This document shows, piece by piece, positions 1-64,000 of a stretch of 64,000 nt of DNA. Under the pieces are notes generated by a model. The model was not told where the DNA came from and did no database searches. It saw nothing but the letters and a program-made list of their open reading frames with translations. Within the stretch, counting starts at the first letter, position 1. Each line of letters begins with the position of its first letter. The stretch comes from Hydra vulgaris (lineage: Eukaryota > Cnidaria > Hydrozoa > Anthoathecata > Hydridae), in contig NC_088921.1 of assembly GCF_038396675.1 (NCBI RefSeq), positions 71,560,001 through 71,624,000 on the forward strand. Direction: 5' to 3'. Made by a program: the position numbers and the translations under genes.

Positions 1-2
1 CC

Positions 3-2158
3 TCTTACAAATACAGTAAAGCTGACTGGGATTCTTTCCGTGATTTTCTTTGTGATGGCCCTTGGGTAGAAATCTTTTTTAGAAGTCTTCCTGTCGACAA
101 ATGCGCATCTTAAATACTCCGTGGATTCGGGCTGGCATGGAATCTTTTGTTTCTTCTCGACGATTCCTGGTCAAGCCTCACTCTCCTCCATGGTTTTTCT
201 CACACTGTGCTGCTGCGATTGCCAATCTAAAATGTTACTTCCATTTTTATCAGCAAAACAATTCTCCAGAAAACAGACATCTGTTTATTACTGATAGAAA
301 CCATTGTAAAAAGGTTTTGTCTAACGCCAACACCCTCTATTCTCAGGTCATGAAATCTCGCATCTCATCTCAAAAATTAGGCTCTCGTGACTTCTGGAGA
401 ATCTTTAATAGTATCAATAATAAGGGCAAATCTTTAGTTCTAACTCTCTTGTATGGATCAGACTTTTCACCTCCTCTAAAGACAAAGCTGAATTGTTTGC
501 TAAAGACTTTTCATCAATATCATCTCTTGATTCCACTAGTTGCGTTCTACCTGATATTGCCAACAAACAGGTTGATCCATTGCTTGGCATTTGTATCACA
601 CTAGCTTCTATATCTAAAGTGATTTCCTGCCTAGACTCTTTTACAGTTTGTGGCCCGAACAACATACCTGTTATTGTCTTTCAGAAGTGTTCTCCAGAGC
701 TGTCGTCTATACTCTCAAAACTATTTAACAAGTGCTTATCAGAGTCTTGTTTTCCAGCCTCCTCAAAAGCGGCATCCGTTAACCCTATCTTCAAAAATTC
801 TGGAGAGCGATTTGATTTGTCTTACCACCGTCGCATTAGTCTTCTTCCCATCATAAGCAAGGTTTTTGAATCTTTAATTAACAAACACTTAATCTCTCAT
901 CTTGAATCTAATAACTTACTTTCTGACCATCAATATGGATTTCGATCTTTTCGTTCTACAGCAAATTTGCTAACAGTAATAACTGATAAGTTTTATCGTG
1001 CATTAGATAAAGGTGGAGAGGTTAAGGCCATCGCTCTTGACATTTTTAAAAACTTTTGATAAAGTTTGGCATGCTGGTCTTTTCATAAGCTTTCTTTTTA
1101 TCGTGCATCTGGCAACATCTTTAAGATTATTGAATCCTTCCTTTCCAATTAAAGCATAAAAGTTGTCCTCGATGGACAGCACTCTTCTTCTTATTCTGTA
1201 ACTTCAGGGATTCCTCAAGGTTCTATCCTTGGCCCTATACTCTTTTTAATTTACATCAACAGTCTTCCAGATATTCTTACATCTAAGGTGGCATTGTTTG
1301 CTGATGATACTACCATTTATTCTTGTCGTGATAATAAACCAACACTCTAATATTGCTTGGAGGGGACATTTGAGCTTGAAAAGGATCTCACTTCTGCTAT
1401 AGTATGGGGCTCACTGGCTGGTGAATTTCATTATAGATAAAACTCTATTTTTTCAGTCAATCGTTGTCGCAATAACTTTGATCTTCCTATATTTATTAAT
1501 GGTGAGGCACTCGATGAGCCATCTGCTTTCATCTTCTAGGATTAACTCTTACTTTCAATCTTTCTTGGAAACCATATATCAAATCAGTTGCAAAATTAGC
1601 ATCCTCTAAGGTTGCATCTCTTTATTGAGCTCGTCAGTTTCTTACTTTGGATTCTATTCTCTATCTCTTTAAATCTCAAATCCCGCCTTGTATGGAATAC
1701 TGTTGCAATATCTGGGTCGGATCTTCCAACGATGCCCTTTCTCTTTTAGACAAGGTGCAAAAACGCATTGTAAACATAGTTGAACCTGCTTATGCAGCCA
1801 ACCTACAACCATTATCACGTCGTAATGTTGCTTCTCTTTCTCTTTTCTACAAATACTATAATGGGCACTGCTCTAAAGAGCTAGCGTCTCTTGTGCCATT
1901 TACTAAAATTTATTCTCGTGTTCTCGTCATTCAATTAAGTCTAATCCTTTTTCTGTGACTGTTCAAAGTGCTCCAAAAACGCTTATTCGTCTAGTTTTTT
2001 TCCTCGAACATCAGCTCTTTGGAATTCGCTTCCTTAATCTTATTTTCCTGATTCTTATAATTTGCAATCCTTTAAGGTGTCCGTCAATCGTTATCTTGCT
2101 CTACAATCTACTTCTTTTCTGTTTCAGTAACTTCCAACTTTAATTAGTGGCTGCTCGC
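3..2158 (+). pseudogene. CR1/Jockey-like non-LTR retrotransposon, 3' part of ORF2 (reverse transcriptase), decayed
   Basis: Pieces of one reverse-transcriptase polyprotein occur in order but in different frames (breaks near 95, 480 and 1060, then several more). Visible landmarks are the RT segment at 493-1059, a GIPQGS-LGP block at about 1207-1245 and the catalytic FADD box at 1297-1308. The C-terminal part at 1647-2143 resembles the tail of CR1/Jockey ORF2 (thumb and C-terminal region). The element is cut at the 5' edge of the window, so the endonuclease domain is not visible. It ends directly in a (TA)n tract, as expected for a LINE that uses a simple-repeat 3' tail. It would have copied its RNA by target-primed reverse transcription; this copy is dead. 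Confidence 0.85.
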
Positions 2159-2183
2159 AGCCTTATTCGAAGCGAAGATGTTT

Positions 2184-2185
<2 letters not shown>

Positions 2186-2245
<60 letters not shown>

Positions 2246-2313
2246 CATATATATAAATATATAATTATATATATATATATATATATAACATATATGTGTA
2301 TATATATAAAACT

Positions 2314-2363
<50 letters not shown>

Positions 2364-2440
2364 TAACATATATGTATATATATATAAAACAAATATATAT
2401 ATATATAAAACATATATGAATATATATATAAAACATATGT
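2186..2440. repeat. (TA)n-rich microsatellite at LINE 3' end
   Basis: Almost pure TA dinucleotide interrupted by short variants such as TATGTATATA and ATAAAACATATATG. It begins immediately after the LINE coding tail, so it probably grew from the element's 3' simple repeat. Long TIYIYIY reading frames here are artefacts. Confidence 0.95.
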
Positions 2441-3170
2441 ATTAGCCTATAATAAAACTTATATATTCACCTAAAATATATGTATTAGCATATAATTTTA
2501 AATTCTTGAAATAATAATATGTATTTAGTTTAATATATAATTTATAGGGATAAGTTGAGCAACACCAAAGTTCTACTTAAACTACTTATTATGGAATGTG
2601 AAGCAAGATAAGAAGGACTACTTTATGTTTTGCACAAATTTAACCAATTTTTGATGGTCTGACAGTAAGTAAGCTGTAAATTTTTTTTAGATGCTTAAAT
2701 ATATCCTAATGTAATATAGTATATCTTATATAATGCAATTTTCAGTTACATTTAATATGTTTTCATAATATGACGAACATGATAAACACAGAACAAAAAC
2801 TTGTTAATGGTTGCAAAAACAATAATTGAAGTATGTTATTTGTGGCAAAATTAACTAATTATGCCAAATCTTGCGGATGAGTTAGCAAAAACAAGCTCTT
2901 TAATAAAAGTGTAAGATTTTAAATGTTTAATTGTAATATATTAGAATAATATATAACATATGCGTTGCTAATAATAATATTATACAGACTATGGTTAAGG
3001 TTTATTTATTTTATTGAAGTTTAGTTGTTTAAGGAAAAGTACATACCCTAATAATTACCCATACCGTAACAACTGTGAAATCAATTTAAAATAATTAGTT
3101 TCAATATTTTAAAAAATATGCAATATTTCGTTTTCAGAATATGTATAAAGATTATGTGGAAGTTATTATC
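2441..3170. other. AT-rich spacer, nothing recognised
   Basis: No coding potential, inverted repeat or known element is apparent. Poly-T and poly-A runs are frequent. Confidence 0.5.
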
Positions 3171-3544
3171 GGGTGTCGGCCGGATCAAGGGAAATCAGGG
3201 AATTCAGATCTCTGCAAAAAAATCAGGAAAATCGGGTTAAATTTTGAAAAAATCAGGGGCAAATCAGGAATGTGGCAAACTTACATGGCACGTATGGCAG
3301 TTTTATATCATAAGCATAATGTAAAAATTTATTCAGCAGATTTTTGTTACGGCCTTCTATTGATAATTTGAATGTTGCTTGTAATTATATTTATATATAT
3401 TTGCACTAAAGCATTTTTCCGAAAGAATTTAAGTAGATTTTCTCTGAAGTTGAGCTATCGTAGCCTTAAATTAAGTCAGCAAAAACAGGTTGAGAATCAG
3501 GGAAAAGTCAGGGAAATCCATTATATATTAATTGGCAGACACCC
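3171..3544. mobile_element. Short TIR element with GGGTGTC ends (non-autonomous DNA transposon candidate)
   Basis: The left end reads GGGTGTCGGCC and the right end is the inverse of GGGTGTCTGCC, so 10 of 11 terminal bases match. The interior repeats AATCAGGGAA / GTCAGGGAAATC motifs near both ends as subterminal repeats. No clear target-site duplication is visible and no transposase is encoded. The two open frames inside are by-products of the repeat. Confidence 0.5.
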
Positions 3545-3654
3545 TGTGTTATATTTAATTTTTTTTCTTAAAGAAAACAACATATTTCATACCCTGTAAC
3601 ACTGGGAGAAGAATATAAATAGTTGTAAGTTATTAAATATTACACACAGCAAAA

Positions 3655-3850
3655 AATATAACGCTAACATAACGGTTACATAACGGTAAATGAAAAGTTT
3701 GGCGTTATGTTTTCCGTTATGCTAGTAATTATTCTGTCTAAGCGTTATGTTATATTAGTAATTATTCTGTCTAAAGCGTTATGATTGTATGTTTGTATAT
3801 AAATGTAATGTGTTTGATTAACCGTTATGTTTGCCATTATGTTGATTGGA
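3655..3850. repeat. CATAACGG/CCGTTATG motif repeat cluster
   Basis: Many copies of (A)CATAACGG and its inverse GCGTTATG lie in about 200 bases, with a direct repeat of TAGTAATTATTCTGTCTAA at about 3722 and 3754. The same motif builds the fold-back element at 10.5-10.75 kb, so this is probably a decayed relative. Confidence 0.55.
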
Positions 3851-3970
3851 AATAAGTCATCACCTTATAATATGACATCATAAAATTATTCGTAAAAAAA
3901 GCGCGAGTTGAAAGAATCTTTGAAATTTGTTTAATTGTTGCACGAAGATTTTTTAATCTTAAATTAACAA

Positions 3971-4480
<510 letters not shown>

Positions 4481-4744
4481 GTCCCTGAATAAAATCATAT
4501 AATATATGATTTATATATAATATATTAATAATATATTATATATAAATCATATATTAAATAACTTATGTAAAATTATTATATAAGTTAATGTGCGTTATTG
4601 TTATTTTTATTTAATTTTTTAATTTATTTAGTTAATGTGCCTTATTATTACCACAAAATAATATTTATACAAAACATGGTTTAATATCATTACTTTCATA
4701 ATTTATATTGTAATTAGAAAAGAAATAACAAAGAAGAAGATTAA

Positions 4745-7700
4745 ATGGTCAAAGCTGTTCTTGTTAAGTACCTTGACGAACGAAAAACTGTTATTGCTAA
4801 TAATAGCAGTTTTATTGATTTATTAAATAATGGTATGCATATTTATTTTTAAAAATTTCAGAAATACACATTTAATAATGTTTATAGATTGCTGTTAAGA
4901 ATAATATAAAATTTTTACGTAATATTTTGCCTAAGTAAAACGTTTGCAAATGTATATGCATGCTATTTAATATTTTCATTTTAATTCTTAATCAAGTTTA
5001 CATAGAGTAACTTTAAAAGTAGACTGCGAAACATTTCAATATAATATATAAAATATATCTTTATTTATACACATAAATATATATTTTTTATTTTAATATG
5101 TTTTATTTTAAGTTGCTCTTTTTATGTGGGGTTGTCAAATTCTGGTGTCAAAGTTACCGCACATTACCTTTTTTTATTTTTTAAACTCTTTTTAAATAAA
5201 TTTGAAATATGCTTAGAGCCTATGAAATAGACAGATCTGAAGAAAAAATATGTTTTCTTTTTATTTTAGTTTCAAAGTTGTGTTTTTATTTAAAGTTATG
5301 TTTTTATTTTAGTTTCAAAGAAGTTTGCTAGTACAAGTGGGAACATTTGTGGAATCACATGGAATGGATGTAATGTCGATGAAGATACTTTTGTTGCCAT
5401 TCTAAATAAGCAAAATCTGGAAGTTGAGGCCTTGTCTTTGCCAGTGTCTAAACTTTATTCAAGCTCTTTCTGCCAAATGTCATCATGCTCACCAGCAGGT
5501 ATATTGTTCAAAGCATTCATCCAATCTTCTACTATTGACTTTTGACACCTACTTCACACCAACAATCTAGTGACCAATCAAATTTAGAGAGCGCAGCAGA
5601 TGTATCTGAACCAGTATTTATTCAAGAAGCTTTAGCTCAAAAACGTGCGTTTTCACAGTCTTCATTGACAGGCATTTTCACTCAACTATCTTATACTGCT
5701 CAAGTGGCTTTCGCATCTAATCCACTAACAAATGCAATCCAAAAAGTAAGGTTAAATTGTTATATTTGTGATTTTAAAACATATAGACCTTATATAATGA
5801 TATCTCATCTTAAATTACATGGTCAGGCAGGTTCAGTAGTATGCGATAATTGCTTTACTAAATTTAAAAGTGTTAGAGGTTTTCAACTTCATTATAAAAA
5901 CTGTCTCATTCTAATTACTATGGTTGAAGATGTTGAAGAAATTGATGACACTGTTGAAGAAATTGACATTGAGATTCCAACAGAGAATAGAAAGCTTGGT
6001 GCATTAGCTCTACACCTGAGAGGAAAAAATAGATGTTCTGAAAATGTAGTCAATATTATTTTTTCAAATTTAAAAGATATTTTAACTGATAACACACCAA
6101 AAGAAGAGCTATCTATAATTTGCCAGCAATTATCTGCAGAATATTTAAGAAAGCAGTACCTTAAAAATGCTTTCAATGTACCAAAAGTTGAATCTATTTC
6201 TGAAAATGGCTTACAAGGATGCTATATTTCATTTAAAGGAATACTTAAGTTTATTTTGATATCCCCTAAATATGATAAGTGTTTAGAAAACTCTTCTGAA
6301 ATAATGGTTTCATTGTTTTCAGATGACTTAGGTAATACCAATCCAATAGGTAAATCGAGAGGAAACCATAAGTTGTGAGTTTTGTATTTTCAGTTGTTAA
6401 ATGTAGCTGATTATAGCCTCAGTAAAACTTTTTCAATATTTCCCTTTTCAATAACTGGTTTTAAATCAGTTAAAAATAAAATCTTCATGAAATCACTTCT
6501 CCTTGATTTAGTTCAATCTCTAAATGAGCTATCCTTATTTGATTCCTCAACTGTACCCGATACTAAAGGTAAGCTATTCACAGTTAAATTGAAGAACTTC
6601 ATTGGTGATTCGTAAGCATGTATTGCAATTGCTGGTTTTAAGGAAGGCTTTAACAGGAAGGTTCTTAGGTGTTGTCGAGTTTGTAATTCTACTCGTTCAT
6701 ATATGCTTATTCACAATAGACATTCTCAGTGTATTGTTCGTGATATAGAAGGACATAAGATAAGAGTCCAAGAACTTGATAATCCACTTCTACCTCCCAA
6801 ACAACGTCAAAAACGGTCAAAATTGTATGTTGTTCATTCTGCAAGCATTTTACCAGAAATTAGAAATTTTAATGTCACAAAACAAGTGCTTTTTGATCCT
6901 ATGTATGATTTGTTAGAAGGTGTAATACCTTTACAGATAGAACTTTACTTAAGTAACGCTATTTTTCAAGATTTATTTACACTAGATAGCTTAAATGACT
7001 TTGTAAAGTGCTTTCAGTATCTACTGGACAGGGAAAAACTACCTGTAATAGTCAATTTAGTTATTAAGGGCAAATTTGGAAGTGCTCAGGTGCTATCTCT
7101 TTGCCGTGTTTTGCCAATTATTTTGAGAACCACTGTGGTTGATCTTCATTTTTCATGTCTAATTAAACTTCTTTATATACCTCAATTATGTCTTTCTCCT
7201 ACTACAACTGATGTTTATTCAATTTGCTTAGAGGAAAAAATAGCTGCTTATCATACACTTTTTATGGAATTATATCCAGAAAAAATTATACCTAAGCTTC
7301 ATTTTCTCATACATTATCCACATCAATCCAGACAATTTGGTCCTCTACGATACCACATGTGCATGGGATTTGAGAGAAAACATCAAGTAATTAAAAATAT
7401 CAGACATTTTAATTTTAAAAATATGCCATAAACAGCCCTAAAGGGAATGATTTTAAACACTGTATTATCTTTTTACAGTTCTATTGGTGAGTTAAATAAT
7501 GGAGTTCTCTGTGAATTCGATCAAGTAACTTTTAGTAAAAATGTAATATCTCGTATTGAGGTTAATGGTATTAAATATTGTCTTGGGTCATGTTTGTGGT
7601 TTAATAGTGGTTCACAATTTCTTGTTTATATAATTAAGAAGATACAAGTCAGAGGTGACAAAAAGTTTTTTTATTACAACACAGCTCCAGTCTGTTGCAT

Positions 7701-7864
7701 ATGATGAGATAGGAGGATTTTTTAGTGGTATTGAAGATATTAATATTCCTTTAGCACCTATTTCAACAGAAAATATTCCTTTTCCTTGGCCTGCATTTTA
7801 CTTTAATGAGACTGGTAACATCTATATTGTACCTCCAGCACTTCCATATATTACTTGTAATTAA
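4745..7864 (+). pseudogene. Three-exon PB1-like + C2H2 + transposase-like protein gene, inactivated
   Basis: Exon 1 (4745-4832) starts at ATG and ends at a GT donor. Exon 2 is 5313-5498 (acceptor TTTTAG, donor CAG|GTATAT). Exon 3 starts at 5588 after AAATTTAG. All three phases agree (1, 1), which supports real splicing. Exons 1-2 may fold as a PB1/ubiquitin-like domain (low certainty). Exon 3 has two zinc-finger-like CxxC...H...H units at about 5755-5900, a PIGKSRGNHK block at about 6335-6375, an FDPMYDLLEG block at about 6895-6920 and a CMGFERKHQ block near 7360. These are typical of transposon-derived proteins common in cnidarians and fish. One frame stays open from 5588 to 7704 except for three stops (6376 TGA, 6613 TAA, 7429 TAA); a frameshift near 7690 leads to the tail ending at 7864. 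It is either a dead transposon gene or a decayed domesticated one. Confidence 0.6.
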
Positions 7865-8002
7865 ATAGCTTAATACAGTTAGGGGTCATTCATAAAGTAC
7901 ATATGCACCTATTAACAGAGTGAGAAAATACAACCAAAAGTTTACTAAAAGAATAATATTGTCACAAATTACTTTAGACTGAGTTTGTAAATGTTATTTT
8001 GC

Positions 8003-8010
<8 letters not shown>

Positions 8011-8094
<84 letters not shown>

Positions 8095-8132
8095 GTATAT
8101 ATATATATGTATATATATATTATATATATATG

Positions 8133-8220
<88 letters not shown>

Positions 8221-8221
8221 G
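8011..8221. repeat. (TA)n microsatellite
   Basis: About 200 bases of TA with interspersed TATGTATA, immediately after the transposase-like gene. Confidence 0.95.
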
Positions 8222-8543
8222 TTATATATGTTTGTATAGCTTTTTTTCAATTTTGGAATTTATACTTCTTTATTTTTTTTAAAGTTAATTGAGTTTTATA
8301 CAGGCGGTTGATTAAGTTTTATATAGGCGGTGCCATTGTCAGGCTCACATCCTGATATTGATGAAAAACATTTTTTGACTTATGAAGCACTGATCATTAA
8401 ATGTTATAGTTTATAACTTGTTCTAAATTTTTTATTATAAAAATAAATTTGCATTTTTTTATTTGAAGTTTTTACCGTGTCAAATTTAATAACAACTTTC
8501 TCCTAATATTATAGTATTAATATCTATTTGGATATTGATTTAG

Positions 8544-10096
8544 ATTGATAAAATTCCTTTTATTGGTGATGTTAGACAACAACTCATTATTTACTTTCCT
8601 CCACACATTAAACAATTTGTTAACAGCAACTCTGTAGTAGACGATAAGATTGTGGCCAGTTAATTATTGGCTTGTCTGCTATCATTCTGCTTCTCCCATA
8701 TCCCAACTCACGCTATCATTGAAAATAGAATTCTTCTGCACAAAATATTTTTTTCAAAGTTAAAGTCGACTTGTCTTGGCTTATATCCTTGTTATGGTCA
8801 ACGATGGGTAAGTGAAATATAACGTTTAATAATGTATTTGTTAGTCCAATGTGTTCATACTAAAAGTGATAGTATTAATTTTGCATTTAGAGATTTTATT
8901 CCTTTTAAGTTCATGTACTTTTTTGTTTAAATAGATAATCATTTATGCATTATGTATTATTAAAAAGTAAATTTTAAAAGTTAATGTTTTTTAAAAGTTT
9001 TATTTGACAATTTATGCATTAATGTTTGTTTGGCAAACAGCCTCATGAATTTGGTATTACTTTTTTTTTATAAACTATAAGATTATATTTTGGTTATGTT
9101 AGGATCTCATTTTTAAAAAGTTGCCAAACAATTTTCGACAACGACAGTATACCAAGTGTCACAGCTTAAAGACGAAAAGGCTTCCACAGGTTTCTGTTTC
9201 AAATAACAATAAGAAACTTAAACCTGTTGTGACTGAATTGGTAGTTAATCAAGAGCAGCTATTAAACGATGTTGAAGTAAGAAAAATATGTATTTAAGCA
9301 ATATTTATATTATTTAGATATTCTTGTAAATAGTTTTTCTCTTAATTTATTCCGGTTTTTATTAGAGTAGTTTTTATAGCTCATGTATGTTTAAAATCGA
9401 CTAGTACTTTTCATTTTAGAATAAATTAAAAAAAAAAAAACCTTCACAGCCAACCTTGTCCATTTTAAATAGACAACTATTTAATAATAAAACATTCAAT
9501 GTGATACAAAAGAGAATTGGTTTTGCTCCTACATTAATGCTCGAGAAAGCAATTCGTTTTTATGCTGATTTCAAGGATGCTACACTGATAATTTGTTAAA
9601 GCTCCAGCAGAAACTTATTTCCAATGTAATAAATTATTTAACATGTGATAAATTGTTTATGAAAGTGGATGCAAGTTTATCACCTCAATATTAGAATTTA
9701 TTTTGAATTAAACAACATGCATGTCTATGTTTCCATAAAATAACTTTTCTTCTGTCTCTTTTTTTTTTGTAACAGTTTAATTTTTTCACAAAAATGATTT
9801 TAAACTGGAATGTATATGAAAAACTGAAATGTGTACTTAAAAAATTTTCACAATATTTTTTTGCAATAATATTTTACTATTATACTATTATATATATTTT
9901 TTAGTGTGAGTCTATTGGAGAATACATAAGATTGCCAAGTTCTTATAGTCCCCAAGTGATTTTTAATTACAAGGAGTATGGCATAAGGAAATATATGCAT
10001 GATCCTAAACTACATAATACTATATATAGAATAATTTATAATGATTACAAACTAATACTAATAAAAGTATTTGCAAAGCATTTGACCTGCCATTAG
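8544..10096 (+). pseudogene. Spliced gene of unknown function, 3-4 exons
   Basis: Candidate exons are 8544-8807 (acceptor GATTTAG, donor TGG|GTAAGT), 9103-9276 (acceptor TGTTAG, donor GAA|GTAAGA) and 9420-9599 (acceptor TTTTAG). All are phase 0 and open in the same frame, apart from a TAA in the first exon at about 8660. A further open segment, 9905-10096, follows a T-rich acceptor. The product is lysine-rich in the middle (KLKKKKPSQP). I do not recognise the family. The style (short basic exons next to a transposase-like gene) suggests another transposon-associated or lineage-specific protein. The 5' exons were not found and may lie beyond the (TA)n tract. Confidence 0.45.
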
Positions 10097-10297
10097 ACAT
10101 TAATTACATTTTATCTTTATAAAGAAAAAAAAATCTTACACAACATTCAAAATGTATGGATATATAAAGAAATATTCACTCTGTTAAATGTTCAATATCA
10201 TAACTTTTTTCCTCATAAGTATAGATCGCAGTTAATGTCCTTTTCCATAGCAAACTGTTTTATAAAAAATTTGTAACTAGTTGTGTTACAACTAGCA

Positions 10298-10420
<123 letters not shown>

Positions 10421-10499
10421 AGAGAGTTTTGTTTTTAGTGAATTACATGGTCATTATAGAAGAAAAAAAGCATATTTTAAGAATATTGAAATTTCCTTA

Positions 10500-10757
10500 A
10501 ACATAACGGATAACATAACGGGTAATTACCCGTTATCTCAGGTTTTCAAACATAACGGATAACATAACGCCAGTTTTCGTGTTTTATAACGGGTAATTAC
10601 CGTTATGTTCAATGTATGATTCGTATGAAAATAACATAACGGCAGTTACCGTTATGTTATTTTCATACGAATTATACATTGAACATAACGGTAATTACCC
10701 GTTATAAAACACGAAAACTGGCGTTATGTTTTTAAAAATTATAACGGGTAATTTTAT
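10500..10757. mobile_element. Fold-back MITE with ~80-bp arms and CATAACGG motifs
   Basis: Bases 10562-10642 and 10649-10729 form a nearly perfect inverted repeat (one A/G mismatch seen in the middle) around the 6-base loop CAGTTA. Further CATAACGG/CCGTTAT motifs flank the arms on both sides. There is no coding capacity. The structure fits a fold-back or MITE-type non-autonomous element. Confidence 0.8.
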
Positions 10758-12043
10758 TACTGTGCATTTGTTTGAAGACTACAGGGCAAAACCCACAATA
10801 GTTCATGTTTTTAATTTTAATAAAAGTTGCTTTTTTTATCTGATGAATTTAGTCTTATATGTTATATATGACTGTTAGTTGATTTCTGTACACGATCATG
10901 TTCGAGCATCTCAGTTATGTATAATGTTTTTTTGTATAATTTCAGAAGTAATAGTTAAACACCAGTGCACGATAAAAAGGATGCATATACACTAATTATT
11001 GCCACTGGGTGCACAAACATGTGAAACTGTTGTTTTTACTGTATAGTCTTCAACAGTGCTAAAGAGTCTTACTCTTTAGTGTTATTCTTAGTCTTTAATA
11101 ATAACTTCTTTTGTTTATTTTTTTAAATTAACTTTAAAATTGATAACAGTTAGTTAAAAATAAAAATAATAATTTTTCTTCTTTAAACTATAGAATCAGG
11201 AGGGTGTTGATATATATCAATATTGTTGGAAACGAATAAAACAATATTAATTTAGTATAAAATCTCTTGGTGCAGAAAATTGAAAATTTTACAAAGTCGA
11301 TCCAAAGATAAATTATGCTGGTAAAAACACTAGAAAAAGCAACCCTAAACAATTTTGTGTCGACGCAACGCAATTGTAAAACGCTTTAGTGAACATACAC
11401 AATTGTAAAACGCGTTGGTGAACTGGCTTTTGACACAGCGGTAAACGGTATCAATGAGGTGGAACTTGATTTAAAACAGAGGTATTTAAACAGTTAAACT
11501 GCGAGCAGTTTTATATTGCATAGTTTTATCACTTATAAAAAAGTTGACTTTCATTATTTGTGTTTTGTTATTTGTGTTTTGATTTGTAAACACTTGATAA
11601 AAAATTCAGTCAGTAGTATAAAAAGGACATTCTGGAACATCTTTTTTTCAACCATCACACTAACTATAATTTCTTAACTCATTTAAACTATATTCTTAAC
11701 CATAAAAAGACACATAAATAGTACATTTTCAAAAAAGTGCGTTGGAAAAAATGGTGATGTACTATTTTTTCAACATGTTTACTATGGACTATTATTATTA
11801 TTATAAATTAACTAGCATGACATTGTGTTAATTAAATTATTAATTCAACAAAGAAATAATAATTATAAGAATCTAAACATAATTGTAATTGTTAAGCTAT
11901 AATCTCACAAGTTAAATCTAAACATAAATGAAATCTAGCTACGCATAGCTCATTGAAACCCTACGCGTTAAAGAAAACATGTCCTATTACAAAATTTTCA
12001 GACTAATTAATTCGTTTTTATCAACCCATGAGTTGAGCGAATC
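10758..12043. other. AT-rich spacer with small repeats
   Basis: No gene was recognised. AATTGTAAAACGC(T/G)TT(A/G)GTGAAC occurs twice in tandem at about 11372-11425. The segment 11925-11985 carries TCTAGCTACGCATAGCTCATT/CTACGCG motifs that recur at 22935-23050 between Polinton genes, so the Polinton remnant probably begins here. Confidence 0.5.
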
Positions 12044-12440
12044 AAGATCTTGATATTCATAAGAATAATTTGATGATATTTGATGATTTACAATTAACAA
12101 ACCAAATTAAGTGTGAAAAATATTATATAAAAGGAAGAAAAGGTAATGTAGATTGTTTTTATCTTGCACAAAATTATTTTATGTTTCCTATGCAAACTAT
12201 ATGAGATAATACAAATTTTATTTGCTTATTTTTACAAAACTCAAAGAATTTAAATCACATTTATAATGATTATGTTTCAAGTGATATGTCAAAAGATGAG
12301 TTTAAAATTTTTGTAAGAAAGCTTGGTCCGAGCCTCATGGATTTGTTATTATAGATCTGTCTTCTAAAAGAGGGTATGGAAAATTTAGAAGTGGATTAGA
12401 TAAATTTTATATACCAACTTGTGAAATTAAAAAAATATAA
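12044..12440 (+). pseudogene. Polinton packaging ATPase (FtsK/HerA-like), C-terminal fragment
   Basis: This fragment closely resembles the ATPase at 41075-41851 on the other strand. Shared blocks are the Walker B-like NNLMIFDDLQL near the start, a CFYLAQNYFM block in the middle and a GFVIID...FYIPT tail. The A32/FtsK-type ATPase pumps DNA into capsids in Polintons and related viruses. The copy lacks its Walker A half and has one TGA and a frameshift near 12325. It shows that a second, independent Polinton copy once sat here. Confidence 0.75.
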
Positions 12441-12512
12441 AAAATATTATCTTCTATATAAAAACAAAAATGACATATTAATCAGTGAGCAGAAATGGCA
12501 GTATAATAAAAA

Positions 12513-12638
12513 GTTTGCCCCTTTTCTCTTAGAGAAGAAAAAGAATATGAAATTGCTTTTGTTAGTTTAGAGACATATTACAGTTTTCCTAATATTAATT
12601 CTTCAAAGAACAATTTTACATATAGCGCAAATATTTAA
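12513..12638 (+). pseudogene. Polinton-associated hypothetical gene fragment
   Basis: An open segment with SLREEKEYEIAFVSLETYYS lies just downstream of the ATPase remnant in the same orientation. From its position it probably belongs to the same Polinton copy. Its function is unknown. Confidence 0.4.
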
Positions 12639-12659
12639 ACTAATGAATGCATAATAACT

Positions 12660-13840
12660 ATGAATGCATTGGTTGAAAAACTTTACAATTTAATTGGAGA
12701 GTTTGAAGATGACGATGAAGTAGAATTTGATCAGTGGACAACAACAGATAGTTCAAGCTTAACACATAACAACAGATAGATCAAGCTTAACACATAACAA
12801 CAGATAGTTCAAGCTTAACAAATAACAACAGATAGTTCAAGCTTAACACATAACAATAGATAGTTCAAGCTTAACACATAATAAAGAGCCAGTGTCTGAG
12901 TACAATGAACTAATATGTAAAAAACTAAGTGAACTTGCACCACACTCATATTTAGCTAAGAGTCAAGCATCACACCTGAGATCAAGAAAGGAAGATATTA
13001 ATGAGTTAACAGCATTATTTCCAAGTGATTTTTCAGAAAACTATAAATTTGCAGTTCAGGATGAAGAACAAAGCTTTCATTGGACAAATTTATAATGTAC
13101 ACTACATCCTGTGATTATTTATTTTAAAAAAGAAGGTTTTCTCAATCACAAAACTTTTTGCATTGTTTCAGATGGTATGATGCATGATGTGAACATGGTG
13201 TATAAAATTATTGATGTTGTCAGCAACGATATTAAAACAAATCTACCATAATAAAACATATTGAATACTTTTCAGATGGGTGTTCAGGTCAATACAAAAA
13301 TTGTAAAAATATTTTGAAGATTTATTTTCATCTTGAAGATTTTGTTCTTTCTGCTAAATGGAACTTTTTTGCAAGTAGTCACGGTAAGCAACCTTGTGAT
13401 GGGTTAGGTGGTACAGTCAAACGTTTAGCAACACTAGCAAGCTTGCAAAGAGATTTGGGTAATCATATTTTATCTCCACAAGCAATGTACACATATTCAA
13501 TGAAAACTTTGAAGGGGTACATTTCATTTATATATATCAGAAGATTTAACTTTGATGAGAAACACTGTTGAGGAACGATTGGATACTGCAAATATCATAC
13601 CTGGAACACGTAGTTAGCATCAGTTTGTACCACTTGGCCATCAAAAGGTTAAATTATATATATTTGATGTATCTTTTATTTACTTCAAAAAACATGGATA
13701 TTTTTTATTGATAAACTCGAATAGATTTTTTATTTGTGTGCAAATTTCTTTAAATGCCTTTTTTATTGTCATTATTAGGTACAAGAAATAAAATCCAAGC
13801 TATGACTCTTGATGAAAATAGTGAGGACCGATATGTACTG
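12660..13840 (+). pseudogene. DDE-like transposase of a cnidarian/arthropod family, decayed
   Basis: The coding frame starts at ATG 12660 with an acidic N-terminus (FEDDDEVEFDQW). It runs through a minisatellite and continues at 12892-13095 and 13230-13645, with a last exon at about 13780-13840. Key blocks are VSDGMMHDV (about 13167), FSDGCSGQYKN (about 13271) and FFASSHGKQPCDG (about 13367), which look like RNase H-fold acidic-residue motifs. The DG..QYKN...SHGK.PCDG.GGT.KR pattern is familiar from repetitive 'uncharacterised' proteins of cnidarians and insects. I cannot name the superfamily. Several stops and frameshifts make it non-functional. Confidence 0.6.
12741..12880 (+). repeat. 28-bp minisatellite, 5 units, inside the transposase frame
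   Basis: Five head-to-tail copies of a unit starting ACAACAGATAGTTCAAGC and ending CACATA begin at 12741, 12769, 12797, 12825 and 12853, with one to two changes each. Since 28 is not divisible by three, each added unit shifts the frame, so the expansion itself disrupts the gene. Confidence 0.9.
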
Positions 13841-13900
13841 GTAATTACAACTGCTTTTTATTACATGTTAAATAAATTTTGCGCTTCATTGGCGTATTTG
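13780..13900 (+). repeat. Direct repeat of a transposase exon, copy 1 of 2
   Basis: About 120 bases starting near AGTACAAGAAATAAAATCC and containing ACTCTTGATGAAAATAG and CCGATATGTACTGG recur at about 15055-15175 with around 85% identity by eye. The segment encodes the exon with the LDENSEDRYVL motif. Confidence 0.7.
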
Positions 13901-15473
13901 TTATTAAATTAAGGGCGGTAGTGTTTTCTAAATTTGTTATCATTATTTTCTAAGTTGCATCTCTTCAACTGCCTTCAACAGCCTATAACTTTATGGTGTT
14001 ATTTGCATATTTTATTTCTTTTGAGCTAAGTATCATTTTCCTAAAGTGTATTTGAAGAGACCCTCCAGTACCGCCAATTTTGTTACAGATCACAGGAAAC
14101 AAAACTTCTTGAACTTATCAAATCGTAGGTATACTTCGTCTATTTTTTTTTTTTAATTTATGTCTTGTAACTAAATTTGAGTTGTGACAAAGCAATAACT
14201 TACAGCGACTATATAGAGTTGTTGTTAACAAGCTTATGTTTTTTTTTTTATTAACTAAATTATATATGAGTACAAAAACAAAAGACAAAATAAGTAAGCA
14301 TTGGAATTTCATAAATAATTGCAATAGTTTGATTTATACTTCAGCTAACTTTTTAAAATATTTACATCGAAAAAAAACATGCCATACTGATTTTTCAACA
14401 TAACTGAGATATTAATCGATTGTATATTCAACAGACTTTAATTTATTTTGTACACTTGTAAATGTAAATAATAGAGTGACATTCTAGAAAGTAAATTAAA
14501 TTTTTTTTTAGCTTACTAGAGATTTTGAAAAACGCTTTTTCGATTTTTATCTTATTTTTGTTTACTGCTTTTTTCTTTCTAAAAGCATTTTTACATTTTT
14601 GTAGCAAGGTCTTAAGTTAAAAGTCGTTTTTAGAACAAACTACCTTGCCTTGCTTCGAGAGATACAAAACTAAAGGTTCAGACTTGCCAGGTTTTAAGCT
14701 CTTTTGGTAACAAGTTTCAGAATCGCAGCTTACTAAAAGCATCATATAAGGGTTATAATAAAATCATTTTAAGAAACAAAAACATTTTTGGCACTTTTCC
14801 CCCCTCATTTTCCAGTCAAAATCACACAAACTTCAAGTTGCTGGAAATCCTTAACTTTAAGAATTTTATAAAAAAAGTTACAGTCTTTCCTTAGTTACGT
14901 CTCAAAACAGTTGATGCAGGGTGCAGATTTGTGGTTTTTGAAAAATATTTGCTTTTTTTTTTTTATAAAACCTCCTTGAGTTATTTATTTTATAACATTA
15001 CTAAATAAATGCTTAAACATTAATCAAGTGCAAAATATAAGATTGTAAGAACCAGCCCAAGTAATAAAATCCTAGCTATTACTCTTGATTAAAATAGAGA
15101 GGGCCGATATGTACTGGCAATTGCAACTGCTTTTTGTTACATATAAAATGAGTTTTGCGCTTGATTGGCATTTAGTAAGTTTTATAATGAAAAGTTTATT
15201 TTATTAGGGTAGATTTGTGGAGTAGATATAAAGCGATGGAAGGAGGCAATCCTGCAAAAACTTAGTCAAAATAAATCTTCAACTACTTCAAATCTTTAAC
15301 TATAAAACAGGAAAAATCATCCTTTGAAGAAAGTCATGAATTACAAGCCTTGCAGTTTGGCAGTTCTTCTTTTTCTCCTATCTCAGCTGCTTTTCCCAAG
15401 GTTCCAATCAAATTATCTAAACAACATAAGTCTTATATACATTTATTCTAAAAAAACCCTTTATAAGCTCAAT
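13901..15473. other. Spacer with second copy of the transposase exon
   Basis: Mostly AT-rich noncoding sequence with poly-T runs. Bases 15055-15175 duplicate the exon at 13780-13900. Nothing else was recognised before the long ORF at 15474. Confidence 0.5.
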
Positions 15474-17025
15474 ATGAGTCATGATGCGTTAGTTGATATC
15501 GTCATCAATGATGACCCATTAAATAACCAAGTTATTATAGTAGGTCGCCCTAAAGTTTTAGGTAGCGCTACTAAACAAATGCGTCATGTTACTCCTTATG
15601 CCTTTATAGAGCAAGATATAAAAAGTATAATTTCATCAGATGAACACTATGAAGACGGAGATATTTCATACATATTTGAAATAGTAAACTCTATATATCA
15701 TAAGTATCATAAGGTAAAATCTGATACCAACATTCAAATAAATGATATAGAAGGATTTTTTAAATTTAAAACAATATCTCAAACAAATCAGCAAAACGAA
15801 TATTATTTGATATTCAATGAGGCCTTAATAAAGGAACTTGATAAATAATTTCAAAAGCAAGAGAAGGACTTCACTATGGCAAACTTTAACTCTAAGTTTC
15901 AAAAATATATCACTTCTGGGATTCAGTACCTTCTCAATAAAATACTAGACCCAAAAGATTTATATTTAATCACTATAGTTTGCGAAGGTCTTGCAAGAAT
16001 AATATTAACAATGTTTAATCAAGACAAATATGCTGGATTTCTTGAAGAACGTAATTCTTTACTAGAGAGAATCCGTACAATACTAAAGATGATGCGCGGG
16101 AAGCTGGAAAATTAAAGTTAGAAAATCAAAGAAATAGTATTAAATCTCATGCTGAGTTAACATATGGTGGCAATATATTGCAATATGATTCATATGTTAA
16201 CATATGGTTAATATATTGCAATATGATTCACTTATTAGGATTGTAAATAATGAAAGATCCACAGTAAAAAATGCTGCAGCAGCATTACAAATTTTAAATG
16301 ATTTAGTTGCTTATAAAAATTATTATGAGAATGAAGTAGCAGATATGTTTTCTACACAACAAAATAAATATAATAACAAATATAATATCAAACAAACAGT
16401 TGGTATTAATCTTACTACGGATGATAAAGAGATAAATAATTATAATAAAGAAATAAAAGTTCAAACAAATTTAAAAGAAATTTTTCATTACCATGTAGCA
16501 AAACACCTATATTCGGTATTTAATTTTAGGCCATTAGAGACAAAAGTGTTAGCACCCAAACAAAAAAAAGATATAAATAAAATAAACATTTATCCTTCAG
16601 CAGGAGGTAAATATCAGGCGGAATACTCTGTTCAAGACGGCGCTAAATACCGTAAATCAGAAAATAATAGAGCAAAGGGTTATAATGACGAAGCAACGTT
16701 CCGTTCAAGAATGAGTAGTCATGATACAAAAGATGTATTACAAAAGAAAATTATTAGTCATGTTATGATTTTACTAATACCTTATAAACAATTAAAGACA
16801 GGATGCGAAAATACAAGGCATAAAGGAATGAAACAGATTTTAAATTCTTTGATAGAATTTGTTCAGAAAGATTACAACAATTCGAATGTAAAAGATTTAA
16901 ATGGAATAGCACTTGAGCTGAATGATACATGGAAAACAAAAGTATATATGGACTGTTTACAAAATGAATCTTTTTCGGATGTAAGTGCTACTTCTGAGGC
17001 TGCAGTAAATAATTATGAATTGTAA
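15474..17025 (+). pseudogene. Long intronless ORF, possibly of bacterial (endosymbiont-like) origin, broken
   Basis: Starting at ATG 15474, one frame runs to about 16080 with a single TAA at 15846. It shifts near 16070 and resumes at 16204-17025 after a 39-base direct duplication (copies at about 16160 and 16199) that itself caused a break. Undone, this would give roughly 500 residues without introns, rich in Asn, Lys and Ile. No domain is recognised. AAGGA lies 7 bases before the internal ATG 15876, like a Shine-Dalgarno site. Lack of introns, length and the terminator-like hairpin downstream make a low-GC intracellular bacterium a plausible source, but a eukaryotic mobile-element gene cannot be excluded. 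Confidence 0.4.
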
Positions 17026-17144
17026 TATTTCCTTAAATAAGATTACAATGTATTATAACTTTCAAAATTAATGGTTAAGAATAACAAAAACCAACAGGTT
17101 AAATATTATTTTTAAAGGTACTTTACAAATAGAATTAGAATGAA

Positions 17145-17573
17145 GACACAAGGATTTTTTGGTACACAAAGTTAAAAAAAAAAATACTCAAACTATTCAG
17201 ATTGGGTAAAAGAAAACTTAATAAGTGATAATCCAGATACGGAATCAATATCAAAGATTGCTTTTTATGAGGCAGAAAATATTCGCTTTGCGAATATATT
17301 ATGGTAGAAAATTTTTCTAAGATGATTACTCTCTTCAATGCAGTTCACAATAAAAAGTTTGATCAAGAATATAGAAATCATCCAAACTATCTTAAATTAA
17401 ATGCTAACGAATGTACAGTTCTTGCTGGTGCTATAAAAAAGTCTAAAAAGTTTTGTAAAGAAAACAATACTATGCATAAAGATTTGAGTAATTTGTTACA
17501 TACTAAATATCAAAAACTAAAATTTATGGGATACGATGTTAGCAAGCTTACAAAGGTAAATGCTGTGCTGTAA
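17145..17573 (+). pseudogene. Hypothetical ORF remnant downstream of the long ORF
   Basis: Open segments at about 17180-17290 (WVKENLISDNPDTESISKIA) and 17301-17573 lie in different frames and follow the 15.5-17.0 kb ORF in the same orientation, as in an operon. The composition is lysine- and asparagine-rich. No family was recognised. Confidence 0.35.
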
Positions 17574-17832
17574 ATTGTGCACTTCGGAGAAAATAACGAT
17601 ACAGGTGATGTTACTTTAACTGGTGAAGCATAAGCGCATTAAAATAGAAAACCTAATATTTTATAAGTTGTTTTATATTATAACTTGCTTATGTACTGAT
17701 ATATAATTGCTATGGTTCTAACTTTTGTTCTGAAGATAATAAAATTTTTTCTCTTGATTTAAGTAAAGGGTCGGTTTTTAGCAATTAAGCTTACAAAAAA
17801 TGAACTGCCTATTATAACTTTGTCAAAAAAAA

Positions 17833-17870
17833 CCATTGCATCTTTATTCCATGAAATAAAGATGCAAGGG
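17833..17870. terminator. Hairpin resembling a bidirectional intrinsic terminator
   Basis: TTGCATCTTTATT (17836-17848) pairs perfectly with 17855-17867 across a 6-base loop, with outer C-G pairs extending the stem. On the minus strand the stem is followed by eight Ts; on the plus strand by TTTGTTTT. This is the shape of a rho-independent terminator and supports a bacterial origin for the flanking ORFs, though a chance or MITE-derived palindrome is possible. Confidence 0.45.
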
Positions 17871-17889
17871 TTTGTTTTGGCTAAATTAT

Positions 17890-18103
17890 AATAGACAAAG
17901 GTGGGTCCTGGGGAGATTTGGTTTATTCTCAAGTATTAGCTTATTATGAAAGAAGCGCGAGCGCAAGGTCCGTAGAAAGCAAATTTAATGATAACGTACT
18001 TGATAACTTTAATGATAACGTACTTGATAACTTTAATGATAACGTACTAGATAACGTACTTGACGCCAGTGTATTGTTGGGTTCAGAGGAGATACAAGAG
18101 TGA
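17890..18103 (+). CDS. Small ORF with FNDNVLDN repeats
   Basis: The frame reads GGSWGDLVYSQVLAYYERSASARS and then about three and a half copies of an 8-residue unit FNDNVLDN encoded by a 24-bp tandem repeat (about 17982-18062), ending at TGA 18103. The start is not identified. The base composition (GGTGGGTCCTGGGG, GCGCGAGCGC) is locally more GC-rich than the surroundings. It lies directly after the terminator-like hairpin. The product is unknown, possibly part of the same bacterial-like block. Confidence 0.35.
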
Positions 18104-18536
18104 AAATCATAAGTTTTGAGTTGCTTATAACTTGGCAAAATTAATTGAATTAAAGATGAGCGTTTACTGGTGTTTAAGTTTTGCAATTTTATAGTACTAT
18201 TTATTTATTTATGCAAATTTTATATACGAAAATCTACTATTATTTGAAAAGAGTACAATCAAAAGTTTTGAAATATAGTAATAAATACGCATAATGGTTT
18301 TTAACTTAGGCAAAATTTAAAAACCCGTGAACGCTCACAATTGATGCTTTTTTTCAGCATTACTAGCTTACTGCGTTTATTAAAACAAAATATAAATTAA
18401 AATGAAAAAATATGTAACTTCTCATATGCATGTATATAGTTCAAAAGTTTTTCTTAAATTTTTTTTGCGCTAGATATAATTATATACTGTTCAAGGTTTA
18501 GATATTTAGTAATAACGTGCCTATTTTTTATAAAAC

Positions 18537-18776
18537 TTAAATTCCTTTTGATGGGACAAGAACAGGCATATTATAAAACGTTACCAAAATTGCAAATAGA
18601 ATAGTTAATATCCATAAATTTATCATAAAATTTTTTAATATAATAGAAGCAACTAAGGAAAGTCCCGTTAATATTAATTCTCTGCAGAAACTTTTACCTC
18701 TTTCATATTTCGAAACAAAAAAAGTTACAAAAATAAAATCATAGGAACCAGATTTGCTATTAGAAATTGATAACAA
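18537..18776 (-). CDS. Hypothetical small membrane protein
   Basis: A 79-codon frame with two strongly hydrophobic stretches (LILTGLSLVASIIL and LWILTILFAILVTFY) separated by a few polar residues, suggesting a membrane hairpin. No homolog was recognised. It could be a fragment of the neighbouring bacterial-like block or chance. Confidence 0.25.
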   Translation of the reverse strand: MLSISNSKSGSYDFIFVTFFVSKYERGKSFCRELILTGLSLVASIILKNFMINLWILTILFAILVTFYNMPVLVPSKGI

Positions 18777-19689
18777 TATACTTGTGCTTACTTCAGGCTT
18801 TCACTCAATCGATCTGGATATTTATTAAAGTACTTCTTATCTATAAATAGATTCTTAGTTACATAAATTATCCTAGTTACATAAATTATCCTAGTTACAT
18901 AAATTATCAAATTAACGATAAAATTATAGTATCTTGAGGAAAGAAATCTAACATTGTAAACACTGCTGAAACAATAATTAACCCTTCGTCTATATTAACT
19001 ACTGAATGATTTGTTGGCGCAAATTACATTTCAAAGACTAAGTGGGATTGAATCCATATAGAAATTAAAGAAAATATTTTTTATAATAATTTTATTATTT
19101 TTAAAAGTTAGGTATATTTTAGATACAATGTACGATCAATTACAGATAAATATCAATCTTTAAAATCTTTTAATTTAAATCTCGCGGAGGAAAATAAATT
19201 ACATTCAAACTACATTGGAACAAAAAATTCTTAAGGAGGTATCCAGCCATTATTTCTATTTACTTATATTTTACACATAATAAATACCTTTTTCTGAAAG
19301 TGCCAACACTCGTATCATCTTCGTTCCAATAGTAATTAAAATCTGTCTGTCTCTAAACACTGATCTCATAAATACGGACATAAATCTCTCGAACCATTCT
19401 CAACCGTTAAAACCAGTTTATTCTGCTTTTTATGAAAAAAATATAGTTAATGTTTATAATTTCTATAATCAATTTTTGTTAACTTTAGTATTGTTTTTTT
19501 TTTGTTTTCTTTTTAATGTTTATTATATATTTTGTTGTCATTACAATTGCTTATTGTTATTTTTATCAATATTTACTACTTTTAACTATTATTACTAATA
19601 TTAATATTGTTATTGTTATTTTTATTGTCATTACTGTTATTATTATTAATATTTTTATTCTTATTACTGTTATTATTGTTATTATTATT
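18777..19689. other. Spacer; 18-21-bp tandem repeat and ATT-rich tract
   Basis: TTACATAAATTATCCTAG occurs three times in tandem at about 18857-18910. From 19500 the sequence becomes an ATT/ATTGTT trinucleotide-rich tract that leads into the left inverted repeat of the Polinton. No gene was recognised. Confidence 0.6.
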
Positions 19690-20350
19690 AGTAGTATTAT
19701 TAATACTGTTAATATTAAGTTATAAAGTTTATTATTTTTATCATATTATATGAAAATTAGCGTTAGATTTGTTTGAATTAGATATTATTAATATTAGCAG
19801 GTGTTTACTTTATATTAGCAAATTCACTATTTGTAAACATCCTTAAAAGTAAAATCTCAATTCAGAAATAATTGATTGAATAAAATTTTCACGAATAAAA
19901 ACTTGTAAACGTCCCAATAGCATAAATATCTCAAGAATTAATTGAAAACGTTCCAATAACATAAACATCTCAAGAACTAATTGAAATGTTTGAAATTTTG
20001 CAAAATGCTAGTAGTTTAGCTTGCGTTTAAACCTAAAATTAAAAAACTAAATTTAGAGATCAAAAATAAAAGAATTAATTGTACAAAAAATTACTTTTAG
20101 CGATAAAACACTCATTTGATAATTTTATAATGAATATATCGTGAAGATTTGAAACAAAAATAATGTTTTTTTTATTAAGATATCATTGTTTTCTTATAGC
20201 TACTCATTATAAAAAAAACAAATATTGAGAAAAACAAATTTTAAAATTTCAAATCGTGTACACTACTCTGATAAATCATCTGTTTGAGAAAAATCTTACT
20301 GATATTCGAAAATTATTTTGGAAGAAGTAATTTTACTATTAAATTTTACA
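19690..20350 (+). repeat. Left terminal inverted repeat of the Polinton
   Basis: The block from CATATTATATGAAAATTAGC (about 19742) to TTACTATTAAATTTTACA (about 20350) matches the inverse of 45368-45975 with scattered changes. Shared landmarks include AGCAAATTCACTATTTGTAAACATCC, AGATCAAAAATAA and ACTACTCTGATAAATCATCTG. Outside this, both copies fade into an ATTATTGTT-rich tract. Confidence 0.9.
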
Positions 20351-20523
20351 AATTTTACAAATTTTGCAATAGAATTATTATTTGATTTTTTTCGAGATAT
20401 TGATGTATTAGTTGCAACAAAAGGAATAGGAGTCAAAACTGTAGAAGATGATATATCTAGAACAGGATCATCTAGTATATTTCTGTTCGATTGATGTAGA
20501 TTGCGTTTGTGTGCGCTTAACAC
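20296..20523 (-). CDS. Hypothetical Polinton ORF at inner edge of the TIR
   Basis: A 75-codon frame with STVLTPIPF resembles, by eye, the translation of about 20905-20840 minus (SSEILTPAPF), suggesting two decayed copies of one short gene. Its C-terminal end overlaps the inverted repeat. Function unknown. Confidence 0.3.
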   Translation of the reverse strand: MLSAHKRNLHQSNRNILDDPVLDISSSTVLTPIPFVATNTSISRKKSNNNSIAKFVKFVKFNSKITSSKIIFEYQ

Positions 20524-20932
20524 GTGTGTGCACTAACGCTACTAATAATTTACTTTTTTTCGTTCTATAATAATATTTAATTTTCCGCTCTTTTGCGATT
20601 TGTTGCAATTCTGTGATTTTTTTATTTTCTATTTTTATATCGCAAGATTTTTTTTTAAATTTTCATTTTCTTTAAATGATTTTTCAAAATAAAAAAATTT
20701 CGTCGTATTCTTTATTATTAAAAATATTTACAAAGCACATTTAATTTTTTTATATTTATTCTGATTTTTAAATACATTCCCATCCTCGTATTCTACAATA
20801 ATAAGTAGTATTTGGATATTTTGCAATCTCCTGCTCTTTTGTAGTTGTCAATGTTATATATATAAAAGGTGCAGGGGTTAAAATTTCTGAAGATTTTGTA
20901 TCTGGAATAGATTCATTATGTAAGATAATAAT

Positions 20933-21202
20933 TCAATTATTTTTATATATGTAAGATAACAATTCAATCGCATTTGGATTTTTAGATAACATAATCCAAT
21001 CTACTTTATCTAAATTATCTTTTAATATTTCAATTGCATTTGGATTTGAAGATAACCAAACCCAATCTGCTTTATCTAAGTTATCTTTAAAAATTTCAAT
21101 AGAGTTTGGATTTTTAGATAACTGATGCCAATTTACTGTATCTGAATTATCTTTTAATATTTCAATCGCATTTGGCTTTTCAAATAAATTATTAGATCCC
21201 AT
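20933..21202 (-). CDS. NPNAIEILK-repeat protein
   Basis: An 89-residue protein made almost entirely of about four tandem copies of a 22-23-residue unit of the form W..LS.NPNAIEILKDNLDK. Short repeats of this NPNAI type are common in giant-virus (NCLDV) hypothetical proteins, where they appear to act as interaction scaffolds. The frame is intact from ATG 21202 to the stop at 20933. It lies 4 bases after the stop of the upstream AT-hook gene, fitting the compact minus-strand gene order of the element. Role unknown. Confidence 0.65.
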   Translation of the reverse strand: MGSNNLFEKPNAIEILKDNSDTVNWHQLSKNPNSIEIFKDNLDKADWVWLSSNPNAIEILKDNLDKVDWIMLSKNPNAIELLSYIYKNN

Positions 21203-21205
21203 TTT

Positions 21206-21574
21206 TTATATATCAAGATTTTTTTTTAAATTTTCCGAATTTAATATTTCAATCTTATAACCATTATCAATCTTCCCATCACGCAATTTATGATATTTAT
21301 ATGCATGCCCAGTTCCACGCATAGCACTATTTAAGGATTTATATACTGTTTCTTCTGTTTCTATGTTTTTTAATTTAATAGTGACTGGTTTTTACTTAAT
21401 TGTTCTTAATCTTTCATATTTTGGATCTCTTTCTTTTTTCTCTTCTTTTACTGGATGTATTCTAGGTCTTCCAACTTGTCTTTTCTCATTTACTTTTTTT
21501 ACTGGACGTATTCTAGGTCTTCCAACTGGACTTTTGTCATCAGTGGCTTCTGTTGCTTTTGACATAATTGACAA
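21206..21574 (-). pseudogene. AT-hook protein of the Polinton
   Basis: The N-terminus carries two AT-hook cores, PVGRPRIRPV and QVGRPRIHPV, at about residues 16-44, which should bind the minor groove of AT-rich DNA. After a TAA at about 21392 the same frame continues with a conserved-looking domain (TEETVYKSLNSAMRGTGHAY...DGYKIEIL) and ends at 21206. A role in packaging or organising element DNA is plausible. It starts 3 bases from the end of the capsid gene. Confidence 0.6.
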
Positions 21575-21576
21575 AT

Positions 21577-22876
21577 TTAAAAAACAATATTCATTTTATT
21601 TCCGTCTGATTGAAATTCTATAATTCTATCAGATATTACAATAGCATATGCCATAGTACCTGCTGGAACAGGTACTATGGCATATTTAATTTGTGCATCT
21701 ATTGTTGATGATTTTATTCTTTCTGATTGATTGCTACATTATAAACAGAGAGTGGGTGTAAATCTTTATAGTCAGAAGGAGTTATGTTGCTGTGTGTGAT
21801 CAATTCATCTTTATAAGCTCTTGAAATTTGCTGATTTGGGAATGAAAAATTATAATAAGAAATAAATAAAATAAAAAAAGAAATAACTAAAATAAAAAAA
21901 AATAAAACAGCAGGATATCTTTCTTGATTAAGCATAATGTACATATTTTTCAAGTCGCAATGATCAAATATTGAAGCATTAGCATTTTGGTCTAACCTCT
22001 TTCTTGTTTGAAATCCAACAATAATATATCTCGGGTTATCAGGAGATGACTTTACGCTCAGTCTTTAAGAAAATAAAGTAGCTTGTGGAACATATATACT
22101 ATAACACTGACGCTGACGAAAACTTACTGGAAGTGTCACTTTTGATTCGATTTGCTTATAAAGTTTAAACCTCTTTGCGTCTGATTTTAACACATTTGAC
22201 ATAAACAACGATTTTTTATTAAGATTAACTTTTCCTGCAGCTATACCAGCTAGCTTAAAAATTGCGTCATCATCGTATTGTCTTACAAGATTTATAGTAT
22301 GTTTAAGCCAATAAATAACTTGTCGTAATCATCACAGAATCTAAAAATGTGTCTTAAAGGTACACAAAATGAAAATGTTCCTTTTGTAGTTGGTTTCTGA
22401 ATTATGCATGCCTGTCTTGCTGAAAACCCTTGCTTATCAGCAAGTACTGCTGTTGTTGTATTATCTTTATACCACAATTGATTTAATCCTTGCGCTAATT
22501 GAAAGTCGTTTGGGTATTTGAGCATTCCTAACATTATAGTTGCTTGACCTGGACTAAAAATAGTTTCTATATTTAGGTTTGATAATTTGTATGATATTTC
22601 ACTGAATAAATGCATAATACCATTATTTGTTAGCGCCACTGAATCTGCATTAGTTTTAGCTGTTCCATCAGCTTTAACAAGTTGTCCTTTAAATGAGAGA
22701 AAAGCCTCAGATGGAAGTGTGAACAAATATTGCTCAATGTTGATTGTTATTTGTCTAGCATTTAGATTTGTACCATTAATTGGTTCATATTTCTGGAATT
22801 CAAATCTTTCAAATTCCATTATTGGCATTTTTGTAAAGTTTAATTCTTCGGAAGTTGTCATTTTATTTTTATGCAT
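21577..22876 (-). pseudogene. Polinton major capsid protein (double jelly-roll type), inactivated
   Basis: The first 194 codons (22292-22876) are open. The rest continues through shifted frames: about 22240-21960 (VKSSPDNPRYIIVGFQT), 21953-21714 (NMYIMLNQERYPAV, SFPNQQ, NITPSDYKDL) and 21705-21577 (AYAIVISDRIIEFQSDGNKM). Order and motifs match the conserved capsid protein of Polintons, which would form the icosahedral shell. Near 21900-21840 a short run of hydrophobic codons interrupts the C-terminal jelly roll, probably a microsatellite-like insertion. At least three frameshifts and one stop are present, so no capsid can be made from this copy. Confidence 0.8.
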
Positions 22877-22916
22877 ACAATATAAAAAAAAATTCTTAAT
22901 TTACAATTCTTAAAAT

Positions 22917-23050
22917 TTATATAAAAAATTTAGCAAGTCAACGCGTAAATGTAATCTAGCTAAGCTATAGCTCATTGATTAAACAAATTAAATCTACGCA
23001 AATCTACTACGCAAGTATACGCGTAGCTCATTCGTTTAACAAGTTAAATC
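22917..23050. repeat. Intergenic CTACGC/GCTCATT repeat cluster
   Basis: Several copies of AAATCTACGCAA, TACGCGTAGCTCATT and AGCTCATTGATTAAAC lie between two Polinton genes. Related motifs occur at 11925-11985 beside the other Polinton remnant. They may be promoter or replication elements of the transposon, or just small repeats. Confidence 0.5.
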
Positions 23051-24363
23051 TACGCAAATCGAAGGCCGCGTCCTTTTTTAACTAGATCTTCTATTCTTAT
23101 AGCATTTTCATTTGATACATTATTTACTGATCATAACGCAGACCCCATCAAAATTTTATTCATATTTGTTTTTACCTCATCTACATTATTTTTTCAAGGT
23201 CTTACAGATCCATTATTATATCCATTATTAATCAGATCATTAGTTCAAACTAAATTTGAAAGTATTTCTTTACTTTTTTAACTAATAGCAGGTTGTGAAA
23301 CAATTTTATTCCTTTAAATAAATCTCTTATACTTTTAAATATACCACTTCCTCCAATAGCATGTTTCTTTATATATCTCTTATTATGACTAATCTGGAAT
23401 AGATTCATTATGTAATTTTTATGTACTACATATTTTTTTTTATATGCACTAATATATGATATAAAATATTTTGTATTGCTTTATACTCTTCATTATCAAT
23501 TATATCATTATCTAATAATACATCACAAATTGCAACAGCTTCATTTCCTGCTCCAGTGTTACCTGCTTCAAATGCATCTATACGCAAATCAAGCATTTCA
23601 ATAAATTCATCTGGATCACTTGGAAGAATTACAGTTTGTATTCTTGTTCTTCCTCAGATTTCATTTCCTTTTGATTTACGCTTTTTATTTATATCTCTCC
23701 AAATAGGAGCTATTATTTCTCTGTATTTTCCACTACGAGACGACTTTGGTTTGTATGTGTTAGCATCAGAAGTAATTGCATCTGTCTGTATTAATATATT
23801 TCTATATTTTTTAAGGCCATCCTCAGTATATAAATTCTTTTCAGGATTAATCTTTACTATCAACTCCCAAAGACCAGGAGTAACATAATATGTTTCATCA
23901 TTAATGTTATATCATTATCATTAATATGTATTGGTTTTTTTCCAATATAAAATATATCATCTTTAGAATGTATTCCAAATGAAGTATCTGTAGATTTTTT
24001 ACTATTAGCATACATTCTTAGATCATCTGTTGTAATATTTCCTTGCCTCATACCTTTATTTTCTTCATGATAAGGCATTAGTTCTTTAGAATCAGTTATC
24101 ATTATTTCTCTATTTGCTTCAGGATAAGAATTTGAAAAAGTCAGTGCGAAATTATCAGCTTGATCTTGCAATTTAGATATGTTTTCTTTTATTCCATCTT
24201 GACTATCAATTACTGGCTTTTACAATTTTTCTAAGCCTAACTGTAATTTAGTTTCACCCATCTTTTCATATAAATTATTCTGCCGTATTCTTTTTTTAGT
24301 ATCCAAGTAATCTTTAACAATATTGTTTTTTTTTTCAGGATCTTCAATTTTTAGAAATGACAT
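23041..24363 (-). pseudogene. Polinton-associated hypothetical protein (~430 aa)
   Basis: Starts at ATG 24363 (MSFLKIEDPEKKNN). It runs with one stop near 24220 and several frameshifts through 24171-23860, 23863-23654 and 23650-23480 (LPSDPDEFIEMLDLRIDAFE) to a basic tail at about 23370-23041 (RYIKKHAIGGSGIF ... KKGRGLRFA). Similar proteins accompany capsid genes in invertebrate Polintons; the position next to the capsid gene suggests a structural or assembly role, but no enzyme motif is visible. Confidence 0.55.
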
Positions 24364-24550
24364 TTTGCTTTTTTAAAAATAAAGATAAAAAAGCACAACG
24401 TAAATCGTTTACGTTTTAAGTTTTATGTTTTATTTTAATACACTATTTTATGTTTTGACGATTGCATTTTTACTGTATCTGTTTTTGAGTATATTAATTG
24501 CTTCATCTCTTCCTTGTTTAATTAATGATTCTTTAGTTTGTTCATTAATT

Positions 24551-24765
24551 AAATCTTTTGAATTTTTCTAATTTCCTCAAGCATGGCTTTAAATTTTTCA
24601 AGTTCTCTAAGTATTAGTTTAAATTCATTATCATCTATACTTCCGTCTACAAAAGCTTTAGAAATATAGTCACTTATTGTATTTAGTTTTGAATCAGCAA
24701 GTACATTAATCTTTTCATGCTTTTCTGCTATAAAATTTAATTTTTTATTAACTTGCCCTCCTATT
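24551..24765 (-). pseudogene. Small helical Polinton protein fragment
   Basis: About 70 codons are open: KLNFIAEKHEKINVLADSK then ISDYISKAFVDGSIDDNEF and a lysine/glutamate-rich C-terminus, predicted largely helical. It sits between two virion-associated genes on the same strand. The start is obscured by a stop near 24768. Its role is unknown. Confidence 0.45.
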
Positions 24766-24822
24766 AATGATTAAACACCTGCGTGTTGTGTTGTGCAAAC
24801 ATATCCTATTTTTCCTCAGTTA

Positions 24823-25218
24823 TTAATATTGAAGGGTTCCTTCTCCATTCTTTTTCCTGTACACAATACCCCTTCCAGCAATTTTATCAACCATAGCTGA
24901 TCTAGCTGCTGAACCTACTCCTGTTAATAATGTTAATGTTGCTAGTGCTGGAGCAACACTTGATAATAAAAATCTTCCAGCTGTACCAAGGAAAGGTAAA
25001 AGTGAAACAATAAATCTTCCCTCTATTTAAGAATCGTGAGCTAGTTGTGTTTTACCTAAATTAATTATTACACCAGTACCTTTTTTATATGCCCTTTTAA
25101 TTCTATTCAATTGAAAATCTGTTACAGCTAATACATGCTCACCATTTAGATCTGAATGTGATAACTTAATACGAGCTCCATAACCATCTTCAATTGCTTT
25201 TTTAAGTTTTTCTAATTT
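24823..25218 (-). pseudogene. Polinton minor virion-like protein with hydrophobic segment
   Basis: The frame opens LEKLKKAIEDGYGARIKLSH, reaches a stop near 25030, and continues with a hydrophobic alanine/leucine-rich region (FLGTAGRFLLSSVAPALATL) and a basic tail ending at 24823. A soluble N-terminal part followed by an Ala/Leu-rich membrane-active segment is typical of small Polinton/adenovirus-like virion proteins. Assignment is by arrangement and neighbours only. Confidence 0.5.
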
Positions 25219-25338
25219 TTAAAAGAATGTCAAACAATTCGAAGCGTATCAACTTAAATTGAACTGGGAGTTAAATAAAATGGCAAATCGACTGAGGCAA
25301 CTGTAGCAAAAGTCAATGTGTCATATTTTGAAACAACT
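25214..25338. repeat. 125-bp exact direct repeat, copy 1 (copy 2 at 25611-25735)
   Basis: Both copies run from AATTTTTAAAAGAATGTC to TATTTTGAAACAACT without a difference that I can see. They are 397 bases apart. Perfect identity within an otherwise heavily decayed element implies a recent duplication or gene conversion, or an assembly artefact. Confidence 0.9.
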
Positions 25339-25422
25339 GCCCCTGCGAAACATGTATTTTAATTTTAGTATATTTATTCATTTTTATATGTAAATAAAAT
25401 AATTTTCTTTTTAAATTACATA

Positions 25423-25735
25423 ACTTGTTTCACTTCTCTTATATGAAATGTAATAGTTAATTTTTCTCCTCGTAAATTCAAAAGATTTCCATCTTGATCA
25501 AGCAATTTATTTTCCATTCTTGATATTTCTTTTAATATTAATGGTAAATATATTAAGTTACACGGCTCTTGAGCAATTTATTTTATCGGGTTTTGTCCCA
25601 CATGTCCATGAATTTTTAAAAGAATGTCAAACAATTCGAAGCGTATCAACTTAAATTGAACTGGGAGTTAAATAAAATGGCAAATCGACTGAGGCAACTG
25701 TAGCAAAAGTCAATGTGTCATATTTTGAAACAACT
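25423..25735 (-). pseudogene. Possible Polinton minor capsid (penton-like) protein, C-terminal remnant
   Basis: Frames at 25735-25650 (KYDTLTFATVASVDLPFYL) and 25560-25423 (NLIYLPLILKEISRMENKLL, then LRGEKLTITFHIREV) look like the beta-rich C-terminus of a single-jelly-roll protein. Location directly upstream of the other virion genes on the same strand supports this. Part of the gene (25611-25735) is duplicated exactly at 25214-25338. Stops and frameshifts are present. Confidence 0.4.
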
Positions 25736-25739
25736 CTAT

Positions 25740-26047
25740 ACATACCCCGACAATTTTTTATATATTGAGACTATTTACGTTCCATCTTTTTATTAACAAG
25801 GAGGTCTTACGTTGTGACTAAAAGTAATCAAGCGAGAACCTGTATCAAAAAAAAAAACTATGTAGCAAAGACAGAAATTCTGTAAAATATTCACTCTCCG
25901 TTAATAAAACTTTTTTTAATAAAGTGGGTAGCAAACATTAAAGGAAGAGGTTTCATAAGTATAAAGACTAAATTAAATAGTATCGTATGTTGGTTTATTT
26001 ATTTAACCTATTATGAAAATGGCGAAATTGGTTTATGTTTATGAAAA
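25740..26047. other. Spacer between Polinton genes and THAP element
   Basis: No gene was recognised. It presumably contains the insertion boundary of the THAP-type element, but no TIR was identified. Confidence 0.4.
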
Positions 26048-27032
26048 ATGGTGAAATGTGTTTATTGCTGTTCTTCGAGTTATTTATCATTGAAGAAGTC
26101 AAACGATTTTAAAATGTTATAAAAATTTTAAAGATTTCCCAAAGACAAAGAGAAGAAAACACGTTGGAGAGAACGTTTACCTAATGTGAGTTTTAAAACG
26201 TCTAGCAACACTTTACTATATGATCTGATAGACATCAAAACTATAAAAAAGTTCAACTAAAATGCACAATTTTCCTCTCAGATCAATTTTTAGTTCATTC
26301 TAAAATTGCAAGGAACCTTCTGCTACTATTTTTTTAATTCGGAAATTTCAACTAAGGAATCACTACTATTATTCTCTGTGACAAGGCGCATGTTACAAAA
26401 ATTTTATTGTATCAGGAAGTGGCTGTTTTTGGAAAACCAATGATATAAATTCTCTTTCGAAAATGATTATAATATAGAGATAAATAAGTGTAATAAACAT
26501 CTTTCCATGTTATTAACGCATTTCCGATCAAGATGGAAAGACTAGTATATAAAGAATCTGCATGAATATCATAAATCTTCCAAAGTTAAAGAATCAGCTT
26601 TAATAAAAAATTACGATACAGTTTTATCAGACGATTGCCATAGGATTTGTCTAATAAAGTTGTATCAAAGGAACTTTTTACTGCTTTTTTTTTTTAGCTA
26701 ATACCAGGAACTATTGCTCCCTTTGACAAGGTGTATGTTACAAAAATTTTATTGGATCAGGAAGTTGCTGTTTTAGAAAAACCAATGATGTAAATTCTCA
26801 TTCGAAAAGTATTTTAGATGTTATGATAGCTTGTAATACAAGTTATATGTTTGATGGTCCTAAATTTCTTTCGAAAATGTTATGAAAACCTGTAAACATA
26901 TAAATTCCTAATTTTTATGTGATCAAATTCGTTTAACTTTAAAATCAGTAAGAAAGTCAATGGCGAAGCGAAGGCAATTAAATGTGATAAAAATCTAACT
27001 TTACCATTTAATGAAAAACCTTGGTTAACTAC
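26048..27032 (+). pseudogene. THAP-domain transposase remnant (P-element-like), 5' part
   Basis: ATG 26048 starts a segment with CxxC spacing (KCVYCC) and, after two stops, a RFPKDKEKKTRW block at about 26135-26170. This matches the N-terminal DNA-binding THAP zinc finger of P-type transposases (two Cys, conserved F/P and W). The downstream part (26381-27030) encodes two related DK..VTKILL.QEVAV modules, again with stops. The frame is cut at 27032 by the Gypsy element and appears to resume at 38917. Confidence 0.45.
26381..26464 (+). repeat. 84-bp direct repeat, copy 1 (copy 2 at 26726-26808)
   Basis: The block ACAAGG(C/T)G(C/T)ATGTTACAAAAATTTTATTG...TTCGAAAA appears twice at near 90% identity. 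Both copies translate to VTKILL(Y/D)QEVAV(F/L), so the duplication involves coding sequence of the THAP-type element. Confidence 0.8.
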
Positions 27033-27059
27033 TGTTATAATCAGGGTTGTTATCTGTCA

Positions 27060-27660
27060 AATATGTCTGAGACATATTTTCTGCTGACATAAAATATGTC
27101 CCACAAATTTTCTATCGACGTATTTTGACATAGTTTTATGTCTGAATTATTTTCTGATGACATAAAATATGTCAGACATTTTCTGTCAACATATTTTGAC
27201 ATAATTTTATGTCTAAATTATTTTCTGCTGACATAAAATATGTCCCACATATTTTCTATCGACATATTTTGACATAATTTTATGTCTGAATTATTTTCTG
27301 TTGACATAAAATATGTCAGACATATTTTCTGTCGACATATTTTGACATAATTTTATGTCTGAATTATTTTCTGCTGACATAAAATATGTCAGACATATTT
27401 TCTGTCGAGATACTTTGACAAAATTTTGTCTGAATTATTTTCTGCTGACATAAAATATGTCAGACATATTTTCTGTCGACATATTATGACATAAAGTTAT
27501 GTCTGTATTATTTTCTACTGACATAAAATATGTCAGACATATTTTCTATGGACACATTTTGACATAATTTTATTTCTGAATTGTTTTCTACTGACATAAA
27601 ATATGTCAGACATATTATATACGGACATATTTTGACATAAATTTATGTCTGACATATTTG
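27060..27660 (+). repeat. Left subterminal array of ~73-bp units (8 copies) of the hAT
   Basis: Units contain TGACATAAAATATGTC, AGACATATTTTCTG and TCGACATATTTTGACATAA in order. Eight copies with minor changes are countable. Each unit is rich in palindromic TATGTC/GACATA motifs, likely transposase-binding sites. Confidence 0.93.
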
Positions 27661-28394
27661 CTGTTTGATATTCTTGAAGAAAAAGTCTATCTAACAAATT
27701 TATTGCGCATTTCAGCCTAATTTAAAGAGTAAAGTGAAAATAGTCTAACAAATTTGTTGCTTTTTTGCTTCATTACTACTTTACAAAGTAAAATAAAACT
27801 TCATCGTAACAACAAATTACTTTTACGTGTAAAAGTAAGTAATTAGCAAAAATAGCGTATACAAAAGTAATTTGAAAAAAATTATTTATACATTATATTC
27901 ATATATTATATGAAATTTTATACTTTACTTGGTAAGTAAGTAAAAAGTAAGTTATATTATTTACTTTCTCAAAGAACAGTCATTTCATGCTGATTTAACA
28001 TAAATTTTGAGATAGGTAGCGTATTCAAATCTATTGCCTGTTTTTTTTCCACGTATATCGTTAAGGGTAGTTCTATTATAATTAGGGGCAAATATAGCCT
28101 ATACTAGTAGTATAGAGACGGGCTCCCTGTCGCATGAGTACTAATAGGGGCTGCTAAACAATCACTGATTTTTTATTTCTTTTTGTTTGTTTAGCAGATT
28201 AGGTTAATTTCATAATGAAAGTTTGTAGGGGAAGATGGGGAAAGGGGGCATACTTTATAAGCTATGGGTAATTCATGCATTTGTAAACCTTCCAGCATTT
28301 GTGTAAACTTAATAAAAGTACAAGTTAAAATTGTTTTCAGAGCACGGGAGAGAACTCCACTTTTTTGAATCTTTTTTTCTTTTTTTGATGACAT

Positions 28395-28457
28395 GAGCGC
28401 ACTACCACGACACCACTACCGCATAAAATGCGGTAGTGGTGTCGTGGTAGTGCGCTC
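28395..28457. repeat. Perfect 30-bp hairpin at the SINE head
   Basis: GAGCGCACTACCACGACACC... (28395-28424) is the exact inverse of 28428-28457, separated by AAA. The right arm is the start of the SINE tRNA-like region including its A box, so the left arm is an inverted duplicate of the SINE head. Confidence 0.9.
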
Positions 28458-28671
28458 GCTTTGTAAGTGAGAGGTTCCGAGTTCGATCCCCACCACGTCC
28501 CTGGTAGTACCGCGCTCAACTTGTTTCTCCGCGCAGCGGCCTTGTTCGTCAAGGTTCGTGTTTCGGAGTTATAGAGTTGAGAGAGGGTTATAACCACAAT
28601 TAAGCAGCCTCCTCGTGTGTAGTGGCCTTCTCGGCCTTGGGGAGGTGAATTAACATAAAAAAAAAAAAAAA
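28431..28671 (+). mobile_element. tRNA-derived SINE, copy 1
   Basis: The head resembles a tRNA: a GTGGTAGTGCGCTCGC A-box region, an anticodon-like stem-loop CTCGC-TTTGTAA-GTGAG and the B box GAGTTCGATCCCC. A conserved non-tRNA body follows (CTTGTTTCTCCGCGCAGCGGCC, TTTCGGAGTT, AGAGGGTTATAACCAC) and the copy ends in poly-A at 28657-28671. A second copy at 35376 shares head, body and tail. It would be transcribed by RNA polymerase III and mobilised by a LINE. Confidence 0.88.
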
Positions 28672-28905
28672 CATGTAAAAGTAAATTACTTTTTGATGTA
28701 AACTTCTTTTACATAACTTTTTTTTGAAAGTAAAATGTCTTACTTTAAAAAGTAAAAGTCGTTTCAAAAAAATAAGTTACTTATAGGGAAATGTAAATTT
28801 ACATAAAACGTTTCAAATTACTTATGTAATTTACTTTTTAATAAATATTAACTACTCGAGTAAGCAAAAAAAATGTAAGTAAAACTGCCATCCCTATTGA
28901 TTAGT

Positions 28906-29311
28906 ATTGATTAATATTGACAATTTCCATTATAAGAATGTAAAAACCATCTCAAGATGAGTTTTTATTACTGAAAGTGGTTTTTATTAGTATGAATAAA
29001 CTTAAAATTAATTTTTTGATTAAAATAATAATAAAAAAACACTGTTTCAGTTATTTTTAATTAATAGTTGATCCTGAAAAATATTTTATTTTGAAAAATT
29101 GAATTCAAAAGATTTTATGAAAAAATCACATCATTTCAAAAATTTTGTGCCAAATTAAATTCCTTTAAGCTGAAGAATTTGAAATATTTCGCAAAAATTA
29201 TACTCAGCTCATTAAATTCGTATTAAGAAGACTAACCGGTAGTAACTTATAACTAATTTCGAATAATATTCTTATAGTTATAATAGTTATGATTTATTTA
29301 ACAATAAAATA
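28906..29311. other. hAT left arm noncoding, mirrored at 31850-32095
   Basis: Segments such as ACCATCTCAAG, ACTGAAAGTGGTTTTATTAGTA and TTAATAGTTGATC reappear inverted near 31880-32050, showing the deep inverted structure of the hAT. No gene. Confidence 0.7.
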
Positions 29312-29572
29312 ATTGAACCTGTCATTTTGAAAAGGGCGCAAGTCCATTTATTTAAACTATTAAAAATTAACAAAACATGGTTTTAAATAAAATAATTTCT
29401 ACACTACGAAAGAAATTTAACATAAAAGTAGATAAATCAAGAACATATATAACTTATGTAACTTTTATTTTTTATAAAAAAATTTAAATCATACAGAAAT
29501 TTTTAATTTAAATTTATTAACTAATTGTTAAAAGTTTTGGACTTGTTTCCTTTTCAAAATGACAGGTTCAAT
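29312..29572. mobile_element. 261-bp MITE with ATTGAACCTGTCATTTTGAAAA ends
   Basis: The left end ATTGAACCTGTCATTTTGAA (29312-29331) is the inverse of the right end, and the match continues through about 35 bases with one or two differences. The interior is AT-rich and noncoding. Its position inside the hAT, outside the mirrored arms, indicates a later insertion. Confidence 0.85.
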
Positions 29573-29708
29573 TGACAATTCCTCAAAAGTTTTCATAATG
29601 AAAAATGAAATCTCATAAGATTCTATTGCAAATTAAGAGACCTTGTAGAAAAGCAGTTGTTTGACTAAAAAAAAATGAAAATTGTTTTTAAATAAGTAAA
29701 CAAGTTTT

Positions 29709-31663
29709 TTAAACGAATTTTATTTTATCAATTAAATCCAGATTGTTTTTTACCACCATGATGGAGTTTAAGAAATCATTTGAAATGCGAGTACGTAGAT
29801 GGCTATAAACCAAAGCCAATCAAGAGAAATCGCGTTCGACTTTTACGCTGGAGAACGCTGCACCGTAAACTACTTGCAAAATTTCATAGAGCCGATCCCA
29901 TTTTGTTTTTTGATTTTTCTTCCAGTAAGCAAGAATGTTGAATTCAACGTCTAATGTCACTCGCGCTTCATTAAGAGCCCATTTTAAAACTAGTTGACGA
30001 ATATCTTCATCTGATTCTGAAGATGCATTAATAATACCTTGCCTTGTTCCTCCTCCAGTATATTCAATGAAACGGCGTAATTTTTCAGCTTCAACATCTT
30101 CTGAGTTCATCGGAAGTATCTCGTCAGAATATTTGATGAATATGCCGCATTTAATTGTATGGATTCTCCTGTTGATAAAGAATTTGACTGTTCTTGTCGA
30201 GTGCAAAGTTTTTGATGGATTTCGATCAACTGTGTGATTCCTCTATTCAACAGATCTGTATTAAACAGTTGATGACCCGATGTAAAGGAAAATCTAGGAT
30301 CCAGAACTAAAGCAGCAATAAAGGCTTCACATTTAAAAAAACTTGTTCTCGTGTATTAATTGCGTTGGTCAGTAACAATTTTTATCCCAAATCACCTGCT
30401 GGAACGTCCTCGATTTCTATTTTCCATGAATCCATTGAACGTAGAATTCACTCATTGATAATTTTGGTGATTGAAAATCCATCATGGCCGAATGTATTGG
30501 TAAAAATGCGTTGAAATATTCATCTATTAAGCTCGATGATGCATCATTTAACTTTAACTTGTTGTGTCGTATCCTTTGATATGATTCTGCGTTGGTATAA
30601 AAATCTTTTATCATCAATAAAGTGGAATCCCAACGAGGTGCAATGTCTATACGAGGCTTTTTTAGATTTTTATATGTTTGAATATATGCTACTTTTTTGG
30701 ATTCAATAGCAACCTTTCTTATATTATTCAATGCATCTTCAAACATTGACGTTACGTCCTTGGCAGCTAGCTGACACACATGTGCGCCACAAAACATGGC
30801 TGAACAGAACAATCCTACCGATTTTTCAACGCAAACAGTGTGGGCTTCACTATAATTCCCTTCTTCATTCTCTAAAGCGCCAATATCAATTTCTTCGTCT
30901 TCGAAATCTATAAATTCGTCACTATAAATTTCAAGGATTACTTTCATTTGATCTTGTGCATTTTGGAGAATATTTGAAGCCTTCATCATATTCTTTCCCT
31001 GATCTGTGCAAGTTGTGTAGGTATCATTAGTACATTTTCCAATTTTTCCAATCACATTTTCCAATTGAGCAGCCAAAATTTCGCCAAACTGTCCACCTTC
31101 TTGAGTAATTATGTCTAAGGTTCTGTCAACTATTTCCCCGTCCTTGATATATCTGCAACTAACTTCAAACACGTTTCTTCCATATCGCGACGCACTATCG
31201 AACATCAACGACATAAGAACATTTTCAGTTTCTTCTCTTATTAGCAAAAAAATATTTTCACATGCATGTTGAATGTAGCGTTTCATGCTGTGACGATGTA
31301 TAAAAATATTGAATTTTTTGAGTGCATTTTTTACTAAAGACATTTGTCCGATTTCATCAGCTGATGCTAAAGACAAGTTACAGCGCATCATTAATCGAAT
31401 CATTTCTCCAATTAATTGACTTACGTCAACTTCTAGCTTGATTCGTTTAATTAATTGAACTTCATTGTCATTTCGATGCCTTGTAGCTGGGGTAGCTTCA
31501 ACTAATTCAATTTCGTCGGCTTTTTCTTTGTGTTTTCGAAGAAGGTGATCTTTGAGGTTACTTAATTTGCCTTTGTAAAATTTTTTGCACATTTAAATTT
31601 TCCTCCTTCTTTATTTATTTCAAATTGAGTTTTCACTTGATCATTTAATAAATTATTCTCCAT
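29709..31663 (-). pseudogene. hAT transposase with BED zinc finger, inactivated
   Basis: ATG 31663 starts a frame that shifts within the BED-type finger (C..C...H....H; KFYKGKLSNLKDHLLRKH in the 31592 frame). The 391-codon core (31592-30417) has hAT catalytic-core features: MFDSASR (first Asp), TCTDQGKNMMKA (second Asp), CGAHVCQLAAKD (CxxH of the insertion domain) and PRWDSTLLM. After frameshifts (about 30415-30210, ALVLDPRF) the C-terminal dimerisation domain follows at 30206-29709 (LAYWKK, VYGAAFSSVKVERDFS, then a TGA, then LALVYSHLRTRISND). It would cut and paste the element; stops and at least two frameshifts make it dead. Confidence 0.92.
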
Positions 31664-32329
31664 TTTTGACTTTAAATCGTAAGGAAAACAAAATAAATAA
31701 TTTTTAAAATAAATATTTCACTCAAAACATTTTATGCAAGTTTATGGCAGTTAACTATGCAACTATAATGCAATTGTCAGTTTTTTTAATGATAAATGTA
31801 TCATAACTATTATAATTATAAGTATATTATTCGTAATTAGTTATAAATTATTAGAATCTTTTGAATTCAATTTTTCATAATGAAACCTTTTTCAAGATCA
31901 ACTGTTAATTAAAAATAACTGATAATGTTTTTTTTCTAATATTATTTTAATTAAAAGAATAATTTTAAATTTAATCATACTAATAAAACCACTTTTAGTA
32001 ATAGAAATTCAGCTTGAGATGGTTTTTAGATTCTTATAACGGGAAATTGCCAATACTAATCGATACTAATCAATACTATCAAATGATGCATCAATACTAG
32101 TCAATATTAGTCACTACTATCAAATGATGCATCGCTAAAAAGGGCAGAAAAAGACCTTTATAAAACAACTGATTTTTGCTTATAGGGATTATAATAAAAG
32201 TTTTATAAAGCATAACTGATTGCAAAAAAGCAACAAATCTGTTAGACGATTTTCACTTAACTTTTTAAATTAAGCTGAAATGCGCTATAAATTTGTTAGA
32301 TTGAAATAAAATAATATGTTAGACAAAAA

Positions 32330-32655
32330 ATTATGTCACAATATGTCGATAGAAAATATGTCTAACATACTTTATGTCAGCAGAAAATAATTCAGACATA
32401 AAATTATGTCAAAATATGTCCGTAGAAAATATCCGACATATTTTATGTCAGCAGAAAATAATTCAGACATAAAATTATGTCAAAATATGTCCATAGAAAA
32501 TATGTCTGACATATTTTATGTCAGCAGAAAATAATTCAGACATAAAGTTATGTCAAAATATGTTGATCGAAAATATGTGGGACATATTTAATGTCGGCAG
32601 AAAATATGTCTAAAAATATGTCGACAGATCTGCCAGACATATTATGTCGTAACAA
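32330..32655 (-). repeat. Right subterminal array of the hAT (about 4 copies, inverted)
   Basis: The same ~73-bp unit as at the left end in inverted orientation, four copies, ending near the right TIR. The unequal copy number (8 versus 4) shows array expansion or contraction after insertion or in a parental copy. Confidence 0.93.
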
Positions 32656-32668
32656 CTCTGGTTATAAT

Positions 32669-32937
32669 TTAAGTAATAATGCACTATAATATTAATGGGG
32701 TCACTTCCCGTCTTCTGAATATTACAGTTATTAGTAACGCTATTTATATATAATCTATTATACATACGGTTATTAGTTACGCTATTTATATACGATAGAT
32801 GTTTGTAGTTCTTGTATATGTATTATAGCCTTTTTCTTATATTTGATAAAAGCCAAAATATACATGAAAGACTTTTTAGTTATGGTTTACAACAATACTA
32901 TTATTATGGTTTTACTATTTTATTATGGTTTACAACA
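32669..32937 (+). repeat. 5' LTR of Gypsy element, main part
   Basis: Matches 38643-38911 apart from about ten substitutions and a 9-base insertion (TATGTATTA near 32816). The first nine bases of this LTR (TGTTATAAT) are at 27033-27041, on the far side of the hAT. TATA-like TTTATATA at about 32785 could serve as promoter. Confidence 0.93.
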
Positions 32938-32938
32938 A

Positions 32939-32952
32939 TTTTATCAAATATA
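32939..32952 (+). promoter_or_regulatory. Candidate self-complementary primer-binding site
   Basis: TTTTATCAAATATA lies one base after the 5' LTR, exactly where a primer-binding site belongs. It does not resemble the usual TGG tRNA-acceptor start. It is the exact complement of TATATTTGATAAAA at 32838-32851 within the LTR. That is the layout of self-primed LTR elements of the Tf1/sushi type, whose own 5' RNA end folds back as primer. Confidence 0.55.
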
Positions 32953-32982
32953 GAAATTTATTATATATGAATATATATCAGT

Positions 32983-33685
32983 ATGGATGCAAAAATATTC
33001 AAAAAAGTACTGATCGACGAACCAAACGAAGAAGACTATATATACTGGAAAAAAATGCTATCAATTTATCTAGATAAAGCCACAATCCCAGAGGACTGTA
33101 AACTTCAACTCGTTCTATGCGGATTGAAGGCTTTTACGATAATTCAGGATGTTACATCAAGACGATGCAATCAAAATTCTTGATAACAAGTATCAAAAAC
33201 GATCGACAGCGATCATGATGCGCAATAAACTTCGCTCTTTTAAACAAAAGGAAGGGGAATCGATTGAAAGCTTTATGAGTAACTTAAAACAATTTTCCAG
33301 AAAATGTCCAACAGAACCTCAAACAGCATATCAACATAGTAACCTACTAATATGTGGTGCTTTTATAGCTGGTATCCGCTCACCTTTTATTCATCAACGA
33401 CTGCTTGAAGCTACGAATGACAATTTAGAGTCACTTTATAAAACAGCTCTTACGATGGAATTGGCCACCGAAGATGCCCTTAATTTGACAACAACCGTAA
33501 CAGCTACTACCACGCTACCAACTTTTGCAGCAAGTCATAATCTTACCAAATCTCCCTGTTTTTGGTGCGGTAATGATCCACACTCAAAAATCATATGCCC
33601 TGCACGAAACTTTACATTTACACATTGTCATAGAAAGGGCCACTGGGCAACTGTCTGTCTTTCTAAGAAAGAAAACAAAACTTAA
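32983..33685 (+). pseudogene. Gypsy Gag protein
   Basis: ATG 32983 opens Gag (KIFKKVLIDEPNEEDYIYWK), with one frameshift at about 33155-33180. The retrotransposon gag core follows (LRSFKQKEGESIESFMSNL at about 33230-33285) and then two zinc knuckles near 33555-33650. The first knuckle keeps C-x2-C-x4-H-x4-C (CFWCGNDPHSKIIC). The second has lost its first cysteine (F in its place). Gag would form the virus-like particle and bind RNA. Confidence 0.9.
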
Positions 33686-33699
33686 AACAAAACAGCAGT

Positions 33700-35345
33700 T
33701 GTTAAAGAATATAACGAAAAGGATGATAACACAATAATATCTACGGTCATAGCAGCAATTGACTCACCTTATAGACTAGTTAACGTCACCATAAACGAAA
33801 ATCTAACATATGCACTGTTAGATACTGGGTCCGACAAAACTTTTATTACATCAAAACTTTTTCGACAATGGAAATTTTCATACGATACTCAATCTACCTC
33901 AAAGGTATTACTGGCAGACAACTCGACATTAAAAGTTAAAGGTATCTTCCATGGTTCATTATTATTGGCTAGAGAAAAACTAAAACTACAATTTCTCGTT
34001 GTGGACGACTTGGTAGCACCAGTAATTATAGGAATGGACGTGTTAACATGTCATTCCTCAATTACCATTAATTTTAAAGGAAACAAAGAGCCTCTAAAAT
34101 TCTGTTTAGCAACAAAAAGTATGAAATGTTCAACATACGCCTTAATTCCTGGAATCGATATTAACAAAATAAAACCAGTAGCTACAAACTCACGACGTTT
34201 CCAAAATCACGACGATTCCCAAAAATATCTCCGTCATAACAGATGAAATAAACCGCTTACTGAAAAAAGACATAATTCAAGTGAGCCGCAGCCCTTGGCG
34301 AGCTCAATGTTTTGTAGTATCAACAGGAAATAAAAATCGCCTTGTGATCGATTATTCGAATACAATTAATTTACACACTCCGCTCGATTCATATCCTACA
34401 CCACGAATCGATGACTTAATACTTAAAATAGCTGTCCATAAAATTTTTAGCACAATTGATCTCAAATCGGCGTATCATCAAGTGAGAATACGACCTGAAG
34501 ATTACAAACTAACCGCATTTGAAGCTAATGGCAAATTATATGAGTTCAAACGCTTACCCTTTAAATGTACAAACGCAGTACCAATCTTCCAAAGAGTAAT
34601 GGATGAATTCATTCAGGATAATAAACTTGAAAACACATACGCTTATCTCGACGATATAATTATTGGTGGAAAAGATGCCCAAAAGCACGATAAAAACCTT
34701 AGTCGCTTTCTACACGCTAAAATCGCCATCATTTCTACACGCTAAAATCGCCATCATTGAGATAAACGAAGAAAAGAGTTTAAAAAAACTCATATCGAAT
34801 TCTTAGGCCACATTATTAAAAATGGAACTATAAAGCCAGATCAAAAAAGATACGAAGCACTAAAAATATGCCTGAGCCAAGATCGTTGAAAGAGCTAAAC
34901 CGAATGATAGGTTTATTTGCTTATTACGTTAAGTGGATACACAATTGCACAGCATTAACTCTCCCACTTACTCAAGCAAGAGACAATTTTCCAACAAAGA
35001 GTTTAACCCAACATGCCAAAGAAGCAATAAAAATACTCAAAAATAAACTTGTAGAAGCTTGTCTAGCCTCCCCTAATTTAAAAGTTTCATTAACAATAGA
35101 AACTGATGCCTCTGACTCAGCACTCGGAGGAACACTATTACAACTTGGCAGGCCAGTTGCCTTCTTTTCAAGAACATTAACTAATGCCAAAAGGAAGCAT
35201 GCGATATTTGAAAAAGAAGCGGCTGCCATAGTGCTGTAGAAATTGGAGGCATTTGATTAACTCAGCACCATATACTAATATAATAACCGACAAAGATCCA
35301 TTTCCCTTATTTTCAATAAACAGAATGCAACAAATTGTATAATTT
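33700..35345 (+). pseudogene. Gypsy Pol: protease, reverse transcriptase, RNase H (5' part)
   Basis: Protease active site DTGS is encoded at 33821-33832, and IIGMDVL follows at about 34030. The RT runs from about 34240 (KKDIIQVSRSPW) with FSTIDLKSAYHQ, RLPFKCTNA and the catalytic YLDD at 34644-34655. A 22-base duplication near 34725-34752 (TTTCTACACGCTAAAATCGCCATCA) breaks the frame. Connection and RNase H follow at 34800-35340 (FLGHIIKNG, ETDASDSALGG, REKEAAAIVL-like end). Near 35345 the gene is cut by the SINE-containing insertion, in the typical linker before integrase. Confidence 0.92.
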
Positions 35346-35375
35346 ACACAATGTATGAAAGTGGTGAAGTGGTAA

Positions 35376-35605
35376 TGCAGTAGTGGTGTAGTGGTAAAGC
35401 GCTCGCTTCATAAGCGAGAGGTTTTAAGGTCGATCCTACCATGTCCCTGGTAGTACCGTGCTCAACTTGTTTCTCCGCGCAGCGGCCTTGTTCGTAAAGG
35501 TTCGTGTTTCGGAGTTTTAGAGTTGAGAGAGGGTTATAACCACTATTAAGTAGCCTCCTCATCTTTAATGGCCTCCTTGAGGAAGTAAATAACGGAAAAA
35601 AAAAA
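35376..35605 (+). mobile_element. tRNA-derived SINE, copy 2
   Basis: Same head and body as copy 1, but the anticodon-like loop is TTCATAA in a CTCGC/GCGAG stem and the B box is GGTCGATCC. It ends with poly-A (35596-35605). Divergence from copy 1 is about 15% by eye. Confidence 0.88.
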
Positions 35606-35662
35606 GGTGTCCTATCTGAAACATCAAAAAATCCTGCGGGTACCCATGTACATGTATATAAA

Positions 35663-35665
<3 letters not shown>

Positions 35666-35745
<80 letters not shown>

Positions 35746-35780
35746 ATATATATATCTATATATATATCTATATATCTATA

Positions 35781-35856
<76 letters not shown>

Positions 35857-35870
35857 TATATATATATGGG
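35666..35870. repeat. (TA)n microsatellite with TATC variants
   Basis: About 205 bases of TA with several TATCTATA interruptions in the middle, immediately downstream of the SINE. Confidence 0.95.
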
Positions 35871-35879
35871 TTATGATAT

Positions 35880-37300
35880 TTTTGTGACCCCATTTTGTTG
35901 GGGCATAAATCAGTAATCATAAATCAATTTGTATAAATGTAATGAAAAAATACTTATTCGATTTTCTTGTCGAAAAAGGTCACCCACAAACCAAAAATTC
36001 AAATTTACCATATATACGAATGGATAAAATTTCAATTGTATATAACAAAAATATGTTGTGTAGTAGTTAGCTTAATTAAACCATAATATACAATTCTTAT
36101 CCATTGTTAGACAAAATAAGCATAAGCAGGAGGATTTTTTTCTTTTAAGAGATATCAAAAAAATCTTGAAGACACTTGATCATTTTTTCTGCACACTGAT
36201 TTATTCTGGGAATTTCCAGTGTCAATGGCATTTTCATTCCAAAACTGTTTCACTAAGTTTAATGCATTTTTATGACCATGCAAGCTGCTACAAGCTTTCA
36301 ACAATTACCTGCATTGTACATTTGGTTAGTAAACCGAATGGCCCACCCATCTGTAAGAGATAAATCTACATATGTTGAGTGGATCTTTTTTATCTGGTAG
36401 AAGAATAAATGCCAAAAGAACTAGTATTGCTTGGGAATTCCATCTTGCATTATTTAACTTAGATTTTTTTTGAAACTTCACTTTCAGAAAGACTACAGAC
36501 TCTTCAAAAGAAGGAATACCCAAATTAAATCAAATATAAATTTCATATCATCATGCTATCCTGCTGTTTCAATAATCACTTCTTTACCATTCTTCAAATT
36601 CTTCTTAAGCTGTTCGTAGTTCTTTATAAGTTCTGGGATAAAAGGATATTTGATAGTAGGATGTTTTCTTTAAGTTTTTCATTTATTACTATAGGAATGA
36701 CTTAGTCATGAACATAATATTGAGAATCAATGAATTGTGGTTCTTCCAGTTTCTTTTCAGTAAAACATCTAATTAACTGACTGACAATCCCATTCCTTTT
36801 TCCAGTGTTTAATTTTTTTTCAAGTTTCGGCTACAATCATATTATACTTCCATAAATTGTATTCATCGAGAATAGCTGTTATACCTATAACAGCAGTATC
36901 CGCTTTTCCATCTGGTAGGTCTAGTGCTTGTAACTTCACTTCTCTCAGTTTATTTTTCAACACTTGATATGGATTTGATATTCTTGGTGACTAATACATT
37001 TTCCATCAAAGTGCAGTGACCAGATTTCTAAATGTAGTGTTTCTTCTTTTCTTCTTTAAGTTGAACAGCTTCTTCAAATGTTGATATTAATATACTGGAC
37101 TACGTAGGTTTCTAAATGTCGATCCCATCTTGAGATAACTGCCAAATAATGGTTGTTGCTTTGCTGGTTGATAACTTTAAAAATGTTACTAATTTGGTTG
37201 CAGTTTTGATTTTGCTGAGGTTCTTCCTGATACTGACAAACTGCTCTTCTGAATTTTCAGATTCTTGATGTTCTATGGCTACTCCCCATCCCTAGCATTG
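35880..37300 (-). pseudogene. Unassigned DNA-transposon-like ORF remnant
   Basis: Minus-strand frames read, from about 37240 downward, KIKTATKLVTFLKLSTSK, later LPDGKADTAVIGITAILDEY (about 36930), QFIDSQ near 36740, and 36523-36326 (MGIPSFEESVVFLKVKFQKK...SYRWVGHSVY). The pieces are collinear but broken by many stops. The style resembles repetitive 'uncharacterised' transposon proteins from cnidarians and insects; I cannot assign a superfamily. Confidence 0.4.
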
Positions 37301-37332
37301 TCGGCCCTGTATAAATTAATTAAACAATCTCA

Positions 37333-38581
37333 TACAGGCCGAGGAACCAAAACATTGTAGCAGATACCTTTTCAAGATGTTGCTCGATTGTAAATAACAC
37401 TAAAGCGTTCTACAGTATCCATTCCCAGCTATGCCATCCTGGAGTTACAAGAATGATACATTTCTGCAAAACCAGAAATCTACCATACTCCACCGCAGAA
37501 ATCAAACAATTAACAAACCAATGTACAACTTTCAATGAACTCAAACCACGTTTTTACAAACCACAAACAGGTCGTCACATTCAGACAACAAGGCCTTGGA
37601 AACGCTTATCGATGGACTTTGTTGGACCTTTACAATCCACTACAACAAACAAATACATCCTCGTGGTGGTTGACGAGTACTCACGCTACCCATTTGCATT
37701 CCCCTGTCAAGACATATCAGCTAAAACTGTTATACGACACCTTCATAGCCTCTTTTCATTATTTGATGCACCATCATCTATTAATACAGATCGTGGAACT
37801 CAGTTCGAAAGCTTAAAAATTAATGTTTTTCTAGAAAAGAATGGAGTAATTAAAACTAGAACCACTCCTTACCATCCCCAAGGCAATGGTCAGTGTGAAC
37901 GAATAAACGGAACAATACTAAAAGCTATTAGTCTAGCTCTGAAAACCTTAAGTCTAGGAAAAGAGAAATCGGAAATAGTATTGCAAATGGCTTTGCCCTC
38001 CATAAGAGGACTTCTGTGTACCGTTACTAACGAAACACCCCATCAGAGGATGATGAACTTTCAACGCTCATCAATAATAGGCACTGTTTTACCTAACTTT
38101 AACAGAACAGGATTCCACAATTCTTTACAGACGTCAAGTACGAATGAAAGGAGATCCACTCGTTGACAGAGTTCAACTGCTAGAAACAATATCTCCCCAC
38201 TACGCTCGAACAAAATTTTAAAATGGAAAAATTGATACTGTTTCAACAAAAGACCTCGCCCCACTGGAAGACCTAAATCCCCCAACAGAATCAGTTCAAC
38301 AACAATCCAGTGATTTAAACATTGAACAGATGATCAACAATACCAGCAATTCAATAAACAGAAACCAAAAAGAACTAAACGAAACCAACGAAGTAACTTC
38401 AAGCCAATTAGTTGAGAATTCAATTATAGATAGTATCCCTTGTAATCAGTCACCTACAACAGCGGTACCTAGTCAGCCTATGCAGAAAGTTACTACTCCC
38501 GAGAATCTTACTAACATACCCTTAAGAACAGGACGCGTTACGAAGAGGCCAAAGTATCTCGACGACTACTTTCTTTCCTAG
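37333..38581 (+). pseudogene. Gypsy Pol: integrase and C-terminus (3' part)
   Basis: The linker YRPRNQNIVADTFSRC at 37333 leads into an HPGVTRMIHF zinc-binding HHCC region (second cysteine of the CC pair replaced by Phe in NQCTTF). The catalytic core follows with D in MDFVGP (about 37615), D in NTDRGTQF (about 37785) and E in GQCERINGT (about 37890). Frameshifts near 38110 and 38165 lead to a C-terminal tail ending RTGRVTKRPKYLDDYFLS at 38581. It would join the cDNA to the chromosome; this copy is inactive. Confidence 0.9.
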
Positions 38582-38642
38582 TATAATATCAGAGGTTAAG
38601 TCTATACTCTCCGCCCTAAGACTTTCCTAATGTGAAGAAGAC

Positions 38643-38911
38643 TGTTATAGTTTAAGTAATAATGCAATATAATATTAATGACGTCACTTCCCGTCTTCTG
38701 AATATTACAGTTATTAGTAACGCTATTTATATATAATCTATTATACATACGGTTATTAGTTACGCTACTTATATACCATAGATGTTTGTAGTTCTTGTAT
38801 AGCCTTTTTCTTATATTTGATAAAAGCCAAAATTTACATTAAAGACTTTTTAATTATGGTTTACAACAATACTATTATTATGGTTTTACTATTTTATTAT
38901 GGTTTACAACA
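38643..38911 (+). repeat. 3' LTR of Gypsy element
   Basis: Begins TGTTATAGTTTAAG and ends TTTACAACA, followed by target duplication ACTAC. The purine-rich AATGTGAAGAAGAC just upstream is a candidate polypurine tract. Confidence 0.93.
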
Positions 38912-38916
38912 ACTAC

Positions 38917-39300
38917 AGATAGAGCTCTTATGTTGTTTCACATTTGTCCACGTTATCAAAAGCATAAAAAATGATGGGCTCAAAAAGCAAAATCTTTTTT
39001 TTCTGATAATACTTACAATGTTCTTTTTAATCAACGTAAAACTTCTACTATCTCAAGCATTAACAAGGCTGGTGATTTTATTAAACTTGCTTTCACATAA
39101 TGGAAAACTTTTAATCTTTAAAGTGTGGGCATATATTTTAGGTTCAATGATGATCAAAAAGCTTCCCCAGAAATGTAAATGATAAACAAAGAAAATTTGT
39201 TTTGGATTTTGGTGATACAGCATTATGCATGAAAAAAAATCAGAAAATAGGCATAAAATATCAACGCATGTCACTAGGCATTTTGCAAGTTATTCATGTT
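38917..39300 (+). pseudogene. THAP/P-like transposase remnant, 3' part
   Basis: Directly after the Gypsy target duplication the reading continues RALMLFHICPRYQKHKK and SFFSDNTYNVLFNQRKTSTISS, open with few stops to about 39100. Joining 27032 to 38917 (removing one ACTAC) restores a frame across the empty site, supporting a single gene interrupted by the Gypsy insertion. Family assignment depends on the THAP segment upstream. Confidence 0.4.
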
Positions 39301-40171
39301 AAGAAATAATCTAGCTGATTAAAACGCTATTAAGAGAAACACTTTTGTTACAAATATGTTATGTTAGGAAAATTTATTGCAGAACTGCTTGAAACAGAAT
39401 TTAGAAATTTAAGAAAAGTATCATAAGTCATATTTTTTAAGTGTTCTTTGAAAACAAAGAAGTTTCTTGTTTACATGAAAATGTATTTTGAAATTATGAT
39501 TTGCTTAACGAATATGAAATTTTCCCAGTATAATGTTTTATTTTTTTTAAACTTTGGTCAATATCTAAAGTCATTTGAAATAGGTGGATTATAATGTCCT
39601 TTTGACAATACTGCTTAATGGTTTTTCTTCATTTTGATTAAAGATAAAGTCTATTTGACTTCCATATTCAATACTTTTATGCTTTAATGCAATACTTAAT
39701 TGAAATTGAGTGTTGATCAAAAGTTGAAATTGAAATTGAAATTATCGTCACAATATACTTTCCTATATTCATTTATGAAAAACTGAAAACTTTCAACACC
39801 CAAATCAAACAAAGAACTATGTTGTTTTAAACAAAGAACGACCATATTCAGTTAGTCTTGTTAGGTTGACATTTATTTATTGACACATTTGTTTTTATTA
39901 TTTGCTGACATTTGCTGATTGTATCATTTTTCATTATATTATGCCCGGAGTTTGTTATTTTGGGATTTTAAAAGCAATCCTTATTTATTTAAAGTAATAT
40001 ATTTTTTATTGAAACGTTTATGTACTATTTTTTATTTGATTTGAAAAAAGTTTATTGTAATGAAGTAACGAAGCATATTATTAAGAATATGAAAATATTT
40101 ATAAATTGTTTTTATAGATTTATATAAATCGTTAAAGTGTCTATTTTAATTTTCAGATATTTTTTATATAT
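39301..40171. other. AT-rich spacer inside the Polinton
   Basis: No coding region recognised. A GAAATTGAAATTGAAATT short repeat lies at about 39700-39740. Confidence 0.5.
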
Positions 40172-40174
40172 CTG

Positions 40175-40264
<90 letters not shown>
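40172..40264. repeat. (TA)n microsatellite
   Basis: 93 bases of uninterrupted TA. Confidence 0.95.
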
Positions 40265-40270
<6 letters not shown>

Positions 40271-40833
40271 AGCCATTAAATAAAGTATGTGTTTTAAAAC
40301 GAATTTTGATTAAATAAAAAAATTGAATTTTAAACAAATTTTGATTAAATTTGTCGTTTTCATTTTCAAATATTACCCTCCAATTTTTTTGCAGACCGAA
40401 AATTTTAACAGCCACAAATATTATGTTAATTTAAATATATAGATAAATTTATATGGCAATGTTTTGTGTATTATTTGGCATAAATACATTAACTGGCAAT
40501 AGGAATAACTAGAACTAAATTTAAATATATCGACTGAAAATAAGGGTTCGTTTAGGGTTTTAGTCATAATTAAAAATCATAAAAAACAAGTAAACTATCA
40601 TTTCGTTAAAAAGTATTTAGTTTAACTAAATAGTTTTAACGTCGCGTAAATCAGGTAACGTTTTTCGGCTCTAAACGGACGAAAGTGAAAACAGGGGACC
40701 TCATGTATCACTACAAGCCACTGTACATCTAAGGCTGGCACAAATGGTGAATGAATCATTTCCCCCACCCCTATCAATGAATTTTATTTCATTATGTCTG
40801 CAAATTTAGCTCTTTTAAATCGGCATATGTAGA

Positions 40834-41037
40834 TCATATAGTACAGTCGGCAAACTTGAACTTTTCGTACTGTCGGCAAATGTGAAAAGCGAGGACCTTT
40901 TTGTTAGACCAAAAAATATTTATAGCATTTTTGCTACAGTCAATAAAAATCCATGATCCGCCCCCGCTAAGTGTAATTATAGGATTATAATTATTTCCTA
41001 GTATACTGCTACTTCCGCTCACTGATACATTTGGCAT
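40834..41037 (-). CDS. Hypothetical small ORF downstream of the ATPase
   Basis: 67 codons from ATG 41037, starting MPNVSVSGSSSILGNNYNPI and containing a Gly/Ser-rich segment, then a repetitive-looking tail (RQYEKFKFADC) whose DNA pattern (GCAAACTTG...CGGCAAATGTG) is itself repeated nearby. It starts 38 bases after the ATPase stop on the same strand. It may be a Polinton gene running into a repeat. Confidence 0.3.
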   Translation of the reverse strand: MPNVSVSGSSSILGNNYNPIITLSGGGSWIFIDCSKNAINIFWSNKKVLAFHICRQYEKFKFADCTI

Positions 41038-41074
41038 TTTTGAATTTTTATATACAATAAAAAAAAATTTAAAA

Positions 41075-41851
41075 TTAAGTAGTTGGTATATAAAAACAAT
41101 TTAATTCATTTCTATATTTTCCATAATCATTTTTAGAAAATAGATCTATAATAACAAATCCATGAAACTCTGACCAAGCTTTCTAAAAAAATTCAAAACT
41201 CATCTTTTGTCTTATCACTTGAAACATGATCATTATAAATGTGATTTAAATTCTTTGAATATTGTGGAAATAAGCAAATAAAATTTGCATTATCTCGTAT
41301 AGTTTGCCTAGGCAACATAAAATAATTTTGTGCAAGATAGAAACAATCTACATTACTATATCTTCCTCTTATATAATATTTTTTACACTTATTTTGTTTT
41401 GTTAATTGTAAGTCATCAAATATCATCAAATTATTCTTATCAATATAAAGATTTTGAGGATCTGATACATCTTCTGCTGTTTCAAAAAACTTCCACTCCA
41501 TGTCTGTTTTCTCATTTAAATTTTTTGAAATGCCTTCAATTATAAGCTCAGGGTTTGCATTTAATTTTTTTATTTTGTCTTGTAACTTAAATAGTTCAAG
41601 AAAAATTTCTTTTGGTAATTTTTTTCAAAAGATTGTTTTAATATTTTGTATTCTGGTTGGAAAATAGATTTTTCAAAAACTTGTAAATTATTATAGTCTT
41701 ACCAACCAGGTCTCAAAAGTAAATTCGATAATAAAGAAGTTAGTCCACAACCCGACTTTCCAAAAATAATTCCTTTTATACTCTTAGGTAACAATTTATC
41801 ATTAATTCTCTAATTGTTATTCGCATTCGATGACACATCTATAATATCCAT
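41075..41851 (-). pseudogene. Polinton packaging ATPase (FtsK/HerA/A32-like)
   Basis: ATG 41851 opens a frame with a TAG soon after. The P-loop region reads IIFGKSGCGLTSLL at about 41785-41745, so the invariant Walker A lysine is replaced by leucine (CTA). Walker B is NLMIFDDLQL at about 41440-41410, followed by CFYLAQNYF, RQTIRDNANF and, after a TGA and a frameshift near 41190, the tail GFVIID...YIPT ending at 41075. At 259 codons it matches the usual length. The enzyme would package DNA into capsids. The homologous fragment at 12044-12440 lacks the P-loop. Confidence 0.85.
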
Positions 41852-41922
41852 TTATATATATTTAAGATTTTCATTTTTGTATATAAAAATGCTATATATC
41901 ATTTTTTTCTCTATATATAAAA

Positions 41923-42488
41923 ATGCACTGCGTTAGATGTAGAAACAAAACAAACACAATAAACTTACAAAATATTGTGAGTAAAAACGATAGAAATAAG
42001 CAACGTGGAACTTGCGCTATTTGCGGAAAAACAAAAACTCAATTTGCATCCTGAAAAACAGGAGGAGATTAAGTGAGTTCAATTAATTTAGCAACAAGTA
42101 AAATAAAACTACCATGGTCAAAGTTTCCAGGTGAAATGCATTTGCCTGGATTGAACTTTGCAGGTCGTGGTACTAATTTAGATGAACGATTAAATTCTAC
42201 TGACGTATATAAAGAATGGAGTAAACCCATAGATAGAGTTGATAATCCAGTTTGCCATCACGATCTTGCTAATAAATACTTCGATGACACGGCAAAAAGA
42301 TATTTTGCTAAAAAACTATGATCGAAGAAATGGATTTTATGAAAAATCCGAGAATACGTGAAAGAATTGAACGAGGTATTATAAAACCTATTATATCATC
42401 TAAAGCAAAGTTTAGATTAGGTCTTTCAGATCCATATGAATTGGGTGTTGAAACTAAAACTTCTCAAAAAACATCAAACGATCAATAA
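41923..42488 (+). pseudogene. Polinton zinc-ribbon + phospholipase A2-like protein
   Basis: ATG 41923 begins MHCVRCRNK and ends the first domain at CAICGKTKTQ, a CxxC...CxxC zinc ribbon. After two stops in frame (about 42051 and 42072) comes a parvovirus-VP1-like PLA2 region: PGLNFAGRGTNLD (calcium-loop-like) and NPVCHHDLANKY with the catalytic HD pair at about 42250-42262, then D downstream. A one-base shift at 42318 leads to a basic helical tail (RERIERGIIKPII) ending at 42488. Such proteins in viruses help cross endosomal membranes. Divergent from the ATPase with 71 bases between starts, so they share a promoter region. Confidence 0.7.
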
Positions 42489-42489
42489 A

Positions 42490-43416
42490 AAAGACGAGAA
42501 TAAAGAAGTAAATCTTTTAGGTCTGAAATGGACTGACAAACTTGTAAACGAACTTCATAGACCAGTTGTAAAACATTTCAGAAAAAGAAAAGTTATTGTA
42601 AATGGAATCGATGAAATATAGGCTGCTGATTTAGTTGATATGAAATCTTTTTCCAAATTCAATGACGGTATTAAAAACTTATTAATGGTGATAGATATTT
42701 TTTCGAGGTATGGATGGATTGTTTTATTGAAAAGTACAACTGGAGTTGATGTTGCTAATGCTTTAAATAAAATCTTTAAGGAAAGAAAGTGTCAAAAAAT
42801 GTGGGTAGATAAAGATTTAGAATTTTATAATAAGCATGTTGAAGCGCTTAGGGTTGAGTTATATTCAACTGAAAATGAAGAAAAAAGTTGTGAAGTTAAA
42901 CGTTGGAATAGAGCAATGTAAGATAAAATGTTCAAGTACTTTTCAGCTAATTCTAGTAGAGAATATATTAACGTTTTAGATTAAATAGTAAATAAATACA
43001 ACAACACAAAGCATTCTTTAATTAAAATAACACCAGTTGAAGCTAGCGATAAAAAGAATGAAAATATTGTTTGGTTAAATCTAAATGGAAATGCACGATC
43101 AGAGTCTGTAAAACCAAAGTTTTCAATTAGTGATAGAGTTAGGATAACTAAAAAGAAGAGAACGTTTGAAAAAGGATACCCACCGAGATGGAATGAAGTG
43201 GTTTATACTGTTTCACAGACTCTGTTCTCAGATCCACCAACGTATAAAATAAATGACGATAATGGTGAACAAGGTACTTTTTATAAACAAGAAATGCAAA
43301 AAACTGATCAAGACATATTTAGGATTGAAAAAGTTATTCGTCAAGTTAAAAACAAATCATTAGTAAAGTGGTATGGTTATCCTGATTCGTTCAACTCATT
43401 GATAGTTAAGAATTGA
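42490..43416 (+). pseudogene. Polinton integrase (RVE-type) with chromodomain
   Basis: Segments at 42490-42621, 42619-42918 and 42920-43416 form one RVE integrase. The first catalytic Asp is in AADLVDM (about 42624), the second in MWVDKDLEFYN (about 42812). The region that should hold the catalytic Glu reads SCEVKRWNR, with Lys AAA at 42898-42900 where GAA is expected. The C-terminus has a chromodomain (FRIEKVIRQV...LVKWYGYPDSFNS) at 43319-43413 that could guide insertion to histone marks. TAG at 42619, TAA at 42919 and another at about 42982 interrupt it. Confidence 0.85.
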
Positions 43417-43584
43417 TAAGTCTGAAAAGTTGATTGAAAATTTCAAAAAATAGCTCAGAGTTTATAGTTTTAAACCATAATATATTAATATAATAATATA
43501 TTATTATATTTTGGCTCAAAAATTATAGTTGAGTTTATGGTTGAGATTATAGTTGAAATATGATATGAGATTATAGTTAAAGAT

Positions 43585-44228
43585 ATGGTTGAAAAAAATG
43601 TGCCAAAACTCCCTGTTTATTCTACTAACGATTCTTGCCCTGACGTTATACCTTCAGAATCGTCACATACTAAATCCTCCTATAAGGAACTACAAAAGCT
43701 AAAACAAATTTTAGGAAGCGAGGCTAAAAATATTTTTCTGGAAGTATTTAGATTTAAAGATAAAGTAGCTTAATTAGAAGAACTAATACATCAAGAATTT
43801 AAGAATAAAAGCAAAATTCCTGCTGTAATACTTGCTGAAGTAGAAGAACATCAAAAATATTTAGAGAATTTATATTCCTAATATAGTTTAAACCTTGAAT
43901 TTGTTAACGTCACTGCTAAGTTTCAAGAATTATATCGGCAGATAATTAATCGGTTAAAGTCAGAACAGTTCAATCTTAATGCTTATGATTTATCACCGAA
44001 AGATTTATATTTTGCAAGAAGCCAGTTAAATGACGGAAAACATATTGAACTAGAGAATCCTCATTTATCTGAATCTTTTTATGAGAATAATCGTACAGCA
44101 ATTATAGATACTCCAAATCAACTTAATTTACTGGAGCATATAACGGCAATAGAACATGATATTGCTGTTTATCAAAAGAAAATAAACTTATTTATCAGCA
44201 ACAATCACTGTCAATATTTGTATCTTTA
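43585..44228 (+). pseudogene. Hypothetical coiled-coil-like ORF
   Basis: A single frame from ATG 43585 to 44228 is open except for stops at about 43771 and 43879. It is rich in Leu, Lys, Glu and Gln (KELQKLKQILGSEAKN; EELIHQEFKNKSK), suggesting helices or coiled coil, and has DLYFARSQLNDGKHIELEN in its C-terminal half. Not recognised as a standard Polinton gene. Its end overlaps the bacterial-type integrase fragment, so it may belong to the same foreign insert. Confidence 0.4.
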
Positions 44229-44544
44229 ATTGGCTTAGTTATATCTTCTTTTTTTGCAGGAATAATTCCTTTCGCAATTTGTTTTTTTAAATTTACTGCT
44301 TGTTCCCTAGCTTCCTAAATAGATAAATCAGGAAACCAACCTATCTTTATTTTGTGATACCTATCCCTAATTTTTTATCTAAATAAAAAGTTTTACTACC
44401 GCCATATATTACTATCTACCGCCATATCATACTATAGAAAATTTTTCTTTTCTCGTTAGTATCTTTATAAATTATTTGCATTGTTTTTGGGTAATCTATC
44501 TTAATTAATCTCTTTTTAATAAAATTAAATACATTTTTTGTCAT
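44195..44544 (-). pseudogene. N-terminal fragment of a bacterial/phage-type tyrosine integrase (DUF4102-like arm-binding domain)
   Basis: From ATG 44544 the fragment reads FNFIKKRLIKIDYPKTM, then a GGSKTFYLDKK block. In the next frame it reads KIKIGWFPDLSI, EAREQAVNLKKQIAKGIIPA. This is the characteristic N-terminal arm-DNA-binding domain of prophage P4-type integrases: G.K.F (beta strands), then (I/L)G.FPDLSI..AR..A..L..qIA.G..P. The catalytic domain is absent. Stops and a frameshift show it is a relic. Such integrases are bacterial, so the segment implies transfer from a bacterium. Confidence 0.6.
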
Positions 44545-44906
44545 AAATCTTTAGCTTATTAGATAATTGCGCCGGATAGTACCGATTGAAGTCTTTATTG
44601 GTAAACATATCTTCCTAAATTTGTATAATCGATGTCGATAACGTGTTATACATTTTTATATCAATATATGCCTAATATCATCGCATTATTACTGCTTACG
44701 CGTGATAACTAATAATCTTACTGAATGCAACAAATTTATGATATAAATAAAATTATGGTATTAAAAGTTTTGCTCAGTGGTACATGTTGTAATAAATTCA
44801 TATAATACAAAATGTATAAATAAGCTACTGATTTTTGCTTTGCTAATACCGCTAGAACATATAACTATATAGTAAATTAAAGTATATATTATATATATTG
44901 ATGCAT
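44545..44906. other. AT-rich spacer near right end of the Polinton
   Basis: No gene recognised. It may include remaining sequence of the bacterial-type insert. Confidence 0.4.
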
Positions 44907-44908
44907 TA

Positions 44909-45209
44909 GGCCGGGTAAATAAAAATGAACAATTGCTTTTACTTAGTAATTGTTCAGCTTTACATGAATAAAAACTTAAAGAGTTTCGCTCAATATTTTA
45001 TTGATGTAAGTTTAAGCAATTTACTCAATAATTATTCAACTTTACGTGAACTTAAGGAAAATATAAAGAAAACTATATAGGTAAATATGAAGAAAAATTT
45101 AAAAAAATGAGGAAAAGGTGAATAAAAACTTATTCTTTAAATTGTAAAAAAACGTAAAGCTGACCAATTACTGAGTATAAGCTATTGCTCGATTTTTTTT
45201 CATCCGGCC
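44909..45209. mobile_element. 301-bp MITE with GGCCGG ends, TA target duplication
   Basis: Left end GGCCGGGTAAATAAAAATGA and right end (inverse) GGCCGGATGAAAAAAAATCG continue as inverted repeats of about 60 bases (AACAATTGCTTTTACTTAGT versus GCAATAGCTTATACTCAGT). The element is flanked by TA on both sides, as in Tc1/mariner-type non-autonomous elements. Noncoding interior. Confidence 0.88.
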
Positions 45210-45367
45210 TAGTAACCCTGCGATGTCAAAAATATCTAAGCTTGCCTTAACAAATTATAAAAAGCTAATATCAGATTTATAAATAAGTTTGCTCTCAAAT
45301 AAAAAAAAAAGCATTAAGAATTTATGTTAATGTTAAAAAAAAAAATGTTATTTAGACTATTAATCCT

Positions 45368-46075
45368 TGTAAAATTCAATAGTAAAATTACTTTTTCCAA
45401 AATAATTTTCGAATATCAGTAAGATTTTTCTTAAACAGATGATTTATCAGAGTAGTCTACACTATTTGAAATTTTAAAGTTGATTTTTCTCAATATTTTT
45501 TTTTTTTATAATGAGTAGCTATAGGAAAACAATGATATCTTAATAAAAAACATTATTTTAGTTTCAAATCTTCACGATATATTCATTATAAAATTATCAA
45601 ATGAGTGTTTAATCGCTAAAAGTAATTTTTTGTACCATTTAGTCTGTTATTTTTGATCTCTAAAGTTATTTTTTTAATGTTAGGTTAAAGCGCAAGCTAC
45701 ACTACTAGCATTTTGCAAAATTTCAAACTTTTCAATTAGTTCTAGAGATGTTCATGTTATTGGGACGTTTTCAATTAATTCTTGAGATATTTATGTTATT
45801 GGGACGTTTACAAGTTTTTATTCGTGAAAATTTAAATCAATCAATTATTTCTGAATTAAGATTTTACTTTTAAGGATGTTTACAAATAGTGAATTTGCTA
45901 ATATAAAGTAAACACTTGCTAATGTTAATAATATCTAATTCAATTAAATATAATGCTAATTTTCATATAATATGATAAAAATAATAAACTTTACAACACA
46001 AAAATAACAGTGTTTATAATATTACTATTAATAATAACAACAATAACAATAATAATAACAACAATAATAACAATT
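45368..46075 (-). repeat. Right terminal inverted repeat of the Polinton
   Basis: Inverse of 19690-20350 with scattered differences. The outer end runs into AATAACAACAATAAT-rich sequence matching the ATT-rich tract on the left. Confidence 0.9.
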
Positions 46076-46378
46076 GATGATAGATGAATATTGGAAAAGT
46101 GCGGCAAGAGACCCGCCCTTTGAAATTTGTTTTTCAAACTTTACACTTTTCTAGATTTTACACCCTTTAAAAAACGAACACCCCTAGCCAGGGCAGGTCT
46201 CTTGAATTTTTTTATACGCCCCTAGCGAGGTCAATGCGCCCTGACGCCTTCGAGGGTCATAATAAAAAAGAAAGGTATAGGTTTAAAAAATATTATGATT
46301 TATTTACAGAAAATTCTAATTTTATAAACTCATTAATAGACATGTTGGGTAGTATTTTTTTTATATTTTTCTTATTGT
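46076..46378. other. Junction between Polinton and virus-like cluster
   Basis: CAAGAGACCCGCCCT (about 46107) and AGGGCAGGTCTCTTG (about 46190) are near-perfect inverted repeats, and CCCCTAGC(C/G)AGG occurs twice. This GC-richer patch could be the edge of an element or a regulatory palindrome. No gene. Confidence 0.4.
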
Positions 46379-46522
46379 TTATATATTTTGTTCGAGTTTT
46401 AAGCAGTTTACAAAATCCAATCCTCTCATTGGTCTTTTTAATTTTTTGCTCGGTACTTCCATTTCAAAAGGTTTTGCTGTGAGTTCACTTTCCAAGTCAT
46501 CATTATTATTATAATTATTCAT
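46379..46522 (-). CDS. Small hypothetical ORF, virus-like cluster
   Basis: 47 residues starting MNNYNNNDDLESELTAKPFE, with a KKLKRPMRGLDF basic stretch. Preceded by ATAAAAA directly before the ATG as in the other genes of the cluster. Function unknown. Confidence 0.4.
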   Translation of the reverse strand: MNNYNNNDDLESELTAKPFEMEVPSKKLKRPMRGLDFVNCLKLEQNI

Positions 46523-46660
46523 TTTTTATCCAAATAAAGTTGGAAAAAATGTTAATATAAAGTTATATAAAATATAAATAAAAAAATAAAGTAATAAAAA
46601 ATGGAATAAAAAAAGACAAAAAAATGTAATAAAAATATATATTCTAAATTAAAAAAATTA

Positions 46661-46759
46661 TTACTTTTGGAGCTGACGAGCTTGACGACTTCCACAATTC
46701 TTTTCGCAAAAATATCTCTCGTTTAATAGACGCGATTTTTTTAAACTTTCTTTATTCAT
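46661..46759 (-). CDS. Small cysteine-containing basic peptide ORF
   Basis: 32 residues: a KKSRLLNERYFCEKNCGSRQ stretch with one CxxxC pair. Start ATG 46759 follows a T-rich stretch and ACAG. The size and basic charge fit the many minor genes of this cluster. Function unknown. Confidence 0.35.
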   Translation of the reverse strand: MNKESLKKSRLLNERYFCEKNCGSRQARQLQK

Positions 46760-47238
46760 TATAAAGAAGTAGGGTTACATTGCTGTAAAAAAAAGAAAAA
46801 TAGGATTAACAAAAATGTTTTTATTTCAATAAAATAAAAGAAATGAATATACCTTTCATTGTGTTTCTCACTATTTTGCTCATTTTTTGATTTTTTGCGT
46901 ATCCACTTTTGTTTATTTTATTAGTTTCTAGCTATAAATATAAAATAATATCGTTCATATGTACAAATTTTTGTGAGGTAATAAAATCATATTGATCTAT
47001 AGACCATTCTCTGTTTTTTTTTTAATAAAATATAAAATTGATGATATTCAGTGTTGGATAAAAAGTTGTAAAAATAATGAGAATATTTCGAGTGAGAGAT
47101 ATAAAAAATTAACTTGTGCTTAAAAAAAATCTAAATTATCACTAAATAAAAAGCGAGGTCCATATTCTGTTGATATATCAAACGATTGATCGTAAATAAT
47201 ATATTCTGTATCGTAATATTGTATAGATATTGCAGTTC

Positions 47239-47433
47239 TCAGTTTTTTTGAAATAATTTAATTTCTAGACGTATTCTGTTAAATGCCATTTTCCTTTTAC
47301 TTATATCTTTCAATGATGGTACTTTTTCATGTTTATATGACAATCTTGTATGCGGACAAAGCCATACCAATTTTTCATATTGAAAATCGTATTCTTTAGA
47401 ACTTTTCCTTTGAATTTTCTTTATTGCTTCCAT
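47239..47433 (-). CDS. Hypothetical protein, family shared with 47707-48197
   Basis: 64 residues from ATG 47433. The C-terminal part SLKDISKRKMAFNRIRLEI resembles TLKDFCKRTLAHQRIIYEF of the neighbouring gene, so the two are probably paralogs. The L-K-D-x-C/S-K-R pattern is faintly like a SOCS-box core, which would recruit an E3 ubiquitin ligase, but this is weak. The leader TTTTTTTTTAGATAACTAAT precedes AAAAAAAATG, matching the cluster's shared leader. Confidence 0.45.
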   Translation of the reverse strand: MEAIKKIQRKSSKEYDFQYEKLVWLCPHTRLSYKHEKVPSLKDISKRKMAFNRIRLEIKLFQKN

Positions 47434-47464
47434 TTTTTTTATTAGTTATCTAAAAAAAAAAATA
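47434..47464 (-). promoter_or_regulatory. Shared leader: poly-T/AG + ACTAATAAAA before ATG
   Basis: On the minus strand: nine Ts, AG, then ATAACTAATAAAAAAA and the ATG. The same arrangement occurs at 48714 and 49928 (minus) and 58998 (plus), with looser versions before other genes. The poly-T/AG is a perfect 3' splice site; the ACTAATAAAA could be promoter or leader. Confidence 0.6.
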
Positions 47465-47706
47465 TTAAAAAAATTGTTTTACAATATTAACATGAATAAA
47501 ACAGTGCTCTGTAATATAAAATATTGTTTCTTTGCCCAGTTTATATATTCCATCATTAAATGATATAGTTTCTTCATTAAATGTGTTTCTAATTGTTTAT
47601 TTGCATTTGCAAAACACGAAATTTCTGTAAAAAGTAAACGAAATAGACTGTGAAGATAACGTCTTTGAAGATGAAAAAGTAATAAATGTTTTTTATTTTC
47701 TAAAAC

Positions 47707-48197
47707 TTATTCATAAAAAATGTGTTTTCGATAACTATAAAATAATAATCTAATAAAATCTCCTTTTTTCCATTTTGAGTGTGCTAGTTCGGTTCTATTA
47801 AATAGAGAGAAGATTTTGTTTTGTAATTGCTCAAATTCATAAATGATTCTTTGATGAGCCAAGGTTCTTTTGCAAAAATCTTTCAAGGTTAATTTATATT
47901 GTCTTTCAAGGGTAAATTTGTTTATGTTATCTAATCTATCATCGTCGTATTGAAAAAGGTAATAAGAAAAATGATGTTCGCGTGGTTCAAACAAAATCAG
48001 TGTTTCGTGATTAAAGTTTTCAATGTAAGAATGAATGTTTTCCAAATAAGTGAAACAACTTTCAGTTTTCTTGTTGATCTTTATGATTCTTTTTTGTCGT
48101 TTAATTTTTTCCTACGTTTATATAGAAAGTAGTGAAATGATCTAAATTCATCTTCAATGATTCTACTAATATTACCCCAGTTGCTTCTTATGATCAA
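47707..48197 (-). pseudogene. Hypothetical protein with lost start codon, paralog of 47239-47433
   Basis: The frame opens at TTG 48197 right after a T9-AG and AAAAAAA leader, exactly where neighbouring genes have ATG, so the start codon was probably ATG. It reads SNWGNISRIIEDEFRSFHYF, shifts near 48080, and continues 48045-47707 with HETLILFEPREHHFSYYLFQ and TLKDFCKRTLAHQRI. Function unknown; see the paralog for the faint SOCS-box-like pattern. Confidence 0.45.
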
Positions 48198-48344
48198 TTT
48201 TTTTTAAGTAGTAATCTAAAAAAAAATACAAATATAAAAAAATAACAAATACAAAAAAAAACACTTGTTGAAATCAAGTTCTTGAGCACATTCAGGTGCT
48301 TCAGGTGGTTCAGGTAAAGGATTATAAAAATTCAAAAGTTCCTC

Positions 48345-48713
48345 TTACTTGATACGTATAACTTCACTTGGATAAAATTCATTTGGCGGTGAGTAAACTG
48401 GTGGTAAATTTTTAAATATGCTTTCTTCATATAAAGGTAGTCGTGGTATTTTGTTTTTATATTTGTTTACAGTGTCTATTCGATGAATAACTTTGCACAT
48501 TTTCATTAAAAATTCTAATTTGCTCTCCAAAGTTTCATAAATATGACCCTGCTCATCTTCTATAACGTTATCTTTAATATACTCCATGATATCCATTGCT
48601 TTTTTTAAATTTTCTTTGATTCCATATGGTATTCTTAGCATAAATCTAATACTTCTCACGTTGTCAGAAGTGAGTTTGAGAGTGATTTGTCTGAAAATCT
48701 CTACTGAATTCAT
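48345..48713 (-). CDS. DED-like (death effector domain) protein
   Basis: 122 intact codons from ATG 48713. The first ~85 residues fit a death effector domain: FRQITLKLTSDNVRSIRFML (helix 1-2 with the buried L..l+..ls..slkFLL pattern), then a long middle helix (KAMDIMEYIKDNVI) and KLEFLMKMCKVIHRIDTVNK (the L..L...c+...R.DL region). Proline-rich tail follows. DED proteins assemble with FADD and caspase-8; viral single- or double-DED proteins (vFLIP type) block caspase-8 activation. Family call is by pattern only. Leader TTAGATCAACTAATAAAAAA precedes ATG. Confidence 0.5.
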   Translation of the reverse strand: MNSVEIFRQITLKLTSDNVRSIRFMLRIPYGIKENLKKAMDIMEYIKDNVIEDEQGHIYETLESKLEFLMKMCKVIHRIDTVNKYKNKIPRLPLYEESIFKNLPPVYSPPNEFYPSEVIRIK

Positions 48714-48739
48714 TTTTTTATTAGTTGATCTAACAAAAA
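48714..48739 (-). promoter_or_regulatory. Shared leader before the DED-like gene
   Basis: TTTTTTTTTGTTAGATCAACTAATAAAAAAATG on the minus strand, ATG at 48713, matches the leader of the TRAF-like and other genes. Confidence 0.6.
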
Positions 48740-48803
48740 AAAAATTTTCATGTATAAAAAATCATTATATGAAAAAAAGGTTACATAAAAAATAGAAAAA
48801 AAA

Positions 48804-49927
48804 TTACAAATTTGGACATAAATATATTATTGAATAGTAATCGTAATAAATTATTGTTAATAATAAACTGATGCAGTTCTTCTTGAGAAAAAAATTGGGG
48901 AAACCAAAAGGTACATTATACTCTTCGGTAGGTTTATCAAAATAACTCGCGTTTAAACATCGAATATAGTTTTCAGAGGTGATAGTATGAGCAAAAAATT
49001 TATCATTATTTCTTCGAGTAAAAATCACTTTATTGTTAAAGGGCCATTTTAAAGCATCATCATAGTCTCCTCGATTGAGTTGAAAGTAAATGGCTACATA
49101 GTTTACATTTGTACTGCGAGTATATATTTTTATGCGATAACGATAACCTTCAGGTGAGTAAACAGGTTGTGTATAATAAGCTTCGTTTGATAGCAGTCTT
49201 AGATTCATTTGATCGAGTCTGATGATATGCTTGTCTTTAAAGGGTGTTGAATTACTTTTTTTTGTTTTTTTAATGTTAAGAATTCTGCAGGGTTTTTTTC
49301 AACAATTTGATTGAGTTTTATTATTTCTTTATTGAGATTTTGTATATCTTTTTGATTTGCTAACATGGTCATGTTGTCATAGGCGAGATTTTTTAATTCT
49401 AGCATTTCATCGTTCATTATTTCGTTAGTTTGAACTAGTTTGATGTTTTCTTCTTTTAGTTTTTTAATTTCTTGATCGTCTTCTTTTTGTTTGAATAAAA
49501 AATTCTTTATAATCATTGTTTTGTTTTGCTATAATTTCTTGAAGATTTTTCATGCTATTCATAATGTAGTTATTTGAAAGATTTAAATAATTTGAATTTC
49601 TTTTTCAATCTTGGATAATTTGCTCCCTATATTGATTTTGTTGATCTTTGTAATGATGAAAACATATGACAGAGTGTTCATAGTAGTTATTATCGACTGG
49701 AGTATTACAAAAAACCCTATTTTTGGAACAATTTCTAGAAATTCATAATGGCATTCATGATTTAATAAATCTTTTACTTTTTTCTTACATGTAAATTATT
49801 CGTGACCAAATGTGTCTGCTGTTTATTGATCAAATTTGTCTTTAGAGCATTCTAGTTGATGATTCATGAGTTGATTCATAGCAAATTTTTCTTCGCAAAA
49901 CCAACATGGGAATTTGTTGTCAGCCAT
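48804..49927 (-). pseudogene. TRAF-like protein: zinc fingers, coiled coil and MATH domain
   Basis: ATG 49927 starts with a TRAF-type zinc finger (CWFCEEKFAMNQLMNHQLEC), a second degenerate one (C...LLNHECHYEFLE) and further Cys/His, with two stops and frameshifts between. The 49516-49205 frame is a heptad-rich coiled coil (IKKLKEENIKLVQTNEIM). Next, 49208-48804 is a typical TRAF-C/MATH fold: YTQPVYSPEGYRYRIKIY, YVAIYFQLNRGDYDDALKWP (D-x-LxWPF core), NKVIFT and NVPFGFPNFF. This is the full TRAF order except for an N-terminal RING. TRAFs link TNF-receptor-type receptors to NF-kB and JNK. In a virus-like context it may be a decoy adaptor; a captured host gene is the likely origin. Confidence 0.75.
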
Positions 49928-49955
49928 TTTTTTTATTAGTTGCTAAAAAAACATT
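49928..49955 (-). promoter_or_regulatory. Shared leader before the TRAF-like gene
   Basis: TTTTTTTAGCAACTAATAAAAAAAATG on the minus strand, the closest match to the leader consensus. Confidence 0.65.
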
Positions 49956-49989
49956 TAATTATATAAAAAAATCATAATAAAAAAATAAA

Positions 49990-50348
49990 CTAGTCTTTTT
50001 TTAAGTAAATCGACAAAAAAGATTTATCATGTATAGAAAATTTATAATCATAACAAATATAATAAGTATTTTTTAAATTGTTTATAAGTTCAAGATGAGT
50101 TGTTTCTTTTATTAAAATGTCTAATGACCAATACCATAATGCATCATATAAAATACGTGCTGCTTCAAATTTTGATCCGTGTTTTTGATGTAATACAGTT
50201 AAGACTCTGAACATTCTTTCATTTGTGTCTCGATAATCATGTTGTATACATTCGATTTCTCTTTTTTATATTCAAGGTATTGAGCTAAAGTTTCCCATCG
50301 TGATTGAAAACGTCCTGCTGTTTTGAGTTTAATTTTTGTAAAATTCAT
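49990..50348 (-). pseudogene. Death-domain-like protein 1
   Basis: ATG 50348 opens FTKIKLKTAGRFQSRWETLA with the W..LA...L pattern of helix 1-2 in Death domains. After a frameshift near 50270 the frame 50214-49990 gives MFRVLTVLHQKHGSKFEAAR then ILYDALWYWSLDIL, resembling helices 4-6 (LL..W...+G..at...L..aL). About 115 residues, the size of a stand-alone Death domain. Preceded by T7-AG and AATAAAAAAAATG. It might compete with FADD/TRADD-like adaptors. Confidence 0.42.
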
Positions 50349-50503
50349 TTTTTTTATTTTCTTCTAAAAAAATATAATATTTATTAGAAAAAAAATGTTT
50401 TGTAAATAATTTATTATAATCAAATTAACAACATATAATTTCAAAAAAAGTCCATTATTAACATCTTCTTTTTGCCATTTCGATAAAACAAAGTATAAAT
50501 AAC

Positions 50504-50695
50504 TTATCGCTCTTTTTTTTTGTTTGTGTGCTGTAAAATGTAAAGAATTAAATTTTTTTTTATTTTATCAAAGTTTTTTCGATAACTAACATCAATTTTT
50601 TTAATTTCGTTTCTTCTAAACTTGAGATAAATAGCTAATTCTTTCCAATCATGAATCAGTTCTTTTGAAGTATGATTTATAATTTGTTTAATCAT
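50504..50695 (-). CDS. Death-domain-like protein 2, short
   Basis: 63 codons from ATG 50695. IHDWKELAIYLKFRRNEIKK-IDVSYR closely follows the Death-domain helix 2-3 pattern (DW+.LA..L.....+I..I), then KNFDKIKKNLILYILQ as helix 4-5. It is shorter than a full Death domain, so the last helix is missing or the stop is secondary. ATACAATAAAAAAAATG precedes the start. Probably related to the neighbouring gene. Confidence 0.5.
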   Translation of the reverse strand: MIKQIINHTSKELIHDWKELAIYLKFRRNEIKKIDVSYRKNFDKIKKNLILYILQHTNKKKER

Positions 50696-50828
50696 TTTTT
50701 TTATTGTATTAAAAGATAACATAAAAAATTGAATAAACAAAAAAAATATAAATAAAAAACTATAAACAAAACAAGAATATAAAAAAAAGACTAAAAACTT
50801 TTTTCCTTAAAAAACAAATATACATAAT

Positions 50829-51250
50829 TTAAGAATCATCTTCTTGAGATTCAGGATCTGGACTCTCTAAAAAAGTGAGAGGGAATATTAAAAAAAATTT
50901 TTATATTAATTTATTAATAAAAAGTAGTAAAGTTAAACTTACGTGGGGAATAATCCTAGTGGGAAGGTCCCACTACTCTGTTGGTTGTAATTTCGTGTCT
51001 TTCAACAACCCTTTGTAAAAAGCGTTCCATTTTTTCCATGTTTTTATCTATAAGAAAAAAAAAGTTTTTATAAAAAAATCTTTTATTCTTTTTTTATATA
51101 AAATAATATAAAAAAATTACCTAATATGCTTGAATAAGGTCGTACGTGTTGAAATGGGGTTTTTTTTCCATTTTGGATAATATAGTGGTTTTTAAAAAAA
51201 CCATCGTGAACTACTTCATATTGTATTTTGTTAATGGATATGTATTTCAT
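50829..51250 (-). pseudogene. Spliced small gene with two introns, virus-like cluster
   Basis: Exons 51250-51121, 51047-50943 and 50866-50829. Donors are TTAG|GTAATT and CCAC|GTAAGT; acceptors are CTTATAG and TTTTTTAG. Introns are 73 and 76 bases. Phases (1 and 1) agree and the total is exactly 91 codons, strong internal support for splicing. One TAG in exon 2 (CAC TAG GAT) interrupts it. The product starts MKYISINKIQYEVVHDGFF and ends with an acidic SPDPESQEDDS tail. Function unknown. Confidence 0.7.
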
Positions 51251-51364
51251 TTTTTTTACTAAAAAAAATTATTAGTTGTTTTATTTTAAAAACACCATGT
51301 TGCTTTTTGTAATAATTAAAAAATATATATAAAGTTTAAATAAAAAATATTTTTTTTTTTATAA

Positions 51365-51667
51365 ATGCCTAAAATAAGGTATACTCCTAGATCCCTAAAC
51401 ACTGTAGATATGGCACGTACAAAAACAACAGTTCCTAGAACAAAAAAAGCAGTTCAAACACAAACTGGTACAAAACAGAGTTCAACATCGACACAGACTG
51501 AAAGTCAGTATTTACTGAGTAATTGTAAAAGAATATTATCTTGTTTACGAAGAATTAATAACAGATATAAAGATAATAAAACAAACCGTAAACTTGGAAG
51601 AGGTGGTAAAAGAAAAAAACGCTGGGTTCATACTGCTGAATCGTATGTCGATATTAAACATGAATAA
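51365..51667 (+). CDS. Basic protein with Ser/Thr/Gln-rich centre
   Basis: 100 intact codons from ATG 51365. An Arg/Lys-rich N-terminus, a TQTGTKQSSTSTQTESQ low-complexity centre and a very basic C-terminal stretch (RKLGRGGKRKKRW). Could be a DNA-condensing virion protein. It is the first plus-strand gene after the minus-strand death-signalling block, in a divergent arrangement with 50829-51250. Confidence 0.5.
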   Translation: MPKIRYTPRSLNTVDMARTKTTVPRTKKAVQTQTGTKQSSTSTQTESQYLLSNCKRILSCLRRINNRYKDNKTNRKLGRGGKRKKRWVHTAESYVDIKHE

Positions 51668-51902
51668 AAGAAGCAAATATAAGTCGAAAAAATAGAAAAA
51701 AATAATGTGTTTTACAAAAAAAAATTATTTATATATATATATGGTTGGTGTAAAAAACAGTCTTTTGATTCTTTTTTTTAAATCGCTTCTATTTTTGGAG
51801 CGACTTTTTTTTTCTTTTTTTTCTAAAAAAAAGAAAAAAAACTCGTAAGCTATTATATTTTTTTATTAGAAAAAAAAAATATAAAAAAAACTTTTTTGGT
51901 GA

Positions 51903-52100
51903 CATAGAAGACAGAGGAGACATAGGGGAGCTAAAAGATATATTTTTGCACATCGAAGACATTTACCTCACCCTAGACCTTATCATCCTTTAATTGGTAG
52001 AGGACAAAAACGTATACTTAGAAAACGCGGTAAAGGTATCCTTGGTAACTTATTAGGTAATATACCCATACTTGGTGGTGTATTTAAAACAATATTTTAA
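51903..52100 (+). CDS. Arg/His-rich peptide with hydrophobic C-terminal segment (core/pX-like)
   Basis: 66 codons open up to TAA 52098-52100; no ATG was found, so the start is lost or in an upstream exon (T-rich tract with TTAG at about 51868). The N-terminal half is arginine/histidine-rich (HRRQRRHRGAKRY), followed by GRGQKRILRKRGKG and a hydrophobic tail, ILGNLLGNIPILGG. A basic DNA-binding part plus membrane-active tail resembles adenovirus pX/mu and comparable adintovirus peptides by arrangement, not by alignment. Confidence 0.5.
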   Translation, partial: HRRQRRHRGAKRYIFAHRRHLPHPRPYHPLIGRGQKRILRKRGKGILGNLLGNIPILGGVFKTIF

Positions 52101-52165
52101 TCAAATTAAAAAATAAGTACAAAAAGCTAAACTCTGCAAACGTTTATTTACAAAAATTGAATTCA

Positions 52166-52552
52166 ATGCAAGTGTGTAAACAAGCGAAAAGAAGAACACA
52201 CATGAAAAAATATTGTAAAAAATGTTTAATCGAAAAATTTCGAGAACATGTCAAAGAAAATTCTCACGAATATATATGCTTGTTAAAAGACATGAAGAAA
52301 TATAACAAAAACGAGTTAAAAAATTTAAGAACCAACACTATTGTACGAGGCGATTACATTCTCACCTATGAATATAAAAATGGCATTGCCGAAATTATCA
52401 GTGGTACAAAAGAAAATGGTCATACGAAATCATCAACGTTTTTTGGAGGCCTAATATTAGACTATGATATTATACATAAATTATACAAGATAAGTCATGT
52501 AAATAAAGAAAAATTTTATATTGGTAACGAGATACCAAAAATAAGTTGTTAA
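52166..52552 (+). CDS. Hypothetical protein, virus-like cluster
   Basis: 128 residues from ATG 52166 (the frame is also open a little upstream but without an ATG). Starts with a Lys- and Cys-containing basic segment (CKQAKRRTHMKKYCKKC) and ends GNEIPKISC. The middle looks like a mixed alpha/beta domain (TIVRGDYILTYEYKNGIAEI). Not recognised. Confidence 0.5.
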   Translation: MQVCKQAKRRTHMKKYCKKCLIEKFREHVKENSHEYICLLKDMKKYNKNELKNLRTNTIVRGDYILTYEYKNGIAEIISGTKENGHTKSSTFFGGLILDYDIIHKLYKISHVNKEKFYIGNEIPKISC

Positions 52553-52646
52553 AAAAAATAATTAATAGTGTTTTTTCTGTTGTTTTTTTTAAAAAAAAAC
52601 TATAAATTTAGTTTTTTTATATTAAAAAATTCATATGAAAAAAAAA

Positions 52647-52892
52647 ATGGATTTTAAATCTGGTTTAAACAAATTTAACTAATCACTCATTAGTATAGAA
52701 GTTTCTAAATTTGATGCTAATGATGGACTAAAAGAAGTCCAGGGAAATTTTAAACTATTATTTTGCTTGGATGTCGTGACAGAAATTGAATTAACTTGTT
52801 CTAATGAAAACGCCAATATTGATTTTATTTTTCATGAAAAAAAACACGAATTTGAAATGTTATATGAAGATTTTGTAAACAAAATGAAATAA
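52647..52892 (+). pseudogene. Hypothetical acidic protein with one stop
   Basis: Opens at ATG 52647 after a run of As, TAA at codon 12, then stays open to TAA 52892 and, read through, to about 52955. Phe/Glu-rich beta-like segment (VVTEIELTCSNENANIDFIF). Function unknown. Confidence 0.4.
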
Positions 52893-52961
52893 ACATTTAA
52901 TCTTTGGTTACTGAAAGGACAAGATGATGTTTCACATGGTCATCTTATGAAATAAACTAGT

Positions 52962-53112
52962 ATAAAAAAAAAAAACGTATAAAAAAAAGAATAAAAAAAG
53001 TATAAAAACGTATAAAAAAAACGTATAAACGTATAAACGTAAACACGTAAAACGTATAAACGTAAACGTATAAACGTATAAACATAAACGTAAAAACGTA
53101 TAAACGTATGAA
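52962..53112. repeat. (AAACGTATA)n-type minisatellite
   Basis: Degenerate tandem repeats of CGTATAAA with runs of A between, about 150 bases, located between two plus-strand virus-like genes. Confidence 0.85.
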
Positions 53113-53183
53113 AAAAGTATAAAAACTTGTTTTCATATATGGAGAAGACAAAAACAGTATTCAGATTTTCACTTATTTAAAAC

Positions 53184-53441
53184 ATGGTTTATCGACGTAA
53201 AAGACGTTATAGACGAAAGTCTCGAAAAATTCGACGTACCAAAAATCGACGCGGAAGAGGATTAGCTGATTTTATTACCGCTATAAATGTAACCAACGCA
53301 TTGTAAGTGGGTTCGCTGTTATACGGTATAATAAAAGCGTGGAAAGGCAAAAAAACAATAACTGTGGCTACTCCTGTTCCTGTTGTTACAAAACCTGCAA
53401 ACCCTTATATGGCTCCCGATAAAGTGTTTGAAGTATATTAA
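53184..53441 (+). pseudogene. Second Arg-rich virion-like peptide
   Basis: 85 codons with a highly basic start (VYRRKRRYRRKSRKIRRTKN, RRGRG), TAA at 53301-53303, then a hydrophobic VGSLLYGIIKAWKGKK segment and a proline-rich tail. Same design as 51903-52100: a basic nucleic-acid-binding part plus a hydrophobic helix. The RGRGLADF after the basic stretch could be a protease-processing site, but this is a guess. Confidence 0.5.
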
Positions 53442-53572
53442 AAATAGACAGTTGTAAAGAATATTATGTAAAATCTTCTAAACAATAAAAATATACAATA
53501 AATGATGACTTTGTTTTTCTTTCGTTTTTTTCTTTTTACGTTTTATAAAGATAGTCTTTTTTCCATTACAAC

Positions 53573-53739
53573 TTAAACAAGATAATTATCATGATTCAAA
53601 GGAATTTCTTTTATTTTCATAGACAATAGCTCTCGTTCCAGCTTTTCCTGTTTTCTCATATATAAATGCAATTGCATGTCTTTTTCAAACAGTTGTTTAG
53701 CAGTTTCATCGAGATAGTGAATTAGTTCTTTTTGTATAA
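53573..53739 (-). CDS. Short helical ORF downstream of the protease
   Basis: About 54 codons: KELIHYLDETAKQLFEKDMQ, then a Lys/Glu-rich coiled-coil-like region ending HDNYLV at TAA 53573. No ATG; it may be the frameshifted C-terminus of the protease gene just upstream. Confidence 0.35.
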
Positions 53740-53769
53740 ATTAAAAAAATGGATACAGATTTAGCTAAA

Positions 53770-54454
53770 TTAGTTGGATGCATGAAGAGTTGTTACTGCG
53801 CCAAAATAACGGTTTACCAATCTGCACAGTGAAGGTAAATAAATTTGATCAGTATATAAACCATTTTCACTTCGAAATACTAGGGCGACAAAATAAGCTG
53901 CAAACGCACCACACAAAATGCTATCATTCCATTGAAAAGGAAATTTGTTATATGAAAAAAATATGTTTTGATTATTAGTCATTTCACTATATTTTAAAAT
54001 AAATTTGGTAAACCAATAAACTCATAATTATCTGCTGTCCATTCTGTAGAAAAATGATTTGTTTGTCGTATATAAGAACTAATTTCAATTTCATTGTAGT
54101 TAATATTAATAGTGTTGATTTGTATATTACTATTTATTTCTTCTATAGCTTCAAATAATTGTCTATTAAATCTTAAATGTTTTTGGAATTTGTTGTAATA
54201 TACTTTCTTCTCCTAAACTATCAAAACAAAAAAAATGAGCTTTGTCTATTTTCATCAACACTCTCCAATGTTGACCTGCTTCGTTTGTGGTTTCATTGTT
54301 ATAAATGATAAAAACACCATTTTATTTTCATATTATTAATAATAGGAATATAAGTTTGTTTTTGGCTAAGCTCGTCAAAAGCATAAACTACTATAAAATA
54401 ATTTTTAAATTCAAAATTTTTAAAAAAACGAGACAAAGATTGATCAGTAGCCAT
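53770..54454 (-). pseudogene. Adenain-like cysteine protease (virion maturation protease)
   Basis: ATG 54454 follows a T7-AG and GAATAAAAAA leader. The protein passes through three frames: 54454-54290 (SRFFKNFEFKNYF, IVVYAFDEL), 54290-54155 with AGQHWRVLMKIDKAHFFCFD-SLGE (catalytic His in QHW, Asp in FDSLG), and 53982-53770 with FPFQWNDSILCGAFAAYF (oxyanion Gln and catalytic Cys in the Q-x5-CG arrangement). His-Asp-Gln-Cys in this order defines the adenain/Ulp1 fold used by adenoviruses, Polintons and several NCLDVs to mature capsids. At least two frameshifts make it inactive. Confidence 0.68.
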
Positions 54455-54609
54455 TTTTTTATTCTTCTTTTTCTAAACTAAAAAAACTCGTAATAATACA
54501 GTTACAATAGCGTGCAATACATTAACAAATAAAGTTTTTTTATCGCTGGTTCCTTCCTTTATAATTCCTTCAATATTTCTTTTAACTGATTTCTTTTTTA
54601 AAGCTCCAT

Positions 54610-55015
54610 CTAGTTTTCTATCAAATAAGAGACGGTAGGTATAGATTTTGTAGTAAAGGTATCTACGAAACCGTCAGTTTGATCGCCATCTGTTTGATCA
54701 AAAGTAGGTTTGATATCTCTGTCTAGTATCAAAACAGTGAGCTTGGTTTTATAGAGTTTAGCTATATAGTTATCGCCGAGATGTTCAAAGTTGAGGATTT
54801 TCGAGCAAATTTTTAAATTGACTGTTTTTAAAACATTTTTCAATACGGTAAGAATTTAATGTTATTCTTTTAGAATCGAGTGCATTTTGTAGAAATGCAA
54901 ATGATTTTTTATTCGTATAATGTTCTTCTTCTACATGAACAGATGAGGGTGAAGAATTTCTAGACTTGTTTTCATGGTGTTTATATCTTTTAGACACTTC
55001 ATCAAGCGCGCACAC
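54610..55015 (-). pseudogene. Hypothetical protein upstream of the protease
   Basis: Two overlapping frames (55015-54785 and 54843-54610) likely represent one gene with a frameshift near 54800. Contains HHENKSRNSSPSSVHVEEEH (Ser/His-rich) and LYKTKLTVLILDRDIKPTFD. The region before the first Met (CAVC) may be part of the protein. Not recognised. Confidence 0.4.
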
Positions 55016-55037
55016 AGCGCAATTGTTATGAATTTTT

Positions 55038-55112
55038 TTAATGATGCTATCAACGCGATATCTATCGATGCTATCAACGCGATTAATGATGCTATCAACG
55101 CGAAATTTTTTA
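55038..55112. repeat. GATGCTATCAACGCGAT tandem repeat
   Basis: Three copies of GATGCTATCAACGCGA(T/A) at irregular 20-30-base spacing, separated by ATCTATC or TAAT. Lies between a minus- and a plus-strand gene. Confidence 0.85.
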
Positions 55113-55188
55113 ATGATTTTTATACTTTTTTATTCATTTTATCAAAAGAATACGCTTTTTTTTGTTAAAAAAAAGTTTACCTTTTTAG

Positions 55189-55914
55189 TTGTGGATTTTC
55201 GATTTCGAATTTATCACCAACAGAGATAATCATTGCTGGGGAAAAAATTGTATAAGAGAATTATGTCTACGCTTAATTAGCGAAAAACAGTTTTATCATA
55301 CACAAGTCATTCCCTGTGAAAAATATGAAACTTTGAAAGAAAAATATAAAAAAATATATTTATATTGTCTAAGTAATATACATGGATTAGACTACTATCC
55401 TACATTTCAACACACTGGCTAAATTATATTTTGAAGTTCTGTCGTCGAGTATTTAAAAGCAATATTTTCAAAATACGAACATATCTCGTTTTTTATAAAG
55501 GTGGCAATATAGGATGTAATACGACCAATAAAAGACCAAAAAATATACTCATTCGATTTAAACAGTTTATTATTTCCGAAATTGAGTAAACTTCCTAAAT
55601 ATATTATTAATGAAAGTTTATGTTTACAACATTTTCAACATAATATGACTAAAGAACATACACACGAACATTGTCCAAAGTATGAAACGCTTATGTTCAC
55701 CTTGTATTTAGAGGATTTCGATAATGGCTTTATAGAAAGTAACGATATTCAACAATATACAGAGTTTGATGTTGATAAATATGCGAGTTTTATTCGCTTT
55801 ATAAAGAACAATATTTGTTGCGTTTATATGTTAAAAAAAGACAAACGCGAATGTTTTAACAATATATTTCAAATAAATAAACATGTATATCAACTTTTTA
55901 AAATGGAAAAATAA
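55189..55914 (+). pseudogene. Possible DEDD-type 3'-5' exonuclease, three stops
   Basis: One frame from 55189 to 55914 contains only three stops (about 55423, 55435, 55510). The start shows IFDFEFITN (possible D-x-E exonuclease motif) and IRELCLRLIS, in the position of the usual E(I/L)..v segment. The second half has HTHEHCPKYETLMF (H/C/E cluster) and DKYASFIRFI. This could be a viral exonuclease, but alignment of the Asp residues is not convincing by eye. Confidence 0.35.
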
Positions 55915-56009
55915 TAAACAAATAAGAAAATGTCTTGCAAATAATCCTTATTTTGCGGTGACATAATATTTGGTATAATTAGTGTTTCTGTGTATAGGTT
56001 GTTTCGATA

Positions 56010-56399
56010 CTATTTCGTTGGTGTTATAATTATAAACTTCGTCTTCTTTTCTGTATAAAACGATTGAAATGTTAAAGTTTCTTTTAAAGAAAAAAACCAT
56101 TGAGCTGTAGGAAACATTTCTATTAAACTTTTTTCATGAAAATTACAGCGATCAAAGGCTTTATAAATGTAAACTTTATCTCCTTCTTCGCAAACTTTTT
56201 TTTCTATAAAATATTTGTAAATAGAAACAGGTGTATAAATGCTATAATACCCATTATGGAAAACTTTATCGTTGAATGAAAAGCAAGGTGGTTGGTCTTG
56301 CAAGGCGGTTACTACGCAAGCAGGGTAAACGTTTGTTAATATTTTACAATTTTTCTTCAAGTTATCATTTTCCCATTTGTTAAATATATAAGGAAACAA
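56010..56399 (-). CDS. Hypothetical protein, possible C-terminal part of 56411-57053
   Basis: Open for 129 codons: YPACVVTALQDQPPCFSF, HNGYYSIYTPVSIYKYF, KKVCEEGDKVYIYKAFDRCN. Separated from the upstream frame only by a stop and a shift around 56405, so both may be one gene. Beta-rich composition; possibly structural. Not recognised. Confidence 0.4.
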   Translation of the reverse strand: MFPYIFNKWENDNLKKNCKILTNVYPACVVTALQDQPPCFSFNDKVFHNGYYSIYTPVSIYKYFIEKKVCEEGDKVYIYKAFDRCNFHEKSLIEMFPTAQWFFSLKETLTFQSFYTEKKTKFIIITPTK

Positions 56400-56410
56400 A
56401 AAATAATGCT

Positions 56411-57053
56411 TTAACGTTTGTTTAAGTTTGCTTTCTTCATATTCATATTGTAACTTCTAGCCACATCGTTTTTATTGATGGTGTTGTGGAAAGAAGGTTC
56501 TACAGCTAATAATCTTTCGTACTCTGTATTATAAATCTCGTCCTCTTCTTTTTCTAAACGTATCGTGTATCCGTTAAACTTCACAGTTTTTAATATACCC
56601 GTTTTAGGATAAGTTACAGTGAGATAAGCTCTGTTTTGAGCACCTTGCATACTATCCATTAAAGCTTCCAACACTTTTTTTGTCATTTTGTTGCGATTAA
56701 ATTTAAAGACCACATTATTAGTAATTTCACCTTAGGGGCCAATTTTAAACTTGATGTCGTCTTTTGTTAATTTCAGTTCAGCTCTGACTAAATAATTTGT
56801 TTTATTGAGATCACACATTTCTCTGTATTTCCATGGTAGTAATATTTCACTAGTATCGATTTTTGGTTTATAGATCAACTCTTTTTAACATAGATGAGTT
56901 GTGCAAGAGGTTTAAGAGGAACAGTTGAATATTGTTTATCTTTTATATTTTTTTCTTCTTTAAAATCAAGATACCATTACGTGTCAGCTGCTAAATCTGC
57001 AAAGTTGACATGCTGTTATCATTGCAATAAACAGTTTCAATTTCGTTTTCCAT
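56411..57053 (-). pseudogene. Hypothetical protein, frameshifted
   Basis: From ATG 57053 (MENEIETVYCND) the sequence passes through three frames to about 56890, then stays open to 56411 apart from one stop: PKIDTSEILLPWKYREMCDL, VRAELKLTKDDIKFKIGP, FKFNRNKMTKKVLEALMDSM. Probably a 200+ residue beta-rich protein. Function unknown; by position a virion structural gene is possible. Confidence 0.4.
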
Positions 57054-57332
57054 CTTTTTTAAATGTAGTTTGAATAAATTTTAAATTAAAATGAGCTCCT
57101 TTTATACTGTTTTGAGTTGAAAAGAGAGATTAAAAAACGAGTACTAAACAAGTTTTTTTAAGAACGACATTCCTTACATAATGATGATGTAATGATGTTG
57201 TAATGTAAGTTTAAAGTTCAAAATGTGGCATGATGAACTTTAAAGTATGTACATTGATACTTTAATTCTATTTTAATAAAATGGTTTATGTTGCTATGAC
57301 TACCATTTTATATAAAAGGAAAAAAATTTTTT

Positions 57333-57527
57333 TTGTTCAAACATCAACATCTTCAGTTGAAGTTAGTGCAAAAAAAAAAGTGTTTAAATTGCAAGAAAAT
57401 GGAAAATGTTGAGATTCGTTATTATGAAAAAACAAGATTAGAAATTGTAAAGTTGAAATACAAACATTTTAATGGAAGTGTTATATTAGAAAAATCTTTA
57501 CTTGTAGAAGATTATGATAAAAATTAG
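57333..57527 (+). pseudogene. Hypothetical ORF
   Basis: Open for 64 codons (VEIRYYEKTRLEIVKLKYKH...VILEKSLLVEDYDKN). An overlapping frame upstream (VQTSTSSVEVSAKKKVFKLQ) suggests a frameshift near 57400. Function unknown. Confidence 0.35.
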
Positions 57528-57539
57528 TAAAAAAGTAGA

Positions 57540-57790
57540 CGACTGATTTTATAACATATGGATAGATACCGAGTTTCATACAAATATACCTTTGTTACCT
57601 TATATAAATAAAATTTTAAATAGAGAATTAAATAAAAGTGATTTAAACAATTTGACTTTTATTATCATAGGTTTGGACATTGCGATCTTTGTAAAAAATA
57701 TTTTTGTTTTTTTTTAATTGTTTTTTTTTGTAAATCAAATTTTTGTAAAGATTGCATTGTTTCTCACAGAAAAAAAAGGAACATGTAGTT
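57540..57790 (+). pseudogene. Possible zinc-binding protein fragment
   Basis: One frame gives IWIDTEFHTNIPLLPYINKI; the next gives GHCDLCKKYF...CKSNFCKDCIVSHRKKR, a C-x2-C...C-x4-C-x2-C-x3-H cluster that could bind zinc. Frames are broken; product unknown. Confidence 0.3.
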
Positions 57791-57837
57791 TATTCTTTTG
57801 ATCTTAAAAATAATGTATGTATTTAAACATTTTTAGA

Positions 57838-58358
57838 ATGATTAAAATAAGAGATGGACGTTGCAAACGTAACCAATGGTCTTCTTATGAAGCAAAAGGG
57901 ATTAAAAGGATTCAAATAAGAGATGGACAGGAATGGTGTTTTTATGAAACAAAAAATAGTGCTTGTTTTGATTTGAGAAGTACAAAGGATTATATACTTC
58001 AACCTATGCAACGTATTTTAGTAAGCACTGGCATATCTATTGATTTCATAGATCCAGATTTAGTAGGTCACATATATTTAAAATCAGGTATAGCTCTTAA
58101 ATATGGTGTTGTTGCGTTTAATTCTCCAGGAATAATAGACGCTGATTATAAAGATGAAATTAAAATCATATTGATGAATTATTCAAAAGAAGATTATATT
58201 ATTAAACGTGAGATGCTATTGCTCAAATGGGATTTGTGAAAACATTTAAAGCTATAAAAAAAATAATAGAAATTGATGGTTGTTCTTGTCATAAAGTGCT
58301 AGTGACAAAGATCAATAAAGTAGAAAGAAATGGTGGTTTTGGTTCCACTGGAAAATAA
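57838..58358 (+). pseudogene. dut: dUTPase (trimeric type)
   Basis: ATG 57838 follows TTTTTAGA. Conserved motifs in order: motif 1 SACFDLRS (about 57958), motif 2 LKSGIALKYGVV (about 58080), motif 3 GIIDADYKDEI (about 58132), motif 4 in the next frame (AIAQMGF, about 58213) and motif 5 ERNGGFGSTGK (about 58325-58355). A one-base frameshift near 58210 splits motif 4. The enzyme hydrolyses dUTP to dUMP, keeping uracil out of DNA; many DNA viruses carry it. The length is close to the usual ~150 residues plus a short duplicated IRDG-containing N-terminus. Confidence 0.85.
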
Positions 58359-58423
58359 TTTTGTAATATCTTTTTTATATATATTTACGGTTTTTTATTA
58401 TTTTTATAACATTAGTAAAAATT

Positions 58424-58990
58424 ATGGCTGATAGAATTGAAGAAAATGTGAGGCCTGCTTATACCATTTATACCGACTATCCAAGTTTTCTATTCAACTG
58501 ATTGTATAATAGTAAAATAAATAAATTAGATTTACTAATGTCCATTTTAGAAGAAATGCATAATAATGGTGGTAAAGGTAGTAAGATATGGATTTATGAA
58601 AATTTTAATAAACAATTAAAAAATGAAAGCAAAGTTTATTATAGCGTACCTTTTATTTTAAAATTTATCAATTTTTAATGAAATTGAATATAAATATGAA
58701 ATGTGATAACTACGTGGAAGAAGAAATTGGTTTGTATATCATGATGAGATCTACACCTTATGATGCAATTTTGAAATGGCATTTTATATATCGCGTAATT
58801 ACATTTAAACTATGTGGACCTTAATGGTAAACAAATTAAAAAAATTTTATTACTGATAATAAATCCTTTTCAACGATCGCCAAAAGATGTACAAAAATGT
58901 GGTTATGGATATTGTAGCTTTATAAATAAAGCAGACATTAATGAATATTTAGTTAAAAATAATTTATATATTAAATGTAAAATTGAGTAA
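58424..58990 (+). pseudogene. Second TRAF-type MATH-domain protein
   Basis: ATG 58424; TGA at about 58499 and TAA 58676-58678, frameshifts near 58680 and 58810. Across the frames the MATH pattern is clear: GSKIWIYENFNKQLKNES (strand 1), VPFIL, YKYEMKLNINMKCDNY, EEIGLYIMMRSTPYDAILKW (the yD..L.Wp.  core), RVITFKL, then PFQRSPKDVQKCGYGYCSFI and NNLYIKCKIE to the end. About 185 residues: a short N-terminus plus one MATH domain, lacking zinc fingers. Opposite orientation and low similarity to 48804-49927 indicate an old duplication or separate capture. Confidence 0.65.
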
Positions 58991-58997
58991 TTTTTTT

Positions 58998-59024
58998 TAT
59001 TTTTAGTCAACTAATAAAATAATG
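58998..59024 (+). promoter_or_regulatory. Shared leader, plus-strand copy
   Basis: TTTTTAGTCAACTAATAAAATAATG, ATG at 59022, matches the minus-strand leaders. A looser copy (TTTTTTTAGATCAATTAACAAAACATGG) precedes the gene at 59310. Confidence 0.65.
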
Positions 59025-59035
59025 TTTGCTATATT

Positions 59036-59281
59036 ATGTCGAATATTTGCTGTTTTATTTATCTATTATGTTGTTTAGAAACTTGTGATTTTAATTTAAT
59101 GGAAATAGATATGTTAAGTTTTATGAATTCAATGGAAATAGATAATTTTATTCAAAATTATTTAAATGATTTAAAATTTATAAGTTAAAATTTTTCAAAA
59201 TTATTAACTTTTGCTTATAAACATATCGAATATACTCATGATTTAGTATATGATTTTAATAATTTATCTGTTAAATTGTAA
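59036..59281 (+). pseudogene. Small Cys-rich N-terminus protein (possible signal peptide)
   Basis: From ATG 59036: SNICCFIYLLCCLETCDFN, a hydrophobic Cys-rich start that could be a signal peptide, then MEIDMLSFMNSMEIDNFIQN and, after a TAA at about 59186, an open tail to 59281. The leader is positioned for ATG 59022, which is in another frame, so a frameshift may have occurred just after the start. Confidence 0.4.
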
Positions 59282-59309
59282 TTACTTTTTTTAGATCAAT
59301 TAACAAAAC

Positions 59310-59660
59310 ATGGAAACTTTTCAAAAAAACAATAAATGGGATTTGATTAAAGAAGAGTGTAATGCTATGTCTAACATGTTTCAAAACATGTTGAAGTTTT
59401 TACAAATTGTTGATGGTGCTCAAATATTAAAATTGAAAGAAGAAAAATTAAAAGAAAAGAGAAATTGTGTTCGTGATATAGATACAGGTTTATTGTCTTA
59501 TGTTTGGGACGATATCAAAATACAAAACATGTATTTGAAAGTTGTTATGAAAGCGTTTATAGAGAGCAATAATTCTATTGAATTGTTTCATCGTTATCAG
59601 AAAAATAATGTAATAATAACAGCAAACAATAAACAAATTTTAAAATGTAGAAAATTTTGA
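59310..59660 (+). CDS. Hypothetical helical protein, last gene of the virus-like cluster
   Basis: 116 intact codons from ATG 59310. Predicted mostly helical (NNKWDLIKEECNAMSNMFQN; MLKFLQIVDGAQILKLKEEK). Length and spacing resemble another death-fold (CARD/DED) protein, but no diagnostic pattern is present. The T7-AG leader precedes it. Confidence 0.45.
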   Translation: METFQKNNKWDLIKEECNAMSNMFQNMLKFLQIVDGAQILKLKEEKLKEKRNCVRDIDTGLLSYVWDDIKIQNMYLKVVMKAFIESNNSIELFHRYQKNNVIITANNKQILKCRKF

Positions 59661-60617
59661 AGAGAAAATTTTTGTTGTAAATGCAAAGCATTTTAGTGAA
59701 GCTGCACCGAGCAGTGAACGCCTTAGAGATAAGTAATAAGTTAAAAAGAATTGAGCAGAGTGAGTGAAAAGGACAGATGTCCAGTGGAAAACAAAGAGCC
59801 TAAAAGTAGAAAATTACTAAAAAATTATAAGTATAATGTTAAAAAATTAACAATAACAATAAACAATATTCGAGATGCGTAAGTGTAATGTGTAGAGAGT
59901 ATCAGTGATGGAGCAGAATTATTCGTTTTGTAAGTAGTTATCATGTTGTCTGTATTATTAGTGTGGTAAACATATATTATCGATTTAAGTGTGTCATGGA
60001 CGTCTCCAGTACAGTATGGATTCATGCCCTATGGTACAGTATGAACACAAGAAGACCTCCAACTCTCGCCCGAGACAGACATCCCAAAAGATGTTCCACT
60101 CTGGGTATACACCAGGGTATCTCGTCAAGTTATCCCATTGTGTTATCCCAAAAGGACTATTCTCAGAGTATCCTGTCAGGAGGAGTGCCACGGACTTCTG
60201 AATTGACACTGGGACCAGAGGACACTTAGTGGGGCTCAGTATAACTTGCATACAATTTTAAGTCACTTTTGTTGAAATGAGTGTAGATAAGTGCAGTGCT
60301 TTGTTGCAGTATAACGAGGGTCAGTAAGATTTGTGAACTGTTTTGAGTCTAGTAGATGTGTATGTGATGTAGACAGTCAATGATGTGTACTTGTGTGTCT
60401 CTACTGTAGTAAATTGTCTTGACGGTATGAGTTGTAAGTATAAAGTTGGTTGAAAGTCATTCAAACTGTTGTAACGTAAGTTAGACGTGAATACTGGAAG
60501 TCCAATATCATGTATTTTAAAATAGCAGTCTATTGCAACTAGATAATCTGGAAGGTTTAAACAGAATTCCACTAATATTATAACACAAACTCTTATCTAT
60601 CTATTCTACAACTTACA

Positions 60618-60715
<98 letters not shown>

Positions 60716-61849
60716 CAACTAATAATTTAAGATTATATGGAATTATGTAAAAGTTATAAGAGTAACTGTGAAAATGTCATGTGACTGTTATGTTAACAGG
60801 AGTATCTGAAGTGAAGAAGAATTATTCGTTTTATGAAATAGGTAGCAGGTAGCCTTTTGTCAGTTAAACAAGCTATATGTATAGTATGGTTGAGATAGTG
60901 TTTACTTATATTTATGGTGACTTGTTTCTTTAGTAGGAGTTTTTAGTTTCAAAACAATATTAGTGGTTAGAAGCTGGTTATCAAAATTAAGTTATTTGGT
61001 ATCTAGTAATGATGTAAATTTGTGTTTTTTTTATTTCTCATTAGCTTAACAACTCTTTATTAGCATTATTATAGTATTTTAAAAGCGTGAGAATGATACA
61101 TTAACAATGACATGTGTGTACATTTAGATATAATTTAAGTGTTATTACTTATTTTTTATAGAGGGATGTGTATGGGTGTATGTCACAGAGTTGGAGTAGA
61201 ATTATTCGTTCTTTAAGTAGCTAACAGATGGTGTATGTAACAGAGCTCTAGTAGAACATTTGGAATGGAATGATTCGTATTATATATAGTTAGTGTGGTG
61301 TGGCTTGAGTTATAGGTATGATAAATATATATATTAAAAAGATGCAGTGACTATATAAACAATATTAGATGTAGTACCTTTAAAGTATTTGACAGTAATT
61401 ATGTATTAAATATCATGTATATTTATAGTAACATAACACATATTATGTATAGCCTGATATGCACAAGCACATTATGTAGTACTGGACACCTAATGTGAAA
61501 CTAGGTAGTACTTGGCAGTGGTTATGCATTTTGGCTGTACACATACAACCACTAAATGTATATATATACATACCCTTCTTCATATATATATACCAACAAA
61601 CATACATACATATACATAAAAATAGGTATGTATCTGTCTACAAATATAAACATAAATACATACATATGCACAAACAATCACTGATAAAAAATAGTTACGT
61701 ATATATTCATACAAACACATGAGTATATATGTGCTCACGCATGTTTATGCATACACATTTACCCCATGGACATACATATATATTCCAAGACATCCATAAA
61801 TTATTTATATGTATTATATATACTACAATGGCTGTTTCACACATTTATT
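59661..61849. other. Less AT-rich tract with imperfect repeats, no gene recognised
   Basis: GAATTATTCGTT occurs at about 59918, 60821 and 61201 in similar contexts (G(T/G)AG(C/T)AGAATTATTCGTT...AGTAG/AGGTAG), suggesting decayed direct repeats several hundred bases long. Bases 60000-60235 are notably GC-rich (CTCCAACTCTCGCCCGAGAC). At 61540-61760 there is a CATA/TATG-rich simple tract. Open frames here look random. Confidence 0.5.
60622..60713. repeat. (TA)n microsatellite
   Basis: 92 bases of pure TA. Confidence 0.95.
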
Positions 61850-62640
61850 GTGTTAAATAGGTGTTAGAGTAATGTCTTAATGACTCAGTTTGGGTTAAGT
61901 ATAACTCTATAGGCATAAATTAGCAGGGATAAATTCTAGAAATATTAGTACAAATCTTAGAATTACAATCATCGGTGTATTGAGTGGTATATGAATAAAA
62001 TATAGGTGTTTATTATCCAATTACCCATTTAGCGTCAAGATGACATTCTCATCAGGACCATTAATTGTCATCAGGAAGTTTCGAAGGTCTGGCGCCTGAC
62101 CAATGGTCGACACCCTGTGGACACTACTTTTCTAAAAACGAGCAAGTGCCTAAAATTTGTAAAACACCAGTACTTTGTGATGGGATGGTTTGTCTTAGAC
62201 TTAGTTTGTTCTTTTCTTGGTCAACTTTGACCAGGGCCTTTGTGTATCTATTTGTGAATGTCAATGTAGGCATTCACATAGATATCATATGACATTTATT
62301 ATGTACCACAGACACGTAACACAAATTGATAGTCATTTTGGTGCATATTTATAAATTATAACTGTATATTTAAAACCTTAGTAAAATGAGAAAAAACAAA
62401 GGCATAAGTACCTTTACATATAAATATTATTACATATAAATTGTCTACAAATATAATTGCGAGTAGAATAAAAGTAATAAAAACATGTGGGCATACCATT
62501 TTGAAAGTAAATATTATCTTTGGTTTAAGTCGTGACGAGGATGTAAAAAGTGTTCTTAATGATAAATATCCGCTTGTCGTTGTTATAAAAGTTAAATTTA
62601 GAATTATCAATAAACAGTGGTATACAGGGAATGTTTAAAT
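61850..62640 (-). mobile_element. Penelope-like element 3' flank (pLTR-type region)
   Basis: Minus-strand sequence downstream of the RT gene. Contains CTGATGA twice (inverse at 62049-62055 and 62068-62074) with CGAAA between the second copy and the upstream side (inverse of 62080-62084), and CGCTAAATGGGTAATTGG further along. Penelope-like elements often carry hammerhead ribozymes in this region. The lower border is uncertain. Confidence 0.5.
62028..62090 (-). ncRNA. Candidate hammerhead-ribozyme-like core of the Penelope-like element
   Basis: On the minus strand: CGAAAC, a few bases, CTGATGA, a short helix, CTGATGAG, then GTCATCTTGAC (a possible GTCA/TGAC stem). The pieces are those of a hammerhead core, but the second GAAA box is CTAAA and helix pairing is weak, so a functional fold is doubtful. 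Confidence 0.3.
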
Positions 62641-62934
62641 GTTTAAAGATTGATAGGAATCTTAATCCGCCTAAATATCCAAAGAAAGTAAATAAATTGA
62701 AGTAATTTTAAACTCACCGCTCTGTATCAGAGTTCAAACAGAATAGCATGCGGTTTTAAAAATGGCTTTTATGCTGAATAAGAGACTGAGACAAGCGAGG
62801 CCTGGAACGCCGATGACAAATTTGTGTTAGCTTTTAGAGTCTTGATGAACCAGTGTTTTTGTTCATAAAAAGTTTTGCGTTTCCATTTAGATGATGTTGA
62901 TAGAGGGGTTGAAGTAAAAGCTGATATTTTTTGT

Positions 62935-63999
62935 ACAGTTATTATTGTTGGTGTTTAGTGTGTATTAGTAAGTCTTTAATAGATTTTAAGTTTGTATGTA
63001 CTGATAGTGGTTTGTGTGGAAATATGTCCTGTAGTTGTAAGTCTGGGTCAATCATGTTCCAGTTAGTAAGAATAATGCTGTTGATTTGTTGTCCAATGGG
63101 AGTATATGGTGTAATTATCGTTAGTCGTTCTGTATTTTCCTGCAATGTTTTTGTTGATGATGTGCAGAGGATAGTCCCTAAGTACTAGTGTCATAGTTAG
63201 GTATTTAAGTACTTTTTTTAGGTTGTTAAATTCTATAATGATAGCGCAGTATCTGAGAGCTTGGCTGTATATGGTGCCCGGTATGGTGTGTGTAGGATGA
63301 TGTGAGTCATAATGAAGTAGTCCTATTGTGTCAGTTGGTTTTCGGTAGATGGTCGTGTGAATGTTCTCTTGTTCATTTTTGTACAGTAGCATGTCTAAAA
63401 AGTTTATTGATGTCGCTGAGTGATTAAAAGTGAATTTGACCCAGTGGGCACAAGATGTAAAAAAGACGTCTTTTGAACGTCTTTTGAACGTTCAAAAGAC
63501 GTCTTATTTAGGTCCTGTGCCCACCGGGGATAGTTGGATGAATGGTGTTCTTGTAGTTACAGATCTGATCTAACACTTCTATGGGTCCTTGAAAAATGAA
63601 GAATATGTCGTCAATGAATCTTCTGTAGAAAGTAATGTGGTTCGGAAATTGGTTAGTGATTTGTTCGTCAAGCCTCCCCATGAATAAATTCGCATAGCAT
63701 GGCGCAACTCGTGTACCTATTGATGTGCCTGTCAGTTGATGGTAGTGTTTGTCACCAAAGGAAAAAGTACTGTTTGATAGAATTTCTTCTATTAGGTTAC
63801 CTATGATACCCGGGGATGGGCAGTCAGTTGGTCTATCTTGTATTGGTATGAGCCTCAAGTAGTGTGATGCTGCGTCTATGCCATCTCTATGTGGGATGTT
63901 GGTGTAGAGTGATGTCACGTCAGCCGTCACAAAGATGAATTCCGAAGATTAAAGTCGTATATTTTGTAACATGTTGAGAAAGTGTATACTGTCTTTAAT
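62935..63999 (-). pseudogene. Penelope-like retroelement reverse transcriptase, partial
   Basis: The gene enters from the right window edge. VTADVTSLYTNIPH at about 63925 is the RT core signature of this class; TGTSIGTRVAPCYANLFMG (about 63735-63680) and YRRFIDDIFFI (catalytic DD, about 63625-63595) follow. After the MITE at 63440-63529 the frame continues: NFLDMLLYKN, TTIYRKPTDTIGLLHY and further linker sequence to about 62945. No GIY-YIG endonuclease was recognised before the sequence fades. A TAA at about 63950 lies upstream of the core. Confidence 0.85.
63440..63529. mobile_element. 90-bp palindromic MITE (CCCAGTGGGCACA / TGTGCCCACCGGG ends) inside the RT gene
   Basis: Ends CCCAGTGGGCACA and TGTGCCCACCGGG are inverted copies with one mismatch; the middle is a nest of AAAGACGTCTTTTGAACG palindromes. 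Removing it joins two parts of the Penelope RT linker, showing insertion into the coding frame. Confidence 0.88.
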
Positions 64000-64000
64000 G

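Follow-up and report, generated by a model that had tools for sequence, protein, structure and literature searches.

A 64,000-nucleotide window of the Hydra vulgaris genome (NC_088921.1, positions 71,560,001 to 71,624,000) holds a dense run of small frames, which the original prediction, made from the sequence alone, took for a decayed virus-like cluster with a protease, a dUTPase and a set of death-signalling genes. The locus raises the question of whether these frames belong to an endogenised virus or to the host, and of what proteins resembling the animal's own death-signalling adaptors would do in such an element. Positions 46379-59660 contain 45 frames of at least 60 aa from stop to stop (18 on the plus and 27 on the minus strand, antisense and chance frames counted), and 22 frames in 45.5–60.5 kb start with an ATG. 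When 36 frames from near-identical intact copies of a larger element were compared with the window by tblastn (E up to 1e-3), 17 matched, all in 46.9–59.3 kb, and hence the cluster goes beyond chance. The frames with relatives form alternating strand blocks, as predicted. In our view the cluster is likely to be what decay has left of one end, 13 kb long, of an endogenous H. vulgaris virus of the Maverick/Polinton-like kind, which has an integrase and measures 42.4 kb when intact; this reading includes the death-signalling module and its proposed role as a decoy.

The element fragment spans 46282..59312 (46.28–59.31 kb of the window), is frameshifted and represents one end of the larger element (Table 1). 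Its left limit is given by a DNA match to L032 (1-3595) and its right limit by a DNA match to the dUTPase side. Both terminal repeats are missing, together with the half that carries the helicase, PolB, integrase and virion candidates, and this loss explains why the polymerase and the ATPase were missed at first reading. The predicted dUTPase is genuine, though frameshifted near 58.2 kb, given that it continues in another frame. The adenain-like cysteine protease is putative: its pieces are 69–89% identical to an open 387-aa frame of an intact copy (tblastn), and the call follows the order, seen by eye, of the His, Asp and Gln...Cys-Gly motif, which we take to be that of adenain-like proteases, but neither the window frames nor the 387-aa frame gave a Pfam match or, by sequence, a relevant PDB match. 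The Arg/Lys-rich small protein is possibly a virion core protein.

Table 1 Features of the element fragment, in window positions
Feature	Position	Strand	Evidence
p156 remnant, small protein related to p246 (7e-15)	46935..47325	-	tblastn 2e-9
p246 remnant, no function assigned	47518..48111	-	tblastn 4.9e-60, 53%
Single-DED-like protein, PPxY motif behind domain	48279..48713	-	tblastn to intact frame 6.6e-49
TRAF-like protein with zinc-finger-like and coiled-coil regions and a MATH domain, broken across frames	48807..49951	-	tblastn 4e-57 and 2e-36
104-aa Death-domain protein remnant	50044..50339	-	tblastn 3.4e-25; intact relative Pfam Death 4.9e-8, above cut-off
96-aa Death-domain protein remnant	50409..50695	-	tblastn 2e-19; intact relative Pfam 1.3e-5, above cut-off
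Arg/Lys-rich small protein	51365..51664	+	91% identical to intact frame, 6.5e-58; no convincing Pfam match
Short frame, basic and hydrophobic stretches	51903..52097	+	no Pfam match
p144 remnant, no function assigned	52139..52543	+	tblastn 1.2e-53
p99 remnant, no function assigned	52647..52925	+	tblastn 1.7e-22
Adenain-like cysteine protease (putative), broken over several frames	53582..54454	-	tblastn 7e-93
p213 remnant, no function assigned	54479..55057	-	tblastn 1.1e-48
p133, no function assigned, frame still open	55513..55911	+	tblastn 7e-42
p314 remnant, no function assigned	55942..56435	-	tblastn 9e-54 and 4e-20
p236 remnant, no function assigned	56423..57012	-	tblastn 3e-64
dUTPase	57814..58355	+	Pfam 1.9e-17 at 57814-58236; second frame 58212-58355
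Lone MATH protein, the second MATH, divided between two frames	58645..58987	+	tblastn with intact relatives 1e-29 to 1e-14
p138 remnant, last recognisable element gene	59120..59312	+	tblastn 9e-9; DNA match

The genes missing from the window copy are present in intact relatives, which have PolB, the integrase and a PIF1 helicase as well as a P-loop ATPase and candidates for virion proteins. Intact, the element measures 42.4 kb (42,432 bp in copy C2); its terminal inverted repeats match at 72% along some 260 bp, and 6-bp target duplications with differing flanks were present in four of four checked copies. Copies are 99.3–100% identical, lie on different chromosomes and have open frames; decay is thus true of the window copy and not of the family as a whole. 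The PIF1 helicase is matched in Pfam (3.5e-35), and the integrase matches rve at 1.7e-6 and 28.7 bits, slightly below the cut-off of 32.6. The putative ATPase is a 420-aa P-loop frame with Pfam P-loop matches below cut-off only. No Pfam DNA polymerase family matches the PolB frame, which is probably a PolB by its likeness to a named relative, ‘PolB [Hydra MELD virus]’, at 43–49% identity. The capsid is a candidate only, by position: the candidate virion proteins of 571 aa and 1048 aa have no Pfam support, and a profile comparison of the 571-aa protein with the double jelly-roll (DJR) fragment of the window gave no match. The proposed search for the same genes beside a capsid, PolB or packaging ATPase yielded a probable PolB, a putative ATPase and a candidate for the capsid, with the integrase in addition. 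No relatives were found in viral_contigs with single PolB and TRAF queries or with alignments of the 571-aa candidate and PolB, and two PolB queries returned nothing from phage records.

The integrase, PolB relative, inverted repeats and 6-bp duplications bear out the predicted Polinton/Maverick-like DNA virus, endogenised in a cnidarian and equipped with genes of the TNFR/caspase-8 pathway. An rve integrase, a probable PolB, a putative P-loop ATPase, a protease-like protein, inverted repeats and a 6-bp target duplication, itself a Polinton feature, are the points of likeness; the additional PIF1 helicase, dUTPase and death-signalling module, and a capsid that is a candidate only, are the differences. 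For three Polinton hallmarks, a protein-primed type B DNA polymerase, an FtsK-like packaging ATPase and a double jelly-roll major capsid protein, the element has candidates in the PolB frame, the 420-aa P-loop frame and the 571-aa and 1048-aa frames, respectively. Given its 42,432 bp, compared with the 15–20 kb stated in an excerpt of PMC4028283, we file the element as Maverick-like and not as a typical Polinton. Adintoviruses also combine an integrase with PolB, and are defined, in the sections of PMC11071296 used here, by an N-terminal OTU-like domain on PolB, a C-terminal chromodomain on the integrase and a hexon that BLASTP recognises, with anti-apoptotic cargo in mammal-associated members. 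In the Hydra element the cargo is of another kind, the 931 N-terminal residues of the PolB frame match no Pfam family and no OTU-like domain, and the integrase has no chromodomain in Pfam at E up to 1; adintovirus membership was rejected because neither of these two hallmarks was found. An NCLDV insert was considered because part of PMC5294986 lists H. vulgaris among genomes with NCLDV-type proteins, but an rve integrase together with inverted repeats appears to suit the Maverick kind better. As a group the virus is not new, given that GenBank holds a relative, Hydra MELD virus (TPA, taxid 2707310; Hydra origin by its name), which was compared through its PolB, encoded on a 17,997-base contig.

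The death-signalling genes form a conserved module, made up of a RING-less TRAF, a second MATH that stands alone, a protein with one DED-like domain and two Death domains that also stand alone. The predicted TRAF-like protein is recognised in the window by a Pfam MATH match at 48807-49298 (-) of 4.9e-16, and the intact element TRAF has the C-terminal MATH/TRAF-C domain (Pfam TRAF-MATH 1.1e-18). With E values up to 1 allowed, Pfam found no RING family in the element TRAF frame or in two RefSeq relatives. Vertebrate TRAF1 likewise is a TRAF without a RING, but the Hydra protein differs in its virus-like carrier and in being closest, among solved structures, to TRAF5 (2.8e-11 in PDB by sequence, the nearest) and TRAF3. 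Purifying selection acts on the TRAF frames (dN/dS 0.21–0.46, 15 pairs), and constraint on dUTPase and p246 is weaker. The second MATH gave two Pfam pieces below cut-off (58645-58821, 1.4e-5; 58799-58987, 9.3e-4), and tblastn with intact relatives agrees with the call. The two MATH families are each of single origin and separate from ten other Hydra MATH exons; the suggested capture from the host, for which no donor gene was found, is supported to that extent.

The window match for the predicted DED (48348-48761 (-), 1.1e-5, 25.9 bits) lies below the curated Pfam cut-off of 35.9, 8 of 9 frames scanned score 21.9–29.7 bits and the ninth has no match; hence, we name the protein DED-like. Other Hydra DEDs score far better in Pfam, and a PDB search by sequence found nothing for the element DED. 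Each protein has one DED match and no tandem DEDs, and 11 of the 12 distinct DED frames listed contain a PPxY motif. Both predicted Death-domain proteins are supported by their intact relatives, which reach 33.4 and 25.7 bits against the curated cut-off of 22.6. In the window, the match at 50507-50806 (-) falls just short (2.2e-4, 21.7 bits), the frame 49993-50265 of the second Death-like protein has no Pfam Death match by itself, and PDB matches by sequence to the element Death domain have E values no better than 0.1. Viral FLIPs of herpes- and poxviruses are also stand-alone adaptor domains in DNA viruses, but they have two tandem DEDs, whereas the Hydra element has one DED, along with lone Death domains, a RING-less TRAF with MATH and a further MATH protein.

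Element genes occur in at least 246 clusters of the Hydra genome. Around the 150 listed TRAF-MATH places, a listed DED was found in the expected place and strand in 102, a listed Death domain in 90 and a listed dUTPase in 88, with at least one of them in 139; for DED, Death and dUTPase the same test at random positions gave 0.05, 0.12 and 0.28, respectively. The second MATH follows a listed dUTPase in 91 of the 150. In RefSeq, element TRAFs are entered as genes of Hydra (‘TRAF5-like’), and among 28 retrieved entries 2 are identical to element frames and 26 are relatives.

The virus would insert by its own integrase, copy itself with its own PolB, package with its own ATPase and mature with its own protease. 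In an infected cell the module might then supply adaptors that act as decoys, with TNFR/FADD/caspase-8 signalling blocked or rewired as a result, a reading drawn from domain content that we hold with about even confidence. The RING-less TRAF and lone MATH would sit on receptor tails with no ubiquitin-ligase output, and the lone Death domains and single DED would cap receptor–FADD and FADD–caspase-8 assemblies, like a FADD cut into two halves. The net result would be cell death that is delayed or rewired during virion formation.

It is rather unlikely that the module instead turns death or NF-kB signalling on, for virion release or viral transcription. A protein made of a lone Death domain or DED can seed an assembly and not only cap it, and PPxY, a motif able to draw in a ubiquitin ligase, might do so from the DED frames. 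A TRAF without a RING suits a blocker better, however, and the homologues in mammal-associated adintoviruses are mostly anti-apoptotic, as far as the excerpt of PMC11071296 goes. We regard as improbable a role of the TRAF, MATH, DED and Death frames as virion or assembly proteins that simply resemble host adaptors. The weak DED matches would suit such a role, and adenovirus virion proteins also contain a PPxY motif, but the TRAF-MATH and Death matches lie above curated cut-offs and three domain kinds of one pathway stand side by side. The newest subfamily is, moreover, without the second MATH (0 of 11 copies among the matches listed), so not every module part is needed. It is scarcely credible that these are normal host genes kept in synteny, or a cluster of host genes next to a transposon, although RefSeq gives 25 of the 28 relatives retrieved the name of a Hydra TRAF-like gene: inverted repeats enclose the module in near-identical copies on different chromosomes, the module recurs genome-wide with dUTPase, and its MATH sequences group apart from the ten other Hydra MATH exons.

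Returning to the Maverick-like virus, we lean towards the view that a recently active animal virus-transposon has, as a permanent component of its genome, a death-signalling complex divided among small proteins (a RING-less TRAF, a second MATH on its own, one DED and two lone Death domains), and that much of Hydra's apparent TRAF repertoire in public databases is viral. We found no report of an adaptor module in such an element in the open-licence literature searched.

Intact, recently copied relatives that carry proteins like the animal's own death-signalling adaptors offer a way to study possible viral steering of cell death in an early-branching animal. Hydra serves in the laboratory as a model of cell death and ageing, and its genome has many young element copies, so that a direct test becomes possible of whether a virus controls a death-receptor pathway in an early animal. 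Before TRAF or death-pathway expansions in cnidarians are counted, the Hydra TRAF genes of public databases need a check for viral origin.

The death-signalling module, which comprises a RING-less TRAF, a second, lone MATH protein, a single DED-like protein and two lone Death domains, belongs to the Maverick/Polinton-like element. We searched the genome (911.5 Mb, 15 contigs) with frames from the window and, for the Death domain, with a query from an intact copy. About 150 of the best candidates were scored per search, and the resulting counts are lower bounds: at least 151 matches for dUTPase (378 candidates) and at least 150 each for TRAF-MATH (489 candidates), DED (369) and the Death domain (551). 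Among the 150 TRAF-MATH places listed (of at least 150), a DED lies within 2 kb downstream in 102, a Death domain within 8 kb upstream in 90 and a dUTPase 4–25 kb upstream on the opposite strand in 88, with random-position expectations of 0.05, 0.12 and 0.28, respectively. At least one partner is found at 139 of these places, all three at 46 and none at 11. Likewise, among the matches listed, 135/150 DED, 126/150 Death and 117/150 dUTPase places have at least one partner, and the listed matches of the four genes group into 246 clusters spread over all 15 contigs, of which 49 contain all four together. The second MATH follows within 2 kb in 91 of the 150 dUTPase places listed and in none of the 11 newest-subfamily copies among the matches listed; in this subfamily about 110 bp separate dUTPase from the frame that follows.

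The ends of the copy on contig C2 form inverted repeats that agree imperfectly, at 72% across about 260 bp. All four copies examined have an exact 6-bp direct duplication and different flanks, and are thus separate insertions. Near-identical copies were read in pieces and then compared piece by piece, giving inter-copy identities of 99.33–99.97% at the TRAF end (3.6 kb), 99.49–99.75% on the dUTPase side (9.2–9.9 kb), 100% in the PolB–integrase part (9.8 kb) and 99.75–100% at the end opposite the TRAF end. The 571-aa candidate virion protein has at least 78 genome matches (best 76 of 824 candidates scored), and 12 among those listed are complete, with an open frame and 100% identity. One unnamed ENA protein from a 2-kb contig (P0001) has full-length identity of 61% to this candidate. 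The window spans 71560001–71624000 of contig C2, and more remnants or copies lie past it, making this chromosome end rich in the element family.

From the TRAF end, intact copies carry p156, p246 (frames named by length in aa), DED-like (139 aa), TRAF (356 aa), a short frame, Death (104 aa), Death (96 aa), p134 and an Arg-rich protein, p140, p144, p99, p113, p110, protease-like (387 aa), p213, p133, p314, p236, dUTPase (157 aa), p138, p165, p167, p154, further small frames, PIF1 helicase (410 aa), PolB, p121, ATPase (420 aa), p230, p711, integrase (431 aa), p1048, p207 and p571. Pfam recognizes the helicase (PIF1, 3.5e-35), the TRAF (MATH, 1.1e-18) and both Death domains (4.9e-8 and 1.3e-5); the DED-like protein (DED, 7.5e-7) is under the cut-off and the integrase (rve, 1.7e-6) just under it. 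The PolB frame is open over 1984 aa and matches no polymerase family in Pfam; residues 330–1000 match a single protein, ‘PolB [Hydra MELD virus]’, whose record carries a taxon of its own. Its N-terminal half (about 950 aa) is Lys-rich and matches no Pfam family, and the corresponding part of another stretch read from an element copy (L025) contains tandem repeats.

The original prediction described small frames in strand blocks, and these were borne out in the window. The MATH, dUTPase, Death and DED signals that it named are likewise all present, although Death and DED fall below Pfam cut-offs in the window copy. Remnants of 17 of the 36 intact-copy frames, from p156 through p138, were found (p140 weak), with one additional remnant of the second MATH. 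The 19 frames without a window match comprise 15 past p138 and, inside the fragment, p81, p134, p113 and p110. About 560 bp are absent from the TRAF-side end, and the TRAF, protease, dUTPase and second MATH frames are broken. Because the window copy is a p156–p138 fragment only, the first reading saw no capsid, polymerase or ATPase. Elsewhere in the window, a double jelly-roll fragment has no match to the 571-aa candidate and thus appears to be a remnant of a separate capsid-bearing element, and two 73-bp tandem arrays are perhaps DNA transposon ends.

Coordinates of the element and of other features in and near the window
Feature	Location	Strand	Remarks
Double jelly-roll protein fragment	window 22292-22876	-	Pfam PF21738 1.5e-6, just above cut-off, 29 residues matched
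73-bp tandem array	window 27062-27663		same unit as next array, opposite orientation
391-aa frame	window 30417-31592		between the two arrays
73-bp tandem array	window 32321-32606		
Candidate Gypsy-type retroelement	window 33149-38166	+	gag zinc knuckle, reverse transcriptase/RNase H, integrase (by eye)
DNA match of element	window 46282-59312		
C2 copy	C2 28331563-28373994		42,432 bp
More remnants or copies of element family	G000:C2:71680645-71756404		about 57-132 kb past window; two 571-aa candidate matches, dUTPase, Death domain, MATH
PolB frame, Lys-rich N-terminal half	L030:1-2850	-	stretch read from an element copy

On a tree, each element MATH family has a single origin (support 100/99 and 100/100), and both are separate from ten other MATH exons. 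These exons were drawn from the 12 best Pfam scorers and were assumed to be host genes given their higher score and the lack of a listed element gene nearby; support at the deep forks is weak (61/73), and long branches occur in several of the ten. Among the genome matches listed for the Pfam TRAF-MATH model (at least 150), 12 reach 88–146 bits and the other 138 at most 80, not all of the latter being traced to the element. A profile from four element TRAFs matched 28 proteins, all from H. vulgaris (RefSeq P0003–P0030): 25 are annotated as TNF receptor-associated factor 2-, 3- or 5-like, one as MG328-like and two as uncharacterised. Two (P0004, P0005) have full-length identity to element frames, and the remaining 26, relatives by identity, are 43–94% identical to one. 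Judged by these matches, element-type TRAFs stand in RefSeq as Hydra ‘TNF receptor-associated factor’-like genes.

Selection was evaluated on open frames aligning over at least 80% of the query length, a choice that pushes the values downward, and the values stand without a neutral control. We obtained pN/pS of 0.24–0.74 for DED (median 0.38; 12 frames, 66 pairs), and dN/dS of 0.21–0.46 for TRAF (6 distinct frames, 15 pairs), 0.42–0.94 for dUTPase (6 frames) and about 0.62–0.65 for p246 in the five of six pairs where computable. Even so, values close to 0.3 at dS as high as 0.84 are unlike decaying frames.

With the parts, co-occurrence and conservation of the module established, its RING-less TRAF, which has a MATH domain, Cys/His pairs and a coiled-coil-like stretch, would bind the tails of receptors yet lack ligase activity, and the receptor–FADD and FADD–caspase steps would be capped by the lone Death and DED proteins. 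A PPxY motif, of the type bound by WW-domain ubiquitin ligases, lies behind the DED-like domain in 11 of the 12 distinct DED frames listed. The capping reading is weighed down by weak DED matches: in a genome-wide search, places coinciding with element DEDs score 28.8–29.9 bits, compared with up to 59 for other Hydra DEDs, and the module may conceivably activate signalling instead of inhibiting it.

Polintons, in the available text of PMC4028283, are 15–20 kb long with pPolB, rve, ATPase and protease. According to the accessible part of PMC12220107, the Hydra transposon families regarded as putatively active include Maverick and are all expressed, with Maverick outside the top fifth. We found no earlier account of the death-signalling module in the accessible parts of the open literature. 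Inhibition of death signalling as a strategy does have precedent in the anti-apoptotic cargo of mammal-associated adintoviruses, most of which, in the portion of PMC11071296 available, appear to have anti-apoptotic homologues and/or candidate oncogenes.
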